DNA of 64,000 nucleotides from Pseudomonadota bacterium. GTDB taxonomy: Bacteria > Pseudomonadota > Gammaproteobacteria > Burkholderiales > JAJZQI01. Under the pieces are notes generated by a model. The model had not been told where the DNA came from. It saw nothing but the letters and a program-made list of their open reading frames with translations, and did no database searches. The position numbers were made by a program, and so were the translations under genes. The DNA lies in the NCBI GenBank assembly GCA_021851875.1, contig JAJZQI010000001.1, forward strand, positions 188,419 to 252,418. Direction: 5' to 3'. Positions 1 through 64,000 of this stretch are shown piece after piece; position 1 is the first letter of the stretch, and every line of letters begins with the position of its first letter.

Positions 1-331
1 CATCCAGCGCGCCGGAAATGATGATGACCGGGATGTCGGGGCGGATGGTATGGGCCAGACGCAAGGCGGACAAGCCGTCAAAGCCGGGCAGATTGTAATC
101 GCACAGGATCAGATCGAAGGCCCTTTGCTGCAGTATTTGCTGGAACGCGTCATGATTGGGAGCAACGGTGATTTCGCACGACACCCCGCTGCTGTGCAGT
201 TTTTTGCCAATCAGCTCGGCGTCCAGCGGGTCATCCTCCAGGTGCAAAATTTGAATGCACTTTGCCGGCGCTTCTGCCGCTGCCGAAAGCGGGGGGGATT
301 CAGTTATGTGCTGTGCCAGGCGGTGGTTCAT
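1..331 (-). CDS. Response regulator receiver-domain protein (partial, runs off window start)
   Basis: Minus-strand translation MNHRLAQHITESPPLSAAAEAPAKCIQILHLEDDPLDAELIGKKLHSSGVSCEITVAPNHDAFQQILQQRAFDLILCDYNLPGFDGLSALRLAHTIRPDIPVIIISGALD has receiver acidic residues (EDD), phospho-Asp (CDYNLPGFDG) and a PVIIISG beta4-type motif. Confidence 0.85.
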   Translation of the reverse strand, partial: MNHRLAQHITESPPLSAAAEAPAKCIQILHLEDDPLDAELIGKKLHSSGVSCEITVAPNHDAFQQILQQRAFDLILCDYNLPGFDGLSALRLAHTIRPDIPVIIISGALD

Positions 332-749
332 TGATGACTCCCCAGAAAGCCCCGATTTGCTTGATGGCCTCGAGAAATTCGGAAAAACTCAATGGTTTGA
401 CTACATAGGCATTGACGCCGAGTTCATAGCTGCGGATCAGATCCTGTTCCTCGCGTGAGGAGGTCATCACGACCACGGGGATGGAGCGCAATTGCGGGTC
501 TGATTTGACCTGGCGCAGGACCTCCAGCCCATCGACGCGCGGCATCTTCAGATCCAGCAGCATGACGGCGGGGTTGCCCGGCGCGCGGTTGGCGTATTTG
601 CCGCGCAGATACAGGTAATCCAGCGCATCTTCGCCGTCTTCCGCCGTTACCACATCATTGGCCAGATTGTTTTTTTTCAAGGCGGTGAGCGCCAGTTCGG
701 TGTCACGCGGGTTGTCGTCCACATAAAAAATCCGGCGCAGTTCAATCAT
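300..749 (-). CDS. Rcp1/CheY-type single-domain response regulator
   Basis: MIELRRIFYVDDNPRDTELALTALKKNNLANDVVTAEDGEDALDYLYLRG...VMLLDLKMPRVDGLEVLRQVKSDPQLRSIPVVVMTSS; ATG overlaps the kinase stop (ATGA). Confidence 0.9.
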   Translation of the reverse strand: MIELRRIFYVDDNPRDTELALTALKKNNLANDVVTAEDGEDALDYLYLRGKYANRAPGNPAVMLLDLKMPRVDGLEVLRQVKSDPQLRSIPVVVMTSSREEQDLIRSYELGVNAYVVKPLSFSEFLEAIKQIGAFWGVINEPPPGTAHN

Positions 750-2878
750 TTTTTCTTCTCGGGTAAGCAAGGGCTGTCCTCCTGTTGCAAGGGCAAGGTG
801 AAGTAGAAGCTGGCGCCCTGGTCAACCAAACCTTCGGCCCAGACTTTTCCTCCGTGTTTGCCGATGATACGTTTGACATTGGCAAGGCCAATGCCGGTTC
901 CATCGAATTCGCTTTGCCGGTGCAGGCGCTGGAATACGCCGAATAGCTTGTCGATGTACTTCATGTCGAAACCGGCGCCGTTGTCCTTGATGAAATAAGC
1001 TGCGTCTCCCTCATCGGCCGGCTGAAAGCCGATTTCGATGCGGGCCTGCTCTCGTTGCCGGGTATATTTGATGGCGTTGCCGATGAGATTGAGCAAGGCC
1101 AGCTTGATCAGCGCAGGGTCGCCGCAAACGGGCGGCAGATGACCGATGTGCCAGTCGATGGCGCGATTTTTGATGTCCTGGCGCAGGCTGTCGATCGTGC
1201 TGTGCACCAGGGTGCTCATGTCGATTTCCTGCAGTTGTATGTCGGCGCGGCTGATACGGGAAAATGCCAGCAGATCGTCGATCAATGTGTTCATTTCGCG
1301 ACTGGAGGTGGAGACGATTTCGAGATACCGCCGGCCTTCGTCCGAAAGCTGATTCGATGCGTCCTCCGCCAGCAGTTCGAGGTAGCCCTGAATGTGTCTG
1401 AGCGGGGCGCGCAGGTCGTGCGACACAGAGTAGGTGAATGCTTCGAGTTCCTTGTTGGTTTCGTGCAATTCGTTTGTGCGGATCAGCACTTTCTGTTCAA
1501 GTTCGGTATTGAGCTGGAGAATTTCGTTTTCACTTCGTTTGCGCAGGGTGATGTCTATGACTGTGGCCACCACCTGGTCTGCCTCGCCTTCACTCATCGG
1601 GGCCAGCGCAATTTCAACGGGAAAGCGTGTACCGTCCTTGCGCACCGCTTCCAGATCGCGGTTTGCTCCCATGCGCCGGTAGGACGGGCGAAGGATGAAC
1701 TGATGCCTGTATGCGACGTGCTGCTGCTGTAATTCGGCGGGCAACAGAACTTCAATCGCCTGGCCGATCAGTTCGTCGCGGTCATACCCGAACTGCTTGT
1801 CGGCCTGGGGATTGGTGAGGGTGATAATGCCGTCGCTATTCGTCACGACGATGCCGTAGGGAGCCACCTCGATCAGGTTGCGAAAACGGGACTCGCTTTC
1901 GCGCAGTTCCGCTGTGCGGTGCAGAATGCGCTGTTCCAGCTCATCGTTTAGCGTTCGAATCGCATTTTCGGCCTTGCGCCGATTGAGATCCAGGGTGTGG
2001 CCGGCTTTGGCCGTGATCAGTGCCGCCAGTACGAACAGCAGCGAGATGGCGAGCACGTGGGAAAAAATCCCCGTTTGTCGTTCAACGATACCATGTGAAC
2101 GCAGCCACAGCTCGATAAAGCCGAGCATGAACGGCACGGTGATGCCGATAGGCAGCATCCATTTAAGCACAACGGAGGCGAAACCGGGTTCGCCCAGAAT
2201 GCGCATCAGTCCGTAATCGGGTTTGCGGCAAAAGAGTGCGAGGCCCAGCAGGCAGGCCAGCGTGGAGGTATAAATCGAGGTAAAGACGCTGAACAGTGCA
2301 GTAACGTCAAATGCATGCCCGGCCAGGGAAACAAGGCCAATGCCGGTTGGGAAGAATGCCAGCCACTGGCCGGTTTCGACAAGCTGCCGCCGCTTGTCGA
2401 ACAGAAGCAGCAATGCTGCCGAGGCGCTGGCGATGATGAGGGATGTCGGCAGCGACATGCGCGACGGTTTTGCCAGATTGCTGGAGGAAAGCGCGGGGAA
2501 CAGTATCTGATCCAGCTGAATCTCGGTGTTCAGCAGATACATCAGGAACTGGACGGAGCCGGCAGTTAAGGCCAGCCAGACAAAGATTCGCTGGAAGAGG
2601 AATAGCTCGTTTGACGGGCTGGGCCGCATCGCCGAGGCGAGCAGCAGCAAACAGATGGCTGTGAGCGGATGCGTGGCAGGCCAGCTGGGCAGCCCGCGCG
2701 TGAGCAAATCGATATTGGCCAGCCAGCCAAGCAGGATCAGGAGCGATCCGGCAAGCACCAGCAGTGCGGCCGTTTGGCCCAGTTTGCGGCACAGCGCCGC
2801 CCAGCGGTTGAGTGTAAACTCCCCCGTGACCTGGGGCACAAATTGCCCGCTTGCGTCAGTCATGGTTTGTGCGTTCAT
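746..2878 (-). CDS. Membrane-bound PAS sensor histidine kinase (phytochrome-like HisKA/HATPase)
   Basis: Multi-TM N-terminus; PAS (SRFRNLIEVAPYGIVVTNSDGIITLTNPQADKQFGY), H-box (FTYSVSHDLRAPLRHIQGY), N/G boxes (LLNLIGNAIKYT, DNGAGFDMKY, GTGIGLANVKRII). Confidence 0.92.
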   Translation of the reverse strand: MNAQTMTDASGQFVPQVTGEFTLNRWAALCRKLGQTAALLVLAGSLLILLGWLANIDLLTRGLPSWPATHPLTAICLLLLASAMRPSPSNELFLFQRIFVWLALTAGSVQFLMYLLNTEIQLDQILFPALSSSNLAKPSRMSLPTSLIIASASAALLLLFDKRRQLVETGQWLAFFPTGIGLVSLAGHAFDVTALFSVFTSIYTSTLACLLGLALFCRKPDYGLMRILGEPGFASVVLKWMLPIGITVPFMLGFIELWLRSHGIVERQTGIFSHVLAISLLFVLAALITAKAGHTLDLNRRKAENAIRTLNDELEQRILHRTAELRESESRFRNLIEVAPYGIVVTNSDGIITLTNPQADKQFGYDRDELIGQAIEVLLPAELQQQHVAYRHQFILRPSYRRMGANRDLEAVRKDGTRFPVEIALAPMSEGEADQVVATVIDITLRKRSENEILQLNTELEQKVLIRTNELHETNKELEAFTYSVSHDLRAPLRHIQGYLELLAEDASNQLSDEGRRYLEIVSTSSREMNTLIDDLLAFSRISRADIQLQEIDMSTLVHSTIDSLRQDIKNRAIDWHIGHLPPVCGDPALIKLALLNLIGNAIKYTRQREQARIEIGFQPADEGDAAYFIKDNGAGFDMKYIDKLFGVFQRLHRQSEFDGTGIGLANVKRIIGKHGGKVWAEGLVDQGASFYFTLPLQQEDSPCLPEKKK

Positions 2879-3142
2879 GCCACCTGCTTCCGCCTCGTAT
2901 CGCTTATTTCCATCCAGGAATTATGATTTTTTGGTTTGCCTGAACTGAAAGTAAAAAGCGAATCTGAATATTATGAATTCAACTATAGAACATTAGCCAG
3001 GTTTTTTTATCTATTTGTTTGCAATGGGCTGATTGGCTGGTTAATTATTTGGTGATTTACCGGGATTGATTGTTGCGAGCGAGGCCACTGGGCAATTCGG
3101 TTACAATAGTGGCTCGTGTAGAAGATTCGGGATAAATGAGTC

Positions 3143-3562
3143 ATGCGGCAGATGCACAAGGAATTACTGATCGAAACGCGCGGAAAAGGCTTGTATGCCT
3201 TGACCGGCTATCTGCACGAATGGCTGCGTACCAGCGGTATGCGCGAAGGACTGCTGACCCTGTTTGTTCGCCATACGTCCGCCAGTCTGCTGATTCAGGA
3301 AAATGCCGACACCGATGTGCAGGTCGATTTGGAAAATTTTCTTTCCCGTCTGGTGCCCGAAGGAGACCCTTTGTATCAGCATGTGCAGGAAGGGCCTGAC
3401 GACATGCCGGCGCATGTGCGCGCGGCGCTCACGCAAACCAGCCTGTCGATACCGCTGGTCGCCGGCGGTTTGGCATTGGGGATCTGGCAGGGTATTTATT
3501 TGTGGGAGCACCGCAAGGCGCCGCAACGCCGGCGTGTGGTGGCCCATTTGCTGGGTGAGTGA
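3143..3562 (+). CDS. YjbQ family protein (UPF0047, secondary thiamine-phosphate synthase-like)
   Basis: LLTLFVRHTSASLLIQENADTDVQVDLENFLSRLVPEG...HVRAALTQTSLSIPLVAGGLALGIWQGIYLWEHR matches the family signature. Confidence 0.9.
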   Translation: MRQMHKELLIETRGKGLYALTGYLHEWLRTSGMREGLLTLFVRHTSASLLIQENADTDVQVDLENFLSRLVPEGDPLYQHVQEGPDDMPAHVRAALTQTSLSIPLVAGGLALGIWQGIYLWEHRKAPQRRRVVAHLLGE

Positions 3563-3673
3563 GAATAGCGATGAGCTGTAACTTGACAGCGTTATAATAG
3601 CCAACGTGTATGGAACGGAATGGCTGTTTGCCGGTCTTTCCTCCTTCTGCCCATCCTGACTGAAGCCCAAAGC

Positions 3674-4918
3674 GTGCGCCCATTTGAACTCTTTATCGGA
3701 CTGCGTTATACCCGTGCCAAGCGGCGTAACCACTTCATCTCGTTTATCTCGTTAATCTCCATGCTGGGTGTGATGCTCGGCGTGATGGCGCTTATCGTCG
3801 TCCTGTCGGTCATGAACGGCTTTCAGGACGAGCTGCGCAACCGTATTTTGGCGGTCGCCTCGCATGCCACCATCAGCGGGCCGGACAATTTGCTGTACGA
3901 CTGGGAGAGCCTTGATAGAAAGGTGTTGCGCCATCCCGATGTGACCGGGGCGGCGCCCTATGTGATGCAACAGGGCATGCTGTCCTACGGCCAGACGGTG
4001 CAGGGCGCCTTGATTCGCGGGGTGGACCCGCGGCTGGAAAATCAGGTGGCGGATTTCGCTGCGAAAATGAAGGTGGGCAGTTTCGACAGCTTGCAACCGG
4101 GCCGTTTCGGCATCGTGCTGGGAATCGAGCTGGCGCGCAACCTGGGCGTCGGGGTAGGCGACAAGCTGGTGCTGATTGCGCCGCAAGGGCAGGTGACCGT
4201 GGCAGGTGTGGTGCCGCGGCTGAAAACCTTTACTGTCACCGGGGTGTTCGAGGCCGGCATGTATGAGTTCGACAGCGGCCTGGCGCTGATCAATCTGCGC
4301 GACGCGCAGGTGCTTTATCGCATGGGCGGCGCCGTTTCCGGGCTGCGGCTGAAAGTGCGCGACCTGTTCGATGCGCCGCGCGTGGTGCAACAGCTGGCGG
4401 TGGGGCTGCCGGCCGACATGTATTTCTCCGACTGGACGAAGGAGCATGCCAATTTCTTCCGTGCCGTGCAGATTGAAAAACGCATGATGTTCATTATCCT
4501 GCTGCTGATTGTGGCCGTCGCTTCGTTCAACATCGTTTCCACCCTGGTGATGGCGGTGACCGACAAGGAAGCCGATATTGCGATCCTGCGCACGCTGGGG
4601 GCGGCGCCGCGCAGCATCATGGCGATTTTCATGATTCAGGGGGCGGTGATCGGGGTGATCGGGACGCTGCTCGGACTGATTTCCGGCGTGCTGATCGCAG
4701 TGAATATCGAAACCATCGTGCCGGCCATCGAACGGCTGTTCCACACCCAGTTTTTGGCCAAGGACGTGTATTACATCAGCGAGCTGCCGTCCAAGCTGGC
4801 ATGGAGCGATGTGGGGGTGATCGGTAGCGTGTCGCTGCTGTTGTCGTTGCTGGCGACGCTCTACCCGAGTTGGCGCGCGTCGCGTACTCAACCGGCGGAG
4901 GCTTTGCGCTATGAATGA
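3674..4918 (+). CDS. lolC: Lipoprotein-releasing ABC transporter permease LolC/LolE
   Basis: [58 protein letters not shown] is LolC/E-like; GTG start at 3674 preferred over ATG 3620; followed by lolD. Confidence 0.88.
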
Positions 4919-5594
4919 TGCGGTGCTCGTCTGCGACAATCTGAGCAAGACCTACGGGCGCGGGGAGCACGCCGTGGCGGTTTTGCAGGGCATCGACTTT
5001 AGCCTGCAGCCGGGCGAGCGGGTGGCCATCGTGGGCAGCTCCGGTTCCGGCAAGAGCACGCTGCTGCATTTGCTGGGCGGCTTGGATATGCCGACTGCCG
5101 GTAATGTGCTGGTCAAGGGGCAGGACTGGACCAGACTCGATGAAGCCGCGCAAGGCCAGTTGCGTAACCGTACCCTGGGCTTCGTCTACCAGTTTCACCA
5201 TCTGCTGCCGGAATTCTCCGCGCTGGAAAACGTCGCCATGCCGCTGCTGATTCGCCGTGAAGAGCGCAAGGCGGCATACCGGCAAGCCACTGAAGCGCTG
5301 CAGGCTGTCGGCCTGGGACATCGCCTGACGCACAAGCCGGGCGAGTTGTCGGGCGGGGAGCGTCAGCGCACGGCCATCGCGCGGGCATTGGTGACCCAGC
5401 CGTCGGCTGTGCTGATGGACGAACCGACCGGCAACCTTGATGAACATACGGCGGCGGCGATTCAGGAGTTGTTGCTGCGGTTGAATGAGCAAAGCGGCGT
5501 GAGTTTCCTGATCGTGACGCACGACACGCGTTTCGCGGCCAGGATGCAGCGTGTCCTGACATTGCACGAAGGCCGGCTGACGCAAGGCGGTTAA
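4911..5594 (+). CDS. lolD: Lipoprotein-releasing ABC transporter ATP-binding protein LolD
   Basis: Walker [10 protein letters not shown], signature LSGGERQR, Walker [13 protein letters not shown]; overlaps lolC. Confidence 0.93.
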
Positions 5595-6787
5595 TCGAGC
5601 AGCGCCTGCCAGGCAGCCGCACCTTGCAAATACCTCGCTTCCCATTCGCGGGCGGCGGTTCGCAAACGTGGACTGTCTTTTAGCGCCAGCGCCTGCCTCA
5701 GCGAATCGGCCAATTCCGGTATGGCCACGCAACCCGGCATGCCCGTGGTTTCCCACGTTTCGGCATAAGCCGCCTGTTTGCTGATATTCCCCTGCTGTAA
5801 CGGGTGGCGCAGATTGATGCGCGGCAGACCATAGGCCATGGCGACAATGCGGCCATGCAGGCTGCTGCCGCAATAGAGCGCGCTGCCCGCCAGCAGGGCA
5901 CAAATGCGCCAGATGTCGAGGTCTTCGAATAGCTGCACGCGATCTGGCGGCAAGCGCGTCTTCAGGCGTCGGTAGGGCTCCAGCGCGTCATGCCAGGGGG
6001 CAGCGCCGGCACGAAACAGGACGATTCCCAAGCGGTTTGTGGTCATGAAGGGAAGCAGCTGCCGGGCCAACTGGTCGAGCGTCACATCGTCGCCAAAGTC
6101 GGCGCTGAATTGCAGCGCGAGGTAGCCATTCGGCATGGCTTCGCGCAGGGCAGCCAATGCGCCGTCGTGCGAGGCTGCCGTAACACGCGGATGAAACAGG
6201 CGGCGCACCAGCACGGCGGGGTCGGGCAGCAAGTGCGGTGCGAGTCCGGCTGCTTGCAGGACGCCGTGAGTGACGTGATCGCGCACACCGATAAAGTCGG
6301 CTTCACGCAGTGCCTCATATACTTGTACGGGTTTTTTCAGTGCAAGATCGACGCCGCCCACAGCGTTGAATATCCACCGACCGGCTGAGTGAAAACGGCT
6401 GCGCGGTACCACGTAAGGGGCAATGCGGTCGCTGCCCGTCTGCGTCTGGGCCCATTGATCGCGTATTGACGGCGTTGCGGCGTCGTAAAGCGCAATGGCC
6501 TGCATCGCCTCGGCTTGGGTTTGCAGCATGACGGCCGCTTCCCAGTTGCTGCATGTGAGCAATTCGCCGCCGGCATGGACCAGGTGGACGCGTTTGCCTG
6601 CCGTGTGTTGCACGGCGTCAGCAAGAGAGACGACCCGCAGACCGCCCCAGCGGGTGAGGTCGCGCCGGGCCAGTCCTGTCATGATGCATGGGCGGTCTTG
6701 CAGCAAGGATTGGGTGATGTGGGCAAACAGCAGGTCGCCCAGATTATGCCGGTCGAAGGCTCCGAAAATGATTACGGGAGCTGGCAT
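5591..6787 (-). CDS. Polysaccharide pyruvyl transferase family protein
   Basis: [25 protein letters not shown]...NAVGGVDL...[14 protein letters not shown]...[23 protein letters not shown] (GSSLHG motif) as in the PS_pyruv_trans family. Confidence 0.8.
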
Positions 6788-6793
6788 GGCGTA

Positions 6794-7339
6794 TCAGTAG
6801 GTGCGGTCCTGCCGTCTGCGCCAATACCACAGGATATAAAGGCGCCAGCCGAGGCGTGAAAGCAGATAGCCGAGCAGGGATGTCAGGCTGGCGAGCAGCA
6901 ACAGTCCCAGCAGGAATGTCGGGCCGAGCGAAACGACCCAGCTGAACAGAGCCGGCAGAAGTTTCGACCAGTCCGTGTCGTGCCAGTCAAAATCGAGCGG
7001 CGGCAAGGCGCCGACGCTCTGGCCGGTGAGCAGGCTGCCCAGCCAGTAAGCCAGGGCAAAAAGAAACGGTGTCGTGAGCGGATTGGTGATCCAGGTGGCG
7101 GCGACAGCAACCGGCAGATTGACGCGGAAAACGATGGCCAGTACGGCGGCGGTCAGCATTTGCAGCGGCAAGGGATTGTAGGCGGCAAACAGACCGAGCG
7201 CGAGGCCGCTGGAAACGGACTTGCGGTTCAAGTGCCACAGATTGGGGTGATGCAGGAAGCGGCCGAAACGTGCCAGATGTGGATGATTCCTGACTGAATC
7301 GTGGCTGGGCAGAAATTTTCGCAACAGTTTGCGCGGCAT
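6794..7339 (-). CDS. DUF2062 domain-containing membrane protein
   Basis: MPRKLLRKFLPSHDSVRNHPHLARFGRFLHHPNLWHLNRKSVSSGLALGLFAAYNPLPLQMLTAAVLAIVFRVNLPVAVAATWITNPLT; typical DUF2062. Confidence 0.85.
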   Translation of the reverse strand: MPRKLLRKFLPSHDSVRNHPHLARFGRFLHHPNLWHLNRKSVSSGLALGLFAAYNPLPLQMLTAAVLAIVFRVNLPVAVAATWITNPLTTPFLFALAYWLGSLLTGQSVGALPPLDFDWHDTDWSKLLPALFSWVVSLGPTFLLGLLLLASLTSLLGYLLSRLGWRLYILWYWRRRQDRTY

Positions 7340-7629
7340 GGTGCTCCTCTGATTGGTTTTGTTTTCTTCAGCCCAGTCGGGCTGCCAGGAAAATGGTAAA
7401 GACTTTTTACCCGGCTTGACTCGACCTGGCTGCAAATTTGGTCAATTATTTACAGCAAGCCGGCTGACCGCGCAATAGCAATAACAACAGCCCACCGTAC
7501 TGTAACGCTGACTTGAGGGCGAGTTGAGGCGGTTCAAACAAAGCCATGCAGGCATTCTACGATAGAGTCAAAGACCATGATAGCGGCTTTGCCATGACGG
7601 TTTCAGTGGATCTATTGTTTCAGGTCAAG

Positions 7630-7974
7630 ATTCCGGCCTGGCTGCCGATAGTTTTTTGTATATTTGTCCGCGGAGCCTGTGCAAGTTTCATCCGGACTTT
7701 GATGCGTTGCTGCTGCAAATAGTGCGGCAAGACGACGCTGGATGCATTGTCTGCGGGGGCTGCGGGTTTGCCGGTGGTGACTTTGGCGGGCAGTTTCAGG
7801 CGCAGCCGGGGAACGCTGGCGTGTTACGGGCAGATCGGCTGGCTCGATGCTGTGGTACATTCGCCTGAAGCGTGCGTTAAGCGTGCGCTCGCGTTGGCGC
7901 ATCAGTTCACAGCAGCGGACAGGCAGGTGCTGGCGGGGTTGGCACGCGGCTTGCAACGGCTTGCAAAAAGATAA
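7630..7974 (+). pseudogene. Remnant of an OGT/SPINDLY-type TPR glycosyltransferase C-terminus with internal deletion and frame change
   Basis: Frame A: LAADSFLYICPRSLCKFHPDFDALLLQIVRQDD; frame B from about 7738: TLDALSAGAAGLPVVTLAGSFRRSRGTLACYGQIGWLDAVVHSPEACVKRALALAHQF. Both are OGT C-terminal motifs but the region normally between them is missing. Confidence 0.7.
7939..7955 (+). promoter_or_regulatory. Candidate sigma-54 (-24/-12) promoter
   Basis: tTGGCACgcggcTTGCA fits YTGGCACGRNNNTTGCW except one position; GG-N10-GC spacing exact; about 137 bp upstream of the 8092 start. Confidence 0.5.
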
Positions 7975-8091
7975 ATTGGCTATAGCCGCGTTTCCGACTG
8001 GTTGAATGCGGTGACTGCGCACTAGTGTATTCGCGGTGTACGCGGTGGTGGCGTAACCGGATGATTGTAAATATTAATTATAAGGACGGGG

Positions 8092-9546
8092 ATGCAAGAC
8101 GGAATGACTGTCGGCAACTGGCTTGAACAGGCCATTACTGCCCATGACGCGGGAGATTTTGCCGGTGCGGTTGCCGCCTACCGGCAATTTTTGTCACTCA
8201 CCCCGGGAAACATTGATGTGATGACCTTGCTTGGCGATGCTCTGCAACAGTCGGGGGACTACCCCGGCGCCATTGCGGTGTATGCCGATGCATTGGCATT
8301 GCAGCCGGAAAATGCCGTGCTGCAGAACAATACCGGCGTCGCCTTGAGGCACCAGGGGTATCTGGCGGATGCGCTGGATTGTTTCCTCAATGCCATCAAT
8401 CTTGCGCCCGGCTACGTCGATGCCTGGCTGAATATCGGTTCGGTGCTGAATATGCAGGGACGGCTTGAGCATGCCGCAACCGCATTCAATCGCGTGCTCG
8501 ATCTGGAACCGCAAAATCCCAAGGTCCATGTCGGATTGGGCAACACCTTGTCCCGTGCAGGGCTGTTCGACGCTGCCCTGACATCCTACGAGACCGCTTT
8601 ATTGCTCGAGCCGGGCAACAACGACGCCCGCTGGGGACGTGGCCTGGTCAATTTGAGCCTGGGGCAATGGGATACTGCCTGGCAGGATTACGAGCTGCGC
8701 TTTCGCATGCAGGCAGCCTATCCCTTCGCCTATTCCAGACCGCACTGGCGGGGCGAGGGATTTGCCGACAAGACCCTGCTGATCCATGACGAAATCGGTT
8801 ATGGCGACGTGTTCCAGTTTTCGCGTTATTTCCCGCGCGTGAAGCAGCGCGGCGGGCGTGTGCTGCTGGAAGTGAAGCCGGGCCTTAAGCGCCTGTTTGA
8901 AGGATTCCCGGGCGTTGACGAGGTGCGCGAGCGGGGCAGCCAGCCGCAGCCGGAAAGCGATTTCGATCTGCTGGTGCCGCTGGAGAGCCTGCCCGCTGTT
9001 TTCGCTACGCGCACCGATTCCATCCCCCCGCTTGTGGCGCCGACCTTGCCGGACGAATTGCTGGCGGCTTGGCAAGAGCGCCTGAGCTCGCTGCCTGGCC
9101 GCAAAGTCGGCATCGTCTGGGCGGGAAATCCGAACAGCGCCTATGACGTGCAGCGTTCCATGCAGTTGAGCGAACTGCTGCCGCTGCTGCGTGCGGCCGG
9201 CGATTGCAGCTTTGTCAGCCTGCAGGTGGGGACAGCCGCAGAGCAGATGCAGCAGTCTGATGTGGCCATTTTCGATGCATCGCCCTGGCTGACCGATTTT
9301 GCCGAAACAGCCGCGGCCATCAGGTCGCTGGATCGGGTGATTACCGTGGAAACGTCGGTGGCTCACCTGGCGGGCATGCTGGGGACGCCGGTTTGGGTGA
9401 TGCTGACGAAGGTGCCGGCATGGCGCTGGGGTGTCGAAGGCGACAATACGCCCTGGTATCCGGCCATGCGTCTTTACCGCCAGAGCGAGACGGGCGACTG
9501 GAGCAACGTTCTGGATGCTGTGGCAAAAGATCTCGGGGCTATCTGA
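8092..9546 (+). CDS. TPR-repeat protein with C-terminal GT9/heptosyltransferase-like domain (FlmG-like architecture)
   Basis: Tandem TPRs ([57 protein letters not shown]), then [18 protein letters not shown]...[10 protein letters not shown]...[23 protein letters not shown]. Confidence 0.85.
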
Positions 9547-10316
9547 TGAAAGCTGTGATTCTGGCGGGCGGCCTGGGTACGCGGATCAGCGAAGAATCCC
9601 ACCTGCGGCCGAAACCGATGATCGAGATCGGCGGCAAGCCCATTCTCTGGCATATCATGAAGTGCTACTCGCACCACGGCATCAATGATTTCATCATTTG
9701 CCTGGGCTACAAGGGCTATGTCATCAAGGAATATTTCGCCAATTACTTTCTGCACATGTCCAACGTGACGTTCGATATGGCGAACAACAAGATGGAAATT
9801 CACCAGAACTACGCCGAGCCCTGGCGCGTTACGCTGGTCGACACCGGCGCCGAGACCATGACCGGCGGACGGCTCAAGCGGGTGAGAGATTACCTGGGCG
9901 ACGAAACGTTCTGCTTCACCTATGGCGACGGCGTGTCGGACGTGAATATTTCCGACCTGGTCCGGTTCCATGCGGCGCATGGCAGGAAGGCGACCGTTAC
10001 GGCCATCCAGCCGCCGGGCCGCTACGGTGCGCTGAAGCTGGATGAGTCCGCGGCAGTCATGCATTTCCAGGAAAAGCCGGTAGGCGACGGGGCGTGGATC
10101 AACGGCGGTTTTTTTGTGCTGCATCCGTCCGTTATCGATTACATTGCCGGCGACCATTCCATGTGGGAAGGCGAGGCGCTTGAGCGCATCGCCGCCGAGG
10201 GCGAGCTGAAAGCCTATCAGCACCGGGGTTTCTGGCAGGCGATGGATACGTTGCGCGATAAAACCCAACTGGAAGAGCTCTGGGCCAGGCCAAACCCTCC
10301 TTGGAAAGTCTGGTAA
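9546..10316 (+). CDS. rfbF: Glucose-1-phosphate cytidylyltransferase
   Basis: [78 protein letters not shown] is characteristic; start overlaps the previous stop (TGATG). Confidence 0.95.
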
Positions 10317-10319
10317 GGC

Positions 10320-11390
10320 ATGTTCGGCGGCATTTATTCGGCTAGACGGGTACTGATTACCGGGCATACGGGATTCAAAGGCAGTTGGCTGGCCTTGTGG
10401 CTGAGCGAGATGGGGGCAGAGGTGACGGGCCTGGCGCTGGAGCCGGAGGCGGCACCCAGTCATTGGGATGCCATTGCCCTGCCGATTGACAGTCAATTGA
10501 CGGACATCCGCGCGGCCGATGCGGTGCAGGAGGTGTTTGCCAAAGCCCGGCCGGAAATTGTTTTTCACCTCGCCGCCCAATCGCTCGTTCGCCGTTCCTA
10601 TCGCAATCCGCTGGATACCTGGTCGTCCAATGTCATGGGGACCGCCTGCGTATTGGAGGCCTGTCGCAACACGCCCAGCGTGCGTGCAGTGGTCGCCGTG
10701 ACGACGGACAAGGTGTACGACAACCAGGAGTGGTCCTGGGGCTACCGGGAAAATGACCGGCTCGGCGGGCACGACCCCTACAGCGCCTCCAAGGCGGCTT
10801 GCGAGCTTGTGGCGGACAGTTACCGCAAAGCCTTTTTTTCTGCGGCAGATGCGCCGTTGCTGGCAACGGCACGCGCGGGCAACGTGATCGGCGGCGGCGA
10901 CTGGTCGGAAGATAGGCTGATTCCCGATCTGGTCCGGGCTATCGGCCAAGCGGGGACGCTGGAAATACGCTCCCCCAACGCCACACGCCCGTGGCAGCAC
11001 GTGCTGGATTGTCTGTCCGGCTACTTGCAGCTGGGACAGGGCTTGCTGCAAGGTCGCCGGGACTGGACGGCGGCCTGGAATTTCGGTCCGGCTGTGCACG
11101 ACAACCGCACGGTGGCGGAGTTGCTCGACATGCTGGCGCGACACTGGCCGGAAGTGCGCTGGGCGGTTGCGGCCAATGCCGATTTGCATGAGGCCGGTCA
11201 GCTTTACCTGGATAGCGCCAAGGCCAGGCAGACGCTGCGCTGGCGGCCGGTATGGGAGCTGGAAGCGGCTGTTGCGGCGACAGCTCAGTGGTACCGCGCC
11301 TATACGGCGGGCCGGGTGGAATCCCGCCAGCAGTTGGCCGGCTATTTCCGGGCGGCGCAAGACGCAGGTGTGGAATGGGCCAAAGCATGA
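10320..11390 (+). CDS. rfbG: CDP-glucose 4,6-dehydratase
   Basis: RRVLITGHTGFKGSWLALWLSEMGAEVTGLALEP...EIVFHLAAQSLVRRSY...YSASKAACELVADSYR...NVIGGGDWSEDRLIPDLVRA. Confidence 0.95.
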   Translation: MFGGIYSARRVLITGHTGFKGSWLALWLSEMGAEVTGLALEPEAAPSHWDAIALPIDSQLTDIRAADAVQEVFAKARPEIVFHLAAQSLVRRSYRNPLDTWSSNVMGTACVLEACRNTPSVRAVVAVTTDKVYDNQEWSWGYRENDRLGGHDPYSASKAACELVADSYRKAFFSAADAPLLATARAGNVIGGGDWSEDRLIPDLVRAIGQAGTLEIRSPNATRPWQHVLDCLSGYLQLGQGLLQGRRDWTAAWNFGPAVHDNRTVAELLDMLARHWPEVRWAVAANADLHEAGQLYLDSAKARQTLRWRPVWELEAAVAATAQWYRAYTAGRVESRQQLAGYFRAAQDAGVEWAKA

Positions 11391-11938
11391 ATATCCAGCT
11401 GACTGCGATTGCGGGCGTTGTCGTCATCCGCACGGAAGCCTATGAGGACGAGCGCGGTGCCTTCGCGCGCCTTTACTGCGAGCGCGCCCTGGCGGACGTG
11501 CTGGGGGCGCGCCGCGTGGTGCAGATCAACCGGTCGCTTACGCGCAAGGCGGGGGCCATCCGCGGCATGCATTTTCAGTATGCGCCGCATGCCGAAATGA
11601 AAATGATCCGCTGCCTCAAAGGGCGGGTGTGGGACGTGGCGGTGGATATCCGGGCAGGCTCCCCGACCTTTTTGCACTGGCATGCCGAAGAGCTGACCCC
11701 CGCCAACGCAAAAATGCTGGTCGTGCCGGAAGGCTGTGCGCATGGCTTCCAGGTGCTGGAAGAGGACAGCGAATTGCTTTACCTGCACACGGCATTTTAT
11801 GAGCCGGCCGCGGAAGGCGGCTTGCTGTATGACGATCCGCGTCTGTCCATCGCATGGCCCCTGCCGGCGACGGAAATTTCCCGCCGGGACCGGGAACATG
11901 CGGCCATTGCGGAGGATTTTGCGGGAATGCGCTTATGA
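11387..11938 (+). CDS. dTDP-4-dehydrorhamnose 3,5-epimerase family protein (RmlC-like cupin)
   Basis: DERGAFARLYCERAL...INRSLTRKAGAIRGMHFQYAPHAEMKMIRCLKGRVWDVAVDIRAGSPTFLHWHAEELTPANAKMLVVPEGCAHGFQVLEEDSELLYLHTAFYEP; ATGA overlap with rfbG. Confidence 0.92.
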   Translation: MNIQLTAIAGVVVIRTEAYEDERGAFARLYCERALADVLGARRVVQINRSLTRKAGAIRGMHFQYAPHAEMKMIRCLKGRVWDVAVDIRAGSPTFLHWHAEELTPANAKMLVVPEGCAHGFQVLEEDSELLYLHTAFYEPAAEGGLLYDDPRLSIAWPLPATEISRRDREHAAIAEDFAGMRL

Positions 11939-13158
11939 AATGCCGTCATTGCGGTCAGCCGCTGGAGCATGTCTTTCTCGATCTGGGTTTTGCTCCGCCG
12001 TCGAATGCCTATTTGAGTGCAGCCGACCTGACGGCGCCGGAACTCTATTTTCCGCTCAAGCTGTATGTCTGCGAGCATTGCTGGCTGGTGCAGACGCTCG
12101 ACTTCAGCCGCGCCGATGAGTTGTTCAGTCACGACTACGCCTATTTTTCCTCGGTTTCGAAAACCTGGCTGGAGCATGCCGAGCGTTACACAGAAAAAGT
12201 GGTCGGGCTGCTGGAGCTCGGGCCGCACAGCCGGGTGGTTGAAATTGCCTCCAATGACGGTTATCTGCTGAAGAATTTCGTCGCCCGGAATATTCCCTGC
12301 CTGGGCATCGAGCCGACCGCCAGCACCGCACAGGCGGCACGTGCGATGGGCATTCCCGTACTGCAGGAATTTTTCGGCGAAGAATTGGCGCTGCGTCTTG
12401 CCAGTGAGGGACAACAGGCCGATCTGGTGGCCGGCAACAATGTGTTTGCCCACGTACCCGATATCAACGACTTTACCCGTGGTTTGAAGGCGCTGCTGAA
12501 GCAGGGGGGCGTGATCACGCTGGAATTTCCGCACCTGATGCGCCTGTTGGAATTCGGCCAATTCGACACGGTTTATCACGAACACTTTTCCTACCTGTCG
12601 CTCTATACCGTTTCCCGCATTTTCACTGCGGCGGGGTTGCGTGTGTGGCAGGTGGAAGAATTGCCGACCCATGGCGGCAGCCTGCGGGTGTACGGTTGTC
12701 ATATTGACGATGCGCGGTCCGATGACGCATCGGTGCAGCGCATTCTGGCAGAGGAGCAGCGCAGAGGCATGCGGGCGCTGCCGTTGTATCTTGCCTTTCA
12801 GGCGACTGCGAACCGCATCAAGGATGATCTGCTGGCGTTCCTGCTCGAACAGAAGCGGGCGGGAAAACGGGTGCTGGCCTACGGCGCTGCCGCCAAAGGC
12901 AACACACTGCTGAATTACGCCGGCGTAAAGCCCGACCTGTTGGCAAAGGTTTTTGACGCCGCACCGTCGAAACAAGGGAAATACCTGCCCGGCAGCCATA
13001 TTCCCATTTTGCCGCCGGCAAACCTGGCGGCGGAACGGCCCGATTATGTCCTGATTCTGCCCTGGAATATCAAAGCGGAGGTGGTGCGCCAGAATAGCGC
13101 GATGCAGGAATGGGGCGGGCGTTTCGTGGTGGCGGTACCGTCGCTGGAGGTGTGCTGA
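11935..13158 (+). CDS. Class I SAM-dependent sugar C-methyltransferase (Zn-binding N-terminus, C-methyltransferase C-terminus)
   Basis: MKCRHCGQPLEHVFLDLGFAPPSNAYL...LYVCEHCWLVQTLD (paired CxxC), VVEIASNDGYLLKNF, GKRVLAYGAAAKGNTLLNYAGVKPD. Confidence 0.9.
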   Translation: MKCRHCGQPLEHVFLDLGFAPPSNAYLSAADLTAPELYFPLKLYVCEHCWLVQTLDFSRADELFSHDYAYFSSVSKTWLEHAERYTEKVVGLLELGPHSRVVEIASNDGYLLKNFVARNIPCLGIEPTASTAQAARAMGIPVLQEFFGEELALRLASEGQQADLVAGNNVFAHVPDINDFTRGLKALLKQGGVITLEFPHLMRLLEFGQFDTVYHEHFSYLSLYTVSRIFTAAGLRVWQVEELPTHGGSLRVYGCHIDDARSDDASVQRILAEEQRRGMRALPLYLAFQATANRIKDDLLAFLLEQKRAGKRVLAYGAAAKGNTLLNYAGVKPDLLAKVFDAAPSKQGKYLPGSHIPILPPANLAAERPDYVLILPWNIKAEVVRQNSAMQEWGGRFVVAVPSLEVC

Positions 13159-14027
13159 TGCGGGTTGCCGTAACCGGTGCCAGCGGATTCATCGGCCGGC
13201 ATGTCGTCGCCCAGCTGCTGGGGCGCGGCTGCGAAGTCGTCGCCCTGTTGCGCGAGCCGGCGCGCCAGCCGGATGAATGGGCGGGGCGCGTCGAGGTCGT
13301 GCCGTTTGCTTTGGGGGAAAGCGGACTCGGACTCTATGACCGGCTGCGCCAGCCGGATGGGCTGATCCACCTGGCCTGGGCAGGTTTGCCCAACTACCGC
13401 TCCTTGCATCACTTCGAAACCGAACTGCCCAGACAGTATCAATTTCTGTCCTCGCTTGTGCGAGAGGGGTTGCCCGCCATGCTGGTGGCCGGTACCTGTT
13501 TTGAGTACGGCATGCAGTCCGGCATGCTGAGTCCCGCCATGCCGGCGATGCCGGCGAATCCCTATGGTTACGCCAAGGATGCGCTGCGGCGGCAATTGCA
13601 GATGTTGCAAACCGAGCAGGATTTCAATCTGGTTTGGGGGCGGATATTTTATCTCTATGGCGATGGTCAGTCGGCTGCATCGCTTTATCCCAAACTGCAA
13701 GAGGCGGTCGCGGCCGGCGCGACTACCTTCGCTATGTCCGGTGGCGAGCAGCTGAGGGATTACCTGCCGGTTGCCGAAGTGGCCCGGCGAATTGCCGTGC
13801 TGGCGCTGTCCAATCGCAATCTCGGGGTGCAGAACATTTGCTCGGGCCAGCCTGTTTCGGTGCGCCGGCTGGTGGAAGGATGGGTGGAACAGAATCAATG
13901 GAACATCACGCTGAATCTGGGGGTTTATCCTTACCCGGATTACGAGCCCATGGCATTTTGGGGGGAGGATTCGTTTTCCCTTTTATTTCCTGAACAAGCG
14001 GCGCAGGATGAGGGGGAGGGCGTATGA
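13158..14027 (+). CDS. NAD(P)-dependent epimerase/dehydratase (extended SDR), candidate NDP-sugar 4-ketoreductase
   Basis: MRVAVTGASGFIGRHVVAQLLGRG, catalytic YGYAKD, LRDYLPVAEVARRI; overlapping start with the preceding gene. Confidence 0.85.
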   Translation: MRVAVTGASGFIGRHVVAQLLGRGCEVVALLREPARQPDEWAGRVEVVPFALGESGLGLYDRLRQPDGLIHLAWAGLPNYRSLHHFETELPRQYQFLSSLVREGLPAMLVAGTCFEYGMQSGMLSPAMPAMPANPYGYAKDALRRQLQMLQTEQDFNLVWGRIFYLYGDGQSAASLYPKLQEAVAAGATTFAMSGGEQLRDYLPVAEVARRIAVLALSNRNLGVQNICSGQPVSVRRLVEGWVEQNQWNITLNLGVYPYPDYEPMAFWGEDSFSLLFPEQAAQDEGEGV

Positions 14028-14683
14028 GCCCGTTGCAATTGCGCGCGGGGACGGCGAGGCAGTTGGCCGACTACGTGATGCACCAGCTTGATCATCTGTT
14101 TCCACACGCCCCCAATGGGGCTGAACTCCTGCAAGCGCATGTGCCCGGCGCGCTCCAGCGCATCAAGCCGATTCTTTCGGCTTGCAAGGCGTTCCGACAA
14201 GACGAGTTCGATCACTTCAATTCCATGCAATATGCCACTTTCGTCTATTTGCTGGCCAACGAGTTGTGGCAGCATGGCGCGGAGCAAGAACAATTCGCGC
14301 TGTGCGAAAGACTTTTTCTGCTGAACAAGGCGCTGGCCGGTCTGGATCTGTATTACAAAATTGCCATGCCGGAGGTGTTTTTCCTGTCCCACGGCAGCGG
14401 CTCGGTATTGGCAAACACGGAGTACGGCAACAAGCTGGTACTCTTTCATAATGTGACGGTCGGGCGATACGGCGAGAGCCGGCCAACCATAGGGCAGCAT
14501 GTCATCCTGTTTCCCGGCGTGATCGTTGCGGGCAATTCGATGATTGGAAATGGGGCGGTGATTTCTGCTGGCCTCAGCATTATCAACCAGACGGTGCCGG
14601 ACGATTGTGTGGTCTTTGCCGGCCCGGCGGGCCTGGTATTCAAGCCCAAGAAAAAGTCCTATGCGGCGGAATTCTTTCGCTGA
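14024..14683 (+). CDS. Left-handed beta-helix acyltransferase (serine acetyltransferase-like)
   Basis: Hexapeptide region YGNKLVLFHNVTVGRYGESRPTIGQHVILFPGVIVAGNSMIGNGAVISAGLSIINQTVPDDCVVFAGPAGLVF. Confidence 0.75.
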   Translation: MSPLQLRAGTARQLADYVMHQLDHLFPHAPNGAELLQAHVPGALQRIKPILSACKAFRQDEFDHFNSMQYATFVYLLANELWQHGAEQEQFALCERLFLLNKALAGLDLYYKIAMPEVFFLSHGSGSVLANTEYGNKLVLFHNVTVGRYGESRPTIGQHVILFPGVIVAGNSMIGNGAVISAGLSIINQTVPDDCVVFAGPAGLVFKPKKKSYAAEFFR

Positions 14684-14722
14684 GCTGGCGGCGTCGACAA
14701 TGAATGTTGGAAAGTCCTGTGC

Positions 14723-17700
14723 ATGAAGAACAAAAGTCCTCAATTGACCGTCGGTTTGCCTGTATTCAACGGCGAGAAGTTCGTCGGCAATGCGATCGAA
14801 TGCATGCTGGAGCAGACTTATTCGGATTACGTCTTTATTATTTCCGATAACGCCTCCACCGATGCGACCCAGGATATTTGCCGTCAGTACGAGAAGTTCG
14901 ACAAGCGCATCAAGTACTATCGTAATGAGCAGAACCTGGGGGCGGCCAAAAATTTCGAACTGCTCTACCAAAAGGTCGAGACGCCCTTTTGGACGCCGAT
15001 TTCGCACGACGATTATTTTTCCCTCAATTTTCTCGAAGCTTGCCTGAATAAGCTGATCGAGAATCCTGCCGTTGTTTTGGCGGCGCCGTCCCAGATTGCC
15101 GTGATTAACGCCAATGGTTTTATCAAGCGGGCCGAGAGCAATTTCAATACCACGGGCATGTCGCTGGCGGAACGCTTATGTCACATGCTCGACCGGATCA
15201 TGTGGGTATCGTTTTACGGCGTGAGCCGTACGCGCATATTTGGCGAGGTGTGGTCCAACATCGCGCCGTACAAAACGCGGTTTGGCGCGGACGTGATCTT
15301 TTTGGCAGGGATGCTGCTCAAGGGCCAGATTGCCGCGGCGGAGGGTACAACATTTTTTTATCGGGAAGCGGATACCGAAAAGTCAGCGACGGTCTACGCA
15401 CAGGATTTGCTGCCGGGGCAAGCCGTTGCCACGATGCCGTATACGGGACTGCTGGAATCGATTCTGGAGGTACTGTTTCTGTTCGCCGAGGTGCCGGTCG
15501 AGCAAAGAAAAACAATCAGCGATGCCCTTCTGCAGACAGTGCTAAAACAACCCAGCTGGGCGTACCAGCTTGACAGGGAGCAGCGTGCGCAGGAGGCCGC
15601 CACGCTGCCGCCCATGTCTTCCATCGTTACGCCGCCGGCGGTGGGGCCTGGGCCTGTCTTGCCTGCTGCGGCCGTCCAGTCCGCTCCTGTCCCTGCTCCT
15701 GTCGCAACCAGGACCGATGGGGTTGAGGCCGGCGGCAAATTCGGCATCAACGTGGTTGGGCATATTTCCGGCAATCTTGGATTGGGCGTTTCGGCCCGTA
15801 GCGTGGTCAAGTCGTTGCTGGAAAACAATATTCCCATTGCTATTTTTGACATCGATCCGGGACTGGGGCGCGGGCGCAAGGATCTGACTTTTGCCCAATA
15901 TCACGTAAAGTCGCTGGATGAATTGGTTTACCCGATAACGCTGTTCATGATGCCGCCAACCATTGGTTGGCTGAAAGAGGCATTGCCCGGACTGTTCCCC
16001 GCCGACAAGCTGCTGGTGGCGTACAGCATGTGGGAGCTGCCGGTTCTGCCGACGCCGTGGATGCAAGCGCTGGAGTCGTTTGATGTATTGGTGGCGGGTT
16101 CCGAGTTCATTCGGCATGCCTTTGAATTCAATTTGTCCAAAGTTCAGACAATTGTGACCAAGCATCCGCTCTACCTGCCCGATAACATTACGGGGGATCG
16201 GCAGCGATTCAGTCTGCCGGCTGATAAGACCATTTTCGTCACGGCTTTCGAGCCGAACAGCGATCCGGTCAGGAAAAACCCGCGCGGTGCCTTGCGCGCC
16301 TTTCTTGCCGCTTTTCCGGACGACGACTCGGTTTGTCTGGTGATCAAGATCAACAATGCCTATTCAGATGGGATTCTGCATCCGTCGGTGGTGGAATTGC
16401 AGCGCATTGCCAATGCCGATGACCGCATTGTCTTTGTTACAGCGAGCATGCCTTATATCGATGTGCTGGGACTTTATGCCTCCTGTGATGTTTTTGTTTC
16501 TCTGCATCGGGCGGAGGGGCTGGGGCTTGGGCTAATGGAAGCCATGGCGCTGGGAAAGCCGGTGATCGCAACCGGCTGGTCGGGCAACATGTCGTTTATG
16601 GATCACACCTGCGCCTGCCTGGTGCCCTATGTACTTATTCCCGTCAACGGCAGCATTCCTGCTTACACCATCGCGGAACTCGGGCGCGAGGCCAAGTGGG
16701 CGGAACCTTCGCTCGCCCATGCTTCGGCCTGGATGCGGCAATTGGCCGCCGCGCCCGAATTGCGTAATGAAATAGGGCAGGCAGCGGCCCGTGCCATGGC
16801 CATGCACCACAAGCAGGCCAGTGCCGCTGGATTTGTTTCCGAGTTGCATGCCATCTGGCAACACAAACAGTTTCTGCCGCATGCGGTTGAAATTGACGAA
16901 GGCGCCGCTGCTCTTACTGGTCTGGGTGTGCTCGACCAAGCTTACCAGACATGGCGGAACAAGCATTCCATACAGGAAATCGACGCGCAGATTCTGGCGG
17001 AACGAATGGTCATGAAATGGAAAACCAAACCGGTGTTCCATTTCGTCGTGCTGGTCGTGCAAGGACAGCAAAAAGCGCTGGCGGACGTGATCGACAATCT
17101 GTCGGCTCAAATGTACGGCAATTGGCGTTTGACTGTTGTGGCGGATTTCGCCTCGCCAGACGCGGCCTTCAATCAGTCCGATACATTGCAGTGGATACAG
17201 ATGCAGTCCGAGTGGCCGCTGGCGGATGTGCTCAATGTTGTAGTGGATCGCCGCAAGGATGATTGGTTTAGCGTGACCGCGCCGGGATTTGCGCTGGAGC
17301 CGCAAGCCTTGCTGGTCTTGTCCAATTACATCAACGCGTATTCAGACTGGCAGCTGATTTATACGGACGAAGACCGGCTGGAGTTGCATGGCCGACATGC
17401 CGATGCGCGTTTCAAGCCGGAATTCAATCTCGAATGGTTGCGGGCAGCCAATTATATGGGGGATGTCATATTCTGCAGCGGGCGCGCGATTGATGAAGTC
17501 GGCGGCTTTGCCGATTTGCCGGGCGCTTATCAATACGATCTGTCGTTGCGGCTTTATGAGCGTTTTGGCGGTAAGGGCATCGGCCATATTTCCGAAGTGC
17601 TGGTTTCCCTGACGCCGCAGTTCTGGTCCTTGGGTGACGCCGAAGGCGAGATGCAAGCCGTGCGCAGCCACCTTCAGCGCCTGAGCATCGAGGCTGAAGT

Positions 17701-19642
17701 GGTGGACGGTTATCAGCCCGGCACGCGCAGGGTGGCATACCAATGGAAAACCCGGCCGCCTGTTTCCATCATCATTCCCAACAAGGACAGTCTGGAGTAC
17801 CTGCAGCCCTGTTTGCAGAGCGTGTTTGAGAAAACCCAATATCCCGTCTTTGAAGTGTTGGTGGTGGATAACGGCAGTACCGATCCGGATGTGCTGGAGT
17901 ACTACGAGCTGATGTTGCGGCAGGAACCGCGTTTGCGGCTGCTGCGCGACCCGCAGCCATTCAATTTTTCGGCCATGAACAATCTTGCGGCGCGCGAAGC
18001 CAGGGGCGAGTATCTGGTGCTGCTCAATAACGATACCCAGATCGTGCAGGGTGACTGGCTGGCCCGTATGTTGTCGTACGGCCAGCGCCCGGATGTAGGT
18101 GTCGTCGGAGCGCGTTTGGTGTATCCGGAAACGAGCGTGTTGCAGCATGCGGGTGTGGTGCTGGGCATGCAGGGGGTCGCCGACCACATTTTCAACGGCC
18201 AGCTCAAGATCGATGAACCGGGCTATCTCGGCCGGGCGCATGTGGACCAGGAATACTCGGCGGTCACCGCTGCCTGCATGCTGGTGCGAAAAGCCCTGTA
18301 TGACCAGGTCGGCGGGCTGGATGAGGGAGCATTCAAGGTTTCGTACAACGACGTGGACCTGTGTCTCAAGATCGGTGCGCTCAATTACAAAATCATCTGG
18401 ACGCCGTATGCGACGGTCGTTCACCATGGCTCCGTTTCGCAAAAAGCATCGAACGTCGATCTGATGAAGCGGGCATTGAATGCCCAGCGGTTCGAGGCCG
18501 AGCAACACGCCATGCTGCGCAAATGGCTGCCGCAACTGGCCAACGACCCGGCCTACAATCGGCATTTGAGCCTGATGGCGCCGGACTGCCGTGCGGAAAG
18601 CAGCATCGTGGTCGATTGGGACCCCCATTTCCATGATCGCCAACGTATCCTCGGCGTGCCTTTGACCGGCGCCTCCGGCGAATATCGGGTGATCAGTCCG
18701 TTCAGGGCGCTCAGCCGGGCCGGCCTGGCGCAAACCACCCTTATTCAGGCCGGCAAGATGTTTGAGACCCGCGTCATGCTGCCGGTTGAGCTTGAGCGCG
18801 CGGCGCCGGATGTGCTGGTCATGCAAGCCGCAGTGGATGACCGGCAGTTGCGCGCCCTGGATGAATTCAAACAATTCAACTCGGGTGTGAAGCGCATTTT
18901 TACCCTGGATGACTTGGTCACCCAGATTCCGCAGAAGAGCTCCTTCTACCGGCATTCGTACCGGGATGCCAAACCGCGGCTCAGAAAAGCGTTGAGCTTG
19001 TGCGACCGGGCAATTGTCAGCACCGAACCGCTGGCCGAGTTGTGCCGCCCCATGATCGAAGACGTCAAAGTGGTGCCGAACAGACTGGAAGCGGCAATCT
19101 GGGGCGGGCTCACTTCGCAGCGCGGGAGCGGCAAGAAGCCGCGCGTGGGCTGGGCCGGGGCGCAACAGCACGCGGGCGATCTGGCGTGGATTCAGGACGT
19201 GGTCAAAGAAACGGCGAATGAAGTCGAGTGGGTCTTTCTGGGGATGTGTCCGGATGAAATCCGTTCGTACGTGCATGAATTCCATGACTTCGTACTGTCG
19301 TTTTATGACTACCCGGCCAAATTGGCCAGTCTGAATCTCGATCTGGCCATCGCCCCGCTGGAAATACACGCGTTCAATGAGGCGAAGAGCAATCTTCGTT
19401 TGCTGGAATACGGCGCCATGGGTTGGCCGGTGATCTGTACCGACATTTATCCCTATCAGACCAACGCCGCCCCCGTATGCCGCCTGCCGAACAATGTGGG
19501 CGCCTGGGTGAATGCGATTCGCGAACGCATCTACGACCTGCAGTCCGCCTACCGGGAAGGCGACCGGCTCAAGGCCTGGGTGGAGCAGAACTATATACTC
19601 GAGAATCATCTGGATGACTGGTTCGGGGCGCTTGCCCGCTAA
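14723..19642 (+). CDS. Giant multi-domain glycosyltransferase (GT2 / GT4 / GT2-like / GT2 / GT4-like modules)
   Basis: 1639 aa: N-terminal GT2 (PQLTVGLPVFNGEKFVGNAIECMLEQTYSDYVFIISDNASTD), Pro/Ala-rich linker, GT4-like (VFVSLHRAEGLGLGLMEAMALGKPVIATGWSGN), second GT2 (SIIIPNKDSLEYLQPCLQSVFEKTQYPVFEVLVVDNGSTD...LLNNDTQIVQGDWLARM), C-terminal GT4-like (AIAPLEIHAFNEAKSNLRLLEYGAMGWPVICTD). Confidence 0.9.
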   Translation: MKNKSPQLTVGLPVFNGEKFVGNAIECMLEQTYSDYVFIISDNASTDATQDICRQYEKFDKRIKYYRNEQNLGAAKNFELLYQKVETPFWTPISHDDYFSLNFLEACLNKLIENPAVVLAAPSQIAVINANGFIKRAESNFNTTGMSLAERLCHMLDRIMWVSFYGVSRTRIFGEVWSNIAPYKTRFGADVIFLAGMLLKGQIAAAEGTTFFYREADTEKSATVYAQDLLPGQAVATMPYTGLLESILEVLFLFAEVPVEQRKTISDALLQTVLKQPSWAYQLDREQRAQEAATLPPMSSIVTPPAVGPGPVLPAAAVQSAPVPAPVATRTDGVEAGGKFGINVVGHISGNLGLGVSARSVVKSLLENNIPIAIFDIDPGLGRGRKDLTFAQYHVKSLDELVYPITLFMMPPTIGWLKEALPGLFPADKLLVAYSMWELPVLPTPWMQALESFDVLVAGSEFIRHAFEFNLSKVQTIVTKHPLYLPDNITGDRQRFSLPADKTIFVTAFEPNSDPVRKNPRGALRAFLAAFPDDDSVCLVIKINNAYSDGILHPSVVELQRIANADDRIVFVTASMPYIDVLGLYASCDVFVSLHRAEGLGLGLMEAMALGKPVIATGWSGNMSFMDHTCACLVPYVLIPVNGSIPAYTIAELGREAKWAEPSLAHASAWMRQLAAAPELRNEIGQAAARAMAMHHKQASAAGFVSELHAIWQHKQFLPHAVEIDEGAAALTGLGVLDQAYQTWRNKHSIQEIDAQILAERMVMKWKTKPVFHFVVLVVQGQQKALADVIDNLSAQMYGNWRLTVVADFASPDAAFNQSDTLQWIQMQSEWPLADVLNVVVDRRKDDWFSVTAPGFALEPQALLVLSNYINAYSDWQLIYTDEDRLELHGRHADARFKPEFNLEWLRAANYMGDVIFCSGRAIDEVGGFADLPGAYQYDLSLRLYERFGGKGIGHISEVLVSLTPQFWSLGDAEGEMQAVRSHLQRLSIEAEVVDGYQPGTRRVAYQWKTRPPVSIIIPNKDSLEYLQPCLQSVFEKTQYPVFEVLVVDNGSTDPDVLEYYELMLRQEPRLRLLRDPQPFNFSAMNNLAAREARGEYLVLLNNDTQIVQGDWLARMLSYGQRPDVGVVGARLVYPETSVLQHAGVVLGMQGVADHIFNGQLKIDEPGYLGRAHVDQEYSAVTAACMLVRKALYDQVGGLDEGAFKVSYNDVDLCLKIGALNYKIIWTPYATVVHHGSVSQKASNVDLMKRALNAQRFEAEQHAMLRKWLPQLANDPAYNRHLSLMAPDCRAESSIVVDWDPHFHDRQRILGVPLTGASGEYRVISPFRALSRAGLAQTTLIQAGKMFETRVMLPVELERAAPDVLVMQAAVDDRQLRALDEFKQFNSGVKRIFTLDDLVTQIPQKSSFYRHSYRDAKPRLRKALSLCDRAIVSTEPLAELCRPMIEDVKVVPNRLEAAIWGGLTSQRGSGKKPRVGWAGAQQHAGDLAWIQDVVKETANEVEWVFLGMCPDEIRSYVHEFHDFVLSFYDYPAKLASLNLDLAIAPLEIHAFNEAKSNLRLLEYGAMGWPVICTDIYPYQTNAAPVCRLPNNVGAWVNAIRERIYDLQSAYREGDRLKAWVEQNYILENHLDDWFGALAR

Positions 19643-19657
19643 TTCCGGCGGGGTGTC

Positions 19658-21337
19658 ATGATGAATGCCCAAGAGGACTTGGCCAAGGCAATTTCAATGC
19701 ACCTGGCGGGCCAGCTCGAGGCAGCCGCGGAGGCGTATCTCCGCCTGCTCGCCGGGCAGCCGGACAATGTCGATGCACTGTTTCTGCTGGGAACCCTGCG
19801 GGTCCAGCAAGGAGCAATGAACGAGGCGCTGGCCGCCTTGTCCCGCCTTCTGCAGCTTAAACCGGATCATATGGATGGATGGGGGCAGCTGGCCGAGTTG
19901 CATCGCGCCACGGGACAGTTTGCCGCGGCGTTGCATTGCTACCGGCAAGTGCTGCAGCTGTCGCCGGATAATGCGGCTGCCCGCGCCGGCGAGGCCGAAT
20001 GCCTGGCGGCGTTGGTAGCCGCTGCACAGCAGGCCATGCAGGCTGCGCTTGCTGCCTATCAGCGGCGGGATTTTCCGGCGGCGATTCAGTGGGCAAAGGA
20101 ATCTCTGAATCACTATCCCAGTGCGGCGGCATGGAACAACCTGGGAGTGATGTATAAAGAGCAGGGCGATTGGCCGGCAGCCGAGGGTGCCCTGCAGGCC
20201 GCGGTCAACCTGGCGCCGGACTATGCCGAGGCATGGAGCAATCTGGGCAATGTCTATTGGGTGCAGCACCGTTACCGGGACGCTCTCGATCCATACGATC
20301 GGGCGGTGCAACTGCAGCCGGATAATGCGGTTTCCTGGAATAATCTGGGCAACGGCCTGCAGGCGGCAGGGCGGCTGGATGCGGCTGTCGAGGCGTTTGA
20401 GCGGGCGCTGCAACTGGATCCCGACTTTGCCATGGCGCATTGGAATCATGCCATCGCTGCATTGCTCAAGGGCGATTACCGTACCGGCTGGAATGAATAC
20501 GAATGGGGCTTTGCGTGCGGGCTGCGGCCGCTGAAGTTTCAGCCTTTGCCGGTGTGGCAGGGGGAGCCCGGTGTGCGGCTGATCGTGTACGCCGAACAAG
20601 GCTTTGGCGATACCCTGCAGTTCGTGCGTTTTCTGCCCGCTTTGCAGGATAAGGTTGCGCAACTGGTTTTGGCCGTGCCGGTGGAATTGCAGCGTCTGTT
20701 GCAGCGTTCTTTCCCGGCCGTCCGGGTCGCGCCGGAGGCGCAGCTGAACAAGCGGGACTATGATGCCGTGCTGCCCTTGATGAGTCTGCCGCATCGGCTG
20801 GGGCGGGTGGAGCCGGCCGATTTTTCCGCCGCAACGCCTTACCTGAAAGCCGATCCGGCGAATGCGGCGAGGTGGCAAGCGCGCCTGTCCCAATTTGCCG
20901 GCGAACGGCTTGGCATTGCCTGGCAGGGCAGCCGCAAGCACAAGGGCGACGCCCTGCGCTCCATTCCGGCCGAGCGGCTGGCCGGAGCGCTTGCCGGCAG
21001 CGGGATTGCGCTGCACAGCCTGCAGGCGGGGCACGATGCGCCCGACGTGCCGCAGGGTGTGACGGACTGGCGGACAGAGATTCAAGATTTCGACGATCTT
21101 GCCGCTATAGTGCATGAGCTTGACTGTGTGGTAACGGTGGATACGGCCGTCGCACATCTGGCGGGTGCGCTGGGTAAGCGGGTCTATCTGCTTTTGCCTT
21201 TTGCGCCCGACTGGAGGTGGGGGAGGTCCGCCGAGGAATGTGTCTGGTACGGTCAGATGCACTTGCTCAGGCAGGCGTCGCCGGGTGATTGGGATTCTGT
21301 CCTGCGGCATCTGGCAGCGGCCCTGACAAAAAAATAA
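19658..21337 (+). CDS. TPR-repeat protein with C-terminal GT9-like domain (paralogue of the 8092-9546 product)
   Basis: Tandem TPRs (YAEAWSNLGNVYWVQHRYRDALDPYDRAVQLQPDNAVSWNNLGNGLQAAGRLDAAVEAFERALQLDPDFAMAHWNHAIALL) then VYAEQGFGDTLQFVRFLPAL...LGIAWQGS...VVTVDTAVAHLAGALGKRVYLLLPFAPDWRWG. Confidence 0.87.
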   Translation: MMNAQEDLAKAISMHLAGQLEAAAEAYLRLLAGQPDNVDALFLLGTLRVQQGAMNEALAALSRLLQLKPDHMDGWGQLAELHRATGQFAAALHCYRQVLQLSPDNAAARAGEAECLAALVAAAQQAMQAALAAYQRRDFPAAIQWAKESLNHYPSAAAWNNLGVMYKEQGDWPAAEGALQAAVNLAPDYAEAWSNLGNVYWVQHRYRDALDPYDRAVQLQPDNAVSWNNLGNGLQAAGRLDAAVEAFERALQLDPDFAMAHWNHAIAALLKGDYRTGWNEYEWGFACGLRPLKFQPLPVWQGEPGVRLIVYAEQGFGDTLQFVRFLPALQDKVAQLVLAVPVELQRLLQRSFPAVRVAPEAQLNKRDYDAVLPLMSLPHRLGRVEPADFSAATPYLKADPANAARWQARLSQFAGERLGIAWQGSRKHKGDALRSIPAERLAGALAGSGIALHSLQAGHDAPDVPQGVTDWRTEIQDFDDLAAIVHELDCVVTVDTAVAHLAGALGKRVYLLLPFAPDWRWGRSAEECVWYGQMHLLRQASPGDWDSVLRHLAAALTKK

Positions 21338-21347
21338 AAATATGGCC

Positions 21348-21374
21348 TAAAGTTCTTTGCGGTACTGCCGATAA
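21348..21374 (+). promoter_or_regulatory. Sigma-28 (FliA) promoter of fliC
   Basis: TAAAGTTC-N11-GCCGATAA vs consensus TAAAGTTT-N11-GCCGATAA; 15/16 positions, exact spacing. Confidence 0.9.
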
Positions 21375-21398
21375 CCAACATGACAGCGGTTGAAATGC

Positions 21399-21433
21399 GG
21401 TTTAAGCCTCAACCGGGGTCTAAGGCTTAAACC
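21399..21433 (+). repeat. Inverted repeat / stem-loop in fliC 5'UTR
   Basis: GGTTTAAGCCT-(13 nt)-AGGCTTAAACC, 11-bp perfect stem, between the sigma-28 promoter and the fliC RBS. Confidence 0.85.
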
Positions 21434-21471
21434 TTGTTTTAATTGGTTCATCCGGTTAAGGAGAAAGAAAA

Positions 21472-22326
21472 ATGGCACTCGTCGTCAATACTAATATCGC
21501 TTCGCTGGTTGCTCAGAACAATCTGAATAACTCGCAAAGCGCACTGCAGGTTTCCCTGCAACGTCTGTCTTCCGGTCTGCGCGTAAACAGCGCCAAGGAC
21601 GATGCGGCAGGTCTGGCAATTTCCCAGGCATTCACCGCGCAAATCCGCGGTAACAACCAGGCGATCCGTAACGCAAACGACGGTATCTCTCTGGGTCAAA
21701 CCGCTGAAGGCGCGCTGGGTCAGATCGCCAACAACGTTCAACGTATTCGTGAAATTGCCGTACAGGCAGCCAACGGTACCGTCAGCGATACCAACCGTTC
21801 TCAGCTGCAGAACGAGGTGAACCAGCTGACCCAGGAAATTTCCCGTATCGTTCAGACCACCAACTTCAACGGCACCAACCTGTTGTCCGGCGCCAGCACC
21901 CTGACCTTCCAGGTGGGCGCTTCCGGCTCCAGCAACAACCAGGTGAGCATTACCACCACCAACCTGGCGCAAAGCGGCGCTGCCGGCTTGTATTCCTATG
22001 CAACCAGCCTGACTGCAACCGGTACCGTGGATATCACCACCTCCGGTGCGGCTTCTGCTGCGATTGCCAACCTGGATGCGGATATTTCCCAGATTTCCAC
22101 CGTACGTTCCACCTTCGGTGCGGTGCAAAACCGTTTCGAAGCCGTGGTGGCCAACTTGCAGAACTACGTGCAGAACCTGACCGCTGCAAACAGCCGTATC
22201 GTGGACGCCGACTTTGCCTCTGAAACTGCAAACCTGACCCGTAATCAGATTCTGCAGCAAGCGGGTACCGCGATTCTGTCCCAGGCCAATGCCTTGCCGC
22301 AGAGTGCACTGACCCTGTTGCGTTAA
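21472..22326 (+). CDS. fliC: Flagellin
   Basis: [51 protein letters not shown] ... [44 protein letters not shown]-type flagellin ends; RBS AAGGAG. Confidence 0.98.
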
Positions 22327-22345
22327 TTCTTGAACGGGTAAGTGA

Positions 22346-22384
22346 AAAGGCCGGGACCTTCTATAACAGAAGTGTTCCGGCTTT
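22346..22384 (+). terminator. Stem-loop downstream of fliC (possible terminator)
   Basis: AAAGGCCGGGACCTTCT-ATAAC-AGAAGTGTTCCGGCTTT imperfect hairpin; no long U tract. Confidence 0.5.
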
Positions 22385-22405
22385 AACCGTTAAAGGAGGT
22401 GTAAA

Positions 22406-22780
22406 ATGGAAATCCAATCCATAGCCGTTTCACATCAGACGCTGACTTCCAGCCAAAACAACAGTCCGCCGGCGGTTCAGCAGACCGTGACTGAGGCCGG
22501 GGAGGGGGCGACTCACGATGCGATGCATGAAATAGCTGGGAAACAGAAGCCCGTTGATTCCAATACCTTGCAGCAGGCTGTTGATCAGGCAAATGAAACA
22601 ATCCAGAACCTGTCCAATGAATTGCAATTCAGCGTGGACCAGGGAACGGGTGAGTATGTGGTGAAAATCGTCGATAAGCAGACGAATGAAGTTGTCCGGC
22701 AGATTCCTTCCAAGGAAATGCTGGAAATCAGCAAACGTTTGGATGAATTGCGTGGATTACTTATCCAGCAAAAGGCATGA
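22406..22780 (+). CDS. flaG: Flagellar protein FlaG
   Basis: ELQFSVDQGTGEYVVKIVDKQTNEVVRQIPSKEMLEISKRLDELRGLLIQQKA; between fliC and fliD; RBS AAAGGAGG. Confidence 0.93.
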   Translation: MEIQSIAVSHQTLTSSQNNSPPAVQQTVTEAGEGATHDAMHEIAGKQKPVDSNTLQQAVDQANETIQNLSNELQFSVDQGTGEYVVKIVDKQTNEVVRQIPSKEMLEISKRLDELRGLLIQQKA

Positions 22781-22815
22781 TTGTCTATAATAGACGGTGT
22801 GCGAGGAGTTAGATC

Positions 22816-24120
22816 ATGGCCATTACAGCAGCAGGCATCGGGTCCGGTATCGATGTGAGTTCAATTGTCAGCCAGTTGATGGCAATCGAGCGCCAGCCGC
22901 TCGATGCCCTGAATCAAAGCCGGTCCCAATACAACGCCCAGCTGTCCGCCTACGGCAAGATAAAGAGCGACCTGGCGGCATTCCAGACAGCCGTGCAGGC
23001 GATGCAGTACAGCACCAGCTTCGCGCTCTATGGCGCGACCTCTTCCAATACTTCTGTCCTGTCGGCCTCAACTGATACCACGGCATTGTCAGGGACCCAC
23101 AGCATTACTGTAAATTCCCTTGCCCAAGCGCAGATCCAGGTCGCGGCAACCGGTTTTGCCGACACGGGCACAACGGCGGTAGGTGCGGTGGGGGATACGC
23201 TGACCTTTACCACCGGTTCCAATACCTTTACGGTGACGCTTGACAGCACCAACAATACCCTGCAGGGACTGCAAAACGCAATCAACTCGGCAGCGGGCAA
23301 CTATGGCATAACGGCGTCGATACTGAATGACGGTACGGCCAACGGCAACCGTCTGGTCATTACTGCGAATTCTTCGGGTACGGCAAACGCCGTCACTCTG
23401 TCCGGTACCTTGGCTACCAGTTTGAGTTTCGCGACTACCCAGGCGGCTGCAAACGCAAGTCTGACAGTTGACGGGGTAACCGGAATCACCAAATCAAGCA
23501 ATACGATCAGCGATGTGCTGCAAGGTGTGACTCTCAATCTGCAAGGCACCGGCACTACCACGCTGACTGTGCAAGCTGACACCACAGCCGTTACAGGTCT
23601 CGTGAATAAATTTGTATCGGCCTATAACGCGTTGCAAAGCGACATATCCAGTCTGCATGGCAAGGGCGGGACGCTGGAGGCCGACAATACGATTCTCACG
23701 ATCAACAGCGTGCTGGGCAACGTATTTAATTCGGGCACGAGCAGTGGTTTATATAATTACCTCTCCCAGGTCGGCATCTCACTGCAGAAGGACGGCACCT
23801 TGTCGCTGGACAGCGCTGCCTTCAGTTCGGCGGTATCCAGTCACTATTCCGATGTGGTCAGCCTGTTCACCAATGCAACTGACGGTTTTTCCAACCGGTT
23901 CAATACAGCGTTGAACGGTCTGCTGCAGTCGAATGGCATTGTCACGGCGGCAACCGATGGCATCAACGCCAACCTGAGTTTGCTGCAGACCCGCATCGAC
24001 CAGATGCAGACGCGCCTGGACCAGACTCAGCAGAGTCTTCAGGCGCAATATTCGGCACTTGACGCCCTGCTGGGAACGATGCAATCTTCAGCCAACTTCC
24101 TCCTTTCACAGCTGAGATAA
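22816..24120 (+). CDS. fliD: Flagellar hook-associated protein 2 (filament cap)
   Basis: GIGSGIDVSSIVSQLMAIERQPLDALNQSRSQYNAQLSAYGKIKSDLAAFQ; C-terminal FliD coiled coil. Confidence 0.96.
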   Translation: MAITAAGIGSGIDVSSIVSQLMAIERQPLDALNQSRSQYNAQLSAYGKIKSDLAAFQTAVQAMQYSTSFALYGATSSNTSVLSASTDTTALSGTHSITVNSLAQAQIQVAATGFADTGTTAVGAVGDTLTFTTGSNTFTVTLDSTNNTLQGLQNAINSAAGNYGITASILNDGTANGNRLVITANSSGTANAVTLSGTLATSLSFATTQAAANASLTVDGVTGITKSSNTISDVLQGVTLNLQGTGTTTLTVQADTTAVTGLVNKFVSAYNALQSDISSLHGKGGTLEADNTILTINSVLGNVFNSGTSSGLYNYLSQVGISLQKDGTLSLDSAAFSSAVSSHYSDVVSLFTNATDGFSNRFNTALNGLLQSNGIVTAATDGINANLSLLQTRIDQMQTRLDQTQQSLQAQYSALDALLGTMQSSANFLLSQLR

Positions 24121-24125
24121 GCCGG

Positions 24126-24572
24126 ATGAATACGCATACTGTAAAAAATGCACTGAATGCATACGGTCAGGTGGATCTTGATGCCTCAATCATGACTGCC
24201 AGTCCGGTGCAATTGATCGTGTTGCTGTATGACGGTGCCGTAGGGGCGATTGCCAAGGCCAAAGGCATGTTGCAGCAACAGCAGTATTCCGAGAAGAGCA
24301 ACCAGATTTCGCGCGCCATCGGTATTATCGATGGCCTGGCTGCAGTGCTGGACATGGAAAAGGGCGGGGAAATTTCGGCCAATCTGTCAGCGCTGTACGA
24401 TTATATGCGGCGTCGCTTGCTGACGGCCAATATGCACAACGATGAAGCTGCTTTGGACGAAGTGGCAGCCTTGTTGCTGGGCATCAACGAATCCTGGAAG
24501 GCGCTGGCTTCGCGTTCAGTTGCGGCACCGTCGGCCAGTGCCGGCGAGACCGCCGGGCGCAGGTCCGCGTGA
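24126..24572 (+). CDS. fliS: Flagellar export chaperone FliS
   Basis: NALNAYGQVDLDASIMTASPVQLIVLLYDGAVGAIAKAKGML...AIGIIDGLAAVLDMEKGGEISANLSALYDYMRRRL. Confidence 0.95.
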   Translation: MNTHTVKNALNAYGQVDLDASIMTASPVQLIVLLYDGAVGAIAKAKGMLQQQQYSEKSNQISRAIGIIDGLAAVLDMEKGGEISANLSALYDYMRRRLLTANMHNDEAALDEVAALLLGINESWKALASRSVAAPSASAGETAGRRSA

Positions 24573-24877
24573 GCCCGGAGGAACAACTGGACCGTTATCG
24601 TCAGGTAATGGGCCTGACTTTGAAAATGCGTGAACTGGCAGACGCCGAGAAGTGGGATCGGTTCATGCAGGCTGAGGCTGACCGCCGCACGGTGCTGGCT
24701 TCACTGGAACAGGAAAAGATCGGTAACAACGAGGAGCTGCGCGGCATTGTGCAGAACATCCTCGATCAGGACCGTGAAATCGTGCAAAAGGTGCAGGTAT
24801 GGATGGACGAACTGCGCTCAATCCTGACACAAATGTCTACCGTCCAGCGCTTGAACAAGGCTTACCTGAAGCGCTAG
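24569..24877 (+). CDS. fliT: Flagellar protein FliT-like chaperone
   Basis: Small helical protein (MSPEEQLDRYRQVMGLTLKMRELADAEKWDRFMQAEADRR), GTGA overlap with fliS. Confidence 0.8.
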   Translation: MSPEEQLDRYRQVMGLTLKMRELADAEKWDRFMQAEADRRTVLASLEQEKIGNNEELRGIVQNILDQDREIVQKVQVWMDELRSILTQMSTVQRLNKAYLKR

Positions 24878-24903
24878 CCAGACGGGCGGCGGCGGATGAT
24901 CCG

Positions 24904-25146
24904 GTGGGCCCGTTGGCCCCGGCCGTGCCGACGCATGGCGACGTTCCACTGCGCTGGCCCGAGAACCCTTCCCGTAAACGCAAACAGCCGCGCAACCCGG
25001 CCAACAGATCACCTGCGGGCGACATCCCGCATCGGCCGATCCCGCCCGACGACCATATTATCGACGAGTACGCCATGGAGCAGCCCGGCATGGCCCTTAT
25101 CGCGGCGCAAAGAGTCCCAGCAGGCCATCCAGACCTACATGGTTGA
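24904..25146 (+). CDS. Possible small proline-rich protein following fliT
   Basis: GTG-initiated ORF VGPLAPAVPTHGDVPLRWPENPSRKRKQPRNPANRSPAGDIPHRPIPPDDHIIDEYAMEQPG...; G/C-rich third codon positions; fills an otherwise unexplained gap. Confidence 0.3.
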   Translation: MGPLAPAVPTHGDVPLRWPENPSRKRKQPRNPANRSPAGDIPHRPIPPDDHIIDEYAMEQPGMALIAAQRVPAGHPDLHG

Positions 25147-25941
25147 AGGCGTAACTGGCCTGGCTGCGTACGATGGGCTTGGCGTGGTAGGCAATCGAAT
25201 AGCCGGCCTCGGCCATCATTTTCAAGTCGTTTGCCCCGTCTCCCATGGCGATGACCTGGTCTTTGCTCAGGCCCAGTTCGTCGCGCACCTGGCACAGCTT
25301 GTCCGCTTTACCCTGCGCATCCAGAATGTCGCTGGCGACTTTGCCGGTGAGCTTGCCATCGACAATTTCCAGCAGATTGGAATGCGCGTAGGTCAGGCCC
25401 AGCCGTTGCTGCAATCGTTCGGTGAAGAAGGTGAAGCCGCCCGATACCAGCAGCGTTTTCACACCGTGCTTCTGCAGGGTTTTGAGCATCAGCTCGCCGC
25501 CCGGATTGATTTGCAGGCGTTCGTCGTACACATGCGCCAGCGCGCCCGCATCCAGTCCTTTGAGCAGCGCGACCCGGCGCGTGAGGCTTTCCTTGAAGTC
25601 GATCTCGCCGCGCATGGCGGCTTCGGTGACTTCCGACACCTGCGGCTTGATGCCGGCAAAGTCGGCAATTTCGTCAATGCACTCGATGTTGATCAGCGTC
25701 GAGTCCATGTCCATGACCACCAGGCCGATATCCTGCAATGATTGGCCGTTTCTGATGAAGCCGAAGTCGAGTTCAGCCCGTTCGCAGTAAGCGGCAATTT
25801 CGTCGCGGCTGGCCGCATCGGCGTTGACGAGGCGGAAGGCGGACGGGTTGACCGCCTGGATGTGTTCGGCGCGGCTGATCTTGGCCAGCTGCTTGAGGTC
25901 CTGGGTGGCAATCTCATTGCCGAGGATGACGAGATGCGAGG

Positions 25942-25945
<4 letters not shown>
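25097..25945 (-). CDS. serB: Phosphoserine phosphatase
   Basis: VVMDMDSTLINIECIDEIADFAG...LLVSGGFTFFTERL...VIAMGDGANDLKMM. Confidence 0.96.
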
Positions 25946-29340
<3,395 letters not shown>

Positions 29341-29396
29341 GATTTAAGGCACAGTACGGCGAAATGTGCGCATTATACCGGATGAGGTGGGGAGGG

Positions 29397-30350
29397 TCAG
29401 CCTTCCTGCAGGCTGACTGTGGGTTGTTGCCTTGACCAGTCCCGTAACGCGGGCAGCAGCCCGCTGTATTCGTCGTCATATAGGCAGGCGATGCGATTTC
29501 CTGGCTGGAGCAGTGAATCGAGTTGTGTCGTGAGAGCGGTGGGAGCCGCAATTTCCGCCACCTGCGCTTCTCGCCGGGCATAGCTGGCAATGACCGGCCG
29601 TGGACCGGGCGGCAGCAGCAGCACGTCGGCCTGGCTCAGCCAGCGATAGGCGCGCAGGGAGAGCAGATCGGGCGCCGCCGGCTGCCGGATGGCATAAAAC
29701 AGCGTTTTGTGCGACGTTTCAACCTGTGTCAGGCGCTGTTTTACCCAGTCATCCCACTGCGCGTCTGTCCAGTTGCTCATGTCAGCCGGTTCAAGCGCAT
29801 CGAACAGCTCCAGCCAGAATTGGCGGCGTGCGCTGCCCATGGGCAGATGCGGGTTCACCTGGGAGCGCAGGCGGGCAGTTTGCTGCGCCAGCGTTTGCCA
29901 GGCGGGCGGGAAATCACGTTCCAGGCGCTGCCGCAGCCAAGTTGTCAGCATCGGGCTGGCGCCGCTGCTGCTGATGGCCACCAGCAGCGGGGAGCGATCC
30001 ATTACGGCAGGCAAAATAGCGCTGCAGAGCGCCGGGGTGTCGACGACATTGAGCCAGACGCGTCTTTCTTCTGCCGCCGCCGCGACACGCCGGTTGGTTT
30101 CCTCGCTTTCGCTTGCGGCAATGGCCAGCCAGCAATGATCGAGCTGGCCGGGTGAAAATTCGCCCGCGATCAGGCTTCCGCCGGCATCGAGCAGCCGTTG
30201 TCGCAGGCGCGGGTCGGGCGAGCAGCTTACCAGTGTAATGCGCGCGCCTGCCGCCGCCAGGCTGTCGAGCTTGGGCAGGGCCCGCTCGCCTTCGCCGACC
30301 AGCAGGCAGTTGCGGTTGTGCAGGTTGAGAAACAGCGGCAAGTAATCCAT
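29397..30350 (-). CDS. Precorrin-2 dehydrogenase/sirohydrochlorin ferrochelatase (CysG N-terminal) with apparently degenerate SUMT-like C-terminus
   Basis: MDYLPLFLNLHNRNCLLVGEGERALPKLDSLAAAGARITLVS...LNVVDTPALCSAILPAVMDRSPLLVAISSSGASPMLTTWLRQRLE; C-terminal AAPDLLSLRAYRWLSQADVLLLPPG resembles the SUMT start. Confidence 0.9.
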   Translation of the reverse strand: MDYLPLFLNLHNRNCLLVGEGERALPKLDSLAAAGARITLVSCSPDPRLRQRLLDAGGSLIAGEFSPGQLDHCWLAIAASESEETNRRVAAAAEERRVWLNVVDTPALCSAILPAVMDRSPLLVAISSSGASPMLTTWLRQRLERDFPPAWQTLAQQTARLRSQVNPHLPMGSARRQFWLELFDALEPADMSNWTDAQWDDWVKQRLTQVETSHKTLFYAIRQPAAPDLLSLRAYRWLSQADVLLLPPGPRPVIASYARREAQVAEIAAPTALTTQLDSLLQPGNRIACLYDDEYSGLLPALRDWSRQQPTVSLQEG

Positions 30351-30396
30351 CCGCCAATGCTACCAGAAGCGGGCGGATGATTACGCGGGAAAAGTG

Positions 30397-31155
30397 TCAG
30401 TGCGAGCTGTCGGCAAGGATGTGGGCGGAGGGGATGAACGGTTTGAGTTCCCGGATGCGTTCTTTATCCGTTTCGTGAGCGGCGGCAATGCCGCCTCCCT
30501 CATTCCCGGCCGAACGCAGAAAGGCAATGGCGCCTTTTTCTATGGAGCAGCCGCACGCCTGGGCGGCCAGCAGTGAGCCGGCCCAGTCCGCTTCCCGCTC
30601 TTCCGCTTCCCAGTACGGCGACATTTTCAGCGCAAGGGGGAAATCGCTATCCAGTATCTGGATCACGTCATCGCCGCTGCTGCCCGGGGTCACCGTTTGA
30701 TGTGACAGGGAAGCCAGCGTCACCACGTCCTGGTCGTAATGCCGCAATGCCAGATGGGTCAGTTCATGACCCACCACGAAATTCAGCGCGCAACCGCTGA
30801 GTTTCATGGCAGTCGGAGACAGGACTATGGTGGCAGGAGGGATGGCGTAGGCCATGCCGGCGCGATCGTTCGGCGCAAGCAGAAAACGGATGCCGTGCAG
30901 CCCGGCCAGACCGACCATTTTGCGCCAGTTGTCCGTTGGCGCCAGTTCGGTGCACGACGGACAGGGGCGCTGTTCCCAGCGGAAATGCGGCACGTCAGGT
31001 GTGTCGGGAAACCAGCTGGCCTTGTTAATGGTGCTGTCGGCCGCATTGGCCGTGCCTGCGCGGGCATGTGTTGTAAGCAGGCACAGGCCAGCCAGCACAA
31101 GGCAGGAGGCCAGTGCGAGCGACCGGTAAGTGAAGGGTAATGTCCGCTGCTGCAT
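30397..31155 (-). CDS. M48-like metalloprotease, secreted or lipid-anchored
   Basis: Signal-peptide-like N-terminus, VVGHELTHLALRHYDQDV (HExxH) and downstream EREADWAGSLLA glutamate motif. Confidence 0.75.
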   Translation of the reverse strand: MQQRTLPFTYRSLALASCLVLAGLCLLTTHARAGTANAADSTINKASWFPDTPDVPHFRWEQRPCPSCTELAPTDNWRKMVGLAGLHGIRFLLAPNDRAGMAYAIPPATIVLSPTAMKLSGCALNFVVGHELTHLALRHYDQDVVTLASLSHQTVTPGSSGDDVIQILDSDFPLALKMSPYWEAEEREADWAGSLLAAQACGCSIEKGAIAFLRSAGNEGGGIAAAHETDKERIRELKPFIPSAHILADSSH

Positions 31156-31327
31156 GGGGCACCTACCACAACTTCATTACAAATATATGATTATTTATAG
31201 CTCATGAATGGCTTTGATGCCGAAAAAGTGTGTTGCAAAACGATTAAAATGACGTATGGCTGTGTTTGTGGCTATATTGAGTGGGTAAGCAGCATTTGCC
31301 GTCAGCGCCGAACGACGGCATACTTCA

Positions 31328-33775
31328 TTGCTTGACGAGATTGTGACAGACAGATTACGGGTTCGAAGGCATAGCGTGGCAGCTTCAAAATTGCAGATTG
31401 GTCGGTTCCACATTGAAAAGGTCCTGGGTGAGGGTACCCAAGGCAAAGTGTACCTGGCGGAAGACTCCAAGCTGGGCCGCCAGGTTGCCATCAAGACGGT
31501 AAAACTTGATCCTTCGCAAGAGCGCGAAAAGCAGATAAAAATCCTGCTTGATGAGGCGCGCATCGTCAGCCGCATGCAGCACCCCAATATTGTGACCCTG
31601 TATGATGCCGGCGAAGAAAAAAACGAACCTTATCTGGTGTTCGAGTATGTGCCGGGCATGACATTGTCCGAGCGGATGCAGTGGGATGGCCTCCTGGAAA
31701 AGACGCAGGCGGTCGAGCTGACCCTGCAGATTCTTGCCGGCGTGGCTTTCGCTCACAGCAAGGGGATTGTGCACCGCGATTTGAAACCGTCCAACATCAT
31801 TCTCGACAGCAACAATCTGCCCCGTATCATGGATTTCGGTATCGCCCGCCAGGTCGAGAAAGGGGGCGGCAAGGTGTCCCTGATGGGGACGCCGCTCTAT
31901 CTGGCGCCCGAAACGGTGGGTGAGCGCATTGTCAGCCCGCGATCCGATGTGTTTTCGGTGGGCATGATCCTGTTCGAAATGTTGACCGGCAAGAACCCCG
32001 TGCGTGCCCCCACCTTGAAGGAGGTGCTGGAGCGCATTACGCGCCATGAAATACCCGCCCCGTCCACGCTGAACCCGGAAATTGATGAACGTTTGGACAG
32101 TATCGTGCTGCGGGCACTGGCGCGCAATACGGACGATCGCTACCAGTCGGCCAGCCAGATGGCGGAGGCGCTGGAGGCGTATCTGCGTCCTGAAACCAGC
32201 CAGGCACAATCCACTACGGGCCAAAGTACGCTGGATTTCCTGTTGCGCCGGATGCGCCACAAGAGCGATTTCCCGGCGATTTCGCAATCCATTTCGGCGA
32301 TCAACAAGATCGTTTCCTCCGATTCCGACAGCGTTGCCGATCTGTCCAACGTCATCCTGCGCGATTTTTCGCTCACCAACAAACTGCTCAAGCTCGTCAA
32401 CACGGCTTTCTACGGCCAGTTCGGCGGCAGCATCAGCACCATTTCGCGTGCCATCGTGATCCTCGGTTTCGATACCGTCCGCAATATTGCCGTCAGCCTG
32501 ATGCTGTTCGAACACTTGCAGAACAAGTCACAGGCGCAGCAACTGAAGGATCAGGTCATCGCCACCTTCTTTACCGGTCTGATCGGTCGCGAGCTGGCCA
32601 TCCGTACCAAAATGCGCGATGTGGAAGAGGCGCTGATATGCGCCATGTTCCATAATCTGGGCAAACTGCTGGCGACCTTTTACTTCCATGAGGAAGTCAC
32701 GGAAATCGAGAAAATGGTGGCGTCCGGCACGGCCGAGAGCCGGGCAGTGCTGGAAATATTGGGTACCGGCTATCAGGATCTGGGGGTGGGGGTTGCCCGT
32801 ACCTGGCACTTTCCCGACAAAATTATCAACAGCATGCGCGAATTGACCGAAGAGAAAGTCAAGGCACCGCAAACCGATGCGGAAAAGCTGCGCGTTATTG
32901 CCGGTTTGTCCAAGGCGCTGGTGGGGGTGGCGGGCTATACCGATCCACAGCAAAAACATCAGCATGTGCAGGCGCTGGTCGGCCGCTACGGCGGAGCGCT
33001 GGGGGTGACCGACCGGACCCTGATTTCGGTGGTGGAAGAATCCATGAACGAATTCCGCCGTGAAGCCAGCGTGCTCGAGGTCAATGCCCAGGAGAGCATC
33101 TTCCTCGGCAAGGTGACGAAATGGAGCGGCACGCGGCAGTCGCTGGAGGGTACGGCTGGCGGCAAGACAAACGACATGCTGTCGGATACGCTGAAAAATA
33201 CCGTGTTGGTCAGCGAGAACGGCTTGGCCGAGGAAGCGGATATGGCCGGCGGCATTCCGGGCAATGCCCAGTCGGTCCTGGCAGCCGGGATTCAGGATAT
33301 CACCAGTACCCTGGTGGACGATTATTCGCTCAACGACTTGCTGCGCATGATTCTTGAAACCATGTATCGCGGTATGAACTTCTCCCGCGTGGTGCTGTGT
33401 ATCCGGGATGCCAAGAAAAACAGCATGCATGCCCGGTTCGGTTTCGGCAAGGATATAGGGGCTGTGATCGCTAAATTTTACTTCCCCATGAGCGGAGCGC
33501 CCAATGTGTTCCAGATCGCCTTGACCCAGGCGCTGGACATCCATATTGAGGACATCGATGCGCCCAATATACGCGACCGTATACCCCAGTGGTATCGGGA
33601 CGCCATGGAGGCCAGCTCTTTTATCCTTTTCCCGCTGGTGATCGACAAGAAACCCGTCGGCCTGCTGTATGCCGACAGGCTGGGAAAGGAAGGCATGAGC
33701 ATTCCACAGAAAGAGCTGAGCCTGCTCAAAACCCTGCGCAATCAGGCCGTGCTGGCAATCAAGCAGAAAATGTAA
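31328..33775 (+). CDS. Serine/threonine protein kinase - HDOD - GAF fusion protein
   Basis: Kinase motifs GEGTQGKVY, VAIK, HRDLKPSN, DFG, APE; HDOD region (DFPAISQSISAINKIVSSDSDSVADLSNVILRDFSLTNKLLKLVNTAFYG...AISRAIVILGFDTVRNIAVS-like, ALICAMFHNLGKLLATFY); GAF-like C-terminus. Start uncertain (TTG 31328 or GTG 31376). Confidence 0.9.
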   Translation: MLDEIVTDRLRVRRHSVAASKLQIGRFHIEKVLGEGTQGKVYLAEDSKLGRQVAIKTVKLDPSQEREKQIKILLDEARIVSRMQHPNIVTLYDAGEEKNEPYLVFEYVPGMTLSERMQWDGLLEKTQAVELTLQILAGVAFAHSKGIVHRDLKPSNIILDSNNLPRIMDFGIARQVEKGGGKVSLMGTPLYLAPETVGERIVSPRSDVFSVGMILFEMLTGKNPVRAPTLKEVLERITRHEIPAPSTLNPEIDERLDSIVLRALARNTDDRYQSASQMAEALEAYLRPETSQAQSTTGQSTLDFLLRRMRHKSDFPAISQSISAINKIVSSDSDSVADLSNVILRDFSLTNKLLKLVNTAFYGQFGGSISTISRAIVILGFDTVRNIAVSLMLFEHLQNKSQAQQLKDQVIATFFTGLIGRELAIRTKMRDVEEALICAMFHNLGKLLATFYFHEEVTEIEKMVASGTAESRAVLEILGTGYQDLGVGVARTWHFPDKIINSMRELTEEKVKAPQTDAEKLRVIAGLSKALVGVAGYTDPQQKHQHVQALVGRYGGALGVTDRTLISVVEESMNEFRREASVLEVNAQESIFLGKVTKWSGTRQSLEGTAGGKTNDMLSDTLKNTVLVSENGLAEEADMAGGIPGNAQSVLAAGIQDITSTLVDDYSLNDLLRMILETMYRGMNFSRVVLCIRDAKKNSMHARFGFGKDIGAVIAKFYFPMSGAPNVFQIALTQALDIHIEDIDAPNIRDRIPQWYRDAMEASSFILFPLVIDKKPVGLLYADRLGKEGMSIPQKELSLLKTLRNQAVLAIKQKM

Positions 33776-33862
33776 GGGTGTACCGGTGCTTCCGGTATGG
33801 TCTACAGCTTTGGCGGCAATTTTGCGGTATGATACGCGCTGTTTCCATCAAGTACCGCTTTC

Positions 33863-34828
33863 ATGAAGACCACATTTCTTGATTTCGAACAGCCCATTGC
33901 CGAGCTGGAAGGAAAAATCGAAGAACTGCGTTACGTGCAGGATGACTCGGCACTGGATATTTCCGAGGAAATTGCGCGTCTGCAGAAAAAAAATGAAGAG
34001 CTGACCAAGGATATCTACAGCAAACTGAACGCCTGGCAGATTTCCCAGGTGGCGCGCCACCCGCAGCGCCCCTATACGCTGGATTACGCGCAGGGCATGT
34101 TTACCGACTTTCACGAGCTGCATGGCGATCGCGCATTTGCCGATGATCCGGCCATCGTGGGCGGTATCGCACGTTTCAACGGCCAGAGCGTCATGGTGAT
34201 CGGCCATCAGAAGGGCCGTGACACCAAGGAAAAAATCTACCGCAATTTCGGCATGCCGCGTCCGGAAGGCTACCGCAAGGCATTGCGGCTCATGCGTCTG
34301 GCGGAAAAATTCAACTTGCCGATCATGACCTTCATCGACACGCCCGGCGCTTACCCCGGAATCGGCGCGGAAGAGCGCGGCCAGTCCGAGGCTATCGCCC
34401 GCAATCTGTATGTCATGAGCGAACTCAAGGTGCCGGTCATTTGCACCATCATCGGCGAGGGTGGCTCCGGCGGCGCGCTGGCTGTGGGTGTGGGTGATAT
34501 CACCCTGATGCTGCAGTACTCCACTTATTCGGTTATTTCGCCCGAAGGCTGCGCTTCCATTCTGTGGAAAAGTGCGGCCAAGGCGGCCGACGCGGCCGAA
34601 ACACTCGGCATTACCGCTACCCGCCTGAAGAGTCTGGGGCTGGTCGACAAAATCATCAGTGAACCGCTCGGTGGGGCTCAACGCAATCCCGAGGCCATGA
34701 TGCAAACGCTGAAAAAGGCGTTGAACGATGCCTTGCGCTCTCTGGCGGACAAGCCGCGCGATGCGCTGCTCGCGACGCGTTATGAGCGACTGATGAGTTA
34801 TGGCAAATTCAAGGAAGCCGTTGTCTGA
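33863..34828 (+). CDS. accA: Acetyl-CoA carboxylase carboxyltransferase subunit alpha
   Basis: [18 protein letters not shown]...[31 protein letters not shown]...[15 protein letters not shown]. Confidence 0.98.
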
Positions 34829-36176
34829 CAGCCTGGCTGCCTCCTTGCGGGAGCAGCTGCGCCAAAGTGGCGTGAGCGAGGGGCAACGGGTAACGGTAGC
34901 CCTGTCAGGCGGGGTCGATTCCGTGGTCCTGCTGCATCTGACGGGCAGGGTTGCGGCGCAGCTGGGCCTGCAACTGTCCGCCATTCATGTCAATCATCAA
35001 CTGCAAACCCAGGCCGCTGCCTGGGTTGCGTTTTGTCAGCGTGTCTGCGACGGCATGCGAATTCCCTTGAGCGTTGTAACGCTTCGGCTTGAGCGCGCGG
35101 GAGGCGAAAGCCTGGAGGCCGTGGCGCGAGCAGGGCGATACGACGCATTTGATGCGTTCGAAACGGACTGTTTGTTGTTGGCGCAGCATGCCGACGACCA
35201 GGCCGAAACGATTTTGCTGCAGCTTCTGCGCGGTGCGGGAGTGGCAGGTCTGGCGGCAATGCCGGCGAGGCAGGCGCGCAACGGCAAAGTGTGGCTCAGG
35301 CCGTTTTTGACTTGCGCGCGCCGCGAAATCGAATCGTATGCCAGGCAAAACGGGCTGCAGTGGGTCGAAGACCCCTCCAATGCCAACTGCGATTTTGACC
35401 GAAATTTCTTGCGCCACCGGATTATGCCGCAGTTGCTGGAACGTTTTCCGGCAGCGCTGGAGACGTTGGGTAGAACCGCGCGGCATATGGCCGAGGCGCG
35501 GCAGTTGCTCGATGCCCATGCGGCGCAGGCGGGATGTGTGCAAGATACGGCCCTGGCGCTGGATTGTTGGCGTTCTCTCGCGCTGGAGCAGCAACGCAAT
35601 GTGTTGCGCTACTGGTTGACGCAGCAGGGCGTGCGAGCTCCGTCGGAGCGGCGCTTGCAGGAAATTTTCCGGCAATTGCTGCAAAGTCGGCCCGATTCTC
35701 AGCCCAAAGTGGATTTGGGTCGGGGATTGTCGCTAAGACGCTATCGCGCCAAGGCATGGGTGGTCGAGCAGCATGCGCCAATGCCTCCGGGCTTGCAGCT
35801 GAGCTGGTCGGGCGAGTCCCGGCTGGAATTGCCGGAGAGGGCGGGCAGCTTGCACTTCACGTCTGCGGAGGGGAGCGGCTTATGTGCCCGGCAGCTGCAG
35901 GGAAAAGCGGTGACAATCCGCTTTCGCCGCGGCGGGGAGCGCTTGCGGTTAGCCCATGCCGGGCCGGGGAAAAGCCTGCAGCACTGGTTTCAGGAGCGGG
36001 GCATCCCGCCATGGCAGCGCGATCGGATTCCGCTGATCTATGCCGACGACGTACTGGTTTGGGTGGCGGGCTTGGGGGCGGCTGCGGCTTATGCGGCGGC
36101 AGCGGGTGAGGCAGGCGTTGAAATCACTTATGCCACGGCGTGCAGCCGGTATTTGTCCGGCTGCCGTCAAGCATGA
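34800..36176 (+). CDS. tilS: tRNA(Ile)-lysidine synthase
   Basis: [17 protein letters not shown] (SGGxDS PP-loop), [42 protein letters not shown]. Confidence 0.96.
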
Positions 36177-36178
36177 GG

Positions 36179-36940
36179 TCAGCGGGGGCTGACGACCGCG
36201 TGCAAACCCAGCGCCTTGAGTTTTGCCTCGGCCCGTTCGGCCTCGGCGCGGCTGGCAAATGGTCCGACATGCACGCGTGTCTCGGTATACGATTTGATGC
36301 CCGCAGCAGCAAGTTTTTGCTGCAGTTCAATGGCATTTTGCGGGTTGCTGAATACTCCGAGTTGCACCACAAATCCCTTGACTGCCTGATCCGCCTGCGC
36401 CGGCGGCGCGGGTTGGGCGGCCGGGTGTGACGGCTCCACTGCAGCAGCTTGCGTGACCGGTTTGGATGCGGCCGATTTGGCGGCTGGTGAGGGCGCGACG
36501 GTTTGGACGGTTGTGACAGCCTGGGTAGGTTGGGGCGGCGGTGTGGTCGCGCGGGAGGCGGGGTGCAGCGTCGGCGTTGCCGCGACCTGTGGCGGCGGCG
36601 GAGCCGTATCGGTCGATTGCTCGAGCGGTGCTCCGGTCGCGGACGCTGCGTTTGCGGCCGGTGCTGATGCCGGCGCGGCTTCGGTATCGGTGGAGCTGGC
36701 GGGGGCGCTGACCGGTTCCGACACGACGGCCGGCGCTGCATTGGGGGCCGCCACGATAAGCGGCGGGGGCTCGCTGGCAGCGGTTTGCGGCGATTGTGTC
36801 TTGCTGCGATTCAATAAGAGCAGCGCACCGGCTGCCGCTGCAATCAATACAACTGCGACAACCAGGCGCCTGAGCGCGCGATTGCGTACCTCTTTCTGGT
36901 CGTCGGAGGGCGGGGCGGAACGTGTTGTATTGGAAGCCAT
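36179..36940 (-). CDS. SPOR domain-containing protein
   Basis: N-terminal TM, Pro/Ala-rich linker, C-terminal GFVVQLGVFSNPQNAIELQQKLAAAGIKSYTETRVHVGPFASRAEAERAEAKLKALGLHAVV. Confidence 0.9.
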   Translation of the reverse strand: MASNTTRSAPPSDDQKEVRNRALRRLVVAVVLIAAAAGALLLLNRSKTQSPQTAASEPPPLIVAAPNAAPAVVSEPVSAPASSTDTEAAPASAPAANAASATGAPLEQSTDTAPPPPQVAATPTLHPASRATTPPPQPTQAVTTVQTVAPSPAAKSAASKPVTQAAAVEPSHPAAQPAPPAQADQAVKGFVVQLGVFSNPQNAIELQQKLAAAGIKSYTETRVHVGPFASRAEAERAEAKLKALGLHAVVSPR

Positions 36941-37094
36941 TTTGCGTTTGTTGGGTTTGTGTTTTGGCGTGAATTGCAAGGAACTGTAGCATAGCGCCGC
37001 TTTTCCGCCAAGCCACGCATTTGCTGGCATATTGGCAATCCGGTAGAATTCGGTTTTTAAAGTTTTTCGCTTTCTTTTTCAGGAGTTATTTTAA

Positions 37095-37520
37095 ATGGCT
37101 ATCGAACGCACCCTTTCCATTATCAAGCCCGATGCAGTGGCAAAGAATGTGATCGGGCAAATTTACACCCGTTTTGAAAATGCCGGTCTGAAGGTCATTG
37201 CCGCGCGCATGATGCATCTGTCCCGGCAGGAAGCCGAGGCTTTCTATGGCGTGCACCGCGAGCGTCCCTTCTTCAAGGATCTGGTTGATTTCATGATTTC
37301 CGGCCCGGTTATGGTGCAATGCCTGGAAGGCGAAGGCGCTATTGCCAAGAACCGTGACCTGATGGGTGCAACCGATCCGAAGAAAGCCGACAAAGGCACC
37401 ATTCGCGCGGACTTTGCCGACAGCATCGACGCCAATGCCGTACACGGTTCCGATGCGGCTGAAACCGCTGCCGTTGAAATCGCCTTCTTCTTCCCGCAAA
37501 TGGCGGTTTACTCCCGTTAA
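37095..37520 (+). CDS. ndk: Nucleoside diphosphate kinase
   Basis: [27 protein letters not shown]...[29 protein letters not shown]. Confidence 0.98.
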
Positions 37521-37546
37521 TTCGGGAGCGGGAATGCGGATTGGCA

Positions 37547-38632
37547 ATGGTCAATCTGCTTGATTATGACCTGGACGGGTTGACGGCTTTTTTCGCCGAG
37601 ATGGGCGAAAAGCCGTTCCGCGCCCGTCAGGTATTCCGCTGGATTCATCAGGCCGGCGTGGCGGACTTCGCCGCCATGAGCGACCTGGCCAAATCGCTGC
37701 GCGAGAAACTTGCCGTAGCGGCGGTTGTCTCTCCGCCCGTGTGCCGGACCGAACAAAATGCATCGGACGGCGTACGCAAGTGGATGCTCGAAGTGGGCAG
37801 CGGCAACAGTGTCGAAACCGTTTTCATCCCTGAAGAAACCCGTGGCACCCTGTGCGTTTCCAGCCAGGTCGGCTGTGCGCTGGACTGCGCTTTTTGCTCC
37901 ACGGCCAGACAGGGGTTCAACCGCAATCTGTCGGTCGCCGAAATCATTGGCCAGCTCTGGTGGGCGGACCGGGCGCTGGGGCGCGAACAGGGCGGCGAGC
38001 GCATCATTTCCAATGTCGTCATGATGGGGATGGGGGAGCCGTTGGCCAACTTTGACAATGTGGTGACCGCCCTGCACGTCATGCTCGATGACCATGCCTA
38101 CGGTTTGTCGCGCCGGCGGGTGACGGTCAGCACCTCCGGGCTGGTGCCGGCCATGGATCGGCTGAGTCAGGAATGTCCGGTGGCGCTGGCCGTGTCCTTG
38201 CATGCGCCGAACGATGCACTGCGCGATCAGCTGGTGCCGATCAATCGCAAGTACCCCTTGCACGAACTGATGGCCGCCTGCCGCCGCTACATCGAATTCG
38301 CGCCGCGCGATTTCGTGACCTTCGAATACGTCATGCTGGATGGTGTGAACGACACGGAAGAGCATGCGCGGCAATTGGTCGAGTTGGTCAAGGATGTGCC
38401 TTGCAAGTTCAACCTGATCCCGTTCAATCCGTTTCCGGATTCCGGTTTCGACCGTTCATCCAATAATTCCATTGCGCGATTCCGTGCGATACTGCAGGAT
38501 GCGGGTTTGGTCGTTACAACGCGCAAGACGCGGGGGGACGATATCGATGCAGCGTGCGGTCAACTGGTTGGAAAAGTGCTGGACAAAACCCGCCGGCAAG
38601 AAAAACGCATTACCGTTCATCACACAAAATAA
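37547..38632 (+). CDS. rlmN: 23S rRNA/tRNA adenine-C2 methyltransferase RlmN (radical SAM)
   Basis: [34 protein letters not shown] (CxxxCxxC), [18 protein letters not shown]. Confidence 0.97.
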
Positions 38633-38645
38633 GAAGGGGGAGGGT

Positions 38646-39443
38646 ATGTTGAAGGCACTGTCAGTCATCTCGCTGGCTCTTTTGCTCGGCGCATGCGCGG
38701 GAGATGGTCCGCCGCGGCCCGATGCCGGTGCTTCCCAGGGCAATCCCAAGAGCACCGATATTACCGGGCCGGCCGATGCGCGCACGCGCGCCATGCTGCA
38801 CACGGATCTGGGAGTGGGTTATTTCACCCGCGGACAGATGCAAATTGCGCTTGATGAACTGAATACGTCGATCAGGCTGGACCCGAGCTATGAACCCGCT
38901 TATAACGCCATGGGGCTGGTTTATATGAACCTGGGTGAAGACGCCAATGCTACCTGGTACTTCGAAAAAGGCCTGCGCTTGACGCCGGATGACTCCGAAA
39001 CCAACAACAATTACGGCTGGTTCCTGTGCCAGAAAGGCAAATACCAGGAAGCAATCAACCATTTTTACGTGGCGCTGAAAAATCCGCTGTATCAGCATCC
39101 CGAAACGGCTTATGCAAATATCGGTATTTGCTCTGCCCGCAAGGGGGATCTGGTCATGGCCACGGATTATCTTGAACGGTCCATGCAGGTCAGGCCGGAG
39201 TTTCCCATTGCCTTGCTGAATCTGGCGGACATTGCCTACCGCGAAGCCCGTTATACGGATGCCCGCGCCTATCTGGGACGGCTGCAGTTGCAAGGGCCGC
39301 TGGATGCGCAGGCTTTGTGGCTCGGGGTGCGGGTTGAACGCATGCGGCAAGACCGCTCGGCCATGGACAGTTACGCCTTGCAGTTGCGCAATCGCTTCCC
39401 GGCTTCCAAAGAGGCCGAAATGCTGCGAAACGGGCAATTCTGA
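38646..39443 (+). CDS. pilW: Type IV pilus biogenesis/stability lipoprotein PilW/PilF (TPR)
   Basis: Lipobox LLLGACAG; TPR (YEPAYNAMGLVYMNLGEDANATWYFEKGLRLTPDDSETNNNYGWFLCQ); rlmN-pilF-rodZ-ispG order. Confidence 0.92.
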   Translation: MLKALSVISLALLLGACAGDGPPRPDAGASQGNPKSTDITGPADARTRAMLHTDLGVGYFTRGQMQIALDELNTSIRLDPSYEPAYNAMGLVYMNLGEDANATWYFEKGLRLTPDDSETNNNYGWFLCQKGKYQEAINHFYVALKNPLYQHPETAYANIGICSARKGDLVMATDYLERSMQVRPEFPIALLNLADIAYREARYTDARAYLGRLQLQGPLDAQALWLGVRVERMRQDRSAMDSYALQLRNRFPASKEAEMLRNGQF

Positions 39444-40270
39444 TGAGCGAAGTCCAGCCGGATAACCTGCAGCTGACGGTCAGCAGTATGCTGGTCTCCG
39501 CCCGCCAGCGAGCCGGACTCAGTGTGGCAGATATGGCCGCAAAGCTGAAGTTGGGTATGCGTCAGGTCGAGGCGCTTGAGGCGGGGCGATATCACGAGCT
39601 GCCAGGCGAGCTTTTTGTGCGCGGTTTCGTCCGCAATTATGCCCGCCTGGTGGGGGCCGATGAGCAGATGCTGCAGCAGACACTGAATTTTGAGTTGAAG
39701 CCTGCCGCTGCGCCGGCCATCGTTGCCGAGGGCGAGAACATTGCCCTGCGCTCAAAGCATTTGCCCCGTTGGCTGATTGTGCTGGGTGTTCTGGGACTTC
39801 TTGCGCTGATTGTGCCGGCAGTCGTCTACTATGGTCTTAACCGTGATCTCACGCTGCCGCTTGGCGAAGTGACCGGGTATTCAGCAAACGGTCCGGCAGT
39901 GGCGTCGGTACGCAAAGAACAGTTGTATCCGGTCGTGGCGGCATCGGCTGCCGGGCTGGGCCAGCAGGCCAGTGAACTGGCCGTTGCCGCGGCGTCGGCG
40001 ATGCATGTCGCCTCGGCCGTGGTGAGCACCTCGGCGGGTCTGATCCGCTTATCCTTCAGTGGCGACTCCTGGGTGGAAATTCATGACGGTGCCGGGAGCC
40101 GTGTGTTTTATCAGGTGGGACATGCAAGCCAGGTGGCAAACGTGAGCGGCGCACCACCCTTTGATGTGGTGGTCGGCAATGCGTCAGCGGTGCAGGTGGC
40201 CTACCGGGGCAAGCCGATTGATCTCGCCCCGTTCACCAGGGTGAGCGTGGCACGTTTGAAATTGCAGTGA
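39443..40270 (+). CDS. RodZ-like helix-turn-helix membrane protein (DUF4115)
   Basis: [59 protein letters not shown] segment, C-terminal beta domain. Confidence 0.9.
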
Positions 40271-40280
40271 GTGTGAGCCG

Positions 40281-41387
40281 ATGTTCAAAGTAGATATTCC
40301 CCGGCGCAAAAGCCGGCAAATCAAGGTGGGCAATGTGCTGGTGGGCGGCGATGCGCCGATTGCTGTGCAGACCATGACCAATACCGAGACCTGCGATGTG
40401 GATGCCACGGTCGCCCAGATCGAGCGCGCGGCCCGCGCCGGCGCGGACATCGTGCGGGTATCCGTTCCGACCATGGAAGCGGCCGAGGCTTTTGGACAGA
40501 TTCGCAAGCGTTCGCCGGTGCCGCTGGTGACCGATATCCATTTCGATTACAGGATTGCCTTGCGGGTAGCCGAACTGGGGGCCGATTGCCTGCGCATCAA
40601 CCCGGGCAACATCGGCCGCGAAGACAGGATTCAGGCGGTCGTGCAATCGGCCAAGGATCACGGCATTCCCATCCGTATCGGTGTGAACGCGGGTTCGCTG
40701 GAGAAGGACCTGCAAAAGAAGTATGGCGAGCCGACGCCTGAGGCGTTGGTCGAGTCGGCCATGCGCCATGTCGAGATTCTCGATCGCTTGAACTTCAAGG
40801 ATTACAAGGTCAGCGTCAAGGCGTCGGAAGTGTTCATGGCGGTTGAAGCCTACAAGCTGCTGGCCAAGGAGATCGAGCAGCCCTTGCATCTGGGCATTAC
40901 CGAAGCAGGCGGTTTCCGTTCCGGCGCGGTCAAGTCCGCCATCGGGCTGGGCATGCTGCTGGCGGAAGGTATTGGTGATACCATTCGCGTTTCGCTGGCA
41001 GCCGACCCGGTCGAGGAAGTCAAAGTCGGTTTTGATATTCTCAAGAGTCTGCACCTGCGCAACAAGGGCGTGAACATCATTGCCTGTCCATCCTGCTCGC
41101 GCCAGAATTTTGACGTGATCGGCACGGTCAATGCGCTGGAAGAGCGTCTCGAAGATGTGGTCGAGCACCTGGACGTGGCGATCATCGGTTGTGTGGTCAA
41201 CGGTCCGGGCGAAGCCAAGGAAGCCGATCTGGGCGTGGCCGGCGGCGAGCCGAACCTGTTTTACATCGACGGCAAGCCGAGCCATAAAGTCCAGTCCGAA
41301 GACCTGGTCGGCGAACTGGAAAAGCAGATTCGCGCCCGCCTCGAACGCATTCGCAGCGGCAAGGAAATTCCGATCAAGGCCGTTTGA
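40281..41387 (+). CDS. ispG: (E)-4-hydroxy-3-methylbut-2-enyl-diphosphate synthase
   Basis: [39 protein letters not shown]...RINPGNIG...[14 protein letters not shown]...[17 protein letters not shown]. Confidence 0.97.
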
Positions 41388-41413
41388 ACGATTCATCGTA
41401 AGTAAAAGAACCA

Positions 41414-42679
41414 ATGAGCACTACCTTGCAAGCCGTGCGCGGCATGAATGACGTTTTACCGGCGGATGCGCCGCGCTGGGAATTTTTTGAGTCGTGCGTG
41501 CGGGACTGGCTGCGTGCATACGGCTATCAGCCGATCCGCATGCCCATTCTGGAGCGCACCGAGCTGTTTGTGCGCTCGATCGGTGAGGTGACCGATATCG
41601 TCGAAAAGGAAATGTATACCTTTGTCGACACCCTCAATGGCGAGAGTCTGACCTTGCGGCCGGAGGGGACGGCCTCCTGCGTGCGTGCGGCCTTGCAGCA
41701 CAATCTGTTGTATAACGCTGCGCAGCGCCTGTATTACATGGGACCGATGTTCCGCCACGAACGGCCGCAAAAGGGGCGCTACCGCCAGTTTCATCAGGTC
41801 GGCGTGGAGTCGCTGGGCTACTCCGGACCGGACATGGACGTGGAACATATCGTCATGACGGCCGATTTGTGGAAGCGCCTTGGGCTGGACGGCATTCGCC
41901 TGGAAATCAATACCCTGGGCAGCGCGGCGGCGCGTGCGCGGCACCGTGCCAAGCTGATCGCCTGGTTCGAGCAGCATCAGGAGCAATTGGACGAGGATGC
42001 CCAAAGGCGGCTGCATGCCAATCCCTTGCGTATCCTCGACAGCAAAAACCCTGCCATGCAGGCGCTGGTTGAGGCGGCTCCGCATTTGATGGATGAACTC
42101 GAGCCGGAGGATCTGGCGCACTTTGAGGCGGTGCAGCAGATGCTGCGCGATGCCGGCATCGGTTTTACCATCAATCCGCGCCTTGTGCGCGGGCTTGATT
42201 ACTACAACTATACCGTGTTCGAATGGGTGACTGACCGCCTTGGCGCGCAAGGCACCGTGTGCGCCGGCGGACGATATGACGGGCTGGTGAGCCAGATGGG
42301 CGGGAAAGAAACGCCCGCCTGCGGTTTCGCCATGGGCGTGGAACGGTTGCTGGCCCTGCTGGAAGAGGCGCAGGTGCCGGTGCCTGATCTGGCGCCCGAT
42401 GTTTATGTCGTGCATCAAGGCGAGACGGCAAGTCGCTTTGCCTGGCTGGCATCCATGCAGTTGCGCGAGAGCGGACTGAATGTGCTGCTGCATTGCGGTG
42501 GCGGCAGCTTCAAGTCGCAAATGAAAAAGGCGGATGGCAGCGGTGCGGCTTTTGCCGTGATTATCGGCGACAACGAGGCCGACAGCGGGCAGGTCACGCT
42601 CAAACCGCTGCGTGAGCTGGGTGAGCAGGCACTGGTTAATGTGGCCGACGCGGCGCGTCTGATACACGAACAGAAATAA
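41414..42679 (+). CDS. hisS: Histidyl-tRNA synthetase
   Basis: [21 protein letters not shown]...[26 protein letters not shown]...[16 protein letters not shown]. Confidence 0.98.
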
Positions 42680-42708
42680 TTGCAGAATTAACTGAAAGAG
42701 CAGGGGTC

Positions 42709-43347
42709 ATGGCTACATTCGATCTGGAAGAGCAGGAAAAACTCGACGAGCTGAAAGCTTGGTGGAAAACGAACGGCAAACTGGTCACGGCAGTGATTGT
42801 GGCTGCCGTGCTCGGCATGGCCGGCTGGCAAGTATGGCAATCCTGGCAGAGCAAGCAACAGGCTGAAGCCGCTGCCATGTTCTCGCTGATGCAGCAGGCA
42901 AGCGATCAGGGCGCGCTGAAAGACATGCGTGAAATTGCCGGCAAGCTGATGGATAAATATGATTCGACCGGCTTCGCCACACGCGCGGCACTGATGGTGG
43001 CGCGCGCCAACCATGCGGCGCAGGATGACAAGAGTGCCGAAGCCCAGTTGCAATGGGTGATTGATCATTCCACGGAAGCCGGTCTGCGCGATCTGGCACG
43101 GCTGGACCTGGCTGCCGTGCTGCTGGACGAGAAACAGGCCGACGCGGCTCTGAAAGTCCTGGATCAGCCGCACGATACGGCGTTGGATGCGCTTTATCTC
43201 GATCGGCGTGGTGATGTGTTCGTTGCCCTGGGGAAAAAAGCCGAGGCAGCCCGTGCTTATGACGCGGCATTGCAGAAGGTCGATGCAAACCAACCCTATT
43301 CCCGCGTTATCCAAATTAAGCGAGATGCTTTGGGGAGCCAGGCATGA
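42709..43347 (+). CDS. YfgM-like TPR membrane protein
   Basis: DLEEQEKLDELKAWWKTNGKLVTAVIVAAVLGMAGWQVWQSWQ; between hisS and bamB. Confidence 0.9.
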   Translation: MATFDLEEQEKLDELKAWWKTNGKLVTAVIVAAVLGMAGWQVWQSWQSKQQAEAAAMFSLMQQASDQGALKDMREIAGKLMDKYDSTGFATRAALMVARANHAAQDDKSAEAQLQWVIDHSTEAGLRDLARLDLAAVLLDEKQADAALKVLDQPHDTALDALYLDRRGDVFVALGKKAEAARAYDAALQKVDANQPYSRVIQIKRDALGSQA

Positions 43348-44492
43348 ACAAGAAACATCTGACAACAGCGGCGGCCTTGTTGCTGCTAACATCCTTAACC
43401 GGCTGCAGCTGGTTTGGCGGTGACGGCAAGCCGGTCGATCCGCCCGCCGCACTGGTCAATTTCACCGCCAGCATGACTCCTGTCATACAATGGCGCGGAG
43501 ACGTCGGAATAGCGGGTGATTATCTGTTCACCCCGGCAGTGACCACCGACAGTGTCTATGCGGCCGGTCAAAAAGGGACGCTGGCTAAGTTCGACATCGC
43601 CACCGGCAAGCAACTCTGGCGGGTTGACACGGACAGCCGGCTAAGCGCGGGGGTGGGCGTAGGGGGCGATGTCGTGGCCGTGGTCACTGTCAGCGGCATG
43701 GTGCTGGCTTACGACTCCAATGGAAAACTGCTGTGGCGTACCCAGGCGCCGGGCGAAGTGCTGGCCGCTCCGCTGGTGGCAGGCGGGAAAGTCGTGGTAC
43801 GCACCGACGATGGCCGTATCGTGGCGTATGCCTCCGGCGACGGGAAACAGGACTGGTTTTACCAGCGCCGCAACCCCAGTCTGGCGCTGCGCAGCAATGC
43901 CGGAATGGTGCTGGAACAAGGCGCCCTGTTCGCAGGCTTCGCGGGCGGTAAGCTGGTCGGCATTAATTTGGCCAATGGTGCGGTGGGTTGGGAGTCGCCG
44001 GTTTCCACGCCGCGCGGGGCAACCGAACTGGAGCGGATAACGGACGTGACCAGCAATCCGGTGGTTGCCGGCGCAACGGTCTGTGCTGCGTCCTATCAGG
44101 GGCGCATAGCCTGTTTCGATGCCCGCAATGGCACATCGGTCTGGGCCAAGGACGTTTCCAGCACGGCCGGTCTGGATGTGGATGGCCGCCAGGTTTATGT
44201 CAGCGATGATAAGGGCGGCGTGATTGCCTACGACCGTACCAGCGGGGCCGGCATGTGGAAACAGGGCAAACTGTTGAATCGCCGCCTGTCCACCCCCAGC
44301 GTTGTCGCAAACTGGCTGGCTGTAGGCGATTATCAGGGCTACGTCCATTTCATGTCCCAGTCTGACGGGGCATTTGTCGGTCGTATCGCCACAGATGGCA
44401 GCGCAATCGGTAATGCCGCAATGGTGCCGCTGGCGCATGGGCTGATTGTGCAGACGCATGCCGGTGGCGTGTTCGCCATCAAAGCGGAGTAA
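43344..44492 (+). CDS. bamB: Outer membrane protein assembly factor BamB
   Basis: Lipobox LTSLTGCSW; PQQ/WD-like beta-propeller repeats; ATGA overlap with upstream gene; followed by der. Confidence 0.95.
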   Translation: MNKKHLTTAAALLLLTSLTGCSWFGGDGKPVDPPAALVNFTASMTPVIQWRGDVGIAGDYLFTPAVTTDSVYAAGQKGTLAKFDIATGKQLWRVDTDSRLSAGVGVGGDVVAVVTVSGMVLAYDSNGKLLWRTQAPGEVLAAPLVAGGKVVVRTDDGRIVAYASGDGKQDWFYQRRNPSLALRSNAGMVLEQGALFAGFAGGKLVGINLANGAVGWESPVSTPRGATELERITDVTSNPVVAGATVCAASYQGRIACFDARNGTSVWAKDVSSTAGLDVDGRQVYVSDDKGGVIAYDRTSGAGMWKQGKLLNRRLSTPSVVANWLAVGDYQGYVHFMSQSDGAFVGRIATDGSAIGNAAMVPLAHGLIVQTHAGGVFAIKAE

Positions 44493-44501
44493 CAGGACGG
44501 T

Positions 44502-45914
44502 ATGCTTCCAACGATTGCCTTAGTCGGACGACCGAACGTCGGCAAGTCCACATTGTTCAACCGCCTGACCAAATCGCGCGATGCGCTGGTGCATGATCTG
44601 CCGGGTCTCACCCGCGATCGCCACTACGGTCGCGGCAAGATCGGCTCACGTCCCTATCTGCTGATTGATACCGGCGGCTTCGAGCCGGTGGTCAAGGAGG
44701 GGATTCTGGCGGAAATGGCCAAACAAACCCTCCAGGCGGTGGATGAATCAGATCTGGTGGTCTTTCTGGTGGACGGGCGGGGCGGTCTGACGGCGCAGGA
44801 CAAACATATTGCCGACCAGTTGCGCAAGCGCGGCATCCCCATCATTCTCGCCGTCAACAAGGCCGAGGGGATGCAACATGCCATGGTGTCGGCGGAGTTT
44901 CATGAACTCGGTCTGGGCGAACCGGTGGCCATTTCCTCTGCGCATGGCGACAATGTGCGCGAACTGGTCGAGCTGGCGCTGGATCAGTTGCCCAATGAGC
45001 CGGCAGAGACCGAAGCCGAGGAAGAAGAGATTCCGCGGGTCGCCATTGTCGGCCGGCCCAACGTGGGCAAATCCACGCTCGTCAATACGTTGCTGGGTGA
45101 AGAGCGCGTGATTGCCTTTGATCAGCCGGGCACCACGCGCGACAGCATTTATATTGATTTCGAGCGCGGCAATCGCCGCTATACCCTGATCGACACGGCT
45201 GGCGTACGCCGTCGCGGCAAGGTCACCGAGGTGGTGGAGAAATTCTCGGTCATCAAGACCCTGCAGGCGATTGAAGATGCCAATGTGGTGATTCTGGTGC
45301 TGGATGCCCAGCAGGATATTGCCGACCAGGATGCGCATATTGCCAGCTATATCCTGGATGCCGGACGGGCCTTGGTGGTCGCCATCAATAAATGGGACAA
45401 CCTCGACACTTACACACGCGAGAAGATCAAGCGCGATATGGCGCGTAAATTGAATTTCCTCGATTTCGCCCGTTTGCACTACATTTCGGCGTTACGCGGC
45501 GAAGGCATCGGCGGACTGCTCAAGTCGGTGGACCAGACGTATGCGGCGGCCATGGCCAAGTTGCCCACGCCCAAACTGACGCGTGCCTTGCTGGATGCGA
45601 CGGCCAAACACCAGCCGCCCAAATCCGGCATGGTCCGGCCGAAAATGCGCTATGCCCATCAGGGGGGCAGCAATCCTCCCATTATCGTCATTCACGGCAA
45701 TGCGCTGGAGCACGTGCCGGAAAGTTACGTGCGCTATCTGGAAAAAACCTTCCGCACCGTATTTGAACTTGCGGGTACGCCGTTGCGCGTGCAGTTTAAA
45801 GAGGGGCATAATCCTTTTGAAGGTAAAAAGCGAGCGCCACTTACCGAGAGCGAGGAAAAGCGTGCCCACCGCCGCCGCCGCTGGGGCAGAAAAACGTTTG
45901 GCAGCAAAAAATAA
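44502..45914 (+). CDS. der: GTPase Der
   Basis: Two G domains: [25 protein letters not shown] and [35 protein letters not shown]. Confidence 0.98.
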
Positions 45915-46000
45915 CTGCGTTAAAAATAAAATTTGCTGAGACGCTTAGTGGAATGTCCAGTTGTATAAACAGATATAACGCCAGTGTTTGATGGAAGCAA

Positions 46001-49000
46001 TTGATTTCTCTTCATAAGCTGCATTCCTCTTCCTTGCTCGGTGCGCCCTCACTGAGGGTACTGGGGCTGCGCGTTTTTCTTGCGGCCTGTCTGGTGGTCG
46101 GGATTTTCACGCTGACTTGGCTGATGTTGTCCTGGGACGGCGCGCGTAAAGAGCAAATCAGCCGCATCCAAGGAACGGCGGATATCATTGCCGACGGTGC
46201 GAACAAGCATTTTGATCTTGTGCTCGGCGCCATGTCGCGGTTTTCGGCCGACATGGACCGCAACCAGGCCACCAGTTCGCCGGGCATCGCCCGTCTCATG
46301 CTGCGGCAGTTCCTGACCGATAATCATGACGCTACCGCCATTGCCTTACAGGATATGTCCGGCCGCGTGATCGCCATGCTGGGAAACCCCGGCGTTCTGC
46401 AGGAAGCCCTCGCCCAGCCGGGCGATTTCATCAATCATCTGTTCGAGTACGGCCGGCCCCTGGCCTGTGAAACCTACCATTACTGTCTGCCCTTCCGCTA
46501 TTACTGGCGCAATGAGGAAAGCAACACGCATTTCTCCCTGGTGGTGCTTTTCCCCATACAGACGATTTCCCAGTCGTGGAAACATATGTCGGAAGAACGC
46601 GGTCTCCATATTGCCTTGTTGCGCCATGACGGCATTCCGCTGGCGTGGGTTGACAGCGGCAAAGAGCAGATGGTGTGGGCCGGCGAGCAGATATTAAGCG
46701 AGTCCACCCTGACTCATTTTGCCGGACATGAGTTGCAATGGCCGGACGGGGTAACGCGCTATACCGCAGTCGCTGCACTGCACAAGTACCGCATCGCATC
46801 GATTATCGGCGTGGATAAAAGCGCCATCATCCAGGCATGGTGGAAAAGCGTTCAGCTCCCCGTTTATCTGATTTCCGGTATGACTCTGACGGCGCTCGGG
46901 ATCTATCTGTTTTTGTCCTGGCGTTTCAGCCGCCGTATGGAAATGATCGGTAGACGCTTGCAGCGTGTCGGCGATACGGATATGCCCAGCAGCGGCGTCT
47001 ATGAGATTGATCATCTGGTAGGCGAGCTGACGCAGTCGCGCACTGAATTGCAGCGTGTGGCGGAAAACCGGGAGAAAATGCTTCTGTCGGCCGCGCATGC
47101 CGGCACCTACTCGGTGGACTTGTCCACCGGCTTGGTGCTGGCCGCCAGTCCGACGTTCCTGGCCATGTTGGGTTATCCCGCGCGGGCGGACGCCGTTGTG
47201 GGTCGTCCATGGGAAAACTTGTTCATCAAGCCGTGCATCCATGGACAGCGTTCCGCACCGGTTCAGCAGGTGGTCATGCTGCGGCATGCGGATGGGCAGC
47301 CGTGCTGGATTGCCCTGGCCGAGTACGATACGGTGGAAAAAGGTCAGGTTACGCGTCACGGCATGGCTATCGATGTGACGGAACGGGAACAACTGTTGGA
47401 GACCGTTCATAACCAGTCCGAACGCCTGCGGGCGCTCTGGCAACTGGCAACCGATCGGGATTTGACGGAAAACGAGCGCATCGAACTGATGCTGCGACTT
47501 GGGCAAATGAGTCTGCGCTGTGACGCGGCCATGATTGTCGAGGTCACCGGGCAGGAGGCGTTCATTCGCTTTGCGCTTGATGGACAGGGCATGGCCGTTG
47601 CGGGAGAGCGATTGAGTCTGGCGGGCGAGTTGTACGACGACTGGGTCCATAACAGCAAGCAGGCGTTCGTTTTACCCGACTGCTCGCTGGAAACGCTGGG
47701 ATTTGAGCGGCAAAGCGGTAATCAGGCATATATATACGATGTGCTAGGAGCCCCTGTCAGAGTGGGCGGCGGCGACTACGGCGTGCTGCTCTTCTGGCGT
47801 TACCAAGGCCCCGGCGACTTGCCCGGAGCGCAGGAGGAAAGCGATCTGGCCTACGTGGCACTGCTGGCATCGTGGTTCGGATTCGTGAAACTTGAACAAC
47901 ACCAACGGTCGGTGCTGGAGACTCAGGCATTGACGGACGGTCTGACGGGGCTGCCGAACCGGCGCGCGGCCGAACTCCGGTTTGCGAGCGAAATGAGTAA
48001 TATCAGGCGGGCGCACGATATTTTTTCCGTGGCCGTCTGCGATCTTGACCGGTTCAAGTTGATTAACGATCACTATGGCCATCCTGTGGGAGACGAAGTG
48101 CTCAAACAGGTGGCTGAAGTGATGAAGGCCTCGCTGCGCGAAGGCGACTGGTTGGCGCGTTGGGGCGGCGAAGAGTTCATCGTTTATCTGCGCGATTCCG
48201 ATGCGCTTGCCGCTACGCTGGCCATGGAGCGATTGCGGCTGGCAGTCAAGTCCACACCCATCCGAACGCATGACGGTGATCTCGATGTGACCACCAGCAT
48301 TGGCATCGGGGTGTTCCGCGGCGAAGACGATACGCTGGCCAGAGTGCTGTCGGAGGCGGACGGCTGCTTGTATGAAGCCAAACGCGGCGGACGCGACGCT
48401 GTGGTCGTGCATGAAAGTGAAACAAGAAAGTCCATGCTGTGGCATGCCGGCATGCTCAAGCGCGCCTTGCAGGACTTCAACATCAACCCGGCGTTCCAGG
48501 TGATTGTTGATCTGAAAACGCGCCAGGTAGTGGCCGATGAGGCCTTGGCGCGGCTGAAGCTGCCAGGCGGACAAGTACTGGCCGCGAGTGAGTTCGTCGA
48601 GGCGGCCGAGGCCGTGCATCTTATCCACTCGGTTGACGAAATCATCATCAAACAGGCCATGATGCGGTGCAAGGCGCGCATTGGCGGCGGCACCATGTCG
48701 CAGAGCCTGGCGCACTTCGTTAACGTGTCGCCGCAGTTTTTGCAGCGTCCTGAATTGGTTGCCAATCTTTTGCGGGATGCGCAGCTGTTTTGCGCCAACT
48801 GCAATTTGGACAGTACCAACCCGAAACCGCTGGTATTCGAAATTACCGAACGGCAGTTCGTCGAGGATTTTGACCGTCTCAGGCAGCAGTTGCAGCCGCT
48901 GATCGATTTCGGTTTCCGTTTTGCCCTGGACGATTTTGGCAGCGGCTATTCCTCATTCCTGTACCTGGCGCAGTTGCCGGTCGCATTTCTCAAGATTGAG

Positions 49001-49195
49001 GGATGGATGATACAGAATATGTGGGACAACCCGCGTATTGCGGCGATGCTGGAAAGCGTCGTTCTGTTTGCCAAGCACCAGGGTATCACCACCATCGCGG
49101 AATTCATCGAGGACGAAAGAACTGCCGCACGGCTGCAGGAAATGGGCGTCGACTGGGGGCAGGGCTACTATTTTGGCCATCCTGAGCTGGAGTAG
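46001..49195 (+). CDS. Membrane-bound PAS-GAF-GGDEF-EAL protein
   Basis: RWGGEEFIVYL (GGEEF); EAL-domain residues in VVADEALARL, FVNVSPQFL, FEITERQFVED, ALDDFGSGYSS, LKIEGWMI, IAEFIEDE, GQGYYFG. Confidence 0.93.
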   Translation: MISLHKLHSSSLLGAPSLRVLGLRVFLAACLVVGIFTLTWLMLSWDGARKEQISRIQGTADIIADGANKHFDLVLGAMSRFSADMDRNQATSSPGIARLMLRQFLTDNHDATAIALQDMSGRVIAMLGNPGVLQEALAQPGDFINHLFEYGRPLACETYHYCLPFRYYWRNEESNTHFSLVVLFPIQTISQSWKHMSEERGLHIALLRHDGIPLAWVDSGKEQMVWAGEQILSESTLTHFAGHELQWPDGVTRYTAVAALHKYRIASIIGVDKSAIIQAWWKSVQLPVYLISGMTLTALGIYLFLSWRFSRRMEMIGRRLQRVGDTDMPSSGVYEIDHLVGELTQSRTELQRVAENREKMLLSAAHAGTYSVDLSTGLVLAASPTFLAMLGYPARADAVVGRPWENLFIKPCIHGQRSAPVQQVVMLRHADGQPCWIALAEYDTVEKGQVTRHGMAIDVTEREQLLETVHNQSERLRALWQLATDRDLTENERIELMLRLGQMSLRCDAAMIVEVTGQEAFIRFALDGQGMAVAGERLSLAGELYDDWVHNSKQAFVLPDCSLETLGFERQSGNQAYIYDVLGAPVRVGGGDYGVLLFWRYQGPGDLPGAQEESDLAYVALLASWFGFVKLEQHQRSVLETQALTDGLTGLPNRRAAELRFASEMSNIRRAHDIFSVAVCDLDRFKLINDHYGHPVGDEVLKQVAEVMKASLREGDWLARWGGEEFIVYLRDSDALAATLAMERLRLAVKSTPIRTHDGDLDVTTSIGIGVFRGEDDTLARVLSEADGCLYEAKRGGRDAVVVHESETRKSMLWHAGMLKRALQDFNINPAFQVIVDLKTRQVVADEALARLKLPGGQVLAASEFVEAAEAVHLIHSVDEIIIKQAMMRCKARIGGGTMSQSLAHFVNVSPQFLQRPELVANLLRDAQLFCANCNLDSTNPKPLVFEITERQFVEDFDRLRQQLQPLIDFGFRFALDDFGSGYSSFLYLAQLPVAFLKIEGWMIQNMWDNPRIAAMLESVVLFAKHQGITTIAEFIEDERTAARLQEMGVDWGQGYYFGHPELE

Positions 49196-49220
49196 ACTTG
49201 AAAACCGCTGCCTCCGCCTA

Positions 49221-49233
49221 TACTAAGATAGTA
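49221..49233. repeat. Dyad TACTA-AGA-TAGTA upstream of hfq
   Basis: Perfect 5-bp inverted repeat with 3-nt centre in the intergenic region. Confidence 0.5.
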
Positions 49234-49280
49234 ACAGCCAATGTCGCTTGGGCTGGAGAGACGATTCAGGTTTTAAAGAT

Positions 49281-49300
49281 GGTAAGGCTCGAGTCTTACC
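49281..49300. promoter_or_regulatory. 20-bp near-perfect palindrome upstream of hfq, overlapping a candidate -35
   Basis: GGTAAGGCTCGAGTCTTACC; candidate -10 TATAAT at 49319-49324. Confidence 0.5.
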
Positions 49301-49362
49301 TGCATGAGTGAATCAAGATATAATGAAAAATTAGCCTATATTCTAAAAAGCAGATTAGACCC

Positions 49363-49602
49363 ATGAGCGCACGCGGACAACAACTACAAGATCCTTTCCT
49401 TAATATTTTGCGCAAGGAACATGTACCCGTTTCGATTTATCTGGTGAATGGCATCAAATTACAGGGGCAGGTCGAGTCTTTCGACCAGTATGTCGTGCTG
49501 CTGCGCAATACGGTGACCCAGATGGTATATAAACATGCCATTTCGACCATTGTGCCCGGCCGGCCTGTCGCCATTCCTGCGACCGATGAAGCGGCAAGCT
49601 GA
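49363..49602 (+). CDS. hfq: RNA chaperone Hfq
   Basis: [58 protein letters not shown]. Confidence 0.99.
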
Positions 49603-49620
49603 GAGCCATTGAAGGACTTT

Positions 49621-50760
49621 ATGTTTGAGCGCCACAAAGGTGGCGAAACTGCATTACTGGTTAGTCTTGATTTCGGCGAAAATGACTATGCCGAAAATAC
49701 CGAAGAACTCGGAGAGCTGGTCCGCAGTGCGGGCATTGAGGTCGTCGGTCTGGTGAGCGGCAAGCGTTCTCGGCCCGATGCGGCGCTGTATGCAGGCAGC
49801 GGCAAGGTTGAGGAAATTGCCGCTGCCGTTGCCGCTACGGCGGCGCAAGTCGTCATTTTTAATCATTCCCTTTCTCCTGCACAAGAACGAAATCTTGAAC
49901 GGGCGATCCAATGCCGTGTGGTCGACCGGGTCAGTCTGATTCTCGATATCTTCGCCCAGCGCGCGCGCAGCCATGAAGGCAAGTTGCAGGTTGAGCTTGC
50001 CCAACTTGAGCACCTGTCCACACGTCTCGTACGGGGATGGACCCACCTTGAACGGCAAAAGGGCGGTATTGGCCTGCGTGGTCCGGGTGAAACGCAGCTG
50101 GAAACCGACCGCCGTTTGCTGGGCTTGCGGGTGAAGGCGCTGAAGGAGAAATTGGCGCGGGTGCAGCGGCAGCGCGCCACCCAGCGCCGCTCCCGCGTCC
50201 GCGGGCAGGTTTTGTCGGTTTCCCTGGTGGGCTATACCAACGCGGGCAAGTCCACCTTGTTTAACCGGCTGACCAATGCGCAAACCTACGCGGCCAACCA
50301 ATTGTTTGCCACCCTGGATACGACATCAAGACGCGTCTATATTGGTGAAGGGCGGCAAGTCGTTTTATCCGATACGGTGGGGTTTATCCGCAACCTGCCG
50401 CATACCCTGGTGGATGCCTTCCGCGCAACGCTGGAAGAGGCGGCGCAGGCAGATGTCCTGCTGCATGTGGTGGATGCCCATTCCGAAGAGCGGGACAGAC
50501 AGATTGATGAGGTCAACAAAGTGTTGGCTGAAATCGGCGCGCATCACATTCCGCAAATAAGCGTGTGGAACAAAATCGACTTGGCCGGGTTATCGGGCGG
50601 GCTGGAGCGGGATGAGTATGGTAGAATTAAAAAGGTCCGTCTAAGCGCTCTGACGGGGGAAGGCGTGGACTTCCTGCGGCAGGCATTGGCCGAAGAGGCG
50701 CAGGCAGGGCAATCTGCCGCGGCGGAATCGACTCAACTCGAGAACGGAAATCAGGAATAA
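49621..50760 (+). CDS. hflX: GTPase HflX
   Basis: [44 protein letters not shown]. Confidence 0.97.
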   Translation: MFERHKGGETALLVSLDFGENDYAENTEELGELVRSAGIEVVGLVSGKRSRPDAALYAGSGKVEEIAAAVAATAAQVVIFNHSLSPAQERNLERAIQCRVVDRVSLILDIFAQRARSHEGKLQVELAQLEHLSTRLVRGWTHLERQKGGIGLRGPGETQLETDRRLLGLRVKALKEKLARVQRQRATQRRSRVRGQVLSVSLVGYTNAGKSTLFNRLTNAQTYAANQLFATLDTTSRRVYIGEGRQVVLSDTVGFIRNLPHTLVDAFRATLEEAAQADVLLHVVDAHSEERDRQIDEVNKVLAEIGAHHIPQISVWNKIDLAGLSGGLERDEYGRIKKVRLSALTGEGVDFLRQALAEEAQAGQSAAAESTQLENGNQE

Positions 50761-51941
50761 TGGCAAACGAACCTCAGTGGGGGAAAGGTGGCAATGATGG
50801 CCCCCCCGACCTGGATGAACTGTGGCGCCGTTTCAATCAGCGATTGAGCGGTATGTTCGGTGGCAAAGGCGGCAAGAGCGGCTCCGGCAATACCTCGTCC
50901 GGCGGAAGCGGGCTGGGAGTGGGACTGGTTGTCGGCGTGGTCTTTTTGCTGTGGGTGGCGAGCGGTTTTTATATCGTCGATGCCGGCGAGCGCGGCGTGG
51001 TGACCCGTTTCGGCAAATTTGTCGAAACGACCCAGGCCGGTCCGCGCTGGCACCTGCCTTATCCCATTGAGGCCGTGAAGGTCGTGAACATCGACCAGGT
51101 GCGCACGGTGGAAGTGGGCTATCGCGGCACAGTTAAGAACAAGGTGCCCGATGAGTCGCTGATGCTGACCGATGATGAAAACATCATCGATCTGCAGTTT
51201 GCCGTGCAGTACACACTGAAAGATCCGGAAGATTATGTGTTCAATAACCGCAGCCCGGATGATGCGGTGATGCAAGTGGCGGAAACCGCGATTCGGGAAG
51301 TGGTCGGCAAAAACAAGATGGATTATGTGCTGTATGAGGGACGGGCGGATATCGCCGCCCAGGCGACCCATCTGATGCAGCGCATTCTCGACCGTTACAA
51401 GACCGGCATCAGCATCAGCCAGGTGACCATGCAGAATGCCCAACCGCCTGAGCAGGTCCAGGCGGCGTTTGATGATGCCGTGAAAGCGAAACAGGACCGC
51501 GAGCGGCTGAAAAACGAGGGTCAGGCCTATGCCAACGATGTGGTGCCCAAGGCAAAAGGTATGGCTGCGCGCCTGATCCAGGAAGCGGATGGTTACCGTC
51601 AGCGCGTGATCGACACTGCTGAAGGCGATGCCAGCCGTTTTAACCAAATTCTGGCGGAATACAGCAAGGCCCCGGGCGTGACCCGTGAACGGATGTATCT
51701 GGATGCCATGCAGCAAATCCTCTCCAGCACCACCAAAGTGATGGTGGATCAGAAAGCGGGCGGCAGCAATCTGTTGTACCTACCGCTGGATAAGCTGATG
51801 GAGAAAAATGCGGCAGAAGCCAGAACCAGCGGCACACCTGCTGCCCCGGTCAGCAAGGCTGCCGAGAGTACGGGAACTGCCCCGTCTGATGATTCATTGC
51901 GCGGTTCGCTGCGCATGCTTGACCGGGGGGACCGTCCATGA
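50760..51941 (+). CDS. hflK: FtsH protease modulator HflK
   Basis: SGFYIVDAGERGVVTRFGKFVETTQAGPRWHLPYPIEAVKVVNIDQVRTVEVGYR; SPFH family. Confidence 0.97.
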   Translation: MANEPQWGKGGNDGPPDLDELWRRFNQRLSGMFGGKGGKSGSGNTSSGGSGLGVGLVVGVVFLLWVASGFYIVDAGERGVVTRFGKFVETTQAGPRWHLPYPIEAVKVVNIDQVRTVEVGYRGTVKNKVPDESLMLTDDENIIDLQFAVQYTLKDPEDYVFNNRSPDDAVMQVAETAIREVVGKNKMDYVLYEGRADIAAQATHLMQRILDRYKTGISISQVTMQNAQPPEQVQAAFDDAVKAKQDRERLKNEGQAYANDVVPKAKGMAARLIQEADGYRQRVIDTAEGDASRFNQILAEYSKAPGVTRERMYLDAMQQILSSTTKVMVDQKAGGSNLLYLPLDKLMEKNAAEARTSGTPAAPVSKAAESTGTAPSDDSLRGSLRMLDRGDRP

Positions 51942-52822
51942 TGCGCAGTGCTGGTAATATACTCATTATGCTCGTGGCGGTTCTGCTGTTGTTGAGCCTG
52001 TCAATCTACACCGTGGATCAGCGGCAGAATGCGATCGTCTTCCAGCTGGGCGAGGTGGTTGCGGTTAAAACCAAGCCCGGCCTGTATTTCAAGATTCCGC
52101 TGGTGCAGAACGTTCGCCTGTTTGATACCCGCATCCTGACGATCGATTCGCAGGATCCGGAGCGTTACATCACGTCGGAAAAACAGAACGTGCTGGTCGA
52201 TTCCTTCGTCAAGTGGCGCATCGCCGATGTGAAGCAGTACTACGTGGCGGTGGGCGGCGACGAGCAGCGCGCGGCAACACGCCTGTCGCAGACGGTGAAC
52301 GACGGCTTGCGGGCCGAATTCGGCAAGCTGACCGTGCATGACGTGGTGTCCGGCGAGCGCGACAAGATCACCGATCGTTTGCGCAAGCTGGTGGATCAGG
52401 ATGCCCGCAAAATCGGCGTGGAAGTCGTGGATGTGCGTATCAAGCGCGTGGATTTGCCGCAGGAGGTTTCTGCCACCGTCTACAGCCGCATGGAATCCGA
52501 ACGTAAACGGGTGGCCAATGAGCTGCGCTCGACCGGTGCCGCCGAAGCCGAGAAGATTCGCGCCGATGCGGACCGCCAGCGTGAAGTGATTCTGGCCGAG
52601 GCTTACAAGCAGGCTCAGCAAACCAAGGGTGCGGGCGATGCGAAAGCTTCCGCCATCTCTGCCGCCGCTTTTGGTAAAAACCCCGAATTCTATGCCTTCT
52701 ATCGCAGCCTGGATGCATATCGCAAGAGCTTCAGCTCGAAGAGTGACGTGCTGGTACTCGAGCCGAACTCGGAGTTCTTCAAGTACATGCGTGGTACCGG
52801 AACCGGTAAGGCAGGCAACTGA
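51938..52822 (+). CDS. hflC: FtsH protease modulator HflC
   Basis: SIYTVDQRQNAIVFQLGEVVAVKTKPGLYFKIPLVQNVRLFDTRILTID; follows hflK. Confidence 0.97.
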   Translation: MMRSAGNILIMLVAVLLLLSLSIYTVDQRQNAIVFQLGEVVAVKTKPGLYFKIPLVQNVRLFDTRILTIDSQDPERYITSEKQNVLVDSFVKWRIADVKQYYVAVGGDEQRAATRLSQTVNDGLRAEFGKLTVHDVVSGERDKITDRLRKLVDQDARKIGVEVVDVRIKRVDLPQEVSATVYSRMESERKRVANELRSTGAAEAEKIRADADRQREVILAEAYKQAQQTKGAGDAKASAISAAAFGKNPEFYAFYRSLDAYRKSFSSKSDVLVLEPNSEFFKYMRGTGTGKAGN

Positions 52823-52839
52823 CACGGGCTGAAGCGGCG

Positions 52840-53031
52840 GTGGTGATGATTGATTTCATGGCGGCAGCCGCTTTGATGTTGGTACTTGAAGGAATTTTGC
52901 CGTTCATGGCGCCTCGCCTCTGGCGAGACACGTTCCAGCGAATGACGCAGCTGACCGATGGTCAGCTGCGTTTTGTCGGTTTGTTTTCCATGCTCATCGG
53001 CCTGTTACTGCTGACATGGCTGCAGCATTAG
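52840..53031 (+). CDS. DUF2065 family small membrane protein
   Basis: MAAAALMLVLEGILPFMAPRLWRDTFQRMTQLTDGQLRFVGLFSMLIGLLLLTWL. Confidence 0.9.
   Translation: MVMIDFMAAAALMLVLEGILPFMAPRLWRDTFQRMTQLTDGQLRFVGLFSMLIGLLLLTWLQH
52945..52971 (+). terminator. Perfect 12-bp hairpin followed by TTT inside DUF2065 coding sequence (putative internal terminator/attenuator)
   Basis: ACGCAGCTGACC-GAT-GGTCAGCTGCGT then TTTGTC. Confidence 0.55.
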
Positions 53032-53039
53032 GATTTTGC

Positions 53040-55576
<2,537 letters not shown>

Positions 55577-55764
55577 GTGTGAATGTGTTGTGGCGGTTAA
55601 GGTGCTCGCTGAAAGCCGCCATGTTTTAGCAACCGATGTTCAATGCAGCTCGCGCAATTTGCTGTGTGGGCTGTTTGCGCATCTGGCGGACGCAATGCGT
55701 CTGTCGACAAAAGCTGTTAGCGGGGCTGATTTCGCCCGAATGAGCGTGATGGGTACGATGAAAA

Positions 55765-55799
55765 AAATAAAGGGTAGCTTTTTGAGCTACCCTTTATTT
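55765..55799 (-). terminator. Rho-independent terminator of tRNA-Leu (minus strand)
   Basis: Perfect 15-bp stem AAATAAAGGGTAGCT-TTTTG-AGCTACCCTTTATTT with T-run after the stem on the minus strand. Confidence 0.9.
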
Positions 55800-55804
55800 A
55801 GGAC

Positions 55805-55891
55805 TGGTGCCGAGAAGAGGACTCGAACCTCCACAGTGTTGCCACCGCTAGGACCTGAACCTAGTGCGTCTACCAATTCCGCCATCTCGGC
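55805..55891 (-). tRNA. tRNA-Leu (anticodon CAG), CCA encoded
   Basis: Reverse complement GCCGAGATGGCGGAATTGGTAGACGCACTAGGTTCAGGTCCTAGCGGTGGCAACACTGTGGAGGTTCGAGTCCTCTTCTCGGCACCA; class II variable arm, anticodon loop TTCAGGT. Confidence 0.97.
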
Positions 55892-55932
55892 TAAAGAAGA
55901 CCGCATTATAGAGACCACTTTGAGAGCTGTCA

Positions 55933-58290
55933 ATGACTAAAAAAAGCCACAAGGCCGAAGATAATACTTCCTTACGTTTGCGTGATCGTGATCCCCATCT
56001 GGAGACTGAGCGCGAGAAATATGAGACTCCGCTACCGAGCCGCGAATTTATTCTGGAGGTATTGCGTGAGCAGGGAATGCCGGTGGTCCCCGATGCGCTG
56101 ATCGAACTCCTCGACATCACCGAGGAAGAGCGCGATCTGTTCCTGCGCCGTATCCGTGCGATGGAGCGCGACGGGCAGTTGATGCGCAACCGTAAGCACG
56201 CCCTTTGCGTGGTCGACAAGATCGATTTGATTCCGGGGAAGGTAGAGGGGCATGCAGACGGTTTCGGCTTTCTTGTGCCGGACGATGGCACGCCGGACTT
56301 GTTCCTCGGTCCGAAGGAAATGCACAAGGTGCTGCATGGAGACCGTGTGGTCGGGCGCGAATTGCGTTCCGAGCAGCGCAGTGGCCGCCGCGAGGCGACT
56401 ATTGTTGAGGTGTTGCAGCGCGCCAATCAGAAAGTGGTCGGCCGTTTATATAATGATCACGGCATCTGGTTTCTGGTGGCGGAAAATAAACGTATTAATC
56501 AGGATTTTCTCGTTCCGGCCGAACACGTCGGCGAAGCCAAGCCCGGCCAGGTGGTGGTGGCGGAAATCCTGCAGCAGCCGGACAAGCATGCCCAGCCGTT
56601 GGCGCGGGTGGACCATATCCTCGGTTCCTACGGCGATCCGGGTATGGAAATCGAGATTGCCCTGCGCAAGCATGATCTGCCGCATGAATTCAGTCCGACT
56701 ATCGAAGCGCTCAGCAAAAAATTCCCCAAGGGCGTGCTGAAAAAGGATTTCAAAGGCCGTGAGGATATCCGCAGTCTGCCGCTGGTGACGATTGACGGCG
56801 AAACCGCCCGCGATTTCGATGACGCCGTGTATTGCGCCCCGGAAGGTCGCGGCTGGCGTCTGCTGGTGGCGATTGCCGATGTGAGTCATTATGTCAAGCC
56901 GGGCGATCCGCTGGATGTGGAAGCGTTTGACCGCGGCAATTCGGTGTATTTCCCGCGGCGCGTGATTCCCATGCTGCCGGAAGTGTTGTCCAACGGCCTG
57001 TGTTCGCTCAACCCGCAGGTCGAGCGCCTGTGCATGGTGTGCGACATGAGCGTGACCAGCGCCGGCAATATCAAGCAATACCGTTTCTATCCGGCGGTGA
57101 TGTTCTCGCATGCGCGCCTGACTTATACCCAGGTGGCCGACTGGCTGGCCAATCCGGAATCCGCAGAGGCGCAGCAGCACGCGGAATTGCTCCCGCATCT
57201 GCAGCAGCTGTACAAGATGTTCAAGGTCTTGCTCAAGGCTCGTGAAAAGCGCGGCGCGATCGACTTCGAGACCACGGAAACGCGCATGGTGTTCAATGCG
57301 CAGGGCAAGATCGACTGTATCGTGCCGGTAGTGCGCAACGATGCGCACCGCCTGATTGAAGAGTGCATGCTGGCCGCCAACGTGTGTGCCTCGGACTTCC
57401 TCAAGAAACACAAGCAAACCACGCTGTATCGTATCCATGAAGGCCCGACGCCGGAAAAACTCAAGAACGTACGCGAGTTCCTCGGCGAATTCGGCATGCA
57501 GCTGGGGGGCGGGGATGAGCCCAATGCCAAGGATTACGCCGGCCTGCTCGGCAGCATCAAGGGGCGGCCGGATGCGCAGCTGCTGCAGACCGTGCTGCTG
57601 CGCTCGCTGCAGCAGGCGGTATACAGTCCGGACAACGTGGGCCATTTCGGTTTGGCCTACGAAACCTATACCCACTTCACCTCGCCGATCCGCCGCTATC
57701 CGGATTTGCTGATTCATCGCGGCATCAAGGCCGTGCTGCAGGGCGAGCATTACAGCCCGGGCGACTGGCATCAGCTGGGAGCGCACTGTTCCTCCACCGA
57801 GCGCCGCGCCGACGATGCCACGCGCGACGTGGAGGCCTGGCTGAAGTGCTATTTCATGCAGGACAAGGTGGGCGAAGTATTCGAGGGTACGATCAGCGCA
57901 GTCACCAGTTTCGGCATTTTCGTGGCGCTGGATAATATCTATGTCGAAGGGCTGGTGCACGTGTCCGAGCTGGGCAGCGACTATTTCCATTTCGAGCCGA
58001 CCAAGCATCAGATGCTGGGTGAACGCACCGGCAAGCGTTTCCGCCTGGGCGACCGCATGCGCATCAAGGTGGCGCGTGTGGATATGGATACCACCCGCAT
58101 GGACTTCATGCGCGTGCCGGACGAAGATGAGCAGCCCGCCGCGCCGGCAGCCCCCAAATCCAGAGGGCGCCAGCAGGTGGCCAAAGCCCAGCCGCAACGG
58201 CCGGAAGAGCAGAAAGCCGGTAAACCCAAGCGCAAGCGCAGCCGCAGCCGGGCGAAGAAAAAGGCTGCCGCAGTTGCACGCGGAGAGTAG
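55933..58290 (+). CDS. rnr: Ribonuclease R
   Basis: LPLVTIDGETARDFDDAVYCAPEGRGWRLLVAIADVSHYV; S1 domain GEVFEGTISAVTSFGIFVALDNIYVEGLVHVSEL; basic C-terminus. Confidence 0.98.
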   Translation: MTKKSHKAEDNTSLRLRDRDPHLETEREKYETPLPSREFILEVLREQGMPVVPDALIELLDITEEERDLFLRRIRAMERDGQLMRNRKHALCVVDKIDLIPGKVEGHADGFGFLVPDDGTPDLFLGPKEMHKVLHGDRVVGRELRSEQRSGRREATIVEVLQRANQKVVGRLYNDHGIWFLVAENKRINQDFLVPAEHVGEAKPGQVVVAEILQQPDKHAQPLARVDHILGSYGDPGMEIEIALRKHDLPHEFSPTIEALSKKFPKGVLKKDFKGREDIRSLPLVTIDGETARDFDDAVYCAPEGRGWRLLVAIADVSHYVKPGDPLDVEAFDRGNSVYFPRRVIPMLPEVLSNGLCSLNPQVERLCMVCDMSVTSAGNIKQYRFYPAVMFSHARLTYTQVADWLANPESAEAQQHAELLPHLQQLYKMFKVLLKAREKRGAIDFETTETRMVFNAQGKIDCIVPVVRNDAHRLIEECMLAANVCASDFLKKHKQTTLYRIHEGPTPEKLKNVREFLGEFGMQLGGGDEPNAKDYAGLLGSIKGRPDAQLLQTVLLRSLQQAVYSPDNVGHFGLAYETYTHFTSPIRRYPDLLIHRGIKAVLQGEHYSPGDWHQLGAHCSSTERRADDATRDVEAWLKCYFMQDKVGEVFEGTISAVTSFGIFVALDNIYVEGLVHVSELGSDYFHFEPTKHQMLGERTGKRFRLGDRMRIKVARVDMDTTRMDFMRVPDEDEQPAAPAAPKSRGRQQVAKAQPQRPEEQKAGKPKRKRSRSRAKKKAAAVARGE

Positions 58291-58292
58291 GC

Positions 58293-59036
58293 ATGGCTGC
58301 GCGGCAATTATTGCACGGCTTTCATGCCGTGACGGCGCGGCTCAAGCGTGCGCCGGACAGCATCCGTGAGCTGTACGTGGCGGAAAAGCGCAACGATGCG
58401 CGGGTCAAATCTTTTCTGCAATTGGCCAAGGCGCAGGGCGTGCGGGTTGTGGCAGTGAGCCAGGAGCGTTTGCAGGGGCTGGCCGGCAAAGCTCCCCATC
58501 AGGGGGTGGTGGCCGTAGTCGATGAGCTGCCCATGCCGCAGGATATCGACAGTGTGCTCGACGATCTGAAAGAGCCGCCTTTGCTGCTGGTGCTCGACGG
58601 CGTGACCGATCCGCACAATCTGGGGGCCTGTCTGCGCGTGGCGGATGCCTTTGGCGCACACGCCATCGTCGCGCCCAAGGATCACTCGGCGCCGCTGACC
58701 GAGGTGGCGGCCAAGGCGGCCAGCGGGGCGGCTGAAACCGTGCCGTATGTGCTGGTCACCAATCTGGCGCGCAGTCTGCGCGAGCTGCAGGACCGCAATG
58801 TCTGGCTCGTCGGTACGGCGGCCGATGCCGAAGACAGTCTGTGGGATATTAAGCTTGATGCCGGCATGGCTTGGGTGCTCGGCGCCGAAGGCAGCGGCAT
58901 GCGGCGCCTGACGCGCGAACATTGTGATGAGCTGGTGCGCATTCCCATGTTCGGCACAGTGGAAAGCCTCAACGTGTCTGTTTCCGCCGGGGTGTGCCTG
59001 GCAGAGTCGCGCAGACAGAGAAGTCTGCCAGCCTGA
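58293..59036 (+). CDS. rlmB: 23S rRNA (guanosine-2'-O-)-methyltransferase RlmB
   Basis: LLVLDGVTDPHNLGACLRVADAFGAHAIVAPKDHSAPLTEVAAKAASGAAETVPYVLVTNLARSL (SpoU motifs). Confidence 0.97.
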   Translation: MAARQLLHGFHAVTARLKRAPDSIRELYVAEKRNDARVKSFLQLAKAQGVRVVAVSQERLQGLAGKAPHQGVVAVVDELPMPQDIDSVLDDLKEPPLLLVLDGVTDPHNLGACLRVADAFGAHAIVAPKDHSAPLTEVAAKAASGAAETVPYVLVTNLARSLRELQDRNVWLVGTAADAEDSLWDIKLDAGMAWVLGAEGSGMRRLTREHCDELVRIPMFGTVESLNVSVSAGVCLAESRRQRSLPA

Positions 59037-59096
59037 GGGCGCGGACAGACTCAATGTTTTGACCGGCGGCAGGCCGGTTTACCTGGGGAGAGCGTG

Positions 59097-59477
59097 ATGT
59101 CCGACCTGAATGATCCGCGCGTGTTCTTCGCTGCCGAGCGAACCTTGCTGGCCTGGAACCGCACAGCGCTGACGCTGATGGCGTTCGGTTTTGTGATCGA
59201 GCGTTTCGGCCTGTTTGTCCACATGCTGATGCCGAACGGGCAGGCCAGTCACGCCATGCAGCGCGGCATGTCGTTCTGGATCGGACTGGCTTTCATTACC
59301 CTCGGCGCGTTTGCCTCGGCGGGGGCCATTATTCAGTATCACCGGGTGTTGCGGACGCTCAAGCCGGTGGAAATTCCCATCGGCTACAACACGCAGATGG
59401 CGGTACTGGTCAATCTGCTGGTTGCCGGCCTGGGCCTGGGATTGACCGCTTATCTGTTCGCCGGCGCCGCCTTATAG
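59097..59477 (+). CDS. DUF202 (YidH) family membrane protein
   Basis: DPRVFFAAERTLLAWNRTALTLMAFGFVIERFGLF is the DUF202 signature. Confidence 0.93.
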   Translation: MSDLNDPRVFFAAERTLLAWNRTALTLMAFGFVIERFGLFVHMLMPNGQASHAMQRGMSFWIGLAFITLGAFASAGAIIQYHRVLRTLKPVEIPIGYNTQMAVLVNLLVAGLGLGLTAYLFAGAAL

Positions 59478-60182
59478 CGGATTGAACGCCACGGCCAGGA
59501 AGGCGCCAAACGGGCTGTAAGACGGACAGACCCGTTCAAGGGCGCGACTGGCCAGATGGCCTGCCGGCCAATGGATGGCCGAGCGAAAAAGCGTTTCAGT
59601 CACGCCCAATTTTTGCAGCTGTTGTCTGATCTCGCCGGCGGTGTGCCAATGCGCGCCCGCATAGGCTCCCGTGCCGCCGTGGCGGCCTTTTTGCCAATAC
59701 AGCAGGCTGTGCCGGTTAAGCAGGCCCAGCACGATGCGCGAGCGGCTGACGCGGAGCATTTCTTGCAGGGCAGCAGCCTGGTCGGCGATAAAACACAGCG
59801 ATGTGACGGCCGTGAGGCAGTCGAATGATTTGTCGGCAAAGGGCAGGCGGGCGGCGTCGCCGATAAGATAACGGCTGTGCCGATCCTGTTGGCGTGCATA
59901 GGCAATCATGGCGGGGCTGGCGTCGATTCCGGTGACGTTCATCCCGCCGGCAGCAAGCTGCCGGCTGAAAAAGCCGGTGCCGCAGCCGACATCCAGCAGG
60001 CTTGCACCGGCCGGCGGCAGCAAAGACCGCAGCAACTGCAGCTCCGTTGTGCCGATCCAGCTGCCGCGCGAACTGTGGTACCAGGCTTCGTAGCGTTCGC
60101 TTATGCCCCGGCTGTCACTCCTTGGGTGACTGGCTGGCACGCCGGTGGGCATCGAAGCCGCCTTTCTGTTTCCACCTTTCAT
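59472..60182 (-). CDS. Class I SAM-dependent methyltransferase
   Basis: GASLLDVGCGTGFFSRQLAAGGMNVTGIDASPAMIAYAR...IGDAARLPFADKSFDCLTAVTSLCF. Confidence 0.9.
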   Translation of the reverse strand: MKGGNRKAASMPTGVPASHPRSDSRGISERYEAWYHSSRGSWIGTTELQLLRSLLPPAGASLLDVGCGTGFFSRQLAAGGMNVTGIDASPAMIAYARQQDRHSRYLIGDAARLPFADKSFDCLTAVTSLCFIADQAAALQEMLRVSRSRIVLGLLNRHSLLYWQKGRHGGTGAYAGAHWHTAGEIRQQLQKLGVTETLFRSAIHWPAGHLASRALERVCPSYSPFGAFLAVAFNPL

Positions 60183-60184
60183 GG

Positions 60185-61498
60185 TTATTCCGCAGGATTC
60201 AGACGCGGGTGGGTTTCTTCCCCCCAGAATTGCACAACGGCCCCCGAGATGAACATGGCAATGGCGACAAACCAGAAAGCGGCCTCCATATTGCCGCTGG
60301 CACGGGCAACCAGCCCCAGAGCGAGGGCGCCGATGCCGTATCCCAGGTCGCGCCAGAAGCGGTAAATGCCAATGGCCGTGCCACGCCAGTCGGGATGGGC
60401 GATGTCGCTGACTGCGGCGCTCAGGTTGGGGTAAAGCAGGGCCATGCCGAAGCCCGTCACAGCGGCGGAAACCGACCACCACAACACCTGCTCGCCCAGC
60501 AGCATCATGGCCACGCCTGCGCCGCACAGCCACATGCCCCAGACGATGGGTTTTTGCCGGCCGATATGGTCCGACAGCTTGCCGGTGAAGAACTGCGAGC
60601 CGCCCCAGACAAAACCGTAAATACCCACCACCCAGCCGATCTGGGCCAGGCCGAGGCCGTGCTGGTAAAGAAACAGCGGATAGAACACCCAGATCAGCGC
60701 ATCGACGAATTTTTCCACCAGTCCCGCCTGGCTGATGGCCGCCATGCGCCGGTCGCGCCAGGACATCAGGGCGAAGATTTCCCCGCTGCCCGGCCGAGCG
60801 GAAAGCGTGCGCGGATAACGCGGTTTGAGCGGGCTGCCTTTACCCGCGGCATGGCGCGCGCTTTCGGCCTTGGCCCAATGCAGCGTCTCCCTGACCAGCA
60901 GCAGGGTGGTTGCGATAGCCAGCCCGATCACGCTCAGGCCGAAAATCAGTAGGCCCTGGCGGGGTCCAAAATGCTGCGCCATATAGCCGGTGATGACGCC
61001 GGCTGCAGCCACTCCGACATAACCGGCAAACTCGTTGAGGCCGATGGTGAGACCACGCTGGTCCGGCCGGGTCATGTCGAGCTTGGAGGTTTGCGTCATC
61101 GACCAGGTGAAACCCTGATTGATGCCGAGCAGCACGGTGGCTGCGACAATCCAGTTCCAGCTGGGCGCGTAGAGGATCATGAAGGGAATGGGCAGGGCGA
61201 ACAGCCAGCCAAGCAGCAGGATTCTTTTGCGGCCCAGACGTTCGGAGAGTCGTCCGGCGACGAAATTGAGCGTGCCCTTGACGAAGCCGAAGGCCACCAC
61301 AAAGGTCATCAGCAGCATGAACGAGCCTTTGGGCACGCCGAATTCGTTCTCGGCCAGCGCCGGTATGACTGTGCGCATCATGCCGAGCGTCAGACCCACC
61401 AGGAAAACCTGCAGCAGCTGCTGCAGAAACTGGTCCAGATTGATGCGAATGCCGTGCTGGTAGTCACGGTACGTATCGCGGGAGGCGGTCGAAGTCAT
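60185..61498 (-). CDS. MFS transporter
   Basis: 12-TM-like hydrophobic pattern; NFVAGRLSERLGRKRILLLGW loop 2-3 motif and duplicate TGKLSDHIGRQKPIV. Confidence 0.92.
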   Translation of the reverse strand: MTSTASRDTYRDYQHGIRINLDQFLQQLLQVFLVGLTLGMMRTVIPALAENEFGVPKGSFMLLMTFVVAFGFVKGTLNFVAGRLSERLGRKRILLLGWLFALPIPFMILYAPSWNWIVAATVLLGINQGFTWSMTQTSKLDMTRPDQRGLTIGLNEFAGYVGVAAAGVITGYMAQHFGPRQGLLIFGLSVIGLAIATTLLLVRETLHWAKAESARHAAGKGSPLKPRYPRTLSARPGSGEIFALMSWRDRRMAAISQAGLVEKFVDALIWVFYPLFLYQHGLGLAQIGWVVGIYGFVWGGSQFFTGKLSDHIGRQKPIVWGMWLCGAGVAMMLLGEQVLWWSVSAAVTGFGMALLYPNLSAAVSDIAHPDWRGTAIGIYRFWRDLGYGIGALALGLVARASGNMEAAFWFVAIAMFISGAVVQFWGEETHPRLNPAE

Positions 61499-61509
61499 GC
61501 GGGTGTCCT

Positions 61510-62244
61510 TCAGGCGGCAATATTCGCGGCAACAATCTGGTCCATCTCGACCGGCCGGGGCAGAATGGTGCGGGTAAGGTGCTCAATAAACGCTTCGCGC
61601 TCGGCGATTTGCAGGCCGGCGTTGAAACGCTTTTCAAAACCAAGGGTGGATGACGGTTTGCCGGAAATGCCTGCGCCGCACGCGCTGCCCGCCTGGTGGC
61701 CGGGGAAAATTTCCAGTTCGTTCGGCAGTGTCAGGATTTTGCTCTGCAGGCTGTCGAACAGCATGCCGGCCATTTCCCTTTCGCGGCCGGCCAGATCGGG
61801 GCGGCCGAGGCTGCCGACAAACAGCGTGTCGCCGGTGAGGATGAACCAGGGTTCTTCGCCGCGCCGCTTGTCGGTCACCAACAGACACATGCTGTCCAGC
61901 GTATGCCCCGGGGTATGCAGGACTTTTACGATTACATTGCCGACTTCAAGCAGCTCGCCGTCGTGCAGCTTGTGATAGGGAAATTTGACGAAATGGGCGG
62001 CATTTTCATGCAGGCAATAAGGCGCGCCGACCATTTCGGCCAGTTTGCGGCCGCCGGTGTAATGGTCGGCATGCACATGCGTATCGATCACATGGGTAAT
62101 CTTGACCTGTGCCTTGGCGGCTTCGTCGATGAACCACTGCTCGTCGCCTGCGACCACGTCGACGGCAATGGATTTGCCCAGCGTGCCGCAACCGAAAAAA
62201 TAGGACAAGGAAGCTTCCTTGGTGGCGAGTTGTTTGAAGAACAT
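61510..62244 (-). CDS. MBL-fold hydrolase, persulfide dioxygenase/ETHE1-like
   Basis: MFFKQLATKEASLSYFFGCGTLGKSIAVDVVAGDEQWFIDEAAKAQVKITHVIDTHVHADHYTGGRKLAEMVGAPYCLHE; ILTGDTLFVGSLGRPDL. Confidence 0.88.
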   Translation of the reverse strand: MFFKQLATKEASLSYFFGCGTLGKSIAVDVVAGDEQWFIDEAAKAQVKITHVIDTHVHADHYTGGRKLAEMVGAPYCLHENAAHFVKFPYHKLHDGELLEVGNVIVKVLHTPGHTLDSMCLLVTDKRRGEEPWFILTGDTLFVGSLGRPDLAGREREMAGMLFDSLQSKILTLPNELEIFPGHQAGSACGAGISGKPSSTLGFEKRFNAGLQIAEREAFIEHLTRTILPRPVEMDQIVAANIAA

Positions 62245-62261
62245 GGAAAATCTCCTTTGGT

Positions 62262-62933
62262 TTAATCGCCGGGGTGCTCGACGGGGAGACCCCGCGCCCG
62301 CCATTCCGCCACGCCCAGCTCGATTCGCCGGGCGCGGCGGCCCTGCTGTTCCAGCAGGCTGACAGCTTCTTTTGCCATCAGGCAGAAGGGGCCGCGACAG
62401 TACGCCACAATGGGTTTGTCGGCGGGCAGTTCGGTCATGCGTTGATGCAGCTCGTTGACCGGAATGGAACGCGCATAGGGCAGGTGGGCGGTGGCGTATT
62501 CCGCTGCAGGGCGTACATCCAGTACGATGACGTCGCCGCGCCGCGCCTGCAGCAGCAGGTCTTCTGCGTTGACCGCCGCCAGTTCCTCGGGGTGCGCGAC
62601 CATCTTCTGCATGGCGCTTTGCAGCTCCAGCAGGTGTTCCTCCGCGGTCGTCCGCAATACCACCCACAGATCGGCGATCTGATTATCGGCCAGGCGATAG
62701 AAGACATGCTTGCCTTCGCGCCGGGTGGCCACCAGATGCGCCAGCTTGAGCTCTTTCAAATGTGCGCTGGCCAGCTTGAGCGAGATGCCGGTATCCGCCG
62801 CGAGCTGCTCGACGTGTTTTTCTCCCTGGCACAGTACCTCGATCAGCTCCAGCCGCTTGGGGCTGGAGACGGCCTTGCCGATTCTGGCCACCTGCTCATA
62901 CAGCAGATCTTTGATTTGACGCGATGCGCTCAT
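62262..62933 (-). CDS. ArsR-family HTH regulator fused to rhodanese domain
   Basis: N-terminal wHTH (SSPKRLELIEVLCQGEKHVEQLAADTGISLKLASAHLKELKLAHLVATRREGKHVFYRL), C-terminal rhodanese (VIVLDVRPAAEYATAHLPYARSIP...IVAYCRGPFCLMA). Confidence 0.93.
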   Translation of the reverse strand: MSASRQIKDLLYEQVARIGKAVSSPKRLELIEVLCQGEKHVEQLAADTGISLKLASAHLKELKLAHLVATRREGKHVFYRLADNQIADLWVVLRTTAEEHLLELQSAMQKMVAHPEELAAVNAEDLLLQARRGDVIVLDVRPAAEYATAHLPYARSIPVNELHQRMTELPADKPIVAYCRGPFCLMAKEAVSLLEQQGRRARRIELGVAEWRARGLPVEHPGD

Positions 62934-62947
62934 GATACTTAAAACAA

Positions 62948-62963
62948 TCTAATAAACGTTAGA
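62948..62963. promoter_or_regulatory. Candidate ArsR-type operator (TCTAA-N6-TTAGA) upstream of the ArsR-rhodanese gene
   Basis: Inverted repeat TCTAATAAACGTTAGA in an AT-rich stretch 15 bp upstream of the minus-strand start. Confidence 0.45.
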
Positions 62964-63086
62964 ATAATTGAATGATAGAAAGTGATTTTGCCTGTGTCAA
63001 GTAATGGTCGGCGCACGGCTTGCAGAGCATCTTGCCTGTCGGTCAGAATGTGCAGCTCGGCATGCGGCGCGACGTGAAGGAGGAGA

Positions 63087-64000
63087 ATGCATTTATTGAT
63101 TGCGCTGTCTGCGCACGGTTTCGGGCATTATGCCCAGGTTGCTCCCGTGGTAAATCATCTGCTTAAGCGGATGCCCCGTCTGCAATTGACATTCAGGACG
63201 ACCTTGCCGGCCGGTGTGATCGCAGCACGCATCCAACACCCTTTTGCCGTGCAGGCGGTGGCGGATGATTTCGGCATGCTCATGCACAATGCGATCGATG
63301 TCGACGTGGCTGCCAGCCTTGAGCGTTATAGGCTATTTCATGACGACTGGCCGCGTTTGCTCGAATCCGCCACCACGGCGCTGAAGACGGCCAAGCCGGA
63401 TCTGGTGCTGGCCGACGCCCCCTACCTGACCCTGTCCGCGGCAGAGCGTGCAGGTATTCCGGCTGTGGCGCTGTGTTCGCTCAACTGGGCCGATGTGCTG
63501 GACTGGTATGCCGACACGCTGACGCGAACAAACATCATCCCGCGTATCTGCGAATCCTACGCTTCGGCGCAATGCTTCATGCAGGCGACGCCGAGCATGG
63601 CCATGCCGCTACTGCAGGCGGCTGGAGTCGGGCTGCGTCCCGTTGGCGCCCTGGGCAGCCCCGGCGCGGCGCAGCCTGAAATCCTGCGAAAGCGCCTGGG
63701 GCTGGCTGACACAGTGGCGCTGGTGCTGGTCGGCATGGGCGGGATGCCGTTCAGCGTGTCGATGCGGGACTGGCCGAAAGAGGCGGGCGGAAGAAGCGTG
63801 CATTATCTGCTGGCAGCCGGCTGGGAGTCGCCGGGTGCGCATGCGTCTTGCCTGGGCGATTTGCCGTTTGACTATTCCGATATCATGGCTTCGGTTGATC
63901 TCATCATCACCAAACCGGGTTACGGCATGTTCGTCGAAGCGGTTGCAGCCGGGGTGCCGCTTATTTATGTGGCGCGGGACGACTGGCCCGACACTATCTA
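63087..64000 (+). CDS. Glycosyltransferase family 28/GT-B-like protein (partial, runs off window end)
   Basis: MHLLIALSAHGFGHYAQVAPVVNHLLKRMPRLQLTFRTTLPAGVI...VALVLVGMGGMPFSVS...ADLIITKPGYGMFVEAVAAGVPLIYV-type GT-B end (observed SVDLIITKPGYGMFVEAVAAGVPLIYVARDDWPDTI); RBS AGGAGA. Confidence 0.75.
   Translation, partial: MHLLIALSAHGFGHYAQVAPVVNHLLKRMPRLQLTFRTTLPAGVIAARIQHPFAVQAVADDFGMLMHNAIDVDVAASLERYRLFHDDWPRLLESATTALKTAKPDLVLADAPYLTLSAAERAGIPAVALCSLNWADVLDWYADTLTRTNIIPRICESYASAQCFMQATPSMAMPLLQAAGVGLRPVGALGSPGAAQPEILRKRLGLADTVALVLVGMGGMPFSVSMRDWPKEAGGRSVHYLLAAGWESPGAHASCLGDLPFDYSDIMASVDLIITKPGYGMFVEAVAAGVPLIYVARDDWPDTI

Follow-up and report, generated by a model that had tools for sequence, protein, structure and literature searches.

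The window, a stretch of 64,000 nucleotides from a contig (JAJZQI010000001.1) of a bacterium of the order Burkholderiales, contains a run of forward-strand genes that leads through nucleotide sugar genes and a gene for a 1639-aa protein into fliC and fliD (Table 1). In this study, the 1639-aa protein was analysed module by module, and its family was traced through related genomes.

Table 1. Genes of the flagellin-associated cluster and modules of the 1639-aa protein, with positions in the window
Feature	Position	Strand	Evidence
TPR protein; glycosyltransferase half not confirmed	8092..9546	+	TPR families (Pfam)
Glucose-1-phosphate cytidylyltransferase (RfbF)	9393..10316	+	TIGR02623 above cut-off
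CDP-glucose 4,6-dehydratase (RfbG)	10320..11390	+	TIGR02622 above cut-off
RmlC-type 3,5-epimerase	11252..11938	+	TIGR01221 above cut-off, match from residue 49; overlaps neighbouring frames
Sugar 3-C-methyltransferase	11854..13158	+	PF08421/PF13489/PF08484; PDB 5t64 E=6.5e-73, also 4rv9, TcaB9
NAD-dependent epimerase/dehydratase-type ketoreductase (SDR)	13110..14027	+	PF01370
Hexapeptide O-acetyltransferase-like protein	14024..14683	+	Below cut-offs: PF00132, EpsC/CysE models
1639-aa putative modular flagellin glycan synthase (FgtA-type core and GT2-GT4 cassette)	14723..19642	+	Single ORF, ATG start
M1, N-terminal GT2, aa 1-260	14723..15502	+	PF00535 stretch 10-122; PDB GT2 matches 5hea, 6p61
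Pro/Ala/Val-rich linker, fast evolving, about aa 261-335	15503..15727	+	Sister-species identity
M2, GT4 module, aa 336-735	15728..16927	+	PF13692/PF00534; TreT, WbaZ, RfaG structures by profile
M3, degenerate GT2, aa 738-1005	16934..17737	+	APGFAL at DxD position; chondroitin synthase GT-A profile match
M4, canonical GT2, aa 1006-1300	17738..18622	+	VDNGSTD, LNNDT, NDVDLC motifs
M5, GT-B/GT4-like module, aa 1301-1639; proposed initiating flagellin glycosyltransferase	18623..19639	+	Conserved residues; weak Pfam GT4
TPR protein, weak GT9-like C-terminus	19658..21337	+	TPR families; PF01075 just below cut-off
Flagellin FliC, 284 aa, likely acceptor	21472..22326	+	PF00669/PF00700
FliD filament cap	22816..24120	+	PF07195/PF02465

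Gene content of the locus

The fliC gene begins 1830 bp downstream of the gene for the 1639-aa protein on the same strand, with one TPR gene between them, which is the position of an FgtA-type gene. The product of this TPR gene matches O-GlcNAc transferases in the PDB, and these matches cover its TPR part. FliC carries 21 Ser/Thr within residues 141-200.

The RfbF, RfbG, RmlC-type, 3-C-methyltransferase and SDR proteins, taken with the established chemistry of their families, predict a CDP-linked 6-deoxy-3-C-methylhexose. The closest solved relatives of the methyltransferase are named sugar 3-C-methyltransferase, mycarose 3-C-methyltransferase and TcaB9. The presence of an RmlC-type epimerase inside a flagellin glycan cluster also points to a CDP-linked 3-C-methyl sugar. 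The genes rmlC and rmlD are located elsewhere in the genome, which makes dTDP-L-rhamnose plausible as a donor for M5.

Other genes of the window include one on the opposite strand (5591-6787), upstream of the cluster, that is polysaccharide pyruvyl transferase-like, and one at 31328-33775 for an 815-aa protein in which a Ser/Thr protein kinase domain is joined to an HDOD domain and a weakly matching GAF domain. The genome encodes a second giant glycosyltransferase of 1648 aa (L009:4604-9550; contig C10:117603-122549), comprising an FkbM methyltransferase, two GT4 modules, one GT2 module and a long Gln/Glu-rich repetitive stretch. This protein was rejected as a paralogue of the 1639-aa protein because its domains are different and only a local GT2 match was found.

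Module architecture and catalytic motifs

Module limits were set from homologue alignments. Pfam detected GT2 at residues 10-122 (the best match), GT4 at about 558-635 and GT2 (PF13641) at about 1012-1235. The sister genome, the only other member of this family in the comparison, encodes a protein with an identical five-module layout and 84% identity. Whole-protein dN/dS between the two was 0.07, and the values for M1 to M5 were 0.045, 0.062, 0.104, 0.035 and 0.049, respectively, these ratios being approximate because dS is near saturation. Purifying selection thus acts on all five modules and is weakest on M3. The linker is 45% identical between the sister species, versus 88% on its flanks. 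The shared layout, the 84% identity and a dN/dS of 0.035-0.10 per module show that the ORF is not a product of chance or artefact. The ORF, the Pfam matches and the sister genome thereby confirm the preliminary description of a single uninterrupted ORF with several glycosyltransferase modules and a Pro/Ala/Val linker.

The GT-A donor motifs, namely, a DxD-type motif and a downstream ED/ND, are present in M1 (SDNASTD at aa 41, SHDD at aa 94 and GADV at aa 188) and intact in M4 (VDNGSTD at 1048, LNNDT at 1101 and NDVDLC at 1209). M2 carries RKN at 517-519 and E598-x7-E606, both invariant across 19 homologues, and its profile matches the solved GT4 enzymes TreT, WbaZ and RfaG. The DxD metal site is lost from M3, where aa 853-858 read APGFAL; homologues of M3 have a single GD at best, with the D present in 53/94, and D882 and W848 are near invariant. 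M3 of the 1639-aa protein alone gave no Pfam match, PF00535 was matched by M3 of 11/30 homologues, and the M3 profile matched the chondroitin synthase GT-A domain 2z87 (E = 5e-6).

M5 of the 1639-aa protein contains the motifs GWAG..H.GDL and FNEAKSNLRLLEY, and GWxG, H1483, D1486, N1552, K1555, S1556 and E1562 are near invariant among its homologues. Twelve M5 residues, picked after their conservation was seen, deviate in just 3 of 94 aligned cores, one of which is cut by a contig end. Among ten genomes fetched later, nine have a copy that keeps all twelve. M5 of the 1639-aa protein matches PF13692 with E = 0.0019 and 18.9 bits, below the 27-bit cut-off, and the same family is matched weakly, also below cut-off, by M5 of 33/40 homologues. 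The second Glu of E-x7-E is conserved in M5 and the first is out of register. No relative was found in a profile search of M5 against the PDB; hhalign of M5 against M2 gave a probability of 9%, and the AlphaFold2 model of M5, built from two input sequences, had a pLDDT of 34. A search for the core in viral contigs found no relatives; some phages carry distant M5 matches (25%).

The preliminary description had counted about five catalytic-like modules. This number is one too many because M3 has lost its DxD; M1, M2 and M4, which keep their motifs, and M5, which keeps E-x7-E in part, are plausible. Catalytic motifs are kept in four of the five modules, in M5 in part.

A conserved C-terminal core linked to flagellin

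The family was searched in the order (399 genomes) and in the class (369 genomes). Long proteins repeatedly end in an M3-M4-M5 block of about 900 aa. About 110 loci in Gammaproteobacteria yielded 95 ORFs with M5, which have lengths of 441-2936 aa (median 1580, some cut by contig ends) and reach at least 1400 aa in 66 cases; a large chain with many modules is therefore the norm in the core family. A phylum sample of 399 genomes gave 19 strong M5 matches in 18 genomes, every frame being at least 1181 aa and 18 of the matches lying within the same class. Tandem core copies occur at L162:3411-10684 and L166:5579-12800, each with one intact and one eroded M5, and at L146, where both are intact. The longest relative (2936 aa, L058:3917-12727) carries the core C-terminally and is followed downstream by a pair of TPR genes and two copies of fliC.

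M3 and M4 erode across the family, whereas M5 stays constant. M4 is not intact in 21/94 aligned cores, FgtA included, and its donor motifs are gone in about a quarter of homologues. On a core tree built without the M4 columns, the state of M4 requires at least 12 changes. The erosion of M4 was not explained by the count of other glycosyltransferase modules in the cassette (mean 0.79 where M4 is dead and 0.92 where it is intact).

A same-strand fliC lies within 5 kb downstream of 59/95 core ORFs, at a median distance of 189 bp, and the proportion is 54/83 where 5 kb or more of sequence follows the core ORF. In control loci, picked because they match M2 alone or generic tandem GT2s, fliC or fliD was found in 0/16. 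The fliC linkage of core versus control loci gave a Fisher p=1.3e-6, computed on genomes that are not independent and uncorrected for kinship. No FliC or FliD hit was obtained within about 20 kb at 20/83 core loci with enough sequence; a share of the family may therefore have another site of action or a split locus. Among the loci added later, fliC is directly downstream in L160, L163, L165, L167 and L168, on the opposite strand in L164 and on the other side in L162 and L166; none was found in L161 within its contig or at L169, a weak out-of-class match. Because the core tracks fliC, LPS, which had been named as another possible glycan target, is unsupported in that role.

Exchangeable N-terminal cassettes

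The region N-terminal to the core is an interchangeable cassette that varies even within one genus. Its parts include GT2, GT4, GT9, RgpF, methyltransferase, radical-SAM and phosphotransferase domains. The combinations are one to three GT2; GT2 with GT4, as in the 1639-aa protein; GT9 or RgpF with a methyltransferase; a radical SAM with two GT2; a TylF-like methyltransferase; and an unassigned part of about 390 aa with a methyltransferase. These assignments are approximate, the scanning models having been built from the same sequences that they scanned, and 16 rows are unlabelled. The radical SAM domain opens the cassette of L049:6998-12628, beside fliC, and is fused to the two GT2 modules.

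Placed on a FastTree core tree, the cassette labels require at least 38 changes. The same-genus proteins of L048 and L053 are 79% identical from residues 713 and 853 onward, respectively, and unrelated N-terminal to these points; those of L144 and L145, also of one genus, have cores that are 81% identical and different front ends. M2 of the 1639-aa protein recurs at 44-48% identity in the core proteins of L139 and L143 behind other first modules, and as a stand-alone 462-aa protein in L108. If cassettes are indeed swapped at a fixed boundary, flagellar glycans would diversify by swaps of one gene segment. No earlier description of cassette exchange was found in the open literature searched, an absence that is not proof.

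FgtA of Pseudomonas aeruginosa as an experimental anchor

In NZ_CP131792.1, the gene order is flgJKL, methyltransferase, HAD phosphatase, NTP transferase, a 1694-aa protein and b-type fliC, which fits the published pa1088-pa1091 island. The 1694-aa protein was taken as FgtA (the PA1091 equivalent) from gene order and the published description rather than from the PA1091 reference sequence. It aligns with the M3-M4-M5 core of the 1639-aa protein at 36.2% over 99% (E=8e-130) and has one PF04464 phosphotransferase domain, as published for FgtA. The region containing flgJKL, fgtA, fliC and fleQSR (395196-415793, L157) was deposited within an 847-kb 'conjugative plasmid', a record that may represent a piece of the chromosome or the capture of a large chromosomal segment.

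Flagellin is non-glycosylated in pa1091 mutants and keeps deoxyhexose only in pa1088-pa1090 mutants; FgtA, described as a member of the GT2 family, is needed for the first flagellin sugar and was proposed to add the phospho-amino-acid cap (PMC11833859). The b-type flagellin glycan consists of one rhamnose and a phospho-linked cap (PMC3958885). M4 of FgtA is eroded (DNGSTD to ASGPLA, LNNDT to LGAGV) and its M3 has no DxD; its M5 keeps every conserved residue. With one sugar and one intact glycosyltransferase module in FgtA, the priming of flagellin is most simply ascribed to M5. We infer from these motifs that M5, and not the annotated GT2, puts the first sugar on flagellin. The 1639-aa protein does not carry the N-terminal phosphotransferase of FgtA, and it was filed as a variant rather than an FgtA orthologue because the N-terminus varies across the core family.

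Proposed function and alternative explanations

On balance, the 1639-aa protein may be regarded as an FgtA-like synthase of flagellin O-glycans, cytoplasmic and made of a single chain, in which M5 would prime and M4 and the cassette would extend, and it probably builds most of the short sugar chain on the flagellum. In this scheme, Ser/Thr residues of FliC would receive from M5 a first sugar that is probably a deoxyhexose, for example L-rhamnose; M4, which is optional across the core family, would add the second; and the N-terminal cassette would extend or cap the chain, with M2 and M1 here adding up to two more sugars. Probable donors include the CDP-3-C-methyl-6-deoxyhexose encoded upstream, possibly O-acetylated. 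M3 may be a non-catalytic GT2 relic kept as a scaffold or acceptor-binding part. The inventory of intact modules thus predicts up to four sugar additions. The preliminary claim of a glycan builder holds in so far as a multi-step, flagellin-directed enzyme is concerned, since the cluster leads into fliC and fliD and FgtA belongs to the family, and fails for an active M3. A broader proposal is advanced only tentatively, at a little under even confidence: M5 would represent an undescribed glycosyltransferase family that starts flagellin O-glycosylation in many Gammaproteobacteria, with cassettes swapped at a fixed boundary and four active sugar-adding modules in the 1639-aa protein.

Alternatively, M5 may be a conserved domain that docks flagellin or has a structural role. 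M4, where it is intact, or a separate FlmG-like TPR glycosyltransferase would then add the first sugar, and the giant protein would be limited to extending it. The faint resemblance of M5 to GT4, its imperfect E-x7-E register and the reusability of GT-like folds for binding are consistent with such a role, as are the TPR proteins on both sides of the gene; the TPR part of FlmG binds flagellin, and FlmG is sufficient for glycosylation (PMC7591256). We nevertheless consider docking unlikely. FgtA is required for the first sugar although its M3 and M4 motifs are lost (PMC11833859), no TPR glycosyltransferase was found among the annotated genes around FgtA, and the nucleotide-site-like H/D/K/E set is kept in nearly all homologues though flagellins vary, which is unexpected for docking.

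The two flanking TPR proteins, lying in one gene run with the 1639-aa protein, could also move to flagellin a whole short glycan made beforehand on a lipid or nucleotide acceptor. This route is improbable, given that many fliC-adjacent core genes have no TPR-glycosyltransferase homologue at their locus and that the PA1088-PA1091 mutants indicate that the glycan is built up in steps on flagellin, which bears only the deoxyhexose if no cap donor is made (PMC11833859). The comparison suggests that the 1639-aa protein itself attaches the first sugar, via M5, rather than relying on TPR-glycosyltransferase transfer of a finished glycan. An LPS or capsule enzyme with incidental fliC adjacency can be imagined, tandem GT2s resembling M3-M4 being common elsewhere in genomes and on plasmids; the link of core loci to fliC, its absence from all 16 loci without M5 and the flagellin phenotype of the FgtA mutant leave this explanation with very little probability.

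A shift of the first-sugar activity of FgtA from its GT2 modules, which look dead, to the unclassified M5 would provide a testable target for flagellin selection and priming. A constant core with a variable cassette would explain the quick change of flagellar glycans among related bacteria, and an inventory of intact modules would allow the number and type of glycan units to be predicted.

Comparison with known systems

FgtA of b-type P. aeruginosa strains and the 1639-aa protein are both giant single chains with the M3-M4-M5 core at the C-terminus. FgtA lies directly upstream of fliC, its cassette is a CDP-glycerol-type phosphotransferase (PF04464) and its M4 is eroded, whereas the 1639-aa protein has a GT2-GT4 cassette and an intact M4. 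Fgt1/Fgt2 of Pseudomonas syringae and RfbC of Dickeya, which are needed for flagellin glycosylation (PMC3927599, PMC7575072), are similar by description, being glycosyltransferases encoded beside fliC. FlmG of Caulobacter is likewise a modular cytoplasmic flagellin O-glycosyltransferase; however, it combines TPR with one GT-B domain and may be a counterpart of the flanking TPR proteins instead of the 1639-aa protein. Generic tandem GT2 enzymes resemble M3-M4 at about 30-44% identity and, unlike the core family, lack M5 and showed no link to fliC at the loci inspected. Chondroitin synthase (PDB 2z86/2z87), the best solved profile relative of M3 and M4, also has two GT-A modules per chain, but both serve one polymer, and neither a GT-B module nor a cassette accompanies them.
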